DNA from: Ailanthus altissimus
Lineage: Eukaryota; Streptophyta; Magnoliopsida; Sapindales; Simaroubaceae
Direction: 5' to 3'
Assembly: GCA_946807835.1 (NCBI GenBank)
Contig: OX327694.1
Location: forward strand, 8,320,001-8,384,000
DNA: 64,000 nucleotides
A program made the translations under genes and the position numbers. A model generated the notes under the pieces. It saw nothing but the letters and a program-made list of their open reading frames with translations, made no database searches and was not told the origin of the DNA. This document shows positions 1-64,000 of this stretch, one piece after another; within the stretch, counting starts at the first letter, position 1, and each line of letters begins with the position of its first letter.

Positions 1-768
1 AGGTTAAGGCATTGATGAGCCAATAGTTAGACACAGCATTAGAGGAGACTGCAGCTCCATCTAATAAAGAAGAGAATATGTCAAAGTCATCTAAAGCTAA
101 AGAAGAAAAAAATGACATTCAAGAAAGAGCTTATAGTACAATCGTTCTGTCATTGAGCGTAAAGTACTAAGGAAAGTAGCAGGTGAGACGACAGCAATTA
201 GTTTTTAGAAGAAGCTTCAATGTTTTTTATATATAGAAGTTGTTGGCCAATAGATTGCATATAAAGAAGAAACTTTATCAGTTGTCCATATCAGAGGGAA
301 CGCTAATGAAAGACCATATAAATGCCTTCAACAAGATCATCATCGATCTTAAATCTATCAACATCAAGATAGAGGATGAAGATAAGGCAATTATCCTGCT
401 GAGTTTACTTCCAAGATTTATGAGAGCTTTGTTGATATGTTACTCTACGGCAAAGAAAGTTTAACAATGGGCGATGTAAAATCATCATTAAACTCAAAGC
501 TATTGAAAAAATAGATTGAGGGCAATGTAGAAAGTTTTCGGTAAGAAGAAGGTCCTCACATAAAAATGGAAGAAGAAAAAGCTCAATGTTAAAGTCTAAG
601 ACTTCTAGAAAGTGTTATTGCTGCAAGAAAGATGGACACTTCATAAAGGATTGTCCGGAGAAGAAAGCACAAGACAAGAAAAAAATAGATGTTGCACTTA
701 CCTATGATGATAGCTACGATAGTGCAGAGACTCTAGTCACTACTGATGGTAAAAGTACTGAACAATAG
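1..768 (+). pseudogene. copia A gag with CCHC zinc knuckle, broken
   Basis: Gag (nucleocapsid precursor) of copia element A. The frame at 240-464 carries the gag helical region typical of copia elements (LPRFMRALL near its end). The frame at 586-768 carries a nucleic-acid-binding zinc knuckle with spacing C-x2-C-x4-H-x4-C (CYCCKKDGHFIKDC, residues 10-23). Several stops separate the pieces and the protein's start lies outside or at the window edge. It is non-functional. The family assignment rests on the knuckle and on collinear protease and integrase remnants downstream. Confidence 0.8.
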
Positions 769-2010
769 TTCTCGATTTTGGTTGAAATTTTTATATATTC
801 CCACACAAGTCTTGGTTTATAAATTTTCAGCCCATTAGTAGTGGTGATGTATTAATGGGTAATGATTTTGCTTATCAGAAGATGGGAATTAGTAGTATTA
901 AACTTAGGTTACATGATAAGCAAGTGAGAGAGTTGACAAAAGTTAAGCATGTTCCTGACCTCAAGATGAACTTGATCTCACTAGGGACTTTAAACCAGAA
1001 TAAGTGTTCAGAATTGACGGAGGGGTTTTAAGAGTATTAAAAGGTTCTATAATGGTAATGAATTGTGAGAAGTACATATGTATTTATGAGCTGAAAGGAG
1101 AAGTTGTAAGTAATTCAATATTATTCTATATAGATGATGAAAATATACAAATTAAGTTGTGGCATCTTAGACTAGTACACTTAAGTGAGATAAACTTGAA
1201 AGAGTGATTTAGTTTAAAGGCATTTTGTGAGAATAAATTCCAGCCATTTGAGTTTTATGAGCAATGTGTACTTGAAAAAGCGCATAAAGTGAGGTTTAGT
1301 ACTAGCGAACACAATACTAAATAGACTCTTAACTATATACACTCAAATCTTTTGGGACCAGTTCAGACAGTTATTCATAATAGGGCTAGATATTTTCTTA
1401 GCATTATTAATTACTATTAAAGGAAGCTATGGGTCTATGTGTTGAAGAACAATGATTAAGTATTTGATACGTTCAAGACTTAGAAGGATCTGGTTGAGAA
1501 TCAAACTGGCAAAAGGATTAAGAGGCTAAGAACTAACAATGGTCTTAAATTTTGCAATAGAGAGTTTGTGGGTTTTGTGCCAAGTATGGGATTGCAAGGT
1601 ATAGAACTGTGAAATCAACACCGCAATAGAATGGTGTAGCTGAAAGAATAAATAGGAACTTGATTAAAAGGGTTAAATGTATGCTTGCCAATGCAAAGAT
1701 ATCTAAGGCATTATGGGGAGAAACTATTGTGACTGCAGCTTATTTGATTAATAGGAGTCCATCCTCGGCAATAGACTTCAAGACACCAAAAGATGAATGG
1801 TTTGGCAACCCTCCTAAATATGACCACCTCAGAATTTCTAGTTGTCCTACCTTTGTTCATGTTAAGAAGGGAAAATTAGAACCTAGAGCTATCAAAGGGG
1901 TATTCATTGGATATTTTAAAGATGTGAGAGGATACAAGGTATGGTATAGAGAGCTGACACCATTAAGAAGTGTCATAAGCCATGACGTGACGTTCAATAA
2001 AGTGCGATTG
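769..2010 (+). pseudogene. copia A protease and integrase remnant
   Basis: Continuation of element A. At about 770-1000 the protease-like region is recognisable, but the catalytic Asp-Ser-Gly has become Asp-Phe-Gly followed by a stop. At 1004-1207 the GAG-pre-integrase region shows LWHLRLVHLSE. From 1210 to 1650 the integrase core is present with many stops. At 1660-2000 the late integrase is open, with ALWGETIVTAAYLINRSPS and the later IKGVFIGYFKDVRGYKVW. The frame is cut at 2010 by the LTR of the minus-strand element. The open frame running on to 2160 reads into that LTR and is not real protein. Confidence 0.8.
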
Positions 2011-4178
2011 TGTTGTCGGGGATCTATTATATGTCAGTGTCAAGGATCTATTATATGTGGGTGTATGCATGTGCAATTGTGCCTATTGCCTAAAATTTGT
2101 ATCATATACGAATTATACGCGGTGGAAGCGTGTAAATTAAACAATAAACACAATAAATAAATATATTAATCATATTAATATATTAATACGGTAGACAACT
2201 CACCTCAACGTGTAATATTATACACATATATCCCTACAGTCCGCATAGAGACCAACTCGTAGGCAGTTCTAGTTATCAACTCGGTAGGCTTGGTGAGCTA
2301 GAATAACAGCCCTATATCCAGCACGGGATTAACTCTTAATCTACAAAATAGCCAGGTGTGTGTTTATATCATTTTCTCCAAAAAAATAAGAAACGAAGAA
2401 TTTGAAGCAATCCATCATTACTTCAAATGAAACTATAAAGAAAAATAAAACAATTTCATTTTTCTCTTTTCTTTTTTTTTTCTTTTTCTTCTTCTCTTTT
2501 TTTCTTCTTATTTTTCTTTCTCCATTTCTTTCTCTTTCTCATGGGCACACACCAACACTTTCACAATTTCACATCTCTCTTTTTATTATTTATATATATA
2601 TGTATATATATATATAATAAAGTAATAATATAATATATTATATACTATAAATAATAATAAAAATACATAATGGGTGCCAACTATTTAGCACCCAAATAAA
2701 ATGTTATTATATATAATATTATGTAATATAATAAGAGAGATATTTTGATTATTTAACCATTAAATAATTAAAGTATGTAATAATTATTTTACCTCTAATA
2801 AATAGTTATCAAGCATACTTTAGTGGGTCCCATCAAATCTCACACTTGGCTAAATTTAATTGAGGGTCCACAATATGCCATGTGTCATAATACAATTAGT
2901 AAATAATAATTATTAACTAATTGTTGTATTTAATACTTAAATACAGATATACACGCATTTTCGTAGTAGTACTGAATATTGTTGAATTAAATATTTTAAT
3001 CTGGCACATTGCCTTAGTGCACAACGAGTACACTCCATATAGCGAGACTCCGTAGGTCAACGCCCGATTCGTCAAATGGAACTATTTCATGAGTCCGTGA
3101 GCAATGTCCCACGCACATATCACGGATATTACAAATCAGCTCGTTGAACCATACAAGTTGAGGTTACAACGCATACGTATAGTCCTTCAGTCATGATATC
3201 CTGGATGTGTGAGGATCACCGTCAAATCCCTTAGTGCTCATCCATGTCTTATCTTCAGACTTGTATCTCACAGAACAATATATGTAAATTCCTTTGTCAA
3301 ATTATTCCACCCTGGCGAAACTCTTTCCCGGGATTAATGCTTGTAGCCATAAACTTTCTAAGATACAATCTTGAAGCATTTAAATATCTAACTCCCTATG
3401 CGAGCTAATGGATCTCATATCTATACACACCAGACTCTATAAGCATCGGACTATACCCAGCAACATCCAGCGGTCACATCATGAAAGGTCTGTGACATGC
3501 GTGAAACCAAAGTATGGTGGATCACTTACAAGCCCACCGTAGCACTCAGGTCAAATGACCATGTATACTACTCAACTCGAGAGGACCCTTAATTGACGGC
3601 TTACATAGGATGTCTATCGGAAGCCCTCATGAGTCTGTCCCATATCTAGTCTTAACTGGATACCAATATGTCAATACGAGCTCTAAGCTCACAGTCGGCT
3701 AGGAACAACCATCTATACCTATAGGTATGACATATGTTGATCTATATATTTAAAGGTATCCATCAACAGACCCGCATCGGCAGAAATAAATCAGAGACAA
3801 TTATTCGAGAACATACTTGTGTAACTAGCATTTCCTAGCACCTGATTGCAACTCTTGCAACTATGCAGTTACTAGTATATTCTCAGGTCTATATCCCATT
3901 ACAGACAAGGCTCCAACTCTTAGATCTTCGCTGAGTATTATAACCAGCTAACATTTAAATGTGCTACACATTTAGAATTTATATCTCTCAGCATGGCTTA
4001 TTATGAGCCCTTATCTAAACTTCTTTAGATCTGACCTGAGCTTCTTCAGATCTACAATGTCTATAACATTACATTACATAATACCATATAAATGGGTATT
4101 AGCGATTTAATGGGAATGTACACTTGTATAATACACAAGATATACATCCAGGGATGACACGTAAGCATGACCCTAACA
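2011..4178 (-). repeat. 3' LTR of the minus-strand copia element
   Basis: Direct-repeat partner of 7604-9712, collinear along its length. It holds a long polypyrimidine run at 2455-2545 and AT-rich stretches to 2760. Near its left end, GGATCTATTATATG occurs twice (about 2019-2057), a small local duplication absent from the other LTR. The open frame at 2402-2617 is low-complexity sequence within the LTR, not a gene. Confidence 0.85.
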
Positions 4179-4190
4179 ATCTCCCACTTG
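4179..4190 (-). other. polypurine tract of the minus-strand element
   Basis: On the minus strand this reads CAAGTGGGAGAT directly before TGTTAGGGTC, the LTR start. This is the usual place and composition of a copia plus-strand primer. Confidence 0.7.
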
Positions 4191-4559
4191 CTTTAATGTA
4201 ATTCCTGATGGCATCTCATATACATCGACTCTACATGTTTCTAAACACTTTAAGAGTCATGGCCTTTAGATAGTAGGTCTGCTAAATTATTTATGGAATA
4301 CTTCTACAAATAATCACATCTCTAGTTATGTAAGACTCTTCTCAATATAATCAGATTACTAGTGTCATCTTGGTACCTTGGGTTGTACAATGGCCTTCTT
4401 TTGTCACAAACTATGGGATAAGATCCATGTATCTTGTAACTCTTTCAAGGCTAGCGATAAAACTACGAATCCTCACTACTGCTTCGATTGCGCCATTATA
4501 AATTAACAGTGAATCCTAGTTTGGTGTAATTCTAACTTACTTAGTACTATTGAGATTGA

Positions 4560-6500
4560 GCACATTTCTAAATGTAGACTCTCTATCATCTAGGTCAAAC
4601 TAGAAGTCTGACTCCGTGTGTCTTCTTATTTGTAAGTCACTTTCTTTATATTTAAGAAACTTATTCTTTGTACCCTCAAGGTACCTTAGGATATGTTTGA
4701 CTACCATCAAATGGTGATCACTTGAATCAGACTAAAATTGGCTCCTAACTCTTACAGCCAAACTAATCTCAGGTTTTAACACATCATAGCATGCATCAAG
4801 CTCTAAAGAGCTGACGTATGTGGTATGTCAGACTCTTTAACTGTCTCATCTTTCATCTGAAGAGACGCTCTCCTCAAAATATGAACACTAGGTCTATTGA
4901 TATGAAATGATTTGGGAAAGTCTTATCAGCTTACTAGCTCTATCTCTATAAAGCTTTATATCCGGTATAAAGGAAGCCTTTCCCAAATCCTTGATGGAGA
5001 AATTCGTACAAGTTACTTTTAATCGATTTTAACATAATGACATCATTCCCAATGACCAGCATGTCATCAACAAAGAGCATCAAGAAGACTATCGTGCTTC
5101 CACTAACCTTTCAAGCACACAAGACCAGAAGTCTGGCTGGATGTAAAACCTTTAGGTTGTTTTATGAATATCTCTAACTTGAGGTATCCATTCCGGAATG
5201 CTGTCCTTACATCCATCTATTAAACTTCAAAGTCATAATATGCTGCAAGAGCCAATAACATACTAATTGACTTTAGCATCAATATTGGTCCAAAGGTTTC
5301 CTTTAAATTAATGCCAAATCATTGAAGATTATCTTTCTAGAACCAATACAGAGTCTAGAAGGTCTCTACTTTCCATTTGGCTCTCACTACCTTTTTGTAA
5401 ACCCTTTACAATTAATGAGAACAATTTCCATGAGTAGCTTAACCAAGTCCCAGACTTGATACTGATGCATAGAGTCAATATTGTTTTCGTGGCTTCTTGC
5501 CGGTTCTCAAATCGATGTTTAACATCGACTCCATATAGGTCAAGGATAGTTTTCTTTTACCAAGAAAACTCTAAGTTCATCTTCAAGTATCATCCATACC
5601 TAAAAGGTGACCTAGACATCCTTTCCAACCTATTTAGAGGTGTGCTAAAAGGTCACTACTTAATTGAGCCTAAGTTCTCATCCTTGGTTCATTGATTTCT
5701 AGATTGACTTCATCAAGCTCAATCTTTCTATGATTCCTACGATACATGAGAAACTCTTCCTCAAAGATAGTAGTCTACAGAGAAACGAATACACTTTGCT
5801 TCTCTGAATCATAGAACTAGTATCCTATTGAATTCATAGGATACTCAATGAACCTATACTTGTACCTCTTGGGTGTTGTTTATCCTACTGAATAACTCTT
5901 ACAGAATAAGATACCCTATTGCGTAACTCTTACGTAAGCAGGACAACTCCAAGTCTTAACTTATTTAAGATACGACTTCCTTCCTTTTCGTATCACATAC
6001 AGAATAGAAGGAACAGCTTCTAATAGAACTCTACTTAATAAGCAATTGTCTTTGGAGTATATTCTCACAGATATAGATCGGTAACACTCATTATTGATCG
6101 AACCATATCTAATAAAGTTCGATTCCTCCTCTCCCAAAACAACATTATGTTGTGGAGTACCTAGAGGACTATAGTAAGTGAGAATCTCATTCTTCTTTAA
6201 ACAAACGAAAATTTACTGTTAATGTATTCATTTCCTCGACCTAATCAAAATGATGTGACGTACATTCTGGTATGTTTAGTCATCTTTGTGAATACATTAT
6301 TCATAAACTGGTTAAGTCTTTATGGCCAGATTGAGAATCCAACCATCCTTAACTAGGTGGATAAGCATCTCACGCTTATATGACCTAAATTTATATACCA
6401 CAGCTCTGTATCATTTAAGGATTTCAATCTACAGACATTTCTAATTATATATAATGTTTATTTATTAACTGACATTCAGCTTATAAAACATTATACTAAT
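4560..6500 (-). pseudogene. minus-strand copia pol remnant (integrase, RT, RNase H)
   Basis: Read on the minus strand, from high to low coordinates. About 6350-6300 resembles the GAG-pre-integrase segment (HLVKDG). About 6150-5700 resembles integrase, including GTPQHN. About 5080-5035 encodes LFVDDMLVIGNDV, the reverse transcriptase active-site region with the paired aspartates. About 4720-4670 encodes VVKHILRYLEGTKNKFLKYK, the segment before RNase H, followed by an ESDF remnant near 4600. Many stops interrupt all parts. Enzymatically dead, but enough to call Ty1/copia and to confirm orientation. Plus-strand open frames here are antisense shadows. Confidence 0.75.
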
Positions 6501-7589
6501 TATATAATACAACTATTGTATCGCATACAAGAAGTAAGTTAAGCTGCCCAACAACTTAGACCTGCAAGAAATCATTAAGTTTTACTCTCAACTTTACTTC
6601 TACAAGCTGTTGTATTCTGGTCTCTCTCAATTCCTACAACATATTATAGATATGAGAGGGACATGCGGCATCTCATACCCAGCTTGAATTGACATCAAAT
6701 ACCCTAGAAATGTCTATGTGTGTCAAACACAAACTTGTGAAAGTCTTCCTGACAATTATAAAGCTTCTAAGTTAGTTGAATTTCCAATACCCAACCTTAC
6801 TGTATTGGAAACACTTTCCATCTAGATTAACTTGTCAATGATCAAATATATGCTACCGATACTACCCTCACGCTGTAGCAATATTGGGCAATAATTTTTG
6901 CATATATTTGTCTCATCTCATGTTAATTGGTATAGTCCAAGCCTAACTGGCCAAGTCTCTCACGCTGTAGTAATATTAGAAAAAGGCCAACATAACTCGT
7001 CTAACACTGTATTGACAAGACGGATCAAAATAAAATATTATCTCATAATGTAATATTCTTCAATCTGATTAAGAGAGATTTTATTTTTAGGTCTCTATTC
7101 TCCTAGCGAATGTGATTCTCAATTAATTAATTTTTCTATGCAAGCACAACTAACCCCCAACAGTAGAGCTCCCATTGTGGTTATCAGCATAGAAAAATTA
7201 ATTCTGATTTATAATACAGAATGATAACTCTTTATCACTGCATTTCATCAACCTCGATTTATAATGTAGACTGATAACTTTTATCACTACATCTCATCAA
7301 TCTACACATGCAAAATTAATTTTGAAACACTGTTTAAAATCACTATAGCTCTTAACAGTAAAGATATTGTTCATATGCTACTGTTTAAGTGAACAGTATG
7401 CAGTAGTGGTGCCGAATTGCATCGCTGCAGCGCTGAGAGGTCGAACCCCCAGAGCTACGACGCCACCCCTCTAGCACTGCAGCACCCATACATCCCCTTT
7501 GGCATACCCGTTTCAATACTTGAAACACCCTATTTTCACTGGGCTTTTGCATCTATTCACTCAAACTACACTCCAAATATATCTCAAAT
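6500..7589 (-). other. gag-side part of the minus-strand element, no readable frame
   Basis: By position this should hold gag and the untranslated leader of the minus-strand element. I could not read a convincing gag or zinc knuckle. A short phrase, CTCACGCTGTAG(C/T)AATATT, occurs twice (about 6869 and 6960), which hints at a local duplication. Confidence 0.4.
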
Positions 7590-7603
7590 GGCTTTGATAC
7601 CAA
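7590..7603 (-). other. primer binding site (tRNA-Met type)
   Basis: The minus strand reads TTGGTATCAAAGCC directly after the LTR end. TGGTATCA is the usual initiator tRNA-Met primer site of plant copia elements. It fixes the orientation of this element. Confidence 0.8.
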
Positions 7604-9712
7604 TGTTATTGGGGATCTATTATATATGGGTGTATGCATTTGTAATTGTGTCTATTGCCTAAAATACATATCATATATGAATTATATGCGGCGAAAGCGT
7701 GTAAATTAAACAATAAACACAATAAATAAATATATTAATCATATTAATATATTAATAAGGTAGATAACTCACCTCAACATACAACGTTATATACGTATAT
7801 CCTTGGAGTCCGCATGAAGACCAACTCGTGGGCAGTTCTAGTCACCAACTCAGTGAGCTTGGTGAACTAGAATAGCAGCCCTATATCCAGCACGAGATTA
7901 ACTCTTAATTCACAAAATGGCCAGATGTGTGTTTATATCCTTTTCTCCAAAAGGATAAGAAATGAAGAATTTGAAACAATACACCATTGCTTCAAATAGA
8001 ACCATAAAGAAAAATGAAACAATTTCATTTTTCCCTTTTTGTTTTTTTTTTTTCTTCTTCTTCTTCTCTTTTTTTCTTCTTTCTTTTCTTTCTCAATTTC
8101 TTTCTCTTTCTTATAGGCACACACCAACACTTTCACAATTTCACATCTCTCTCCCTTTATACATATATATAAAATAAAATAATAAAATAATATATTATAA
8201 AATATAAATAATAATAAAAAATACATAATTAGTGCCAACTATTTAGCACCCAAATAAAATATTATTATATATATAATATCATATAATATAATATAATATA
8301 ATAAGAGAGATATTTTGATTATTTAACCATTAAATAATCAAAGTATGTAATAACCATTTTGCCCTTCATAAATAGTTACCAAGCATACCCCTAGTAGGTC
8401 CCATTAAATCCCATACTTTGGTAAACTCAACTGAGGGACCACAATACACCACGTGTCATAATACAATTAGTAAATAACAATTATTAACTAATTATTGTAT
8501 TTAACACTTAAATACAGACACGTACGCATTCTTGTGATAATACTGCATATTGCTAGATTAAACATTTTAATCCGTCATGCTGCCCTAGTTCACAATGAGT
8601 ATACTCCCTATCGCGGGACTCCCTAGGCCCACGTCCGATTCGTCAAATGAAACTATTCCACGAGTCCGTGAGCAATGCCCCACGCATACATCACGGATAT
8701 TACAAATCAGCATGTTAAACCATACAAGTTGAGGTTACAATGCATACATATGTATAGTCCTTCCGTCATGATATCTTGGACGTGCGAGGATATAAATTTT
8801 CACCGTTAAATCCCCTAGTGCTCATCCATGTCTTATCTTCAGACTTGTATCTCAAAGAACAATATGTGCAAACTCCTTTGCCATATTGTTCCACCCCGGC
8901 GGAACTCTTTCCTTGGATTAATGCTTGTGGCCAAAAGACTTTCTAAGATACATTCTCGAAGTATCTGTATATCTAACTCCCTATGCGAGCTAACAAATCC
9001 TATATCTATACATACCGAACTCCATAAGTATCAGACTATACCCAGCGGTCACACCATGAAAAGTCTGTGACATGCGTGAAACCAAAGTATGGTGGATCAC
9101 TTACAAGCCCACCGTGGCACTCAGGTCAAAGAACCACGTATACTACTCAACTCGAGAGAACCCTCCATTGATGGCTTACATAGGATGTGTATTGGAGGCT
9201 CTTGTGAGTCTACCCTATATCCAGTCCTAACTGGATACCATCTATATCCTATAGGTACAACATATATTGATCTATATATTTAAAGGTATCCATCGACAGA
9301 CCCACATCGATAGAAATAAATAAGGGACAATTAGTCGAGAACATATTTGTGTAACTAGCATTTTCTGACACCTGATTGCAACTCTTGTAACTATGCAGTT
9401 ACAAGTATATTCCTAGGTCTATGTCCCATTACAAACAAGGCTCCAACTCTTGGATCTTCGTTGAGTATTATAACTAGCTAACACTTAACTGTGCTACACA
9501 TTTAGCTTTTATATCTCTCAGCATGGCTTACTATGAGCCTTTATCTAAACTTCTTTAGATTTAACCTGAACTTCTTCAGATCTACAATAGATGTAATGTT
9601 ACATTACATAATACCGTATGAATGGGTATTAGCGATTTAATGGGAATGTACACTTATATAAATACACAAGTATATATACATTCAAGGATGGCAAGTAAGC
9701 TTGACCCTAACA
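7604..9712 (-). repeat. 5' LTR of the minus-strand copia element
   Basis: Partner of 2011-4178. It begins TGTTATTGGGGATC and ends GACCCTAACA on the + strand. It contains the matching polypyrimidine run near 8030-8115. The open frames at 7933-8238 (minus) and 7962-8177 (plus) are low-complexity shadows within this run. Confidence 0.85.
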
Positions 9713-10960
9713 TATAGATGTAAAGACAGCTTTTCTACGTGGAGAGCTTGAAGAGACAATTTACATGGCATAATCGCAAGGGTTTGTAGGGCCCAAAAAA
9801 AAGGAACATGCTTGTTTACTGAAGAAGCTATTATATAAGTTAAAGCAATCACCTAGACAGTAATACAGGAGATTTGATGAGTTTACGATGACTTGTAGAT
9901 TTAGTATGAGCAAGTAAGACTAATACATGTACTTTAAGAGCTTGAGCAGTGGGATGATGTATTTACTTCTGTACGTCGATGATATATTAATTGCATGTAA
10001 GAACATAAAAACAATACATAAACTCAAGAAGTGGTTGAGTGGCGAATTTGAGATGAAGGATTTGGGAGCAGCAAAGAGGATATTGGATATAGATATTGTG
10101 AGAGAGAAAAATGGATGCTATCTTCCTGTTACAATAGTGATATATACTCAAGATCCTAAAAAGTTTTGTATGTCTAATGTAAAGACTGTCTCCACTCCTT
10201 TGGCTATGCATTTTAAACTTTTATCAGCACATTCTCTGACATCCGAAGAGGAAAAACTACAAATGAGTAAAGTATCGTATGAAAGCATCATAGGGAGTAT
10301 TTTGTATGCAATGATTTTTACAAAACTAGACATAGCACAGGCTGTGAGTATGGTGGGTAGATATATGGCAAATCCGATGAAGGATTATTGGCTTGTAGTG
10401 AAGTGGATATTGAGATATCTCAAAGGGACATTAGATTATGGATTGATGTATAAAATGGATGAAGACAATAGTGTAATGGTAAGAGGATACGTAGACTCAG
10501 ATTATGCAGGTGATCTTGACAAAAAAAAATCATTGACGAGTTACGTATTTATAGTGTTTAGGTGTAGTATGTGTTAGAGATCAGTTCTACAACATCTAGT
10601 TGCACTATCTACCATAAAGGCAGAGTACATAATTGCTGGAGAAGCTATTAAGGAGGTAGTATAGTTGAAAGGCATATGCGCGGAGGTAATGACTACTGAA
10701 GATGTGAACACCAGTGTATATTGTTATAGCCAAAGTACCATACACTTAAGCAAGCATCAAGTGTCCATAAAAGGTCTAAACACATTGATATGCGACTCTA
10801 TTACATTAGAGAGATTGTTCAAATGGGTGAAGTTAATCTAACAAAGATAGCGTCATCTGAAAATTCTACTGATATGTTAACTAAGCCACTGCTCTTGGTT
10901 AAGTTCATCCTATACAAGGACTTAACTGGAGTCACTACTATGTAAGGCTGACCAAAGATG
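9713..10960 (+). pseudogene. copia A reverse transcriptase and RNase H remnant
   Basis: Host element A resumes immediately after the nested LTR with the reverse transcriptase phrase DVKTAFLRGELEE (about 9717-9755). A 216-codon open stretch at 9927-10577 carries LLLYVDDILIACKN (active-site YVDD), then MKDLGAAKRILDIDI, VKWILRYLKGTLDYGLMY, and the RNase H start YVDSDYAGDLDKKKS. RNase H continues with stops to about 10960 (STIKAEYIIAGEA). About 250 residues expected between the integrase end and DVKTAFL are missing. The protein is dead because of stops upstream and downstream of the open stretch. Confidence 0.85.
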
Positions 10961-10974
10961 CAAATATGAGAGAT

Positions 10975-11550
10975 TGAGAAAACTTTGCGAATGTTTTGAA
11001 TCAAGAATGGGATTTATAAGAAAATTGATTAACAATTATTATAATATAATTTGGGGAATGAGTCAGGTGCGTTGAATGCACACAGAAGCAAGATGGACAC
11101 GAAATGAGGTGAATGGAGAAGGTCCAACCGCTCAAGCCTAGGTGTCGTGGCACTGGGCAAGATACGAGCCAGTGTCGCGGCGCTGGTGCGGGAAATAGGT
11201 TTCCCATTTTGAATTGTCTTCCAAATCTATTCAGACTCTTTAAAATGACTTCCACATGTTTAGGGTTAACTTAGGACGTCTTAAAGGCTATATAAAGGTC
11301 CTTTTATTGGCTTATAAATACATCTTGATAATCAAAATAATATTTTGATTCTTAGTGAGAGAAACCCCTAGTTATAAGAGAGAGTTGAGTTCTTTCTTGG
11401 TAAATACATACTTTGTGAGTGCCTTGTGATTTAATAATAAACGAGTTTGATCTTGATCTATCGTGGACATATGCAAATTGTCGAACTACATAAATTCTTT
11501 GTATGTTATTCTTTTATTTTCTCTCTATAGTTTTTTAATAGTTTAGGTGT
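10975..11550 (+). repeat. probable 3' LTR of copia A
   Basis: Follows the RNase H remnant and a purine-rich stretch (GAGAGAT). It has LTR-like promoter organisation: a TATA box at 11288-11298, then a presumed transcribed region. The start at the TG of 10975 and the end near 11550 are guesses from position, since the other LTR is outside the window. The GC-rich words at 11140-11190 (CGCGGCGCTGG) are typical of LTR upstream regions. Confidence 0.45.
11288..11298 (+). promoter_or_regulatory. TATA box in the copia A 3' LTR
   Basis: CTATATAAAGG, a near-consensus plant TATA box, lies about 310 bases into the presumed LTR. Confidence 0.5.
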
Positions 11551-11607
11551 TGCACTATACTTTGGATTTATTACTTCTTTGATTGCTTTTACTTTAACAA
11601 CTTATTT

Positions 11608-12880
11608 TCTCAAAATTTGTTGATTTATATATAAAATTTTTAGCTACATTACAATACATATTATTTAATAAGTCTCAATAAATTTGAAATGTAATAGTAA
11701 AAATAATAATTTATATATAGGTAGAGTAATTTAATAATCATGTTCAAGTTTACAAACAAAACATGCTTTGAGAACAATATAGTTAACCAAATTCCTCATA
11801 AAACATACTTTCTTATCATCGTTTTTCAAATATTAGTTATATCAATTGTAAGATTCTAATAGAACATTTTTTATTAACATTAATTTATTAAAAATATTAG
11901 AAAATAGATATACTCGTTATATTTTAAATTAATTTTAGATATTATTGTAATTAATTATTTGAATCATTTGAAAATTTTAAGGTTAAAACTAAAATATTGT
12001 TTAAAATTTAAAAAGTTCTTGAGATTGACCTTACTTGGTTTTGATATATTGGTATTTGATACCAGTAACTCTAAAACTAATTTTAAAATTTTAATGTCGT
12101 AATAAATATGAAAAGTTATATGCTTTAAGATATCGTGGAGGTCTTTTGATAATTTGAAAAAACAAATGCAAGGGAGTAAATGGCAAACTCTTCAACAGCT
12201 AAATTATTCAGAATGTAAGTATTTGTTCTTTTTTTTCTCTCTAGACTTGTTCTAGAGATCTTGTTCTTGTCTCTTATTGGGGCTTTAGATTTTGGTTTGC
12301 TCTTCTACTAATGGATGACATTGAAGTTTTGTGCAATGTTTCTCGATTAATTTTGAGCATTCATAGGAGGTGTTAATTATTGGTTCTCTTCGTCAAAATA
12401 TTAACAAGGAAGCACTTCCAATGGAATGCTTTTCAAAATACGATGAAGAATTTATGGAAACCTAAAGCTAGGCTCTAATCCAAATGGTTGGAAATGGATA
12501 TGTTTCTCTATGAATTTGATATGGATATTGATAGGAAGAAGGTGTTATTATTACAACTATAGAATTTTAGTTATTTCTTCCTTGTTATAGAACCTATCTC
12601 GATTGACGACACTACTATAAATTCTTGCATTATACCTTTATAGATTCAAGTTTTAATCTTCCTATTATTCATATGAATGTAGAATTTGTAAAGTAGATTA
12701 AGAATAAAATTAGTTCTTTTCAGAAGGTGGACATGGACAGTATAAGGTCATGTATGGGTATAAGAAATTATCTTCATATCGAGGTGCATTTTAATTACTG
12801 CAAACCACTTCAGAAGGGGTTGATGTTATGATTAGGAAACATGAAGAGACTGCATTGGGATATAGCTATTTTCTTTTTTA
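11608..12880 (+). mobile_element. L1-type LINE copy A, 5' part only
   Basis: Collinear with LINE copy C from 21311 on, starting at a shared TCTCAAA-TTTG phrase. It contains about 650 bases of non-coding 5' sequence, then a broken ORF1 from about 12312. That ORF1 resembles the DUF4283 domain of plant LINE ORF1 proteins (phrases LTRKHFQWNAF and MDIDRKKVLLLQL) and ends in the start of the CCHC region (YCKPLQKGLM, about 12800). It stops abruptly at about 12880. Many stops; no ORF2. Confidence 0.65.
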
Positions 12881-14870
12881 AAAATTAAGATAAATCCAAT
12901 GATGTTAATTTTTGAAAACAATATTGTAAGTGTGTACATTTTAATTTTTAATTTTACATGTCTCACATGTAAAATGTACACAATGGAATATTAAAACATA
13001 TCTCATTACACTAATAAGATAAAATAGAGCTCACTCTTGAAGCATACTTTCGGTAATTCTAGTTGAGAATGTGGTAAGATTCCTTGAGCTAGAATGGTAG
13101 CCTCCTTTTCTCGGCAAGAATTTTTTACTTGAAGTGACTTTACTTCCAAGTCTCTCGGCCTATACAATCTAAGTATTGATGTATATAACACTTCCTATTC
13201 AAATTTGCATTAATTTACTTATGCTTTACAAATACACCAAGGCCCCTTTTATATAACCAATACCGCCAATATTTTGGCCCACCAAATTCTAGTTAGTGGC
13301 CAGTAATTACAAGCATGACAATGCCATTTAAAATTTCCATTTAATGCTTGTAATATGCTTGGTGGCAAGTAGTTTATTAAGTGGCCGAATGTTATGCAAA
13401 TGAGTGGCCAAATTCTTTTTTTAACATTTCAACTTTAAGCAACCACATGCTTGATCAAAAGCATGATAAATCATGCTTTCAAATAGTAAATAAGAAATGG
13501 TCACCACATGCTTAAGCATGACAAGGATAAACACTTTAATTTGCTACTTTATGGTAATAAACTAAATTCGTCGAATATAAAGGAAATTGATACCACCTCT
13601 TGCTAATTGAATTTGGCTAAATTAATCTTTGTTTCAAATGATAGCATTGAATTGCCATTATTATTATACCATGTATCATTCTATTACAAATTAATGGCAT
13701 GACATGTAGCATCCAAATAAGGGATGAAGTGGTAAGTCTCACTTGCCAACATCCTAGGCTTAACACTTAAACTCTACCAGCTTCTCGAGAGACTCTAAAA
13801 TAATTCTTACTTTTTGATAACTTTTCTAGATCGAACGATTCGATCTGGTGAGCTACCCCAATGCACAATGAGTACACTTCATATAGTGATACTCCTTAGG
13901 TTTACACCTATTTGTTTTACAGAATATTTTTATAAGTTTATAAACGATGCCTTACTCATAAATTATAAAAATAACAATACGACATGTTAAACCATACAAG
14001 TTGAGGTTAATATATATTCGTATAATCTATATGTCATTTATATCTTAGAAGAGCAGAGACATAGATTATCACTGCTAAGTCTCCATATGCTTAACCCTAA
14101 AACTTATCTCTACATTCGTATTTCCATAAACAATATCTGCAAATAATTTTATGATATTGTTTATCTTATAGGAAAATTTTTCTCGAGTATAATTACTTAT
14201 GTCCATAAGATTTTTTGAAATATAATCTTGGAGCATGAGAATATACAACTTACCCATATAAGCTGATTGATCCTATATTTACACAAACCAGACTCTATGA
14301 GCATCGGACCATACTCAGCGATATCTAGCGATTACACTATGAAAGGTCTCTAACATGTGTGAAATCTAAATATGGTGGATCACTCACAAGTCCACCATGG
14401 TACTCAGATCAAAGGACCACGAATACTACTCAACTTGAGAATACCCTTAATTGACGATTTTATAGAAAGTCTATTGGAGGTCCTCATTGAATCTGTTTAG
14501 TACCCAGTTCTCACGAATACCAGTATGCCTATAAAGAGCTATCGCTAATCTCAGGGTCTACTAAGACTAACCATCTTGACCATCCAGATATAGACATATA
14601 TTAATCTATATATTATAAAGTCTTCACTGACAAACCCACATCAGTGAAGATAGATTAGAAACATAAAGTTTAAGAACATACTTATATAATGATATTTCTT
14701 AGCATTATTTACAATCCTTTGCAACTATGCCATTACTAAGCATATTTTTACATCCTTATTCCATTTTAGACAAAACTCTAACTTTTTAGATTCGCTGACT
14801 CTTATAACCAACTAACTCTTAGAAGTGCTAACCCTTGGCATTTATAACTCTCAGCATTACCAACTTTTAG

Positions 14871-16165
14871 TGATAGGGGCGTAAAAGCACTAGTATAATT
14901 TGTATCTAACTTTCGTATTTTGCTCTAAATTATAAATATTTGGCTATTTAATTGTAATTTTTTATCATAAATAGATGCACGATAGAAAATATGACTTATA
15001 GGAACAAACGGGAAGCGAATCAAACGTCAAACAAAGAAGTTACGCTCAAAATACGAAATGGGCACCAGAGCTGGGCACCACGACTCTCGAGGCAGTGAAC
15101 AGTGTCGGGGGAACAGTATTCGCTATAGTACCCCCAATGTACAGTGTTGCTACAGTAACTTGTGAACAGTGTTTTAAGACAAAAATCTATAAATAGAAAG
15201 CCAAAAACCCTAAGAGAGAGGAGGAGAGAAAATAAGCAAAAACTTAGAGAGAGAATTCACAACACAAATCAAAGATCAAAGCCAAAGATTGAAGAACCAA
15301 GATCAAGATTCAAGTTTCAAGTCAAGATTGAGGGAGAAGCACATCAAGGAGTCACTTTGATTAGTTTTTCTTCTCTTTCTTTATCATTATGCTCTTGTTC
15401 TTGTTGATCTTTATGAATTGGTTTGATACTTTTGATTTTGTGATAGGTTAATTTGTTCATCTAGGGTTAGACTATGTAAACCTAGTATGGATTTGGATTG
15501 TGTTAAATTTTAGTTTATGAACTTGATAAATTCAATTGACTTATTCTATCTTGTGTTTAATGCTTTCATTATACCTGATCAATACTTTGAATGATTGAGG
15601 AACCATGATGAACTCGACGGAGGGATTCATGTGTTTAGCTTAAGGTAGTTTGATGCATGAGCATAGGGTAATAACTATGAGTTCCATCTAGGATAGACAT
15701 ATACCTAGGTGGCATATATGGTATAATTTAGACTTGATCTTAATGAATTATATTCTGATTTGATTACTATAGACATATAGGTGATTGTTAGAATGCGTAA
15801 TATAGTCACTTGACCATCGACAGGGGCTTGTGATGAGATAAGTGTCTAAGCCAATCAATTAGTATTAAGATATTAACTAAGTGGTTAATGAGTCCAATGA
15901 AATACTAGGGGACGAGTCAAAACCCTAGATTATCTTTATTTGTGAATTTCACTCTTTGCTTTTGTTTAGTTTAATTGATAGAGTTAAATTAGTTAAATAA
16001 ATTCAAGATTTTAGTTTTCTGAATAAAAGTTTAGGTATAATATTAGTAGTTAATTTATAGAATTAGATTGCATAGTCTCTGTGGGATCGATATCTGGACT
16101 TAAAATCATATATTACTTGATACGATAGCGTGCACTTGCGCTTAGCTACTATAGCACAACAATCA
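14871..16165 (+). repeat. solo LTR, gypsy type, with near-perfect TSD
   Basis: A 1295-bp segment from TGATAGGGGC to ACAATCA interrupts the surrounding LTR. It is flanked by TTTAG (14866-14870) and CTTAG (16166-16170), one mismatch. It has a TATA box (CTATAAATAG at 15188-15197), and near its right end the phrase GTGGGATCGATATC followed by GCACTTGCGC, which is characteristic of gypsy LTR right ends. The short open frame at 15162-15407 is transcribed LTR sequence, not a recognisable protein. No internal region is present. Confidence 0.75.
15188..15197 (+). promoter_or_regulatory. TATA box in the solo LTR
   Basis: CTATAAATAG, consensus-like, 318 bases into the LTR. Confidence 0.5.
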
Positions 16166-16353
16166 CTTAGCCCTGGTCCAAACTTCTTTAGACCAAATCT
16201 GAACTCCTTCAAATCACACAGTGTCTAAACATTATAAGAATCTTACCATATGTATTTAGTATTAATAATTTTATTTGAAATGTTTATTGTATAACTATTA
16301 AACAATTAATATTCATACAATATTAGAATGACATGTAAATACCATTTCTAACA

Positions 16354-16569
16354 ATTATTTTAGTATAAGTTTTAAAAAAATATGAAAAATAATAACAAAA
16401 TTGCTTCTGTAATTATATATGAGATCAATTCAGGTTAATTTAAAGAAATTAAATATCATTTTTATATGGTGAAAAATGTATATTAAGATCAAGATTTGAA
16501 TAAAGAGAGGTTTTGCTAGCCTGCAATGTAAGAAAGGTTTAAATTTGTCATATAATATGATATGCCAAG
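16354..16569. other. short unassigned AT-rich spacer
   Basis: Between the LTR end at 16353 and the first sequence homologous to the LINE copies (about 16570). I see no feature in it. Confidence 0.4.
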
Positions 16570-16710
16570 TGAACTTTTACTAGTATCCATTATACCTTTC
16601 TAGATTCAGGTTTTTAATCTTCCTACTGTTCATATAAATGCAAAATTTACAGAGTTAGAAGGGAATAAAATTGGTTATTTCTAAAATGTGGACATGGATG
16701 GTATGGGGTA

Positions 16711-17205
16711 ATGTATGGGTACAAGGAATTATCTTGTATCAGGGTTCATCTTGATTACTGCAAACCACTTCAGAAGGGGTTGATGTTACAATTGGAAAAC
16801 ACAAAGAGACCGTATTGGGTGTCTTTTACATACGAAAAGCTCCATGACTTCTATTTACTTTGTAGGATGCTCGACTATATTTTTAAGGAATGTTTAAAGG
16901 ATTATCCACCTGTTCTAAGAAAGCTTGAAAACCACCATTTTCTAGTTACTTTAAGTGCTTCTTTTGGAACTTTATTACCTTTCTCAGAAAAGTATGTAGT
17001 GGGGGCTAAGTCTATGAAGGCTTTATCTCTTTTTAATCGTTCCAAAATAAAAGGAGATCCGAGTCGTGAAACTAAAGAGTTTAAGGTTTCTAACAAGCTA
17101 GGCAATTTTTATGATAGTGGCTTCACTGGTGGTGTTTATGGCAGGGATGAGGTACCTCCTCCTTCTGAGCCATATAAGTATAGTTTAAATTCAAATTCGC
17201 CTTAG
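16711..17205 (+). pseudogene. LINE copy B ORF1 C-terminal part, CCHC-type zinc region
   Basis: A 164-codon open frame. Residues 15-65 correspond to the CCHC region of plant L1 ORF1 proteins (YCKPLQKGLM, then VSFTYEKLHDFYLLCRMLDYIFKEC read in two pieces). The first knuckle cysteine appears replaced by tyrosine, so metal binding is doubtful. The remainder is the basic, low-conservation tail (a GGVYGRDEVPPPSEP stretch also found in copy C at 22930-22960). ORF1 proteins coat LINE RNA. This copy lacks its N-terminal domain and is not functional. Confidence 0.6.
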
Positions 17206-17689
17206 ATAAGCAAGTTCAAATTCAAAAGGAAACCAAATTTGCTGTAAAATTGAATTTGAACTTGTGTTTGGTGAAGACTACGCATCAAGACATGACTTTC
17301 TCAAAGAAATTTGTATTCCACTCAAAGTCTATGAGTGATTTTCCACTTATCTCTAATTATAGTAACAACTTTGATTACCAAAGACTTTGGACATCTAGTA
17401 GTCTATGTATAAATCAACAACATCAGCAACCTTCTTTTGCTTTGTCTGACTCCAAGTTAGTTTCGAACATAATTTCAAACTCAATTTTAGATTCCTCACT
17501 TTCATTTTCACTTTCACGGTCTCTTCTCCTCCTTTGTAGAAGAGTTTACAACACAACAACCAAAATCATTCCCTATGTCAAGTTGTTAAAAACCTCCGAT
17601 TGGAATACTTGTAGGCTTAAAATGAGGTGGTTCACAATGGTACAGAAAAATAGAAACATGTTAAGTAGAGTTCTTCTATGAGTAAATGA

Positions 17690-18547
17690 TATAATATGGA
17701 TAGGGATTCTTCTACCACAAAGGTGGGGCTGTGGGATAGCCCCACTCACAATAATAAGTATTTTATGCTAGAATATACATGGGATAGGGAATCCCCATCC
17801 AGTAAGGAGTTTGCAAAATCTTCTTATAGAATTTTCCAACAATTTACTTTTATCCTTGAGACCAAATTGTATGAACATTGGGCTAAGAGGATATGTAACA
17901 ACTTGAGGTTTAAGAACTCTTTTCAAGTTGATAATTATGAAGAAAAAAAAAGTGGTGGTTTATTGGTTTTATGGCATGGTTCCTGGCATATTTCAATGGC
18001 TAGATATTCAAGGTTCCATATTAAAGTAACTATGCTAGATAATTTCCAGAACAATTGAAGGGTAGTGGGATTCTATTGTAATCCGATAAGGCATGAACGA
18101 TTGCATATTTGGACTTCATTACATTGATTAAAAGGACAATCATCTCTCATTTTCTTTTGTTTGGATGATTTTAACGAGAAATTAATTGTGCATAATAAAT
18201 TTGAGGGTTCTTCTATTGTCAAATAATCAATGCGGGACTTTCAAAATGTTGTGGATGATACTCATTTATTGGATTTAGGTTATATTGGGTTGAGATTTAC
18301 ATGAAAGGGTGTGGGAAAGAATAGTAAGGCTATCTTGGAGAGATTAGACCGAGCTTCTTATTGTGAGCATTAGAATTTTTTCCGTACAATAAAGTTTATC
18401 ATAAAGACTTCTATAGTTCATATCATCGGCCTTTCCATATTTTCTTTAAACCAATTCACAAAATGCATGTTAGTGGGCCATATAGATTCTGTTTTGATCC
18501 ACTATAGTTGCATAATGAGGCCTGGGGGAGTTATTGATGCTGCATGG
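17690..18547 (+). pseudogene. LINE copy B ORF2 endonuclease domain, broken
   Basis: Start of ORF2, which in L1 elements nicks target DNA through an AP-endonuclease-like domain. Visible pieces: FILETKLYEHWAKRICNNLRF, read in two parts at about 17845-17915; KKSGGLLVLWHG (about 17950); LDDFNEKL, the degraded GDFNE-type catalytic motif (about 18158); DLGYIGLRFT (about 18270-18300); and, just before the break, an RFCFD phrase followed by VIDAAW in another frame. Stops and frameshifts occur throughout. The frame ends mid-domain at the solo LTR. Confidence 0.65.
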
Positions 18548-19978
18548 TGACACGTCCAGAATATAGAAGTTATTCCCAAGTGCAGGATTGTCGAAGTAAT
18601 AAATAACCCGATGAGAACGGGGTCGATCCACAGGGAAGTATAATTAAAATTACAAATTATAAACACTTTAAAGATAATTAATGCAGTATAAGATGTTTGC
18701 AAATATTATTTCAATTAACCAATTCAAATAAAAAGCTAAGGTTACGGGGATTCACTCTTAGCATAAGAAGTAAGAATATATTTAACTTTTTATTTTTTTA
18801 TAACTCAATTGGAATCCTCACACAAAGGAGGTTCCAACCAGAAAATATAGCAATTAAAGTTCATTATCATTTATATATTGATTAGTATTTATTTCTTTCA
18901 ATTATTATACACCAAATCTTATAAATGGGTTCAAGTATTTATTATGCCAATCTTTATATTTGTCTACAATAAATCAAGACTCCCACTTTACAAGAAAGGT
19001 TATATAAACCAAATCTTGTAAATGGTTTCAAGAATTTATTGTGTCAAGTATTAAGTTTGTCAATAATAAATCAAGAATCACCACTTTTAGAAGAAAAGGT
19101 ATTAATTCTACAAACAAAATAAATACATCATATTTAAATTTGCATAACTTAAAAATGAAGCATTAAATTCGTGAATAAATATTAAACATATCTTATTACC
19201 TTGCCAAGAGCTTCACCCTTTCACCTTAGCTTAAACAAAATTATTTGGACATAATAAAACTAAATGAAAAGAAAAGAAATGGAAAAAGAAATAACATGAC
19301 TTAATAGTAAACAAGAGAAATAATAGTACAAGGAAATGGATACAAAGGAAAAGTATTTTGAACTAAATTCTAACTTTCTAATTACATTCTTTAGGCATAA
19401 ACAAGTCACCTATTTATAGAAAAACATGGATAAATCGAGACAAATTTGGAGGGAACCACTTGGTTGATGAAAGTCAAGAATGGTGGCAAAATAATTTGCA
19501 TTCATTATCACTTGGGCACCCACTTGATTATCCAATTTGGAATTGATGTGATCCGAATTAGCTATCACTCAAAACATAAAAGTTGTAGATAAGTCTCTTA
19601 TCTTTCCAAATTGAGTGATCTCATACGTATTAGATATGTATTTCTACAGTTATGGGCCAAATACTGATAACTGTTCAAACTGGGCCTGTACTGCAGATCA
19701 ATTCTACTCTAGGCCAATTTTCACCCTCTAAACACTCGAATTTCTAATGCTTGGTGAAATACAATATGTTAGCCCATTGAGTCGGCTTTGCAAGAATCAC
19801 CTCAATTAGATCTTTAGGTAGAAAGTTATGCCCATTTTACCGAACCTGCCACAAAACAGTTATACGATAATTAAGTACAATATTGTAAACATACTTAAGT
19901 TAAGAAAATTAAATACACTAGTAATACAAAACAATCATGTAAAACTCTTATTAAATGTGTAATTTCAAGTGTTCATCA
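18548..19978 (-). repeat. solo LTR, gypsy type, minus orientation, perfect TSD
   Basis: A 1431-bp insertion flanked by perfect 5-bp duplications CATGG (18543-18547 and 19979-19983). In reverse it starts TGATGAACAC and ends GACGTGTCA, with the gypsy-type phrase CTGTGGATCGACCCC close to its end. Its first bases match those of the intact gypsy element at 37523 (TGATGAACAC), but the rest differs, so it is another family of the same lineage. It interrupts LINE copy B within coding sequence. No internal region remains. Confidence 0.85.
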
Positions 19979-20149
19979 CATGGAATTAAGGGCGGTTCTA
20001 TTTCTTTAAGCTACATATATGTGCCATTGACTTAATTGAATGGAATTGAATGAATGAGGGCTCAATGCCAAGTAGAATTAAGACAATTGGTAGGTTGTTA
20101 AAATTTTATTTGTCCTCTTAAATTTAATATTTGCTTATTAATATTTAAT

Positions 20150-20990
20150 TATTTGACTATTTATGCATATTATTGTTGAATTATAGGTTCAAGGTAAATT
20201 ATAATAGAAATTAGTGAGAACGAGCTAAAAAAGAGAAAAAAATCTAGAAAGAAGGCATCAATACCGTAGCGCCCAACACTTAGCGCCATAGCGCCAAAGT
20301 TAGTATCCTTATAGCTACGGCGCCTAACACTAAAGGTTGCGGCAACAAAGTTATGCAAGTTTAAAGAATTCTCATGTCTCAACACCATTGCCCTCTACAC
20401 CCAGTGTTGTGATGCTCAACACCCAGCACCATGGTGCCTAATCCAGAAACTAGAATTCAACTTAGACTCAAGACTCAGCATTGTAATGCTATAGAAACAG
20501 CACTGAATTACACATGCGATAAAAGAAAATCCTAACTTAGCATGGATACAAAGTTTGCCCTCTTTTGATGCTAATAACCTATAAATAAAAGACCTTAGAA
20601 GCCAAATAGAGACACACAAAGTCAGAGTATAAAGTAGAACAAGTTTCAAAGAGATTGAAACTAAATTTGAAGATTAAAAGAAGAGCTTGAACAATACGTT
20701 AAAGAGAGAAAGTGAAGAATCATAGAACTATTCTTTGTTTATTCTCTTCTATTTCTTAGATCTTATGATTTCCTTTATTATGTCATTGAATTTATGTTTT
20801 AGAACTTTTTCCATTATCATGAACTAATTTTCTATATCTAAAGTTACAATTTTTGAACTCAATATATAATTGAAGTTTTTATCTTATTTTATGAACTTAA
20901 TGTTTTGAATTGTTCAATCTATTTGTTCTTAATTGCATTATTTTGTGCTACAATTATAGGTCATCATGCTAAGTAATACTATACAGAGCT
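20150..20990 (+). repeat. probable LTR fragment
   Basis: GC-richer words built on AGCGCC and CACCCAGC (20265-20430) are followed by a TATA box (CCTATAAATA, 20579-20588) and a purine-rich then T-rich downstream region. This order is typical of the upstream and transcribed parts of plant LTRs. No partner LTR or boundaries are seen. The minus-strand open frames at 20170-20388 and 20416-20649 lie inside and show nothing recognisable. Confidence 0.4.
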
Positions 20991-21036
20991 ATATATATAT
21001 TTATACATATATATTTATATATATGTTTATATATAA
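20984..21036. repeat. AT microsatellite
   Basis: Imperfect TATATA runs broken by T and C. It ends the LTR-like fragment. Confidence 0.7.
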
Positions 21037-21039
21037 TTT

Positions 21040-21310
21040 CAATCGCTTCCGAATTTCAACCTGATTTTTAGAATTTTAACATTACTAGAAAGGACAATTA
21101 GTAGATGACTGCAAATTATTAGTCAGACAATCATTAAAATTTGATGGTTATAATTTAAAATCTTTCTTAAATGGTTTTCTTTATTAAAATTTTAATCTCT
21201 TAAGAAAACTCTCTCTCTCTACCATGCCATTGGCTTTTCCCTTATCATAATAGAACTTTTTTTGTGCAAATTATAATTCCTTCCTTTTTTTTATGATGAT
21301 GATGATTTTT
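21040..21310. other. unassigned AT-rich spacer
   Basis: Between the AT microsatellite and the start of LINE copy C. No gene or repeat structure recognised. Confidence 0.4.
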
Positions 21311-22514
21311 TCTCAAATTTTGGTGATTTATATATAAATTTTTGAGCTGCATCACAATAGATTTGATTTAATAAGTCTCAATAGATTAGTAAAGTAATAT
21401 TAAAAAAATATTAAAAGTAATATCCACAGGTAGAGTAATTTAATTATCTTGTTCAAGTTTACAATCAAAACATGTTTCGAGAACGATATAGTTAACCAAA
21501 TTCCTCAAAAAACATACTTTCTTTTCTTATCAACCTTTTTTAAATATTAGTTATATCAATTGTGATATTTTAATAGAACATATTTTATTAACATTAATTT
21601 ATTAAAAAAATTAGAAAACAGATATACTTGTTTATATTTTAAATTAATTCGAGATATTATTGCAATTAATTATTTGGATCATTTGAAAATTTTAAGTTTA
21701 AAGCTAAAATATTATTTAAGATTTAAAAAGTTCTTGATATTGGCCTTACCTGGTTTTGATATATTGGTATTTTACACCATTGGCTCTAGAAGTAATTTTA
21801 AAACTTTAATGTCGTAATAAATATGAAAAGTTATATACTTTTAGAATATCGTGGAGGTTTTTGATAATTTGAAAAAAAAATGCAGAGAAGTTGTAAACTC
21901 CCCAACAACTAAACTATTTAGGATGTAAGTATTTGTTTTTTATCTCTCTTGACTTGTTCTAGAGATCTTGTTCTTGTCTTTTGTTGGGGCTCTTGATTCA
22001 AGTTTGTTCTTCTAGTGATGGATGACGTTGAAGCTTTGTACCAATCCTTCTTAATTGATTGTGAGCATTCACATGAGATGCTAGGTGTTGATGATGGTTT
22101 AGTGCTCCGACACTAATGTGAGGCAAAATTCGATCTCTTTGTCAAAGTATTAACAAGGAAGCACTTCTAGTGGAATGCTTTCATAATACGATGAAGAATT
22201 TATGTAAACCTGAAGTTGGACTCCGATTTAAATGGTTGGAAATAGACGTGTTTCTGTATGAATTCGATATGGAGATTGATAGGAAGAAAGTGTTATTAAT
22301 ACAACCATAGAATTTTAATAATTTTATCCTTGCTGTAGAGCTTGGCTCAATTGATGACGTTGCTACAAATCAAAATTTTGCACTATACCTTTCTTGATTC
22401 AGGTTTTTAATCTTCCTATTATTCATATAAATGCAGAATTTACAGAGTTGATTGAGAATAAAATCGGTTCTTTCTAGGAGGTGGACATGTATGGTTTAGG
22501 GTCATATAAGGGAA

Positions 22515-23148
22515 TTGTCTTCAAAGCTGATGCATTTGGATTACTGCAAACCACTTCAGAAGGGGTTGATGTTACGATTAGGAAAGACGGAGAGACTATA
22601 TTGGGTGTCTTTTACTCACGAAAAGCTCCCTAACTTCTATTCACTTTGTGGGATGCTTGACCATACTTTTATAGAATGTTTAGAGGTTATCCGATTATTC
22701 TAAGGAAGCATGAAAACCACGATGTTTCTAGCTTCTTTACGTGCTTCTTTTGAAACTTGATTACCTTTGTTGAAAAAATAGTTAGTGGGGGGCAAAGTCT
22801 ATGAAGGCTTCATCTCATATTGATCGTTCCAAAACAAGAGGAGATCTGAGTCATGAAACTAAGGGAGTTTAGGGTTTCTAACAAGTTGGGTAGTGTTCGT
22901 GGTGGTTACTTCACTAGTGGCGTTCGTGGTGGTGATGAGGTACCTCCTCCTTCTGAGCCATGTGAGTATGGTTTAAATTCAAATATGCCTTTGGATGAGC
23001 AGGTTCGAATTCAAAAGGTAACCCAATATGCTGTAAAATTGAATTTAAACTTGATTTTGGTGAAGACTACGTGTCAAACTCCAGCAAAGGAATCTGTATT
23101 CCACTCAATGTCTATGATTAATTTACCACTTATCTCTCAATTGCAGTA
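22515..23148 (+). pseudogene. LINE copy C ORF1 C-terminal part
   Basis: An open stretch of 62 codons shows MHLDYCKPLQKGLMLRLGK and then FYSLCGMLDHTFIEC, which keeps a C-x4-H-x4-C knuckle half. A second stretch (22853-23149) continues the tail in another frame, with GGDEVPPPSEP as in copy B. The N-terminal DUF4283-like part lies at about 22100-22470 with stops. Nucleic-acid-binding role by family; not functional here. Confidence 0.6.
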
Positions 23149-23149
23149 A

Positions 23150-24270
23150 CGACTTTGATTTACCAACGGCTTGGGGTTTGAATATTCCACTTAAGGTTAA
23201 ATTGTTCATATGGAGAGCTTGCTTGAATTCGCTCCCTACCAATTTAAATTTGGCTCTACCGGTAATGGACATTTCTAGAATTTGCAGATGTTGTACGATT
23301 AAAGAAGAATTGGAGTTCATACTTTATTTACATGCTCCTTCTCTAGTGCAGTGTGGGATTTTAGTGTGTTTACTAGACAGTTGGTATTGATAAAAGGACA
23401 ACCCACTTGTCAATTCATGGAGCAGTTGCTTGCAATGTCTTTGAATGCTCCGCTACAAGATCTTGAGTATCTTTGTATGATTATATGGAGGTGTTAAAGG
23501 TGTCGGAGGGCTCGAAACCTGATGCCTTTCTAGAGCATAGTAGAAGACCCGCAACTTCTTGTTGATTTTATAGGTTTATGCTCTCTGAATTTCAGGCAGC
23601 TAGAGAGATATATATCACTAGATATGGACGTGCCTTTATTCTTGGAGAAGCTGCTCATGGCTATTGTTATGATAGACGAGTTGACTTAGGCCATTGTGCC
23701 TTTATTAATGGCGAAATTGGACAGGATGTTGATTTATCTAGTTCTGAAGCCTCACAAGAAGAACATTATCTAGTTCACCGTGGTGTAGGTTGGTTGTTGG
23801 CTGCTTCAAAGCTAATTTTTATGTAGCTATTGATACTGAAAAAGGACTGATGGGTATGGATATGGGGTTATGGGATAGCTCTGGCAAGGTTTTAGGTTTT
23901 GTTTTGCTCTTGCTAAGACCCTAATTAGAACTTTCTCTCCCCATAACTGTTGAATGCTTTGCTTTGTTTATGGTGTTTATGCCGCTATAGTAAATAATTG
24001 CTCTATAAAACTTATTGAACTTGACTGCCTTAATGTTGTTCAAGCTATTAATAAGCAGTAATTTTCAGGAGTGGAGAGTGATATTCTTGCTTCCGTGGTT
24101 CATCAAGTAAATGATTTGAGGAATGTAACTTGCTTTTATGTTAGACGTACTGAAAATACAATGGCTCACTTTTTGGCCAAACATGGTGTCTATAACAATG
24201 TTAATTTGATATAGAGGCATTTCATGCCTTTTATGTTGTGTCAATGTATTTTTTATGATTTTTAAATTGA
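23150..24270 (+). pseudogene. LINE copy C ORF2 end: zinc-binding RT-C and RNase H
   Basis: At 23178-23390 the frame reads IPLKVKLFIWRACLNSLPTN and then ICRCCTIKEELEFIL, the zf-RVT domain found after the reverse transcriptase of plant L1 elements. From 23578 to 24200 the RNase H domain follows in pieces: a 23815-23900 segment (GLWDSSGKVLGF) and an end phrase containing MAHFLAKHG in the + strand at about 24160. Stops throughout. Confidence 0.65.
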
Positions 24271-24300
24271 ATGATAATTCACATTCTTCTTTATAAAAAA

Positions 24301-24490
24301 ACAAAGTGGCAAATTCCGCAAGACAAATTTATAGAGCCTCACTCGCATTGAGATTTTTGATAATTTTAGAATATCATTGAGGTTTTTGATAATTTGAAAC
24401 AAAATGCAAGGGATTAAGTGACAAATTCCCCTAGACAAAATTATAGGGCCTCACTAGCATTAAGGTTTTTGATAATTTAAAAAACAAAAA
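24301..24490. repeat. two short repeats resembling LINE 5' sequence
   Basis: The phrase TTTTTGATAATTT followed by AAATGCAAGGGA and ACAAATTCCCC, then GGCCTCACT(A/C)GCATT, occurs twice here (about 24303-24400 and 24400-24475). Part of it also occurs inside LINE copies A (12130-12200) and C (21845-21910). It looks like tandem copies of LINE-proximal sequence next to the LINE end. Confidence 0.5.
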
Positions 24491-25786
24491 GATAAAATTT
24501 TTATAAATAGCCCAATTTTTATTTTTATTTTTTTGGCATTTTTCTTTTTTAGACTTACATGTAAAAGTCAATCTTTTGTAGTTAAATAATTTAAAATTTG
24601 ACAATTATATTTCTGAGTCTTATTTTCTCTCTATCTTAAAAAACTAAAAAAAAAAAAATACACACACTTTCTCTCAAAATCGAACGCACTCTCCTTTTAC
24701 AAAATTCTTTCACATCAATATCATTTAGATAGGTAATTTCGAAGGAAAATTTTGTGTAGAGTAAACTTTTCTCATCTTATTGCTCATTTCAAATTCGAAA
24801 AATGGATGAAAATACAAGGTCAGTGACAGGCACCGATGGGGTGGCCGACGATGGCTCAAGTTAGACAATGGCTCAATGGTAAATCTTTCTTAGAGTTTAT
24901 GCCCTTAGAAAGAGAGCATAGAGAAGGCAAAAAAAATTTCTTACTAGAATTATTGTTTTAGTTTGAATTCTTCTATCACTCTCATTCAAAATTGAAGATA
25001 AGCCTTAAGTGTGGAGGGGTCCAGCCAGGAGATTACCCCTCAAGGGCGATACGCAATGATATACAATTAAAAAATTATCCTTTTCCTGAGACGCATTTTG
25101 AAAAACTAACTTAGAAGGGGCATGTGAGTAATTGTGCCCCTTTAATATTTGGATCACTAGGCATCTTCTCGAATGGATGCTTTTAGAGTAGTCAACTTGG
25201 TTAAGCAAGCCTACGAACATTAAGTGGTTAGTAAACTTTGTTTCCCTAAGCTTAGTAGATTCAATACTAGATCACCCAAACAACTCTTGACAGCTCTAAT
25301 TCGTATGTCAACGGGAGATAGAAGCTTGGTACTTGCTGACGTGGAAGTTTGTCATTGGCTCTTTAGAGATTTTTCTCATTACACCTTATCTCTAGGTCTA
25401 GTCATCAACTAATTGGCTCCAACTGAACCACTAATAGGATCGACGGTGAGATGGCAAAGCCTAAAATTTGTTAAGGCAAATGCCTATTAATGGGTTCGAT
25501 AATGATATAGCAAGTGACTTGTCCATAATAATATGTCATTTCACAGAAGTGCTAAGTGGCGACGCTGGTCCTTGCACAAGTCTTACTCATGGCCTTTCTG
25601 GGTTGAGTTATGAATGTCTATATATTCGAACTCGTACTCAGCCCATTAAAGTAGTCTGTTTTGAACTGAGCTGTCCATAAAGGAAGTTTGGCCTGAGGGC
25701 TAAGATGGACTTCATGAGCATGCCAAATATCACTTCATTTTCTGCCAATAATTAATAATATCAAATTAGTATAAAATGAGAAAATA
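24491..25786. other. intergenic, no gene recognised
   Basis: It contains an A-rich run at 24638-24660 and several short open frames (25005-25220 minus, 25224-25412, 25468-25680) with no family resemblance that I can name. Base composition is less AT-rich between 25000 and 25680 than in the flanks, so a decayed element is possible. Confidence 0.4.
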
Positions 25787-26289
25787 GGGCTGGACAATTC
25801 TCGAGTTCGATTTAGTTAGATTCCAAACCCGAATTGATAAGTTCCTTGAAATTAAAATTGATCGGGTGATGCCAACTGAATCAGACTTAAATTGAACCTG
25901 TTTAGTTTGATTCGATTCTATTGTTCGATTTTTTGGCTTTAAGCTTTTTTTTTTCAAATTTAGTCTACGTTTTGGACTTTTGGGTTTGGGCTACTTTGAC
26001 TTATATATGAAATTTTAATTATTTTGAGCCCATAACTAATATTCTAAGGCCTAAATTAATATTATTTTTTGTTATAATTATTTTTTATGGCAATATTTTT
26101 AATATTACACCAAATAAAAATATAATTATAAATTGTAATTTTGTATTAAATTAATTAATTCAATTGTATTTTTAATTAATTTACATTCTGATAAAATTAT
26201 TAATTATCCAATTGAGTAAATTAAAGTTAAATTTTAAGTATGCAAAATTTAATTTATAATAGCTATTAATTTTTATTTATGTGATAAAT

Positions 26290-27590
26290 GATAAATCATC
26301 AATTGTACAAAATTTCAATTTCAATTTCAATTAACTTATATTATTTATGAGATAAATCAATTAATTGAATTAATTATGAGATAAATTAAATTTATTTTTG
26401 AAACTATGATGAGATAAATCAATTAATTGTTTAATTTGTATTATTAATGGGTCAATCTATTAATTCAATCGGTTAAATTGAAATTATAATTAAATTGTAC
26501 AAGATTTGACTTCAATTGCAATTAATTTGTATTATTCATGGGATCAATCTATTAATTCAATTGACTAAATTGAAATTAGAGTTAAATTGTACAAGGATTA
26601 TATTTCAATTGCAATTAATTTATATGAATTGAAATATATTAATTCAATTGACTAAATTGAAATTATATTTTAATTGTATAAGGATTCAATTTCAATTGTG
26701 ATTAATTTATATGATTCATGGGATACATCAATTAATTCAATTGACTAAATTATAATTATAATTTAATTGTATAAGGATTCAATTTCAATTGTGATTAATT
26801 TATATGATTCATGGGATACATCAATTAATTCAATTGACTAAATTATAATTATAATTAAATTATACAATGACTACATTTCAATTGCGATTAATTCGTATCA
26901 TTCATGGGATCAATCTATTAATTCAATTAACTAAATTAAAATTATAATTAAATTGTACAATGATTCGATTTCAATTGCGATTAATTTGTCTCATTCATGA
27001 GATTAATCTATTAATTTAAGTCAATTAAATTGACAAAATTATAATTATAATTCAATTCATTTATACAAGAATTCAATTTTAATTAAATAGTTGAGATTTG
27101 TTATCATTAATTATAATTTCAATTAAATAATTCAATTGAATACATTGAAATTATATTATAATTACAGAAGATTCAATTTAAATTAATCTATATTTTGACG
27201 AATTCAAATAATTCAATCGAATAAATTGAAATTATATTATAATTGTGAAGTTTCAATTTGAATTAATTTATATTCACATGATAAATCAAATAATTTGATA
27301 GAGTAAATTGAAATAATATTAGTATATTACAATTGAGGAAGATTCAATTTGAATTAATCTATATTCAAGTGCTAATTTAAATACTTTAATTGATTAAATT
27401 GAAATTATATTACAATTGTAGAAGATTCAATTTGAATTAATTTATATTCATGTGATAAATTGAATAAATAAAAAACATAATTTAACTGTACAAAGATTCA
27501 ATTTGAATTAATTAATATTCATGTGCTAAATTAAATAATTCAATTGAATAAAAATAAAATTATAATTCAATTGACAAATAATTGTTAATT
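26290..27590. repeat. AT-rich minisatellite, period about 93 bp
   Basis: The phrase ATTCATGGGAT(C/A)(A/C)AT starts at 26534, 26714, 26807, 26900 and 26993, so the last four copies are exactly 93 bp apart. Earlier relatives lie at 26343 and 26443. Each unit continues with TTAATTCAATTGACTAAATT and a TTTCAATTGCGATTAATTT-type phrase. After about 27060 the units become irregular but the same words recur to about 27560. A T-run closes the array at 27589. No coding potential. Confidence 0.8.
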
Positions 27591-27599
27591 TTTTTTTTT

Positions 27600-28274
27600 T
27601 GGTCATATTTCCAACAAGCTAACCTTAATACCTTATATGTCCCATATCTTAGAATTAATAAAAAATTATTTGTAATTAAAGAAAAATAATTTCAACAGCA
27701 ATAGGGCCTTCTCACTTATCTATGTATTGAAAGAATTTTATAATATTAAATCATTTTTAAAATATTAAGCAAAGAGCTACCAAAGGCCACATGTGTAAGG
27801 AATTGATGTAAGCAACACAAGAGCCTTAAACCAGCTCATTTACACCATAATTTCTGTATTTATTTTATTTTCAGTTTGGACCGAATTGATAGATTCTGTT
27901 AAAACAAAACCGATTGATTTGATACTACTAAATTCAAACCGCCCAAAGTAAAAAATTTCGATTCGATATATGGTTAACCTAAACAACGCCAGTTCTAGAG
28001 ATAATAGTTTAAACAACAATCTTTGAATTTATTTTCACTATTCATTTGAAATTTTTAAAAGTTCAAAATTATTGTTTAAGATTTAAAAGTTATTGCTATT
28101 AGCCTTCAGCCGATGGAAAAAACGAGGTGTTGGCGGTTGACTCATAATTTGTTTTCTAGAAACACCAAAAACACTTAAAAAAAAAAAACTGGGTAATAAT
28201 TAATGAAAGATTTCAAGTCTGAAACAACTTCATAGAAAATTGTTGCAAAAAAATTTCTGTTCAAACAAACTCCC
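27600..28274. other. upstream region of the SWI2-like gene
   Basis: AT-rich, without a recognised gene. Presumably contains the promoter of the gene starting at 28275, but I see no unambiguous TATA box. Phrases such as CCGAATTGATAGATTCTG (27879) resemble 25830-25845 on the other side of the minisatellite. Confidence 0.4.
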
Positions 28275-31200
28275 ATGTCATTGTTGCGCAGTTTTAAAGA
28301 AAGCCTAAAACCCTGTTCGAATATCTCATCAAAGTCATCTACCTTAACACAATCTTCATTCTTGTCCAAAGAATCATCTGATGGTCGGTTAATTAACCCA
28401 AGAAAGCCCCCGAAATCCTCTCTTTCGCAGCAGCTCCAGCGTCTTGAAGAAGATTTTAACTTTTCTTCGCCAAAACAAAACCCAGAACCCAGAAACAAAG
28501 CCCCAGTTGAGAGACGGAGTTGTTTTGATGATGAAGAAGAGGAGAAACAGCAAGAAGAAAAGGAATTTGGAAGACCCCAGGTGGGTCAGTTTCAGTTTGA
28601 TCATACAGGCCCATATGAGCCATTGGTCTTGTCGGAAGGTCGACAAGTTCCAATTGTACAGGTTATTATTTTCTTAGATTTTTTTTTTTTTTTGTGCAAG
28701 TGCTTTTTCTTTTAGGTCTCAAGATAAAGCAATTTTCTTTAAGAAACATTGTGTTTTTTAATTTGTCTGATATTTTTTTCTGGAGTGAGAAACGTTTAGA
28801 TTTTTTTCTGATTAGGATGTAATTAGATGTCAGTTGTAAAGTTTTTGATTATGCTGGTGGGTGTGTTCTTGGAAACTGGGAAGTTAAATTGGCTTGTATG
28901 GATTAAAAATTTCTTTTTGTTTTTGTTTCTGGTTTTGGTTGCAGGTGCCTGCATCGATCAACTGTAGGTTGCTTGAACATCAAAGAGAGGGAGTGAAGTT
29001 CTTGTATAAATTGTACAAAAACAACCATGGAGGTATTCTTGGTGATGACATGTGAGTATATTTGTTATATTGATGTATCTCTCATTTTCTTTTGTTGTTT
29101 AACTGTGACCGTTCTTGTTCTTGTGTTCTCTTGTCATCTTGGTTTCATCTACCCTATTTGCGTTGCTGCTGTTTGTTTCAAGTTACCACCATACTACAAA
29201 TCTGCCCCACCCTATGGTTTATTAGAGAAAAATGTGAATTGGAAATATTATGAATATTATCTCTCTCAATTCTGTGGCCTGTAAAAAAAGTCATGACCTG
29301 TTTCAATATTGGCCCTTTCTACATGGTAGTTAATTTGATTTCTTCTTAATTATATTGCTGATTTAAGTTTTATTCTTCTTCTAACTATGTAACTGGTTGT
29401 TCTTTTCCCCCATAAGATGCGCAGTGCTGTGTCTGTATGAATGCTACATACGCCTATTTATACTCCACAAAGTCTGTGTGAAATAGATTTGTGTTTATAA
29501 TATACGTGAGACTTTTGGTTGAACTGAAGTAACAGATGCAATTGTAACTAAGGACTTACAGACAATGCTGATAATTTTCCAGGCTTCTTGTTATGATATT
29601 ATGCATGTATCAAGTATCCCACATTTCTCTGTCTCAGATGTTGTTATTAACTTTTTTTGCTGTGCTAATAGCATTCATTTTGGCCTTATAATATTGGATT
29701 AGGGGGCTCGGAAAAACAATTCAAACGATTGCATTCCTTGCTGCTGTGTTTGGAAAAGACGAGTCTACTGACACCACTGTTTTGAAAGAGAATAAACTGG
29801 GCAAGAAGGGTCACGTGCTGATTATTTCTCCCTCTTCTGTAATCCAGAACTGGGAGATTGAATTCTCTAGATGGTCTACCTTCAATGTCTCTGTGTACCA
29901 TGGTCCTAATCGTGATCTGATTTTTGGAAAACTAGATACAAATGGAGTTGAGGTACTTATTACTAGTTTTGACACTTATAGGATCCAAGGCAGCATTTTG
30001 TCAGAGGTCAATTGGGAGATCGTGATTGTTGATGAAGCACACAGGCTAAAGAATGAAAAGTCAAAACTCTATACAGCATGTTTAGAAATTAAAACTCAGA
30101 AACGTATTGGTCTGACAGGAACCGTCTTGCAAAACAAAATTATGGAACTGTTCAATCTCTTTGACTGGGTTGCACCTGGGTCCCTGGGAACACGGGAACA
30201 TTTCCGAGAGTTTTATGATGAACCCCTCAAGCATGGCCAAAGATCAAGTGCTCCTGAAAGATTTGTCCAGGTTGCTGATAAGCGAAAACAGCACCTAGTT
30301 GAAGTTCTTCGTAAATACATGTTAAGAAGGACAAAGGAGGAGACTATTGGACATCTTATGATGGGAAAGGAAGATAATGTGGTTTTCTGTGCAATGAGTG
30401 ATTTGCAAAAACGGGTTTATAGGAGAATGCTACAACTTCCAGACATTCAGTGCCTCGTTAACAAGGATCTTCCTTGTAGCTGTGGAAGCCCTCTTGCCCA
30501 AGTTGAATGTTGCCAAAGGACTGTACCAGATGGGATTATTTGGCCTTACCTCCACAGAGATAATCCTGATGGTTGTGATTCATGCCCTTTTTGCCTTGTC
30601 CTTCCTTGCCTTGTCAAACTTCAACAGGTTAATGAGCGTTTGAATTTTGTGGTTTTTCTAACTGTGATTGTTAACTTTATTAAATACATGCAACAGAATA
30701 CATGCTAGTTATAGACATAATTGAATTTCTTAGCTATGCAACCTTTACAGTTACTTTCTAGGATATCTTTCAAAGGCAAGAGGTAGGGGCAGAATTCTTT
30801 GGTCCAATGTGATTATACAGAAGTTTTATTGACACACGTTTAACTAAATTTTTCATCTTCTAAAGGATACTTTGCATTGGAAATTGAAATTCAATAAAAC
30901 AACGGAGGAGAACAGCAGAGGTTAATTTAATTTGTTGGTTAGTGTATTCCACTTTCAATCTATTTGTTGGAGTTTGACAAAGGAACTATAAACCTAAAAC
31001 CTATAAAATATCTTGTTATCATTTTAGCGCGGATATAACGTAATGGATGTTGTTCGGATCAGCATTCCTTCTTGGCCTGCAATAACTATAACTGTTGGAA
31101 GCTTGAATCAAAAAGAGTTTAATAAATTGAAAAGTATTTTTGAAACCTTTCTTATGGTTAATGGAACCTTTTTCTTCAGCTTCTGGAGCCAAATGCTTTC

Positions 31201-34200
31201 AATCATAAAAGAACTCGTGATAGGATCATTTGCATTATAAGTGCCCTAAATCTCATAGTGTGGCCTTTTTGTGACTTAACATTGAGGCTCTGCATGAGCT
31301 CTCACATCTATTTATACCCTAGGTGTACAAACACAAGCCTTTGAGATCATTTTGACTGTCATTTTTATAAGGACCATACATTGAATCATTAGATTATCAG
31401 GTTGGTCTATTTATTCTAACTCTATCAGAACTTTGAAAAATGGTACACCTTGCTTTGCGTTGAAACACAGTTACATTTTATTGTTTAATGCAAACATGAG
31501 TGCATTTATGCTAATTGCATGAGGTGGATATTACGTTCTCAAAAAGTAAGTGCATTCCCAAATCATTTGGATGGCAGCCAATTGAAAAATGGTACGCCTT
31601 GCTTTTTGTTGAAACGGAGTTGCATGTTATTGTTTAATGTCAAAAAGTAAGTGCATTTATGCTATGCAAATCATCAAGATGGCAGCCAATTGGTGTTTAT
31701 CAATATTTTGACATGTAATTTTAAATGCTTACATTTTGGAATTGCCTCACAGATAAGCAATCACCTGGAGCTTATTAAGCCTAATCCCAGAGATGAACCA
31801 GATAAACGGAAGAAAGATGCAAAATTTGCCTCTGCTGTCTTTGGACCTGATATTGATTTAGTGGGAGGAAATGCTCAAAATGAGAGTTTCATGGGCCTGA
31901 GTGACGTTAAACATTGTGGCAAAATGAGAGCCTTGGAAAAGCTAATGTTCTCTTGGGCTTCAAAGGGTGACAAAATTCTTCTTTTCAGTTACTCAGTCAG
32001 GTGATGTTCCACAACTCCACCTATTAAAACCTCTAGCATAGCTATTTTTTAGAAATTTAGACAATTTTTAAAGCTCAGGATGAGGAGGCGTGTGAGATTA
32101 AATTGTTGGTTTATTCTAATCAATAATTCATTCCTTCTATTTCTTATGGTTGCTCCATTTATTAGAATCAGCTAAGCAGTAGAATGTAATTTAAAAGTAG
32201 TTCATTCTCTGATATGTTGACATCTGAATGCTGGCCATTCCAAAATCTTCTCATATTCTTTCCAAGTTGAGGAGATCGTAAATATAACTCGGATCAACTT
32301 CAGATAATCCTGGGCTAGTAGGAATATTTAAACTTCCATTTGATGCCATAGTTTGTGACATATTCATTGATGCGTCGAAGTTGTCCAGCCTTACATTAAT
32401 CTTTTTTGGTAGTTGAGGAAGTTAGCCACTTGTAAGTTTTTGATTGATTGCCATTAATCACCAATGGATTCATTGGATAATAAAATTTGCTTGAGGAACT
32501 TTATTCTTTGGGATACAATTTCAATTTTTAATCATTACTTGTTGTTTGTCTGAGCATTTTCCTTCATCTTGATTGGACTCTTTTCTGCTCCTGACATTGC
32601 ACTATTATATCCAGGATGCTAAACATACTGGAAAAATTCCTTATACGCAAAGGGTATAGTTTTTCAAGACTTGATGGTTCCACACCAACCAACCTGCGCC
32701 AGTCTCATGTTGATGACTTCAACTCTAGTCCAAGCAAACAGGTAGTTTTCGAAATACTAAATTGAGCAGTTCTCTGCTCTAGATTCTTTTAAGACTCTGG
32801 TTCCTTCCTTCAGGTGTTCCTGATATCAACGCGAGCTGGTGGGCTTGGATTGAATCTTGTAAGTGCAAATCGTGTGGTTATATTTGACCCAAACTGGAAT
32901 CCTGCGCAAGATTTACAGGCCCAAGACAGATCATTTCGTTTTGGGCAGAAGCGGCATGTAGTGGTTTTCCGCCTTCTTTCTGCTGGCTCCCTTGAGGAAC
33001 TTGTTTATACCCGTCAGGTGTACAAACAGCAGCTATCAAATATTGTTGTTTCTGGAAAAATGGAAAAACGGTATTTTGAAGGTGTACAGGTATATGAATT
33101 ATTTTCATTATTTTTTTTTTTTATTTCATGAGGTTGGTGAGGCACAGGGAAGGGCGGGGTAGGGGATTTGTGGAAGAAAAGTTTGTTCAGAGGATATGCA
33201 TCTGTTTTGCTCTAGCTTTTTAAATTTGCATTCAAACATTTAGCGTCCCTTCACGTAACGTGGTTATCTTTACCTATTTCTCAGGATTGCAAAGAATTTC
33301 AAGGCGAGCTTTTTGGAATATGCAATCTATTCCGAGATCTCTCTGATAAGCTTTTCACCAGTGAAATCATTGAGTTGCATGGACAACAGGAACAAGAACA
33401 TGAGCAGCATCTTAATACAAATCGGGAATTAACTGAGCTTAGTACTCACATTGTTGCCTCAAAAGAAGCAAATGCATTAATTTTATCAGGATCAGGCACC
33501 AGAAAGTCCAGTGATCTGGAGAGGGATTCGACATGTAAACCATTGCTTGAAGACTTGGGTAATTCAATTTTTCAGTGTCTGCATTTACTTTTTATTTCCA
33601 TTCTAGTTAATACTATATGCGCTGATGATTATTCTGTTTCCTTCTGCTTTAATTCTACATTAGCATGTGGAGATGCCTGACAGTTCTGGTATTTGGTTGT
33701 TTGTGTTAACACAGAATACAATGAAATAAAAAGAAGGCTTGGTTACATTTTATTTTTCATTTCTGACTTATCATGTGGTGCTACCATTCAACAATTAGCA
33801 ATAATTTTTTTTTTTCACCAGAATATTACTAGGAAGCCTTAGGCTGCACTGATTAAGAGTTATGAGAAGGTGCTGGAGTAGTATTGCCAAGAACAAGCAA
33901 AGTTCAAAGTTATACAAAGAGATGGAGAATTAATCAAAATTCAAGTGAAAAATTGCACCTTAACAATCTATTTGAATTTGGTGCCATGTTTGAACCTATT
34001 ATGGGGTGGTAGAGAAAAGGAATGAGGGGAGAGTATGGAGTTGGATATGAGCCTAGTAACAAAATGTTATTAAATATCGAGTTAATCAAAACTAGCATTT
34101 CTGATGTTCAGGTATTGTCTATGCTCATCGTAATGAAGACATTGTCAACTGTCAACCTGGGACTCAAGGGAAGCTGATAATGAGTGTCCCTCAGGATGAT

Positions 34201-34449
34201 AGCTTCATGCAGGTACACATCTCTGCCAAGAAGAGAAGTAAAATGGATGGTGCAAATGGTAAAGAGAACCTCTCCTCGTCAAAGCACCAGAAAATGATCG
34301 AATACAGCCTCCTTGCCCAGTTCATGGGTATGGATGAGATCGAATTCAGCAAGTGGGTATTGTCAGCAACTCCGTTAGAGAGGGAGAAAGTGCTGCAAGA
34401 TTACAAGAGAAAGAAAATGGCTAAAAAGAGAGATTTGGCAGACCTATAA
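28275..34449 (+). CDS. SWI2: SWI2/SNF2 ATPase, SWITCH 2 (CHR9, ERCC6L2-like)
   Basis: Nuclear DNA-dependent ATPase of the Rad54/ERCC6 side of the SNF2 family; relatives remodel chromatin and act in DNA repair. Proposed exons: 28275-28661, 28945-29051, 29703-30627, 31753-32000, 32615-32741, 32814-33089, 33285-33558 and 34112-34449. All introns are GT-AG and phases join cleanly, giving 2682 nt and 893 residues, close to the Arabidopsis protein. Motifs: [19 protein letters not shown] (motif Q/I region), MGLGKT (residues 165-170, spanning the exon 2/3 junction), DEAH at 275-278, LTGTVLQN, then lobe 2 with [26 protein letters not shown] and [10 protein letters not shown] cysteine cluster (PCSCGS...CDSCPFC...PC) lies between the lobes at the end of exon 3. 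The N-terminus has [14 protein letters not shown]. The C-terminus is lysine-rich ([10 protein letters not shown]). No stop or frameshift is seen, so it appears functional. Intron positions are inferred from splice sites and reading frame. Confidence 0.92.
31435..31691. repeat. tandem duplication in intron 3 of the SWI2-like gene
   Basis: Unit 1 (31435-31583) and unit 2 (31584-31691) both begin GAAAAATGGTAC(A/G)CCTTGCTTT and end ATGGCAGCCAATT. Unit 2 lacks about 40 internal bases. It lies just upstream of the exon 4 acceptor (31752). Confidence 0.75.
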
Positions 34450-34577
34450 ATAAAAAAAGATACAACTCATCGTCGTCGTAAAGATGTACCCTTTTTTTTA
34501 ATTGTTGCACCTGCTACAAGCAAAAGGAAATGTAAATATGTAGAATGTGATAATGGTCTAGTCATTTTGTCCAACTG

Positions 34578-34698
34578 AATGACATGAATTCATCAAAATC
34601 AGACAGCTTCAAAGTGCATACATTGAGAATGTAATTCATCGCAATACAGTGTAAATAATGTGACTCGAGTGTCTATGATTGGATGAATTCATGTCATT
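34578..34698. repeat. 17-bp perfect inverted repeat
   Basis: AATGACATGAATTCATC (34578-34594) and its exact reverse complement (34682-34698), separated by 87 bases. Could be a hairpin in the 3' end of the transcript or the ends of a very small inverted-repeat element; no flanking target duplication was seen. Confidence 0.7.
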
Positions 34699-34980
34699 AA
34701 GTATACAATTCAAACTTTCTGCAATTTTCACTCCGAATCAAAAAGTATTTCCTAGAACTGTTTATGCAGTTTGAAAAGTAAAACTGAGTAAAAGACTCAA
34801 TAAGGTGTAATACATTGACAGGTTCTGATTAGGGCAGTAGCCTCCATGACAAATAAATTCATACTTCAGATGTGTTATGGTGTGCAGAAAAGAAGCAACT
34901 GAGAAAGCAGGTTATATGGACAACCATTTCTAATGCAATTAAGGAGATTCCTTTTAACTATCTAGACATGAAGGGGTGAA

Positions 34981-35080
34981 TTACAAGTTTAAATAACAGA
35001 AGACAGGGTGCCTGGCAAGAAAATAATATGTTACAAATTTAAATAACAGAAGACAGGGTGCTTGGCAATAAAATAATATG
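34981..35080. repeat. 50-bp tandem duplication
   Basis: 34981-35030 and 35031-35080 are the same 50-mer with three mismatches. It contains AACAGAAGACAGGGTG. Confidence 0.85.
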
Positions 35081-35363
35081 TCAATGCCAAAGGATAAAGA
35101 CAGAAATATATGCTTGTTGAGCTTCAATAGAAGCTCTAAATACCTCATTTCTTGACAAAGGCACTTCCGCCACTTTCTCCATCACTTCAGGAAGCATTGA
35201 AGCCTTTTTAGCAGAATCAACTTTCACACTGTTTACTGTTTAACAGTTTCTTCGGCAACCATTCACTCTCATATAATATAATATTGTCTGATTTAAGTTT
35301 AAGCATGATTTTATTCTCCCTAAAAAATTTATATTGCTTGCAAATGAATTTTATATATATATA

Positions 35364-35546
35364 TGTTGAAATGTATAGGATATTTTGTATATATTTATGG
35401 TCAATATTATAAAATAAAAAATAAATTAATAATTTTTTAAATAGGACTAATTGACCTTTAAAATTGGACACATAACTTCACCTATATAATAATATATTTT
35501 TCTTATTATCAATGAACAAGTATTCTTCTTTCTCCATTTCTTCGCA
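35364..35546 (+). repeat. 5' LTR of copia B
   Basis: 183 bp, TGTTGAAATG to TTCGCA, exactly as long as the 3' LTR. Followed directly by the primer binding site. Confidence 0.92.
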
Positions 35547-35559
35547 TGGTATCAAAGCT
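35547..35559 (+). other. primer binding site of copia B (tRNA-Met)
   Basis: TGGTATCAAAGCT directly after the LTR, complementary to the 3' end of initiator tRNA-Met. Confidence 0.85.
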
Positions 35560-36215
35560 ATTGTGCTCTTTTTAATCCCTAATTTTTTTGGCGAAGTCAC
35601 CCATTTTTTTTCTGGCAACCGTGCTTTCTTCATTTTTTCAGTGGTCATGTTCTCAGCTTTGAGATCACCAATAACTCGTCGACAAAACCCTAAGAAGACA
35701 GGAGTTGAACCCCGCTGAACGCGCCACCACGCACCACCCACCAAAATTCGCCTTAATTTTTTTGCGCACGCGGACTCTCACTGCCGATGTCCCTGCCTTT
35801 AGACAACGCCGACGACCATTTATGCGGCAGCCCAGTAGTCATTGGCCACCGCACACGTTGCCCATATTTTCAGCAAGTTTTCGATCTCTTTCTCCGGCGA
35901 CTTTTCTCCGACGATCATTGTTCCCGTGAACTCAGACAAGGCTGATGACCAAGCCTATAGCAGCCGCGCACTCATCGACCGCTGAATGCACCCTCACGCG
36001 CTACATCTTTGCCGTTGTCACATGATCGCCAATCTCCTCCTCGGCGAGCGTGAGTCTTCACCGCCGGCACCAATAGTTTCAAACGACGTCAATGAACTAA
36101 ATACCTACCACTATGTCACTTCCTGTCGCCAAAAATTGCCAGTGTGTTACTAGAAAACTTCTCCTAGTTGTCAGTTATTTTCTCCTTCTTCCTTCTCTCC
36201 AATTTGTGAGCCAAT
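35560..36215 (+). other. copia B leader, relatively GC-rich
   Basis: The 650 bases between primer site and the gag start hold CG-containing words (35720-36070) and no recognisable protein. The open frames at 35512-35718 and 35705-35929 run across the LTR or leader and look fortuitous. Confidence 0.45.
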
Positions 36216-37522
36216 ATGACTACTGAGAGTTTTAAAACAGACAAGCAACCTCCATTTGTGACTCTCACAGGTGTCAACTATGACGAATACCTTAAATACT
36301 AAGCGGCTAAGCAGTCTACCTTTTCCATTGCACATAATGGTAATTCGGTCGCTTGCCTTACCCAATCTGCTTCTTTAGGACCCTGGGTCTTTGATTCCGG
36401 TGCCTCTGACCATATTTCTGGTAATATTCAATTAGTTTCTCATACTTCTACATCTAGGTTATTGTCATCTGTCACCTTAGCTAATGGGTCCACAATTACT
36501 GCTCAAGCAGTTGGTCGAGCACATCTTCTCTCTTCCTTACCTTTAGAATCTGTTCTTTATATACTGCATTATCCGTTTAATCTTATCTCTATCAGTAAAT
36601 TCACTCGCTCTTTAAATTGTGCAATCACTTTTGTTAATGACTCTATTCTTATACAGGATCTTAGTATAAGATGATGGCATAGGTCGTAAGTCATAGGGAC
36701 TTTATCATCTGAGTATTTCTCAATCATTTGTTGCATGCACTGTCACTGAATCACCAGTACTTCTTCATAATCGTTTGGGACATCCAAATCTGTTAAAGCT
36801 TCGAAAAATGGTTCCAGGTCTCTCTAGTCTATCGTCTTTCAATTGTGTGTCTTATCAACTTAGAAAATACTTTCGTAGATCTTTTTTAAAAAGTGTCAAT
36901 AATCGGGTTGCATCCCCTTTTGAATTAGTTCATTCAGATGTCTGGAGTCCGAGTCAATTCTCTTTTGTTTTATGTTTTGAAAACTTTGTTACGTTTATTG
37001 ATGATTATAGGCGTTACATTTGGTTATTTTTAATGAAAGATCGCTTTGAATTATTTTTCATCTTTGAATCCTTTTGTACTGAAATTAAGACACAATTCTT
37101 CACTACTATTCGTATATTATGTAGTGATAATGCATATGAATATTTTTCTACTCCTTTTATTAAATTTATGTCTTCCCATGGCATCTTACATCAGTCTTCT
37201 TATGTCTATACTTCACAATAAAATAGAGTTACAGAGCATAAGAACAAACATCTTATTAAAACTGCCCGCACTTTACTTATACATAATAATGTTCCTCTCC
37301 ATTTTTGGGCGGATGTTGTTCTTATTGCTTGTTTTTTTATAAATCGAATGCCCTCTTCTGTGTTACAACATCAAGTCCCTCATTTTGTTCTGTATCCTGA
37401 TCAACTATTGTTTCCTCTTCTGCCGCGTGTCTTTGGCTGCACATGTTTTGTACATGTCTAAATGTATTTTTCTTGGTTACTCAGATCTTCAGAAAGAATA
37501 TAGATGTTATTCTCCTGACACC
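36216..37522 (+). pseudogene. copia B gag stub, protease and integrase, broken
   Basis: A possible gag start at 36216 (MTTESFKTDKQPPFVTLTG) runs almost at once into the gag end region (YDEYLKY, stop, AAKQS), so the gag core is deleted. The protease keeps its catalytic motif in GPWVFDSGASDHISGN (36382-36430). GAG-pre-integrase shows HNRLGHPNLLKLRKM. Integrase (36775-37480) shows FELVHSDVWSP, FVTFIDDYRRYIWLFLM and ILCSDNAYEYF, matching the first two catalytic aspartate regions. There are stops at about 37219 and later. The frame is interrupted at 37522 by the gypsy element and continues at 47446 (RRHFISADVTFF). Confidence 0.82.
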
Positions 37523-39077
37523 TGATGAACACATGAAAATGCATGTTGTTAAAAGATTCAATCACCATTTAATGTCACTAATTTTAGTATTTTCTGTATT
37601 TTTAGCTTGAAATAAAGTGTTCTCCTTAAATTGTGATTAATGAATGTTATTTGGACAGGTTTAGGTAAACTGGACATAACTCTCAATGTAGAAATCGAAA
37701 CGAAGAAATTCTTGAACCTGGTGTAACATGACTCAATCTTACACAAATTTGAAGAATAGTGGAAAAGCCAAATCCAACATGTTATGGGCCAAAAATTGAG
37801 ATACAACAGAATCGGACTACAACTCTTACCCAGCTTGACCCAATTCACGTATTTGGACCGTATCTCACAAAATACGTACTCAATTGGTATAATTCTTGAG
37901 GCTGTGAATTGCTGACTTTACTATCAACAACTCGTATGTTTATGGTAAAGTCCAAATTAGCCGTTATCATGGACCAAATCGCATTGCAAGTGGGTAAAAT
38001 GGTTGTTGGCCGAATTCTGATGTATCTTTGGCATTTTGCTCATATCTCATTGGATACTCATCCAATTTGCATGAAATCAGTGCCTATGGAAAGAAGAGTC
38101 AAAATTATACAACTTTCATGTCGGCTGCAGAAGTTGAATTGATCATTTACATTATCAAAAATGTGCTGCAAGTGGATACACGAGTTATTGGCTTAAAATT
38201 ATTGAAGATTGATGTCATCCATGACATATGTCCATTCATTGCCTATATAAGGAGACCCTTAGAACGTTTTTAATAGATAAATTCTCTCTTCTTTTATTCT
38301 CATTAACATGTATTGTAATTTAGGCTAGATTTCCTAGCAAGGCTAAGAGATGAACTTTTATGTGTAGTAAATCTACTTCCATGCTTTGATTCGGTGTCAA
38401 GAGCTATAAATGTTGTAAGTTTGGTTTTGATTAAACTCTTATCTATTTTATTTTCTATAATCCAGAGGTTATAATTCTCATGTCTCATATATGTTCAGTC
38501 ATGCTTTTCTTATGTGATTCATGTTGATTTATAATTGTTACTGGTTATATTGTTTTATATGTTAATCTTTTACTGCAGTATTGTCAATTTGATATATTGT
38601 CGATCTTGGATAACATGTAAGGGTAATAAATGTTTGATATTCAAGTTAATCTTTTACTGCAATATTGTCAAAATGATATATTGTCGATCTTAGATAACTT
38701 GTATAAATAACATGATGTGTGTTAATGCTTGTAAAGAGTTTAACTAAATCAAATACATGTGTTATCAAATGTGCTATATATTACATACCTTCCGATTGAT
38801 TGTTTGGAATGTGAAACTTTCAGTTGAGTTATAAATATCGAATCAAAGTATAGAGTAGATTTATAAAGCATAATTGTGATTCTCAAAGCCTTGCTTAAAT
38901 CATCATAAGACATTTTCCTCAATTCATAGACAATTCTATCTTATCCGTTTAAATCAATTAACCCTTTGCTACTGCTTTAATATTTTACTTCACTAACCTA
39001 TTTTGCCAAGAGCTTCCTCGTGGGATCGACACCTCAATCTATACTGCGATAGCCGCGTTATATTTTGAGCGTAAACA
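37523..39077 (+). repeat. 5' LTR of the gypsy element
   Basis: 1555 bp, TGATGAACAC to GCGTAAACA, with the gypsy-type phrase GTGGGATCGACACC near its end (39022). Possible TATA: CCTATATAAGGAG at 38243-38255. Nearly identical to 45891-47445. Short open frames inside it occur identically in both LTRs and are not genes. Confidence 0.95.
38243..38255 (+). promoter_or_regulatory. probable LTR promoter TATA box
   Basis: CCTATATAAGGAG, 720 bases into the LTR, conserved in the 3' LTR at about 46611-46623. Position and sequence fit the retrotransposon promoter. Confidence 0.55.
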
Positions 39078-39083
39078 AAAATT

Positions 39084-39101
39084 TGGCACCGTTGCCGGGG
39101 A
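39084..39101 (+). other. primer binding site of the gypsy element (tRNA-Asp type)
   Basis: TGGCACCGTTGCCGGGGA starts 6 bases after the LTR. Athila/Tat-type elements carry a nearly identical site, usually assigned to tRNA-Asp. Confidence 0.75.
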
Positions 39102-39217
39102 AGTACATTAAGCGAAAGTCGGTTGCGATTATAAATACTAAAGTGGTAACTTTGTATATTTTCTTTTCTTTGTAAACTCTTAGTTTTATTTCCTTTGTTG
39201 TAATTTATTTATTATTC

Positions 39218-39730
39218 ATGGTTGGTTCTACCACCTAATTTATTTTGTTTTCTTTAGTTAATTTGTTATATTTTATATTATCTTAATGGCTGGTTTTGTC
39301 TCCTAATTAGTTTATTTTCTTTTATCTATTTATTGCACTTTTTTTTTAATGGCTGGTTTTACCGCCTAACTTTGTTCACTTTCTTTTTATTGTACTTTAT
39401 TTCTTTAGTTAATTTATTGTATTTTCTTTTTATTTTGTGGCTGGTTCTACCGCCTAACTTAGTTTCTTTATTTCGTATTGTACTCTATTTATTTATTGCA
39501 TTTTTTTTATTGTACTTTATTTTCATTTTCTTTTACGTATTTATTGCAATTTATTTTCTTTAGTTAATATGTTGTATTTTCTTTTTATGGCCGGTTCTAC
39601 CGCCTAACCTTTTATTTATTTACTTATTGTATTTTCTTTTTATTATTTATTTATTGTACTTTTTTCGTATTTTATAGTCTTTTGTTTAGTTATTGTATTT
39701 ATATTTCATGGTTGGTCTTACCACCTAACT
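39218..39730 (+). other. six repeated 21-nt hairpin motifs in the gypsy leader
   Basis: Motifs start at 39218, 39296, 39349, 39437, 39587 and 39708. Consensus ATGGCTGGTTCTACCGCCTAA. Each can pair GGY with RCC and GGT with ACC, leaving a bulged pyrimidine and a three-base loop. Copies 1 and 6 have GGT/ACC where copies 3, 4 and 5 have GGC/GCC, a compensatory change on both sides of the stem. Copy 2 is degenerate. Each copy except copy 4 (GTG) also reads as a six-codon start-to-stop frame. T-rich spacers of unequal length separate them. Confidence 0.75.
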
Positions 39731-39815
39731 TATTTCTATTTCTTGTTGTGTTTATTCCACTTCTTAATTTTCCTTAAGCATTTCTTTCCTAAAAAAAAAA
39801 TAAAAATTAGGATGT

Positions 39816-40927
39816 ATGCATCGACCTAGAGACAAACGAGGAAGATTTGTGAGAGAACTAGAACTAGAACTAGAACCACTCCCACAATTTGTAAGTGAAG
39901 AGAATTCACCTTCTAGTTCATCTTGTAATTCTAACACAATGAGCCAACACGAAGAAAACCCCGTTAGAACTCTAAAAGATTACTTGCATCTTACTCACAC
40001 AGCCACACCATCATGCATTATATTTCCACCTAACATACCACATTCGGATTTTAAACCTGGAATGATACAACTTCTTCCCACTTTTCATGGTCTAGATAGT
40101 GAAAACCCTTATGTACATGTTAAGGAATTTGAAGAGGTAATTGCCACCTTCCATAGCCACCTGAAGCCATAGACACTGTTAGGCTTAAATTTTTCCCTTT
40201 TTCTTTGAAAGACAAAGCAAAGAGTTGGCTATACTCTTTGAGGCCGAGGTCTATAGGAACTTGGGCAGAAATGACCCAAGCATTTTTCAATAAATACTTC
40301 CCACAACACAAAACTAATGGCCTGAAAAGACAAATTTCTTCCTTCTCCCAAAAAGACAGTGAAACCTTATATCAAGCATGGGAAAGGTTTAAAGAGTTGT
40401 TAAATCTGTGCCCTCACCATGGGTATGAAAATTGGCGCTTGGTTAGTTATTTCTATGAGGGACTCACAATTAAAGAGCGCCAATTTGTTGAGATGATGTA
40501 TAATGGGGAGTTCCTTCACAAAGATCCTGAGGAAGCCATAGAATTCCTTAATGACTTAGCCAAAAAAGCCCATACATGGACTGGACCTAGCATTACTGAA
40601 AGCACAAATAGGTCACGACCCAATGGAGTTTTCCATCTTAGGGAAGAGGATAACCTCAAAGCCCAATTGGAGGTCTTAACTAGGGAGTTAGAGGCCTTGA
40701 AAACCAAAGATAAAAGGGTCACCCACACGGTTGCTAGATTTGAGTCCCACGATGTCTGTTTTGTCTGTGGAGGAGCGGAACACTTAGCTCAGGATTGCCC
40801 CACGTATAGTGAGATGAGAGGGATATATAAGGAACAATGTAATGCCCTAGGGATGTATAGGAAGCCTTATTCACCCTACTTTGAAACATATAATCCTACC
40901 TGGAGAAACCACCCAAATTTCAGTTGA
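39816..40927 (+). pseudogene. gypsy gag, Athila-type, one frameshift
   Basis: Capsid/nucleocapsid precursor. The first frame (39816-40172) starts MHRPRDKRGRFVREL with a short ELELELEP repeat, then enters the gag domain (FKPGMIQLLPTFHGLDSENP). A single frameshift near 40162 moves to the second frame, which from about 40173 reads DTVRLKFFPFSLKDKAKSWL, then RPRSIGTWAEMTQAFF, LNLCPHHGYENWRLVSYFYE and NGEFLHKDPEEAIEFL. A CCHC knuckle follows (CFVCGGAEHLAQDC, C-x2-C-x4-H-x4-C). The frame is stopped by TGA at 40925-40927 but continues in the same frame into protease. Strongly Athila-like by these phrases. Confidence 0.88.
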
Positions 40928-42305
40928 AAATCTGACCAACAAGCCAACAACCAATGGAAACAAGAACAACAAGCACCCAAGTCTTATGTTGCACCTCAAT
41001 ATAATGCACTACCAACTAGGAGTTCTTTAGAGGATACATTACAAGCATTTATGGAGGCACAAAGTAAGACTAATCAAAAATTTGAAACAATTCTTGCACA
41101 GGTGGTGGACGAAAACAAAGAAATCAAGAGTCAAATCACAAAATTGACCAGTGCCTTAACTGTACAAGAGCGAGGTAAGTTTCCATCTCAACCTCAATCC
41201 AATCCAAAAGGACAATTCATGGCACAAGCTTCTACTTCTAATGTTCAAAATCTCAAAGAAGTCAATGCCATTACTACTCGAAGTGGTAAGATTGTAAGTG
41301 AGCCTACTCCTGAAATTAACACATCTACGAGTAGTAAAGATGCCCCCCTTGAAAAAGAAGCCACAATGAAAAAAGAGCCCGAAAGTAAGTTTTCAATCCC
41401 AGTGCCTTTTCCTCAAGCTCTTCGATCGGTTGGAAAAAATTCAGAAATTCAAGGTGAGATTTTAGAACATTTGAAACAAGTCAAAATTAATCTTCCCTTG
41501 TTACATTTGATTAAGCAAGTTCCAACTTATGCCAAAGTCATCAAGGATTTATGCACTATCAAAAGAAAACACCATGTGAAGAAAACTGCATTTTTGGCAG
41601 AACAAGTAAGTGCAGTGATTGAACAAAAGACACCACCCAAGTATAAAGACCCAGGATGTCCCATAATCTCCTGCCAAATTGGGACACATGAGTTTGGTCA
41701 AGCTTTATTAGACTTAGGAGCAAGTGTAAATTTAATGCCTTATTCTATTTACTTGCAGTTAGGACTTGGTGAGATTAAACCAACATCTGTAGTCCTACAA
41801 TTAGCTGACCGATCAATCAAGAAACCACGGGGAATTGTATAAGATGTTTTGTTGCAAATTGACAAATTTTACTATCCTGTTGATTTTCTTGTTTTAGATA
41901 CTCATTCTGTTGTTAACATGGAGTCAAAAATCCCTCTTATTTTGGGGAGACCTTTTCTAGCCACTGTTAACGCTCTTATTAATTGCAGAAATGGTCTAAT
42001 GAAATTATCTTTTGGGAATATGACTCTTGAGGTGAACATTTTTCATATTGATAAGCAATCACGAGAAGAAGACGAATGCTATCATTCATATATGATAGAC
42101 ACACTTGGAGCGGAGGAAGCTTATAAAAATCATAGCTCTAATTCTTTAGAAAATCTCTTTGATTTTGATATTGAAGAATTGTATTATCCTGATGAAACAA
42201 CTGATATGTTTAGTATTTTTGACTCACAGGATAAAGGGATTCAATTTTGGAAACCAGGCATTGAAAAGTTGCCATATGAGAGGGACAAACCAAAATCATC
42301 AAAAC
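40928..42305 (+). pseudogene. gypsy protease and linker, in frame with gag
   Basis: Same reading frame as gag after the TGA at 40925. It contains a spacer, then VNAITTRSGK (a usual landmark before Athila proteases), then the aspartic protease with LLDLGASVNLMP (41705-41740; catalytic Asp codon at 41711) and IPLILGRPFLATVNALI (41933-41983). A TAA at 41840-41842 interrupts it where related elements have a sense codon. After the protease comes the acidic linker that normally leads into reverse transcriptase (YYPDETTDMFSIF, WKPGIEKLPYERDKPKSSK), but reverse transcriptase does not follow. Confidence 0.85.
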
Positions 42306-42790
42306 TCGAGACACTACGTGTCATCATTGGTGACCAAGGAACACATTTCAGTTCTAGAAAACCTCATAAAGCTTATTGGGTTGTCAAAGCCCTTAACTTT
42401 GATTTGAATGTTGCAAGTCTCCAGAGAAAGTTACAATTGTCAGAAATAGAAGAGCTACAAAATGACGCATATGACAACTCCAGAATTTACAAAGCTAAAA
42501 TTAAAGTAGCTCATGATAAACAGATCTCAAGGAAACACTTTGAGCCAAATCAACGGGTCTATCTTTATGATTCTCGATTGCATTTACACCCTGAAAAGTT
42601 GAGATCTCGATGGACTGGTCCATTTATGGTAAGACATGTTTTTCCTAATGGTGCTGTTGAAATAGAAGACCCCACTGATGGACGGACTTTCAAAGTGAAT
42701 GGACAGCGGCTAAAAAGCTACGTGGAAAAGGTAAACGACTCTATGTACCTAGGCGAGATCCCTCTTGTGGATCCTGTCTATCGTGATTGA
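42306..42790 (+). pseudogene. gypsy integrase C-terminal piece joined directly to the protease linker
   Basis: In frame with the preceding linker. RVIIGDQGTHFSSRKPH retains one catalytic-aspartate-type phrase of the integrase core, then a second deletion jumps to KAYWVVKALNFDLNVASL and the C-terminal domain: HFEPNQRVYLYDSRLHLHPE, LRSRWTGPFMVRHVFPNGAV and EIEDPTDGRTFKVNGQRLK. The whole reverse transcriptase, RNase H and most of the integrase core (over 3 kb in relatives) are missing. Frame closes at 42790. The open joins suggest the deletion version was still translated at some time. Confidence 0.85.
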
Positions 42791-43038
42791 TCAGGTTCAA
42801 TCTATCTGTACCATATTTTATATTTTGTCTATATTTTATCTTTTGACTTTCTATTTTTGCTTTTATTTTCCTGCACATTTTATTTTACTTTATTTTCTTC
42901 TTTTTATTTTTTCTTCAATGTGATTTTATTTCCCGGTCAAGTGGCGGATACGGTACTCCGTGACTATTAAAGTCGGTTTCTCAGTTCCCTAAAAACTGTC
43001 CCTCAAACTGTACATTCATCTCTCTTCTTTCTTTCAAA
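42791..43038 (+). other. spacer between pol remnant and the first cargo gene
   Basis: T-rich to 42930, then less biased. No clear TATA box before 43039. Nothing else recognised. Confidence 0.4.
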
Positions 43039-43509
43039 ATGGATCGCATTCTTGCCAACCTTAAAAAACGTTTTCCTTCATTTCCTCAAAATGCTCTACT
43101 TAAGATTTACAAAGCACGGTGTGAAAGACTAAGGCTATTGATGTTGGGTAATATCCCTGTGGACCTTCGTTGGTTAATTGAAGCCAAGGTTCGGTTGTCT
43201 GGTGAGTTTGAAAATGATTTTGTTTCTCATATGCCTGGTCTTGGAAGAAGCTCTTATGCCAAAAGGCGACGAGCAAAAAGGTTACAAGTCTGTAATAAAT
43301 GTGCTCGATGGAATTGTAATCGGAGTTGTCGTTCTTTAGGATTCGTATCTAGAAATCGAGAAGACAAAATTCAGTTCATTAAGGATGGACTGAGTAAGGA
43401 GTCTTTGGATGATATCCTATTAACTCTTGAGACGCATCCCTGTGGGCTCGTGCAACGTGAACTTCTCGATTTATGGAACAAATTCAAAAATGAACATCAA
43501 ACGGTATAA
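43039..43509 (+). CDS. basic cysteine-rich protein, carlavirus-type nucleic-acid-binding protein-like
   Basis: Intact 156-residue frame starting MDRILANLKKRFPSFP. The N-terminal half is mostly helical-looking. A basic patch (YAKRRRAKR, residues 73-81) is followed directly by four cysteines, C85-x2-C88-x4-C93-x3-C97, then by RSLGFVSRNREDKIQFI and a leucine-rich C-terminus (LDDILLTLETHPCGLVQRELL). A GxSSYAKRRRAK-type basic segment immediately before a compact four-cysteine knuckle is the hallmark of the small nucleic-acid-binding proteins of carlaviruses (Carla_C4 family), which bind nucleic acid, enter the nucleus and suppress silencing. I infer a similar binding role. The cysteine spacing is tighter than I remember for the viral proteins, so the link needs a profile search. 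It lies in the env position of an Athila-like element, upstream of a LOG-type gene on the same strand. No stop or frameshift, unlike its neighbours. Confidence 0.55.
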   Translation: MDRILANLKKRFPSFPQNALLKIYKARCERLRLLMLGNIPVDLRWLIEAKVRLSGEFENDFVSHMPGLGRSSYAKRRRAKRLQVCNKCARWNCNRSCRSLGFVSRNREDKIQFIKDGLSKESLDDILLTLETHPCGLVQRELLDLWNKFKNEHQTV

Positions 43510-43903
43510 TCTTGGGAATCTGACTCTAAAAGACCCTGTTTGCCAATTTATAAGAAAATTGGATGGGAAGCCTATCCCCGACCCATAGAGGGCGTTTAAG
43601 CCGTTACTGGACGTAAAACCAGAGGAAGATGTGAGCCACAATCACAACTACTTGTAAATACATGTGTTTTAATTTCAAACTTTATTTTATGAATAGTAGG
43701 GCTACTCATGTAGATGTCTTAAATTCAAATCTTTTTGTTCAATAATGCATGCGGGTCATTATGTTTAAATATTTGTGTTTTATTTTTAACTCTCTTTTGA
43801 CAAACTGTCGGGTTACCATAATCATTGTTATCATTTGGCACTCTATAAATACAGCACCTCAGTTTCTTCATTTTCATATATTGAGATAAAGGTGAGAGTA
43901 GAT
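43510..43903 (+). promoter_or_regulatory. intergenic region with a possible promoter for the LOG-like gene
   Basis: 394 bases without coding potential. TATAAATA at 43844-43851 (within CTCTATAAATACAGC) lies 53 bases before the ATG at 43904 and is followed by a C/T-rich stretch typical of plant transcription starts. If used, the LOG-type gene would have its own transcript independent of the LTR. Confidence 0.45.
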
Positions 43904-44551
43904 ATGGAGGAAACCCAAGTTCGACAATTTTGAAATATATGTGTATTTTGTGGATCTAGTCCTGAGGAGAGTAAAGTGTTCGTAGAAGCAGCAAACAATC
44001 TAGGAAAAACATTAGCTGCAAGAAAAATTCATTTGATTTATGGAGGAGGTAGCCTTGGGCTAATGGGGTGTGTGTCAACAGCTGCACATTTAGGAGGAAG
44101 TTAAGTTTTAGGTATTATTCCTACAGCTTTGGCCGTGGAAAACCTGACCGGGAAAACAATAGGGGAAGAATTACAAGTCTCATCCATGCATGAACGTATA
44201 GCCAAAATGCTTTGCAATGCAGACGCTTTTATTGCTTTACCAGGTGGTTTTGGTACCTTGGAAGAAATTTTTCAAATTGTCTCTTGGGCCCAACTGAATA
44301 TCCACCGAAAACCCATAGGTTTGTTAAATGTTAATAACTATTTTGATTGCTTACTTTGTTTTCTTGATCAAGTTGTGGAACATAATTTTATTTCACATTC
44401 GGCGCGACAGATCCTGGTTTCTGCTACTGAGGCGGATGAATTGATTAACAAATTACAGGCAGTTACCTACGAACCTGACCCAGCAATAACTCGGATCGAT
44501 TGGTCAGTGGGTCTTAAAAAGCGAAAATTGGATCTGACACTCCGTTTGTAA
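43904..44551 (+). pseudogene. LOG-type cytokinin riboside 5'-monophosphate phosphoribohydrolase, intronless, two stops
   Basis: LOG enzymes release active cytokinin bases from their riboside monophosphates in the cytosol or nucleus. The frame spans 215 codons plus stop, the usual plant LOG length. It shows ICVFCGSSPEESKVFVEAA, IHLIYGGGSLGLMG, SMHERIAKM, the signature PGGFGTLEE (PGGxGTxxE; codons within 44239-44265), and SWAQLNIHRKPIGLLNVNNY. Two in-frame stops break it: TGA at 43931-43933 (codon 10) and TAA at 44102-44104 (codon 67). The part after the second stop (44129-44551) is open and keeps the signature. Plant LOG genes normally have several introns; none is present here, which points to capture from a spliced mRNA. 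It lies on the same strand as the element and the cysteine-rich gene. MHER-I-AK differs from the usual MHERKAEM. Dead or dependent on readthrough as it stands. Confidence 0.9.
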
Positions 44552-44685
44552 ATTTTTCTTTTTATTTATTTATTTATCAGTACCATCATTTTAGTTTATA
44601 TTGCTTAAGTGTCTCTCAGGTTTGTTTCTTTCAAATAACTGGCGTTTCAGGTAATGTCTCCTATACTTTATCTCTTTCTATTTAA

Positions 44686-44722
44686 ACATTGAGGACAATG
44701 TTTCATCTGGTTTGGGGGGAGG
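44686..44722 (+). promoter_or_regulatory. Athila-type CATTGAGGACAATG motif and internal purine tract
   Basis: ACATTGAGGACAATGT, an imperfect palindrome (ACATTG/CAATGT arms), then GGTTTGGGGGGAGG at 44709-44722. The same pair is a familiar landmark after pol in Athila-like elements; the G-run may serve as an internal polypurine tract. Confidence 0.6.
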
Positions 44723-44783
44723 ATAGTAGACATACGTTGCATTTTGCAAAAAAAAAAAAAAATTGTGGTCCGACATTTGATTA

Positions 44784-44895
44784 AAATGGCAGAGTAAAGA
44801 GTTCATTCTTGAACTCTTGAGACGCATTCTAGGTCAAATTAGAATGGCAGAGTAAGGAGTTTTAGTACTAACTTTTGAAATGCATTTTAACTAAC
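44784..44895 (+). repeat. two-copy repeat with a 9-bp perfect hairpin
   Basis: Units start at about 44784 and 44841 (AATGGCAGAGTAA(A/G)GAGTT). Unit 1 holds AAGAGTTCA, loop TTCT, TGAACTCTT (44797-44818), a perfect 9-bp stem. Unit 2 keeps only a weaker version. Confidence 0.65.
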
Positions 44896-45878
44896 TCTTT
44901 GTTATTTTGTTTTATATTTCATGCATTGTCGTTTACTGCTTGTAGTCTTGGTAATTCTTGTATAAAGGAATTTGCTTTTCTGCCTAAGTATGATTTCAGA
45001 ATTGTTTAGGTTGAGTCACTGTTTCTATCTAGGTTACTAAAGAATGACTTCCAAAATATTTTTGAGCATAATGCTAAGCCTTGTGGTAAGATGGATGATT
45101 CAATTTATATAGCCAAGAGAATTCCCATGTTTAAGTATATATTTTTCTAATCTCGCATATCTTTTGTGAGTAAGTGGAAAGGTTGAGAAAACAGCTTATG
45201 AACTTTCATTGATCCTTTGAATTGGTTAATTTTTGTTTAGAATGATATTATTTGAATTAAGGGATAAGTTGGTTACATTTGTGTATAATATAATTTGGTG
45301 AGAAACCTTTGTAATGCTTCCTTGTATTCTTACAAAAAAAAACACAAAAGTGCCAAAAACAAGAAAAAAAGAAGCAATTCAATTTAATAAAGTCTTCATT
45401 CAATTTTAGAAGACAAATACCTTGTAAAATAATTTTCTCACCAAGTTATAATTGTATTATTCTCACAAGCCAATTAAAGTTCTAAAGTTGGCGTATGATA
45501 TGAATAATTGATTTTTAAACAAATAATTTTCCTATCTTCGGATCAATGTTAGTTTATATGTCTGTCCTTAAAATTCACTTTTTCTTGAGTGCTTAACTGT
45601 TTTCCAACTCCATAAGAGAAGTCCTAACCTTTTAAACAGTCATACACCTGTGAGGATATGGAGTTGAGGCTTTTACTTGGAGAAATTCTCAAGGCTATAT
45701 CTATTGTGGTTTGTGGTTAGATGGTTATGGCTTAGTTCACACACACACAAATTATGGAAGTTGTAATTGAAAAAACCATGATAGCGACAGTGAACTCGAA
45801 CTGACGTTTTGATTGAAATGCTTAGGTAGTTTTGCATATTCTATTTACGCTTGAATTGCTAGAGACTAGCAATAAGCT

Positions 45879-45890
45879 GGTTGGGGGCTG
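45879..45890 (+). other. polypurine tract of the gypsy element
   Basis: GGTTGGGGGCTG directly before the 3' LTR; G-rich but interrupted by pyrimidines. Confidence 0.55.
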
Positions 45891-47445
45891 TGATGAACAC
45901 ATGAAAATGCATGTTGTTAAAAGATTCAATCACCATTTCATGTCACTAATTTTAGTATTTTCTGTATTTTTAGCTTGAAATAAAGTGTTCTCCTTAAATT
46001 GTGATTAATGAATGTTATTTGGACAGGTTTAGGTAAACTAGACATAACTCTCAATGTAGAAATCGAAATGAAGAAATTCTTGAACCTAGTGTAACATGAC
46101 TCAATCTTACACAAATTTGAAGAATAGTGGAAAAGCCAAACCCAACATGTTATGGGCTAAAAATTGAGATACAACAGAATCGGACTACAACTCTTACCCA
46201 GCTTGACCCAATTCACGTATTTGGACCGTATCTCACAAAATACGTACTCAATTGGTATAATTCTTGAGGCTGTGAATTGCTGACTTTACTATCAACAACT
46301 CGTATGTTTATGGTAAAGTCCAAATCAGCCGTTATCATGGACCAAATCGCATTGCAAGTGGGTAAAATGGTTGTTGGCCGAATTCTGATGTATCTTTGGA
46401 ATTTTGCTCATATCTCATTGGATACTCATCCAATTTGCATGAAATCAGTGCCTATGGAAAGAAGAGTCAAAATTATACAACTTTCATGTCGGCTGTAGAA
46501 GTTGAATTGATCATTTACATTATCAAAAATGTGCTGCAAGTGGATACACGAGTTATTGGCTTAAAATTATTGAAGATTGATGTCATCCATGACATATGTC
46601 CATTCATTGCCTATATAAGGAGACCCTTAGAACGTTTTTAATAGATAAATTCTCTCTTCTTTTATTCTCATTAACATGTATTGTAATTTAGGCTAGATTT
46701 CCTAGCAAGGCTAAGAGATGAACTTTTATGTGTAGTAAATCTACTTCCATGCTTTGATTCGGTGTCAAGAGCTATAAATGTTGTAAGTTTGGTTTTGATT
46801 AAACTCTTATCTATTTTATTTTCTATAATCCAGAGGTTATAATTCTCATGTCTCATATATGTTCAGTCATGCTTTTCTTATGTGATTCATGTTGATTTAT
46901 AATTGTTACTGGTTATATTGTTTTATATGTTAATCTTTTACTGCAGTATTGTCAATTTGATATATTGTCGATCTTGGATAACATGTAAGGGCAATAAATG
47001 TTTGATATTCAAGTTAATCTTTTATTGCAATATTGTCAAAATGATATATTGTCGATCTTAGATAACTTGTATAAATAACATGATGTGTGTTAATGCTTGC
47101 AAAGAGTTTAACTAAATCAAATACATGTGTTATCAAATGTGCTATATATTACATACCTTCCGATTGATTGTTTGGAATGTGAAACTTTCAGTTGAGTTAT
47201 AAATATCGAATCAAAGTATAGAGTAGATTTATAAAGCATAATTGTGATTCTCAAAGCCTTGCTTAAATCATCATAAGACATTTTCCTCAATTCATAGACA
47301 ATTCTATCTTATCCGTTTAAATCAATTAACCCTTTGCTACTGCTTTAATATTTTACTTCACTAACCTATTTTGCCAAGAGCTTCCTCGTGGGATCGACAC
47401 CTCAATCTATACTGCGATAGCCGCGTTATATTTTGAGCGTAAACA
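45891..47445 (+). repeat. 3' LTR of the gypsy element
   Basis: 1555 bp, same length as the 5' LTR and over 99% identical by eye. Ends GCGTAAACA, followed by the ACACC duplication. Confidence 0.95.
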
Positions 47446-49177
47446 ACACCCGACGTCATTTTATTTCTGCTGATGTCACATTTTTTTAGTCTTCCCCTTT
47501 CTTTTCTTCCTTTGCTTCCGAAAATATGTCAATCACAGAAGCTCTTCCAATTTCTTATATTATTCCTCTTCTTGAGTTAAACACTGAACCTATTCCTGTC
47601 CCACAGCATGATCCTCCCACCGATGATTCTCCCTCTCCGGCTCGTGATAGTCTTGTTTCTTTTGATTCTACAGGTGCTGACAATGATACCGCTCTTGAAG
47701 CTTTTGAGGTTCCCGTTGACTTACTTCCTGCTTCAAACTCCTCTCCTACTAAGGTTCTGCCACTTGTTGACCAATTTTCAATTGTTGTTCGTAAAGATAT
47801 ATGTTCCACTCGCAACCCTCATCTATGTACAACTTTCTTAGTTATCATCAATTATCTTCCCCATATTATACCTTTATGTCTATTTTATCGTCTGTTTCTA
47901 CTCCTAAAATACTTCATGAGACTCTTTTACACCCTAGTTGGCATCAAGTAATGGTTGAGAAAACGATTATTTTGCATACTAATGGTACATGAGAATTGGT
48001 TCGATTACCGCCAGGACACTCCACGGTTGGTTGTCGATGGGTGTACATTGTCAAGATTGGACCTAATGGTCAGGTAGACAGATTGAAAACTCTGTTGGTT
48101 GAAAAATGGTACATTCAGACTTATGGGTAGGACTATTATGAGACTTTCTCTCCTATGGCTAAAATATCATCTGTTTGGTTGTTCTTGTCTATAGCTGTTA
48201 TATCATCAATGGCCTTTGCACCAACTCGATATCAAAAATACTTTTCTTCATGGTGAGCTTCAAAAAGAAATATATTTGGAGCAACCACCTGGATTTGTTG
48301 CTTAGGAGGAGTCTGGTTTGGTGTGTAAACTTTAACGCTCCTTGTATGGTTTAAAACAATCTCCTCGTGCCTGGTTTGACCATTTTAGTACTGTTATCCA
48401 AGAGTTTTGCATGATTCGAAGTGAGTCAGATTATTCTATTTTCTATCGACATACACCACAGGGCCAATGTATATATCTGGTAGTCTATGTTGATGATATT
48501 GTCATTATAGGAGATGATCTGGACGATATTAAACAATTAAAGAATCACTTGTTCTGACATTTTCAGACTAAAGATTTGGGATTGCTCAGATATTTTTTTT
48601 TTATATAGAGGTTGCTCAATCTAAGTCTGGAATTGTTATCTCTTAAAGAAAATATGCGCTAAATATTCTAGAGGAAACAGAGATGTCAGACTGCAAGCCT
48701 ATAGATTCTGCTATGGATCCTAATATTAAACTTCTACTTAGATCGAGGGAGTCTCTTGCAGATTTTGAGAGATATCGGAGACTAGTTAGTAAGCTTAATT
48801 ATCTCACCATCACACGACCTAATATTTCCTATTCAATCAGTGTTGTCAGTCAGTTTCTATAGTCTCTATGTGATAGTTATTGTGATGCAGTTATCCGAAT
48901 CTTACGGTATATCAAGGGTGGACCAAAAAAAGGTTTGCTATATGAGAATAAGGGTCATACACACGTAGTTGGATATTCAGATACTGATTGGGCAAGTTTT
49001 CCAATAGATAGACATTCTACTACTGTGTATTATATTCTTATTGGAGGAAACCTTGTATCATGGAAAAGTAAGAGGTAAGAAGTTGTTACGAGGTCAACCG
49101 CAAAAGCAGAATATCATGTCATGGCCTTAGCAACGTGTGAGCATATATGGTTGAAACAATTGATTCAAGAACTGAAA

Positions 49178-49198
49178 TATATATATATATATATATAT
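49178..49198. repeat. (AT)n microsatellite inside copia B RNase H
   Basis: About ten AT units, expanding a short stretch of the RNase H frame into a tyrosine-isoleucine run. Confidence 0.85.
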
Positions 49199-49450
49199 CA
49201 CAAATGAAGCTATTTTGTAATAATCAAGCTACACTTCACATTTCATCCAACCTGATATTTCATAAAAGGACTAAGCATATAGAAATTGATTGTCACTTTA
49301 TTCGAGAGAATATTTTGTCTGGCTGTATTTTCACAAGTCATGTTTGCTCAAACAACGAGTTAGCAGACATTCTCACTAAATCTCTCGGAAGTCCTCAAAT
49401 TGATTTTATTTATAACAAGCTTGGCGCATATGATTTATACACTCCAGCTT

Positions 49451-49459
49451 GAGGGGGAG
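49451..49459 (+). other. polypurine tract of copia B
   Basis: GAGGGGGAG directly before the 3' LTR. Confidence 0.85.
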
Positions 49460-49642
49460 TGTTGAAATGTATATGATATTTTGTATATATTTATAGTCAA
49501 TATCATAAAATAGAAAATAGATTGATAATCTTCCAAATATGACTAATTGACCTTCTAAATATGACACATAACTTCACCTGTATAATGATGTATTTTTCTT
49601 ATTATCAATGAACAAGTATTTTTCTTTCTCTATTTTTTCACA
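49460..49642 (+). repeat. 3' LTR of copia B
   Basis: 183 bp, TGTTGAAATG to TTCACA. About 21 differences from the 5' LTR, mostly C/T and G/A. Confidence 0.92.
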
Positions 49643-50073
49643 ATATATAACCTAAAAATTTTATCTAACCAGGCAATGTGAAATTATGACACCTAACCTT
49701 TACTTTATCCATCTTAGCATTATTTATGGCCATCTAATCCATCTTAGCTCCATTATCTATGGCCTCAAGAATCTTGGATCCTGGATGTTATAATCTTAGC
49801 CTCTTAAGGGACACATGGCCTCGTGTGCCGAGGCCCCTGGGGACACATGACTGACCCATAACCTTAAGGATCGCACAGCACGTGTGCGCTAGTTATAGCC
49901 TAGACTGTGGGCTCACTGGCTTACACCGCGAGATAAATCCAGATTTGATAATATTTGTAATAACTTGCTCCCATACAATATGACATTGTCCACTTTATAT
50001 CTAGACTCGTACAATTTTATTCTTGGGTCTCCTCAAAAAGTCTCATACTAATTAAGAAATGACTCTACATATA
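49643..50073. repeat. unclassified repeat between copia B and the solo LTR
   Basis: The first 125 bases (ATATATAACC, TTTTATCTAA, then a TCCA-CTT phrase) match 52402-52515 beyond the solo LTR. The rest is less AT-rich, with words such as CGAGGCCCCTGG and a TGACATTGTCCACTTTATAT phrase that I associate with dispersed plant repeats, without naming a family. Confidence 0.45.
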
Positions 50074-52401
50074 TGTTGGATACGGTGTGTAATGTGTATA
50101 GCTACGTATAATTTCAAAAATTAAATACGCAGCGGAAGTATTCATACATATTATACACTATATAACAAACTCAAGCATATAATCATATGTATGATCATTC
50201 AAGCACATATATATATATATCTCATATATATATATTTTCATGCATAATATAAAATGAATTGTAAATAAATAACCTACCCGGTTTTGAAGATAGCTTTACA
50301 ATTCTTCAAGATCTTCAATCTTCAATTTGTTGAGCTCACCTTGAAGTGTTCCCTTGCACAATTCTAGTTCACAACTAAATCCGGTGGGATTGTGAAGCTA
50401 GAATGGCAGTCTTGAATTTTCAGCAAATGATTGTTTTAACACTTAAAACAATTGTCATTATGAATTATTACTACCAAGAGATGAGAAGAATTAAGTGTTT
50501 TCTTTTGTTCTTTACAACTCTTTGTTATAAACCTTAGTAAGCCTTTGCATATTCTCTCAACTCTTTGAGAAATACACTTAGAAAATGCTCTCAATTCTCT
50601 CTACTCTCTCTTTGGCCAAATCTTACCTTCATTCTACACAAATTGAACTTTTTCAATTCTTGGTTTAGTGCAAAGAATGATTACTACTCTTAGTGCTTCA
50701 CCACCACTTAGCCATGTTTGCCATTACAAACATTAATCAATCATATTTTTCATTCAATAAATTGATTCATACGTATAAATCAATTTCTAGAGAGTAAATG
50801 GCAATTAAACAATGCTAAGTAGTTTCACCACTTCCTTAATGCATCATTTAAGTAATTCTAAGTGGCCAACATTGTTAATTATTAATAACAAGTGCTTACT
50901 CCATTACTTAATGGTGTTTGCCACTTATTTCAATTAATAATAATAATGTTATTAATATATAAAATATTAATAATTCAAAACTATTTTGAATATTTACATT
51001 TACCATATATGTATTTACCAAGCAAGGTAAATAGGTAAATACATGGTAAATTATTTATAGAGCAAGATTGTGCCACTTGTCAATTTCTTATTGGTTAACA
51101 ACTCTTGTAAACCAATAATGTATTTTACATTCAATTATTTACAAGTGAATAATAAAAGGAACCTTGAAACATTTTTCACTTTGCTGAAAAATTGTTGGAT
51201 TAATTGTTCAATCCAATTTGCTGCCCCGGTGCACAACGATTACACTTCATATTGTGAGACTCTCTAGGTCCATACCCGATTTTTCATATGAAACTATTTC
51301 ACACACATGTTACGAATATTACAAAATGGTGCATTAGACCATACAAGTTGAGGTTAAAACATATTCGTATAATCTTTCCATCATAAATATCCTAGAAAAG
51401 TGAAGATATAGATCAACACCGTCAAGTCTCCATGTGCTCAACCATAAACTTATCTCTAAATTTGTATTTCAATAAATAATATCCGTAAACCCTTTTATGA
51501 TATTATTTTCCTGAGGATAAAATTAATTCTCGGATATGTCTGCTTATGGCCATAAGACTTTCTGAAATACAATTTTGGAGTTTCAGGATATTTTACTCAC
51601 CTAATTGAGTTGATGGATCCTATATCTGTACACACCGGATTCCATGAGCATCGGACCATACCCAGCGACACCCAACGGTCAGACCATGAAAGGTATCTAA
51701 CATGTGTGAAACCAAAGTATGGTGGATCACTCACAAGTCCACTATGGCACTCATGTCTAAGGACCACGAATACTATTCAACTCGAAAGATCCTCTATTGA
51801 CGGCTTTATGGGATGTCTATTGGAGATCTTTGTGAGTTTGTTCAATATTCAGTCCTTACTGAATACTTGTATCTCTATACGAGTTTTCATTAAACTCATG
51901 GTCTGTTAAGACTAACCATCTGGACTATCTAGATATAGACATACACTGATCTATATATATATTAAGGTCTTCACTAACAGACCCGCATTAGTAAAGATAG
52001 ATCAGGAACATTAATTTTAAGAACATATTTGCATAACAACATTTCCTAGCACCATTTACAACTCATTGCAACTATGTTATTACTAATATATTCTTAGGTC
52101 TTTGTCCTATTTCAGACAAGACTGTAACTCTTTAGATTTTGCTAACTCTTATAACCTGATAACTCTTATTAGTGCTAACTTTTAGCATTTATATCTTTTA
52201 GCGTTACTAACTCTTATTACTAATCTAAACTCCTTTAGATCAGATCTGAACTCTTTCAGATCATGCAATGTCTAAAACGTTACAAGCATCTTACCATATT
52301 TGTATATAAAATAATTAGTGATATATATAAATCATAATTGTATAAACATAAAATAAATATTTATACACAAAAGGGATGGCACGTAAGCACAAATCCCAAC
52401 A
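50074..52401 (-). repeat. solo LTR of the TGTT...AACA family, perfect TSD
   Basis: 2328 bp from TGTTGGATAC to ATCCCAACA, with inverted ends TGTTGG/CCAACA. Flanked by ATATA on both sides (50069-50073 and 52402-52406). Same family as 12960-16353 and 53672-54668, related to 2011-4178 and 7604-9712, and in the same (minus) orientation. No internal region. The open frames at 51070-51267 and 51610-51909 lie inside and are not genes. Confidence 0.85.
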
Positions 52402-53671
52402 ATATATAACCCAAAACTTTATCTAATTAGGCGGTGTCAAATTCTAACACTTGACTCTCACTTCATCCACCTTGATCTTATTATTTATTATAACCTCAAA
52501 AATCTTGTATGTCAAGTATTACATTTTTGCAACATGAAATTGCATCTAAACAAGATACATGAAAGGGATAATTTTATCTTTGAAGAAAAGCTGGAATAGC
52601 TTCAGACCTAATAGACATGACAAGCTTATATTTTGTGAAATAAAATATCAAGTCAGATGACCAACTCAATAGTATTCTATAGTTGGTCAAGAACATTTGC
52701 ATTAAATCATGATAACCTAAGAAGTATCAAGAACATTTGCATGTGTTTGTATACATTAAAAGAATGTCAAAAATATTATCTTATACGAATAGGAATCTGA
52801 AAATATTACTCCCACGCTCTATAATTACTACAAAAGAGAAATAGTAATCTGGAAAATATTACTCTCATGCTCCATAATCACAACAAAAGAGAACTAATTA
52901 ATGAACAAACACCACATAATATTAATAATATCTTCTAAATCATTCTTTGGAAATGTGAAAAGTTAAAACAAATCAGCCACAAGACTCAATAAAATTGAGC
53001 TTCAATCCTAACTAGAGTCGCAAAACATAAATATATATATATATTGACATAGAGAAGTAAAACCATTAATACTTGGAAGTTTTCAATGTTCTCCATCTAT
53101 CCATCTATTGTCACAAGGAAACAATTTTTTATTTCCTCCCGTTGGGCTGTGGATAAGGCACAAAAGATCTTTAATATTGTGGCATAGAGGCAAAAATACT
53201 AATCTAATCCCTCCCTTAAACAAACCACATCCTAAAAAGAACATAAACTTATAACTATCTGCTTATACTGTTTTGGAGCATTAATGCACAGCAATTTCTC
53301 ACAAAATAAGAACAAAAAAGAGTAACAAAATAATGACATTATGATTATACATAAATGATTCACAAGAATTAGATATCTCTTTTCACTTAAAATAATAGCA
53401 ATATTAGGTTAAAGAAAACAATGGCTTTTCTTGTTTGAACATTTTCCTCTTGTATGGAGGTTGTTCTTGTCCATTCTTTTTTCCCCTCTTCCACTTTTTC
53501 TTTTTGTTCCAAATAATTACAAATAAGCTCATTAAAAAGTAACACGAGAGTGATCTGTTGATAACTAACCTTTTGGTGGAGCTGCATTGTCAATCCTATA
53601 CATTGCACTTCAAATTTTTTAGAAAATTAGTACGACTCTTTCTTAGTTTCTTCTCAACAAAAATATGTATA
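52402..53671. other. intergenic; begins with a partial repeat of 49643-49770
   Basis: 52402-52515 resembles 49643-49770. The rest is AT-rich. The minus-strand open frame at 53387-53608 shows nothing recognisable. Confidence 0.45.
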
Positions 53672-54668
53672 ATCATGAGCATCAAACCATACCCAGCGAT
53701 ACCTAATAATCAGACTATGAAATATTTCTGACATGTGTAGAACCAAAGTATAGTGGATCACTCACAAGCCCACCATGACACTCAAGTTAAAGGACCATTA
53801 ATATTACTTAACTTGAAAGACCCTCCATTGATAGCTTTATGAGATGTCTATTAGAGGTCTTCATAAGTTTGTTTAGTATTCAGTCCTTACTGAATACTTG
53901 TATCTTTATACAAGCTTTCACTAAACTCACGGTTTGCTAAGACTAACCATATGAACTATCCAGACATGGACATATACCGATCTATATATTTACTAAAGTA
54001 TTCATTAATAGACCAGCATCAGTGAAGATAGATCAAGAACATAATATTTGAGAACATCTTTACATAATGACATTTTCTAGCACTATTTATAACTCTTTGC
54101 AACTATGTCATTACTAATATATTCTCAGATTTTTGTCCTATTTTGGATAAGGCTTTAACTCTTTAGATATTACTGACTCTTATAACCTAATAACTCTTAT
54201 CAGTGCTAACTCTTAGCATTTATAACTCTCAGTGTTGCTAATTTTTAGCACTAATCTAAACTCTTTTAGATCAAGAACATAATATTTGAGAACATCTTTA
54301 CATAATGACATTTTCTAGCACTATTTATAACTCTTTGCAACTACGTCATTACTAATATATTCTCAGGTTTTTGTCCCATTTTAGATAAGGCTTTAATTCT
54401 TTAGATATTACTGACTCTTATAACCTAATAACTCTTATCAGTGCTAACTCTTAACATTTATAACTCTTAGTGTTGCTAATTTTTAGCACTAATCTAAACT
54501 CTTTTAGACCAGATATGAACTCTTTCAGATCATATAATATCTGAAATGTTACAAGCATCTTACCATATATAAAATATAATTAGTGAATTAATGAAATGAT
54601 AATACTAGTATAAATATTAATCAAATATTTATACATAAAAGGATGGCACGTAAGCGCAAATCCTAACA
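53672..54668 (-). repeat. truncated LTR of the TGTT...AACA family with internal duplication
   Basis: Collinear with the right-hand part of the solo LTR at 50074-52401, starting at ATGAGCATC and ending AAATCCTAACA. A segment of about 238 bp is present twice in tandem (54031-54268 and 54269-54506), beginning GATCAAGAACATAATATTTG each time. Confidence 0.75.
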
Positions 54669-55700
54669 GATAAATGGTACTAAAATTGTAGGTAAAGCTA
54701 GAGGTTTTGTAAAAATCCTTTTTCTTGTTTCAAAAAATGGCTTTTTGATTTTATGTTTATAAATATCAATATTCTTTTTTATTCATAAAAAGCGCTATAT
54801 TTAACTATTTTCTATATTTTAGCCTAATTTTCGTCTAGAAATATGTATGTGATGATATGTTTGGTAGGGGTTTATTACCTTCTAAAAAGTTCAAGGATAC
54901 TGCTTGGATACCATGGATAGGAAAAGTAGTTTTAATCAAAACAGACAATGGCCTAATTAGCTTATTAAAGGAATATGTGAGGAAGGGATGGTATCGAGTA
55001 ATTGTGGACTTTGAGGTACTGCCCTTAGATTTAGTGACATCCCTTCTCAAAGACCCAGTAAACTCTAAAATACCCAGTAAAGTGGCCTTATCAGACCAAA
55101 AAGGAAATTATTTGATGACCCAATTGTTGACTGAAGCCTAAGTAAAAGGCCCAATAAACCAACAACTTAGCCTATGACCCAAACAGTGATTAACCTTACC
55201 CAAAATCGCAAGTTAATCGCTTATCACAAATCCCTAAAAAAACCTATCATTTCACATAGACTCCAATTTTAAAATACACCCTAGCTTATAAGCAGATTTT
55301 TTTATCTCAAGTAGAACAAAATATATCAAACCTAATATACGATCAACCTTACCATAAAACACCCAACAAGGACCTATCTTAATAGAAAATAACCCTTAAA
55401 TTCCATGTAGTCCAGAATAGACCTAAACAGAAAGTTAGTAGGGTGATGATTGGCTAAATGATTCTGAAAAGGCTTGTTATTCTAAGAACAACAATGATGA
55501 TAAGGAGTTTTAGGGTAAGGATAGAGAAGGTAGGGGTAAGGTTAGAGAAAGTGAAGATGGGAATAGAGGAGCAAAAGGTGAGAATATAATAGATAATGAA
55601 GGTTTTGAAGATGAATAAATGGTTTATTATCCAATTATTCATCTAATGATAAAGGAGATGGACCATGCATATCATTTGAAGATGATGAACTTGCTGGTAG
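54669..55700. other. region with one unrecognised open frame
   Basis: A 94-codon frame at 54857-55141 (MFGRGLLPSKKFKDTAWIPW...) is not low-complexity and contains WYRVIVDFEVLPLDLVTSLL, but I do not recognise it. It may be part of the decayed transposon that follows. No start or splice evidence. Confidence 0.3.
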
Positions 55701-57430
55701 GCAGGCCCAAAGTGTAGGTGTTGACATATGTAAAGACGGAAACACCAATCTACAAGTGGGTTTAGAGTTTGATAATATGGAGCATTTAAGAAGGGTTATG
55801 ATTAGTTATTGTATGAAATAGGGGTTTGAGCTAAAAAGACTAAAAATGAGAAAATGAGATTTTGGGCTTAGTGTGCATACCTAAGATGCACATGGTTCAT
55901 ATGTGCAACCCTTTTAAATTCTAGAACAACCTTCAGAATCTAGCAGTTTGTAGAATAATACCTATGATAGGAAATTATTGTACAGAAAAGCTCATTATAA
56001 ATGGATTGCTTCTGAATTTTAAGCTACATTAAATAGTAATCTTAAAATACTTGTTGAACAATGAATGATAAATTAATTCACTGAATGATAAATTAATTCA
56101 CAAGTATGGTCTTTACACAAGTAGGAAGAAAATATCTAAGGCAAAGAGGAAAACATTGAAGAAAGTGTTTTGGAGTCATAGTAATTCATATAAGAGATTA
56201 ATGGATTATGCAGAGATTGTGCATCTAAGAATTCTAAGGGTGTTTATGAAATTTAAAACTAAAGTGGATGATAAAGATGAATCTTTATGGTTTTAGTATT
56301 TTATGTTGTATTATCATACACTGAAGACTAGTTTTCAAAAAGATTGCGGATGATTTATTAGCCTAGATTGTTATCATTTAAAAAGGCCATATAGAGGACT
56401 TATGAATTTTGCTATGAGTTTAGATGCAAATAATGGTATATTCCCATTTGTTGTAGGAATTTGTGACTAAGAGTGTGCTGACACTTATGGTTAGTTTTTG
56501 GCAATACTTAATAAGTGGCATGACATTGGGAACCAGAGTAGAGTGACCTTTATAACTGATAGGCAAAAGGGCATAATGGTTACCTTATATATATATGAGC
56601 TAGGATCCCTAGTAAAGCATTGTTTTCAATATATTTATGCAAACTTGAGAAAGAAATAACCTCATGCAATATATAAGAAGCTTTTCTAGGTAGTTGCTAG
56701 AGCTACAAGATAGAAGGAGTAAGTAGAGAGCATGGAGCAAATCAAGACAACAAAGAAGGATTATCAAGTTGTATATGATTATCTTCAAAATATTGACAAA
56801 AGAGAGTAGGTATTACACACTTTCAATGATGAAAGTCAAGTGAGACCATGTAACCAATAACATAATTGAGTCATAAATTAGTTGGTTAAATGTGTACAGA
56901 AAGAAGCCCATTTTGACTATTTTGAAGTTCATACGTAGAAAAATGATGAGAAGATTGAATACAAGATTAGAACAAGGCAAGCAATAGAGATTAGAATAAT
57001 GTAAACTACCACTAGTTGTGAAAAGGGAATTTAAGGCTGCTAGAAAACAAGGGAGGTATATGAAATTGCTTAAGGTTAATGAGTAAAAATTTAAGGTGAT
57101 TGATGAGAATTGAGCAACAATTATAGTTGATTTAGAGAGGAGAGTATGTGATTATAGAGCCTATCAAATAATTAAGATTCCGTACAAACATGTCATGTCT
57201 TGTATTATAGTAAGGAATGAAGATCATGTGGATTATGTAGATCCTAAGTTGAGTATTGAAGCATATTTGGCCACTTTTTCAGATGTGATTTATTCATTGC
57301 TAGATCAATCTACTTGGCCTGTTGTGGAAGGGCCTATAGTCAATCTACCTATTATCAAAATAAATATTGAAAGGCTAACGATTAGTAAGAGGAGAAAGTC
57401 GGGTGAAAATAAAGATTGTGGCAAAAAATA
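55700..57430 (+). pseudogene. MULE (Mutator-like) transposase remnant, plus strand
   Basis: Cut-and-paste transposase decayed by stops. Pieces in order: the N-terminal DNA-binding domain (LEFDNMEHLRRVMISYCMK, about 55765-55820; KWIASEF, about 56000), the region before the core (RKKISKAKRKTLKKVFW, 56126), then the MULE core (SLDCYHLKRPYRGLMNFAMS, about 56360-56420; LDANNGIFPFVVGICD; RVTFITDRQKGIMV, 56539-56582). The C-terminal tail at 57195-57431 ends KRRKSGENKDCGKK, as MULE tails do. Terminal inverted repeats were not found. Confidence 0.75.
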
Positions 57431-57431
57431 A

Positions 57432-58804
57432 ATAAAAAAACAGTGAAATATGGTTAACATGAATTTTTTGAACATTATAAAAGGAGATGTAAAACTCCAA
57501 ATACATTGCAGATGATTTTTATATATTAATGCACAATCTTTTATTAGAGGTTACTGGCAAAAAATAAGTCTAACTACATACTCTCTTTGTTGAGCAAGAT
57601 GGAAGAACAGTCAGAGACTCCACGACCTAAAAATGTATCTCAACCACAATACTCAAGTATAAAAAATTATTATATTAATGAGAATTAATTATTAGTGTTA
57701 ATTACTTCTAATTTATCTCATTTGATGCTTATTTTATACTGTACATAACAACCAAGCAGACATCCATTTGACTTTGCTAAAATTAATTTGTTAAAAAGAC
57801 AAAGACAGCTCCTGCAATTAATGTACCCTTTAGTTTACCAACCTGCTAACTATAATCCACAACAACCATCTTTAAGCCAATATCAATGATAGATTTTTTA
57901 GATAATAACAGATACATCATATTAGCTTTATTTTGATTTTAAAAGGGATTTTTTTATTCACACCTAATACTAGCTAATTAAAATTTTTGCAGGGATTATT
58001 TGCTTAATGTGACCAGTTTTTTGCCTTATTTTGTAGCAATGGTACTACTTTTTTAATTTTTCAAGATATTATTTTGTGAAGGCTATTCAAAAGAACATAT
58101 AGTACTCATGTCTTTGATTAGATTATTAGTTGTAGATTGAATTGTTAATTAGGAAAAAAGAAATTTGATAGCTAGTTATTGATTTTGTAACGTAATATTC
58201 TACAAAACAATTTATAAATCAATAATACTCATGTTTCTCTAATTTATCATTTATAATGATTCCTACAAAATTTATTTTTTATTTGTCACTATAACAAATG
58301 CATTGACCCCTTGTAGCTTTAAACATCCTTTCTTTTCCATTTACTTTATCATTTTGAAAGCCTTCTATGATATGTTTCTTATTAAGCTTTCTCGAAGTAT
58401 TCATATGGCTTTGAATTTCGATTAAGAAAATGACATTTGAATCTCTAAAATTTTAAGAAAATGACATGGACCATCCACTATTGTCAGTCACTGGTTACCC
58501 GATTATTTTTAAGTCAATTAGAATGTTGACCAATGATCGGTGGTAAACGATGGCCGGCAGTGGACGACAATGACATGAAGGTGGTTAGAGTTCTATTGTT
58601 TCACGCATTCGTATTTTTTATTTGGCATTATTTTAACAAAATTTATTATAGTATAGTAGTGAATACTTTTACTTGTCATGCTGGTGACTAGGATTCAATC
58701 ACTGTCAATTCAGAGTTTAATTCTTATTAATGGTATTTTAAAAATTATTAACATATAGTCTTGAGAATAATATGTTAATAGATTTGTATACTCATGCATA
58801 AAGA
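57432..58804. other. intergenic, AT-rich
   Basis: No gene recognised. Possibly includes the decayed right end of the MULE. Confidence 0.4.
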
Positions 58805-58920
58805 TTAAGTTGGAATAGCTTAGTTGGTCAAATTATGTAGTTTTTAACTATAAGATCAAAAGTTCAAGCCCTCTTTCAATATTTGATTGAATTTAGTATT
58901 TTTTTTTTAGTTAAAATAAG
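58805..58920 (+). other. tRNA-like or SINE-like remnant with RNA polymerase III boxes
   Basis: TAGCTTAGTTGG (58816-58827) matches the A-box consensus TRGCNNAGYNGG. GTTCAAGCC (58862-58870) matches the B-box consensus GWTCRANNC 34 bases further on. A T-run at about 58904-58912 could terminate transcription. The sequence between does not fold as a convincing tRNA, so a SINE head is more likely. Confidence 0.4.
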
Positions 58921-59135
58921 AGCATAATCCTTCTTTTATTAATTTTACCCATTTTACTATTAAAATAGATATAAAACAAATTTAGCCTTTTTTTATAGTT
59001 AAAATGGTGACATAACTGTACTTTTACTAATTTTACTACTAAAATAGATCAAAACAGATTTTGTATCTTTTTTAGTTAAAATAGAAGTATAATTGTATTT
59101 TTATTAATTTTACTTATTTTATTATTAAATTAAAC
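58905..59135. repeat. three degenerate tandem repeats, about 80-87 bp
   Basis: The phrase TAGTTAAAAT followed by ATAA(T/C)(C/T)(G/C)T and TTTTA(C/T)TAATTTTAC occurs from about 58909, 58996 and 59074. Confidence 0.6.
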
Positions 59136-60590
59136 CGAAATCGTTACCAAACAAAAGTGTAAATAAAATTTTTAACAGTATATTTCTTTTTCAAAATATT
59201 AAAATATATTTTTTTTCTCCAAAATATATTTGTTATTGTCACTTCTTTTAAAGAAAAAACAAAAATTTGATCATAACTAAATATATGAAACATTATGCCA
59301 TCGATGTTGCACAATTTGTCCTATTTTGAATGAATTAATTTTTAACCTTTTTTTATATATATTTCTTTTGACTAATTTTATATCAATATCTTATAACCAT
59401 AAAATATGCTACCCCTGCCAATTTGGACTTTAAAATTTTTTTAAGGTGAGTTAGCTGAGTCAAGTTGTAGCAAGTAGCCATTATTATTTTGTAGTTGAGG
59501 TCATGGATTCGATATTTGTATTGCCTTGCCATTCTATCTACCTCATCATAATTAACAACTCAATAAAAAACTTATAGAAAATAATCATAATCCTAATATC
59601 CAATTAGTTTGAACTTGTTTAAAAAAAATGAGTTAAAAAAGAGAGAGAATACATTGTATCGTCTATACTGAATTGAAGCATACGCATATTATCCTAAGCA
59701 AAACCAAAAGTCGATTTTCTTTAAAAAAAAAAAATTGATTTCAATCACTTCTGTATAAAACCATTTTGAAAAATTATTAGTTATATTCCAAAATTACCAA
59801 TAAATGGTAACTGAGATTTTAATACCAGTCCAATATTGGTCAAAATTTCAATATTATAATGAATTTCAAATAAAATTAAAAGATAAGCATTGCATTACTT
59901 AAATTGCTTTAGTGTTGGACAAAATAAATAGATTAACCAATACATTTCAATTTTTAAATATAATAAAATATTGACGAACATCTTTATCCCTTAAAAACAA
60001 AGTTGTTCTCGTCAATACCCTCAAGGTATTAGTCAATATCACAAATACTCAAGAATTTAAGATTTTACTTGTCAAACTAATTTCACCAATGCACGAATGT
60101 TAAAAAATCTCTAATTAAAATTAACAAATTTTATGGAAATATAAAGGAAATAACTAAAAGTTCATGTATACAATAATAAGTTATGATATGATAATTATAC
60201 CATACATGGAAGATATATTTTTCAAAACAATAATGGACTTTTTTGTATTTAAAAAATGGACTTGTTATTCTCTAATATTTAAATAACTATGCTAAAATTA
60301 CTTAATAGCCCCTGTGCACTTTATATAATTTCCTTAGTTAATTAATATTTGTTGTTTTTGAATTGTAAGTAACAGTTACAGTACAACGATCAAATATCCC
60401 CTGTATAAGGTGATATATTTGGTCATTTTCTTTGCAAGTTTCCTCTTTCGAACTTTGGCCATTTTATTTGCAAGTTTCATTTTTCAAACGCTACTTTTAT
60501 TTCACAACAATCTCAAACCAACTCTTAACATTCTTAAAGTGCCTCACAACATCCTCAAAAAAATATTCATGCAAAATCAGGTCAATTATT
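59136..60590. other. intergenic, AT-rich
   Basis: No gene recognised. A weaker tRNA-like phrase (TTAGCTGAGTCAAG near 59449 and GGATTCGATATT near 59505) may be another SINE-like remnant. Confidence 0.35.
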
Positions 60591-60599
60591 ATAAATTTA

Positions 60600-60765
60600 A
60601 GTAAAGTGAATGGAAAAATTATAAAATTTAAAAACAAAAAATGTTTATATAGAAAAAAGGCAGTTATAAGAATTTCAGGGTCACAAAACAACCCTAATAA
60701 ATTGTACTTTTATTGTAAGGGAAGAAAATATAATTACTACAAATTTTGAGAACCAAAAGAATAAG
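60600..60765 (+). pseudogene. possible GRF-type zinc finger remnant
   Basis: The frame reads KKCLYRKKAVIRISGSQNNP, then NKLYFYCKGRKYNYYKF and a stop. This resembles the GRF zinc finger (C-x-C...C...C with NPG-x-x-F-x-x-C) often linked to plant transposon-derived genes, but the second and last cysteines are replaced by arginine or tyrosine. Weak resemblance only. Confidence 0.3.
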
Positions 60766-61299
60766 ACTTCAATTATTGGATGCTTAAAGTTCCTAAAATT
60801 ACCTCATTGGTGAAAGTAGTATTGAATCTAGATAAGAAAGTTTTGCAGAGTGCTTAAAGGACATGCAGACATGGCCAAAAAAATTAATAAAATAAAAACT
60901 ATAATGAAGAATATCTTTCGTATTTTATTGGTTGTCTTAATAAGTGTAGTGTTATCATATGCATGCAAAAATAACATGAACCCTAAAGTTGATATTATAA
61001 TGCATGAAAGATGTAATAGAAATGAATGAACTTAAAATATTATAAACTGAAATTATTGATACAAGGAATCATCACTCTTATAAAAAGTTATAAAATGAAA
61101 CCAAATTAGTTCAAAAATAAACAATATTAAAACAAGGCATAAAATCTTAAAATATATAACAAAAGTTCAACTACTTTAAAATTTGTTCATAACTATCTCT
61201 GTTGTTTTTTAGGTCTATTAGGTCTCTCTCTTTCTCTATTTCTTAAAAATGATGCATAGTGTGTAAATTAGAAATGCTTTTAGAAGGTTAAGAAAATGT
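60766..61299. other. intergenic, AT-rich
   Basis: No gene or repeat recognised. Confidence 0.4.
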
Positions 61300-62330
61300 A
61301 GCCAACTACAACAAAAAGTTTTACCTGTTTCTCCACTCCCACCTACTGTAGTAGTAGCTGATGTAGATCTTTATTCACTACTTGATCCCCTTCCTTGCAA
61401 GATAAAGAAAAGTGATTGAATCCAGACATTACACCTAAGCCATTTAAACCAACTAATAAGCTTAGGTCACTTACTATAGCACCAGATTGCACCATCCTTA
61501 CACCAATATGTGATGAACTTTTTCCAATTGAACTTGTCCCCTACATTATAAAATAGTAGCTCATTTCAATAATTAAGTAATTAATTAAAAGCAACCAACT
61601 AACTAATAAAGTTGCCACTACTTACAAAATTATTATTTTTTAATGTTTTAGCCTATATGTCCAAGAATTATGACCAAATTTTCTACAAATTTTACATATG
61701 ACAACAAATGATCTTTGGATCTTAGCAGGTTCAGTTGGCTTTCTCTTTTTATTTAATTTAATTATGCCAACATATCTTTTAACTTATGAGAGGTTCAATG
61801 TGGGTAAGTTCACATTATCCCATAACATTTATTTATAATAGGCCTAATCATACCTCATAAATACTATAAAAAAATATTTTTATTAAGTAGCTTATCCACA
61901 TACATTATTGTGTCAACCCTTAAATACAGTATCACTCTCATCATATATTTATATAATACACCACTTAATTGCCATGCAAAATACTCATAAGTTGTTGCAT
62001 ACATATCAACCAAGTAAGCTCTCTTGTGACTGAATATATTAAAAAAAAAAAGAGACTATTTTTGGTATTTAATATCCTTAACTGTCTACCTTGATCACTC
62101 AATTTCTCGGTCTTTCTTCTCACAATTAGTGTCATGTTTATCATTGATGATTATTCATAATGAAACTCCACTTGCATTCTAACCATTATTTTTCTTTTAT
62201 AATGCTAAAATAGGGCCAGAATTCTTCTTCAGCAATCGACTATTAAATGCTTCAATGAAGTTGTTTGTCACATAGTCACATTTAACATTTGGATCAAATT
62301 TATGTCTTGATCACATGATCAAATTTAATA
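61300..62330 (-). pseudogene. MULE transposase C-terminal remnant, minus strand
   Basis: Read from high to low coordinates: KCDYVTNNFIEAFNSRLLKKN (about 62285-62225, in two pieces) matches the end of the MULE core. Then comes a SWIM-type region around ATTYEYFAWQLSGVLYKYMM (about 62000-61940), its metal ligands partly lost. Then a C-terminal zinc knuckle, ICKICRKFGHNS (about 61700-61660), preceded by KRKPTEPAKIQRSF. A GTSS-containing tail follows near 61560-61520. Frameshifts and stops throughout. No N-terminal domains or inverted repeats were recognised. Confidence 0.65.
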
Positions 62331-64000
62331 TTTGAGGAGCATCAAGAATGTTTAAGTGGGGTTGGGTGATAATTTCAAGAACATCAACAATATTTAGGTT
62401 GAGTTGATTGTTGGGACTATATTGGGTGATGCACGACAATGGTTGGTTATCAAATAATTGACTCCTTATGTGAACATCAACAATATCTACCTCTTTATCT
62501 AGTTTTGAAGTACTAGATTTTGAACCCTATAATAATATAATGTGGACTATATCTAATGGCACTACATCTATGGTTATTTCGATGCTTGTAACCTCTTTAG
62601 ACAAAAATAACTTAAACATTAATTCTATATCTATGTCATCTTCTAGTTGTAGCTATATGCAACTATGGTTATATACATTATACACAATTTGACAAATAGA
62701 AAACATATTAATGTTGTAATGTATCTATATGCAACAACTGAAATCAATCTTGATAAATAAAAATATCATACCCAAAATTTCATGGTAACATAATCATAAT
62801 AAAACCACTCAACACACATTTGAAACAATTATCACTTGTGCAAGTATTGTACCTATATACAAGTAAATTTACATACATGTATACATAATTTGACAGGTGG
62901 GAAACATATTAGTATTGTAATATACCCACATGCAACAACTAAAATCGTTCATAATGAATGAAAATATCATTGAAAAACTTGCAAAAAAATTACCAACTCA
63001 AACCCTAATGCAAACCTAATAGTTCTCTAAAAAAGAAACAAAAAGTACTTAAATCTAAAAAGCTCACTTAACAGACTGGTCGTTTCTTTCTTATTGACAA
63101 GCCAGTTGTCTCTTCCATAATATATCTTTTATAGCGTCTCGTTCACAATTGTCATTTGATTTTTTTAAATAGATTTTTTTTTAATTTTTAAAGTGCTTTT
63201 GGAGTTCTAGAGGTTTGTTTATACGAATACAAAGTGTTTGGAAACGAATTTAGGTTTATTTAGTTATAACTCTATACCACGTGCTATTTTGATTTAACAT
63301 GTGTTCATTTAATTTATACACAAAGAGGAAATGAATTTAATGCCCTTATCCTATTAGTTTATTAATTTTGATAGGAGATTCTCTAACGATTGCGTATGGG
63401 TGAAAATTTTCAACGTTTGGGTTTAGCAGGCAGAATCTCGAACTCTTAGATATTTATGATATTAGTTTGATACCCTAAGGTTATTTATGAAAAGAACCTT
63501 CAAAATTTAAAGCTAAAAAATTTTCTTAGTCACAATTGGAGCGTGAGGCAGACGACACAAAAAGAAGCGCGTAACGAAATGCAGTCTTCATTTAACAAAA
63601 CGAAAAGTACATAGTACAGAACAGAAGACATGTCAATTTTGTCAACGAACACAAAACCAAATGCTCTCTTTAAGTTAAGCTTTGCTTTCTTGATTCTCCT
63701 CGCAACCAAACTCTCCAAAATTACCTTCCATCTAACTTGTAATAATAACATTTCTTTAACAATCTATCTACCAGTGTTTTTTTTTTTTTTGGTTTTTTCT
63801 TTTTTTCTTTAAATTAATGTTACTTAGCTATACAGTTTCTGGTCCAAATTCTTCTGGTGGCGGCTTTCTTTGTTTAGTTAGTTTTGTGTTTGTGGCTTGA
63901 AATTAATTAATTATGTTGTTTTTGAGTCAGCTGACCTCTCACTTTCCATCATCTGATTTTTCAATTGTTGTTACTTCCAAATGTTTTTTGATTCCACTTG
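62331..64000. other. intergenic, no gene supported
   Basis: AT-rich. The short frames at 63530-63751 (minus) and 63630-63812 overlap antisense and show no recognised family. The less AT-biased stretch after 63840 could precede a gene beyond the window edge, but nothing here proves it. Confidence 0.4.

What the first reader, a model, noticed from the sequence alone, without database searches (positions are those of the whole stretch)
43904..44551. Intronless LOG cytokinin-activation gene carried inside a young gypsy retrotransposon
The frame matches plant LOG enzymes along its whole usual length, including PGGFGTLEE, yet lies between the pol remnant and 3' LTR of an element with perfect target duplications and nearly identical LTRs. 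Plant LOG genes normally have introns; this copy has none, so it was probably captured from mRNA. Precedent for gene capture by plant LTR elements exists (maize Bs1). A retroelement carrying a cytokinin-producing enzyme could favour its own spread by stimulating division of host cells; that is speculation. Two in-frame stops mean this particular copy may be dead.
Basis: partly seen in the sequence, partly recalled or inferred. Interest (0 to 1): 0.9.

Follow-up and report, generated by a model that had tools for sequence, protein, structure and literature searches.

The report
Retrotransposon carrying a selected cytokinin gene
A plant jumping gene found in at least 150 places in this genome carries a gene for a predicted cytokinin-activating enzyme, which natural selection has kept and which bears a new tail predicted to bind gene-silencing partners, next to a gene resembling a plant-virus protein, so the element probably manipulates the cells it lives in; the gene copy in this window is broken.

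Summary
Confirmed: an intronless LOG frame with two in-frame stops lies inside a young Ty3/gypsy element (1,555-bp LTRs, 12 differences, 5-bp target duplication). It is one broken copy of a high-copy family: a whole-genome search scored 150 best matches, all (near-)full-length, 134 without a stop, 34 encoding the identical protein. All 20 copies fetched (of 39) keep the layout, with 20 different 3' flanks. A second, diverged family in this genome also carries LOG; between the two, LOG dN/dS is 0.12-0.13. A related element without LOG shows where the ~0.97-kb LOG segment sits. LOG in gypsy elements was already reported in a sentence (PMC9289625); the partner gene, tail, promoter and selection were not found in print in my searches. 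Expression and function are inferred.

The parts
37523..39077 (+). 5' LTR (1,555 bp)
   Evidence: 12 differences from the 3' LTR
45891..47445 (+). 3' LTR (1,555 bp)
37518..37522 (.). target-site duplication, 5' side (ACACC)
   Evidence: sequence lines
47446..47450 (.). target-site duplication, 3' side (ACACC)
   Evidence: sequence lines
39084..39101 (+). primer-binding-site-like stretch just after the 5' LTR
   Evidence: sequence; assignment to a tRNA is recalled, not tested
40205..40927 (+). gag frame (Retrotrans_gag PF03732, zinc knuckle)
40928..42364 (+). protease-region frames, interrupted by stops
   Evidence: for the open frames; protease called by eye (no Pfam hit)
42365..42790 (+). C-terminal integrase remnant; reverse transcriptase, RNase H and integrase core are deleted upstream of it
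   Evidence: junction; no Pfam hit of its own; the full-pol copy L018 has RNase H and integrase
43039..43509 (+). NABP-like gene (156 aa here; 182 aa in relatives and in 18 of 20 copies): Viral_NABP PF05515, Carla_C4 PF01623; shortened near its 3' end
43676..44644 (+). segment with LOG that is absent (97 bp instead) from the related element on L001
43841..43853 (+). TATA-box-like CTCTATAAATACA, 63 bp before the LOG ATG, shared with the second family
   Evidence: caution
43904..44551 (+). LOG frame, two in-frame stops (codons 10 and 67)
44516..44548 (+). codons of the C-terminal tail (basic patch followed by LDLTLRL)
45879..45890 (+). purine-rich stretch directly before the 3' LTR (polypurine-tract-like)
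   Evidence: sequence; same stretch in the copies

Best explanation
The window holds one broken copy of a young, high-copy Ty3/gypsy retrotransposon family (probably Athila lineage) whose members carry, between integrase and 3' LTR, a gene resembling viral nucleic-acid-binding proteins and a LOG gene under purifying selection, and the LOG protein is predicted to release active cytokinin in the host cell while its new C-terminal tail would draw it to nuclear corepressors. Shown: element structure, copy number (lower bound), different insertion sites, both accessory genes, dN/dS, the tail, the shared TATA box, and a relative without LOG. Inferred: (1) LOG is transcribed from its own TATA promoter and not only from the LTR; (2) the enzyme is active, because catalytic residues and predicted fold are conserved; (3) the basic patch plus LDLxLxL acts as a nuclear signal and EAR motif that recruits TOPLESS-type corepressors; (4) the NABP binds nucleic acid and perhaps blunts silencing, like its carlavirus relatives; (5) the element gains because cells that express it stay meristematic or keep dividing, so that new insertions reach the gametes.
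For: At least 150 LOG copies scored in this genome, 134 stop-free, 34 identical in protein (150 best of 6,317 candidates). 20 of 20 fetched copies have the same layout and 20 different 3' flanks. LOG dN/dS 0.120-0.126 in three pairs between two families; NABP 0.182-0.188 in two pairs and 0.18-0.20 for 18 copies against L001. Catalytic columns much more conserved than the rest (entropy 0.14 against 1.02; 2 of 20,000 random draws as low), 46 of 54 with all seven residues. Predicted fold matches Arabidopsis LOG3 (2a33, E 2.9e-24). Tail: 95 of 120 against 0 of 120, 27 of 32 after thinning against 0.2% in shuffles; four silent and no amino-acid changes in its last six codons between families. TATA 13-mer shared (2 of 3,000 shuffles). 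NABP matches PF05515 in 19 and PF01623 in 16 of 21 relatives. One clade of element-type LOGs.
Against: No expression, enzyme or binding data. 8 of 54 proteins lack part of the catalytic set; 25 of 120 lack the LxLxL end, the two deepest tree rows among them. dS for LOG is near saturation, so its dN/dS is rough, and LOG and NABP dS disagree. The dN/dS test covers two families in one genome. CTATAAATA alone is over-represented in the window (9 against 2.3 expected). The NABP zinc-finger spacing differs from a published carlavirus one, and the fold search was not significant. Only LOG1/3-type ordinary LOGs were surveyed for the tail. Most proteins are called element-type by clade; they were not each seen inside an element. 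Protein lists and scored matches are best-hit lists and favour intact frames.
Confidence: 0.6

Rival explanations
1. LOG is a passive passenger: a host gene was trapped once, is copied along with the element and does nothing for it.
For: The window copy decays about neutrally (6 amino-acid, 2 stop, 2 silent changes). L001 lacks LOG and has an open integrase and an intact NABP, so LOG is not needed by every relative. No expression data.
Against: LOG dN/dS 0.12-0.13 at dS about 1.85 between families, conserved catalytic sites and a tail conserved at codon level.
Confidence: 0.12
2. The element uses LOG mainly as a scaffold: the tail and nuclear corepressor recruitment are the point, and cytokinin release is incidental or lost.
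For: The tail is new to this clade and strongly conserved; 8 of 54 proteins lack part of the catalytic set.
Against: 46 of 54 keep all seven catalytic residues, and these are the most conserved columns.
Confidence: 0.18
3. The LOG segment came in as a processed mRNA copy.
For: No introns; the segment is a discrete stretch of about 0.97 kb absent from L001.
Against: Introns would be lost in later RNA passages anyway. No poly(A) at the 3' boundary of the segment; the A-run near 44750 is also present in L001. A TATA box before the ATG is shared by both families, so non-transcribed sequence came along or was gained later.
Confidence: 0.3
4. The NABP resemblance to carlavirus proteins is convergence of a basic, cysteine-rich stretch and not common descent.
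For: Cysteine spacing differs; the fold search gave no significant match (model pLDDT 68); a reversed control protein drew one chance Pfam match at E 9.6e-4, below that family's cut-off.
Against: Profile matches near 1e-8, above the curated cut-off, in 19 of 21 relatives and in L001 (3.3e-8); the reversed control matches neither family; the two best-ranked structures are viral silencing suppressors.
Confidence: 0.25

Closest known systems
Gypsy elements with YgdH/LOG domains in Citrus sinensis, C. clementina and Populus trichocarpa (PMC9289625, section read; it cites Steinbauerova et al. 2011, whose abstract I recall as naming two Athila-like elements similar to LOGL4)
   Same: A LOG-family domain inside plant Ty3/gypsy LTR retrotransposons.
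   Different: There it is one sentence. Here: copy number in a whole genome, two families, selection, C-terminal tail, shared TATA box, NABP partner and a LOG-less relative.
Orchid Ty3/gypsy elements with an AlkB-type m6A RNA demethylase (PMC9289625, abstract and passages seen)
   Same: A gypsy lineage with an extra catalytic gene of host type, kept over several rounds of replication.
   Different: That enzyme was shown to be active and acts on RNA; here a hormone enzyme, untested, plus a virus-type gene.
Carlavirus and allexivirus small cysteine-rich proteins (CRP/NABP; passages in PMC12172455 and PMC3689765)
   Same: Pfam Viral_NABP and Carla_C4 profiles; basic patch followed by a cysteine motif; 3'-proximal gene.
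   Different: The element protein is 182 aa, its cysteines are spaced C-X2-C-X4-C-X3-C, and it sits in a retrotransposon.
Maize Bs1
   Same: A plant LTR element carrying host gene sequence.
   Different: From recall Bs1 is a low-copy capture; here two diverged high-copy families keep the gene under selection.

Membership tests
LOG (cytokinin riboside 5'-monophosphate phosphoribohydrolase) | Family profile (TIGR00730; PF03641) | tested here: met
   P0001 172.2 bits, cut-off 96.35; window part 117.2 bits for PF03641, cut-off 27
LOG (cytokinin riboside 5'-monophosphate phosphoribohydrolase) | NCBIfam equivalog NF058542 cut-off (300 bits) | tested here: inconclusive
   P0001 117.1 bits, below the cut-off; the Arabidopsis-type LOG P0241 (132.4) also falls below it, so this cut-off does not define plant LOGs
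LOG (cytokinin riboside 5'-monophosphate phosphoribohydrolase) | PGGxGTxxE motif and catalytic Arg/Glu (roles recalled) | tested here: met
   present in the window frame; all seven residues in 46 of 54 relatives
LOG (cytokinin riboside 5'-monophosphate phosphoribohydrolase) | LOG fold | tested here: met
   model of P0001 (pLDDT 86) best matches 2a33 and 1ydh
LOG (cytokinin riboside 5'-monophosphate phosphoribohydrolase) | release of free cytokinin from its ribotide | not testable with these tools
   needs an enzyme assay
Ty3/gypsy LTR retrotransposon | LTRs, target duplication, gag, RNase H before integrase | tested here: met
   RNase H upstream of integrase in the full-pol copy L018
Athila lineage | placement by reverse-transcriptase phylogeny | not tested
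   the window copy lacks RT; the lineage is suggested from recalled features only
Carlavirus-type CRP/NABP | Viral_NABP / Carla_C4 profile | tested here: met
   window frame 32.4 and 27.5 bits, cut-offs 23 and 20.9; 19 and 16 of 21 relatives at E up to 1e-3
Carlavirus-type CRP/NABP | zinc finger C-X2-C-X9-C-X4-C (as given for potato virus H in PMC3689765) | tested here: not met
   C-X2-C-X4-C-X3-C in P0121; hence called NABP-like, not a member
Carlavirus-type CRP/NABP | silencing suppression | not testable with these tools
   needs an assay
EAR-motif corepressor recruiters | LxLxL motif (consensus recalled) | tested here: met
   95 of 120; 27 of 32 after thinning
EAR-motif corepressor recruiters | binding to TOPLESS-type corepressors | not testable with these tools
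   needs an interaction assay

The most novel reading that the evidence does not exclude
A lineage of plant retrotransposons has evolved a two-gene host-manipulation cassette like that of a gall-inducing pathogen: a virus-type nucleic-acid-binding silencing suppressor paired with a hormone-making LOG enzyme that runs from its own promoter and carries a nuclear corepressor-recruiting tail. The cassette keeps host cells in a stem-cell state and disarms silencing, so that new insertions enter the germ line; it makes LTR elements agents of developmental hormone control.
Probability: 0.3. Interest if true: 0.95.

Novelty: new variant of a known kind. Interest (0 to 1): 0.8.

Why it matters
Plant transposons are usually seen as passive loads held down by silencing. 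Selection on a hormone enzyme inside a young, high-copy element, with a new tail and a virus-type partner gene, suggests that some act on host development, and gives defined parts (enzyme, tail, promoter, NABP) to test. It also raises the question whether flexuous plant RNA viruses and retrotransposons exchanged their small nucleic-acid-binding proteins. In annotation such proteins can pass as ordinary LOG genes: a Populus trichocarpa protein named LOGL10 (P0058) bears the tail; whether that one lies in an element was not tested.

Tried and rejected
Rejected: that LOG is a later nested insertion at this locus (20 of 20 copies have it at the same place); that the frame is a chance match; that it is a single curiosity.

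Led nowhere: viral-contig scans with the LOG protein, the NABP protein and the NABP alignment (no relative); with the LOG alignment 25 loci at 23-39% identity, taken for distant LOG-like proteins and not followed; PHROGs and NCBIfam with NABP (none); PDB with NABP (none up to E 1). Host LOG exons of this plant stayed hidden behind element copies. The pattern count of all copies did not complete. One search with P0005 did not complete.

Unexplained: between the two families dS is 1.84-1.87 for LOG but 0.88-0.90 for NABP. This may mean exchange of the LOG cassette between element lineages, or only saturation.

Literature: partner gene, tail, promoter and selection were not found with the searches (full text of an open-licence library; most subscription papers are missing). 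PMC9289625: abstract, outline, section 12 and passages seen. PMC11963269, PMC6317226, PMC12172455, PMC3689765: passages seen. PMC7264820: term search only, no passage. Others: listings only. Steinbauerova 2011: recalled, and seen as a citation in PMC9289625.

Full report
Observation. It sits in an element with 1,555-bp LTRs that differ at 12 sites, a 5-bp duplication ACACC and a PBS-like stretch. Few differences mean a young insertion; no rate was measured here, so no date is given. The element seems to be nested in an older copia-type element (gag_pre-integrase domain at 36697-37218; 183-bp repeats, 88.5% alike, at 35364 and 49460). pol is internally deleted: protease-side frame is joined to the integrase end at about 42364/42365.

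A second accessory gene. Between integrase and LOG lies a 156-aa frame (43039-43509) that matches Viral_NABP (E 1.2e-7) and Carla_C4 (3e-6). Of 481 database relatives the best 120 were listed; named ones come from Populus, Xanthoceras, Acer, Rhamnella and Orobanche. Of 21 aligned relatives 19 match PF05515 and 16 PF01623 at E up to 1e-3. A reversed control matches neither, though it drew one unrelated sub-threshold match at 9.6e-4. Papers describe the viral proteins as silencing suppressors and, for chrysanthemum virus B, as a transcription factor causing hyperplasia (passages in PMC12172455; PMC3689765). The cysteine spacing differs from the published carlavirus one, and the fold search was not significant (22 matches up to E 10, none up to 0.001; the two best are viral silencing suppressors), so I call it NABP-like. 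The nearest relatives of the two genes, P0001 (LOG, 96%) and P0121 (NABP, 97%), come from contigs of the same length, 8,723 bp; a second pair (P0074, P0132) from contigs of 4,511 bp. That suggests the same contigs; contig names are not shown.

The family in this genome. The window's genome has 939 Mb. A DNA search scored 40 of 2,119 candidates, the window among them, the others full-length at about 98%. A protein search scored the best 150 of 6,317 candidates: 134 have no stop, 34 encode the identical protein. For NABP 150 of 4,865 were scored, 145 without a stop. Scored matches are the best ones, so these fractions are biased upwards and the counts are lower bounds. All 20 keep integrase end, NABP, LOG and LTR in order. 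LOG is stop-free in 19, NABP is full length in 18. All 20 have different 3' flanks; L023 runs into internal sequence of a neighbouring element, and L035 lies in another NABP-like sequence. Twelve carry pol sequence upstream of the integrase end, 10 of them open to the edge of the piece; seven show the window's pol deletion, one (L030) a smaller one; L018 shows RNase H and integrase domains. So forms with and without full pol have multiplied with LOG. The window LOG differs by 6 amino-acid, 2 stop and 2 silent changes, close to the neutral ratio of sites. One other element of the family, on C11, has 13 LTR differences and its own duplication TATAC.

Selection. A search with an ordinary LOG3-type protein turned up a second, diverged LOG-carrying family in this genome (150 of 5,714 candidates scored; the 12 fetched all belong to it). 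In these 12, NABP lies upstream in 12 (full length in 7), and LOG is stop-free in 7. Between the families (66.5-67.4% amino-acid identity) LOG dN/dS is 0.120-0.126 in three pairs of stop-free copies, dS 1.84-1.87, near saturation; NABP dN/dS is 0.182-0.188 in two pairs, dS 0.88-0.90. Against L001, NABP dN/dS is 0.18-0.20 over the 18 full-length copies and 0.205 for the second family. At protein level, catalytic columns are far more conserved than the rest; 46 of 54 proteins keep all seven.

The tail. Of the 120 LOG relatives listed, 95 end in LxLxL and 108 have a basic patch near the end; of 120 LOG1/3-type proteins, none and one. After thinning to 32 distinct proteins 27 have it, against 0.2% in shuffled ends. 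The linker just before the tail is variable (entropy 2.57), the tail is not (0.99). In the last six codons (DLTLRL) the two families show four silent changes and no amino-acid change; two amino-acid changes fall in the four codons before. The tail is disordered in the model. It resembles EAR motifs such as that of SUPERMAN (recalled). Other LOG clades were not surveyed. On a tree built without the tail four gains or losses are the minimum; the two deepest rows of the clade have the basic patch but no LxLxL end, which fits a stepwise gain.

Own promoter. Upstream of LOG the two families have largely diverged but share CTCTATAAATACA, 63 and 76 bp before the ATG. Two of 3,000 shuffle pairs reached a 13-base match; the 13-mer is intact in 18 of 20 and 10 of 12 copies. 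CTATAAATA by itself is over-represented in the window, so the weight lies on its conservation.

Origin. LOGs of this type form one clade apart from LOG1/3-type proteins and Arabidopsis LOG8, so one old capture suffices. 'Element-type' is a clade name here: besides the window family and the second family, P0002 contains a gag-pol-like stretch (by eye), but most database members were not seen in an element. L001, an element fragment with integrase and NABP but no LOG, matches the window to about 43675 and again from 44645: the LOG segment of about 970 bp is missing there (97 bp instead). It was either not yet gained or lost. Lack of introns does not prove capture from mRNA.

How it most likely works. 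Shown: structure, copies, selection, tail, TATA box, LOG-less relative. Inferred: an active enzyme, transcription from the internal promoter, corepressor recruitment, nucleic-acid binding or silencing suppression by the NABP, and a gain through keeping host cells dividing or meristematic.

Known against new. LOG (YgdH) domains in gypsy elements of two Citrus species and P. trichocarpa are stated in PMC9289625, citing Steinbauerova 2011. The NABP partner, tail, promoter and selection were not found in print with the searches named in Tried and rejected. Hence a new variant of a known kind, of high interest.

Noticed in passing
window 35364-37517 and 47451-49642: The gypsy element seems to sit inside an older copia-type element (gag_pre-integrase domain at 36697-37218; 183-bp repeats, 88.5% alike, at 35364-35546 and 49460-49642).
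   Followed up: partly
window 26129-27577: A diverged tandem-like array: self-matches at 67-73% identity with shifts of about 90-960 bp.
   Followed up: no
window 29692-30705: A 338-codon open frame with an SNF2-related helicase domain (E 5.4e-54).
   Followed up: no
window 2044-4178, 7613-9712, 13862-14870, 51219-54668: Dispersed related repeats of 0.6-2.2 kb at 66-97% identity; copia-type frames lie near two of them (1630-2157 and 9924-10574).
   Followed up: no
L073-L084: Second LOG-carrying family of the same genome; LOG dS to the window family is about twice the NABP dS, which may mean exchange of the LOG cassette between element lineages.
   Followed up: partly
L001:1-3330: A contig filed under a Candidatus Nomurabacteria MAG encodes a gypsy-type integrase and the NABP-like gene, so it is probably plant contamination.
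   Followed up: partly
window 44645-44664; L001 from 2533: A conserved TTTCAGGTAAT-like stretch (resembles a splice site) and CATTGAGGACAATG followed by a G-run lie after LOG in the window, in the second family and in L001; role unknown.
   Followed up: no
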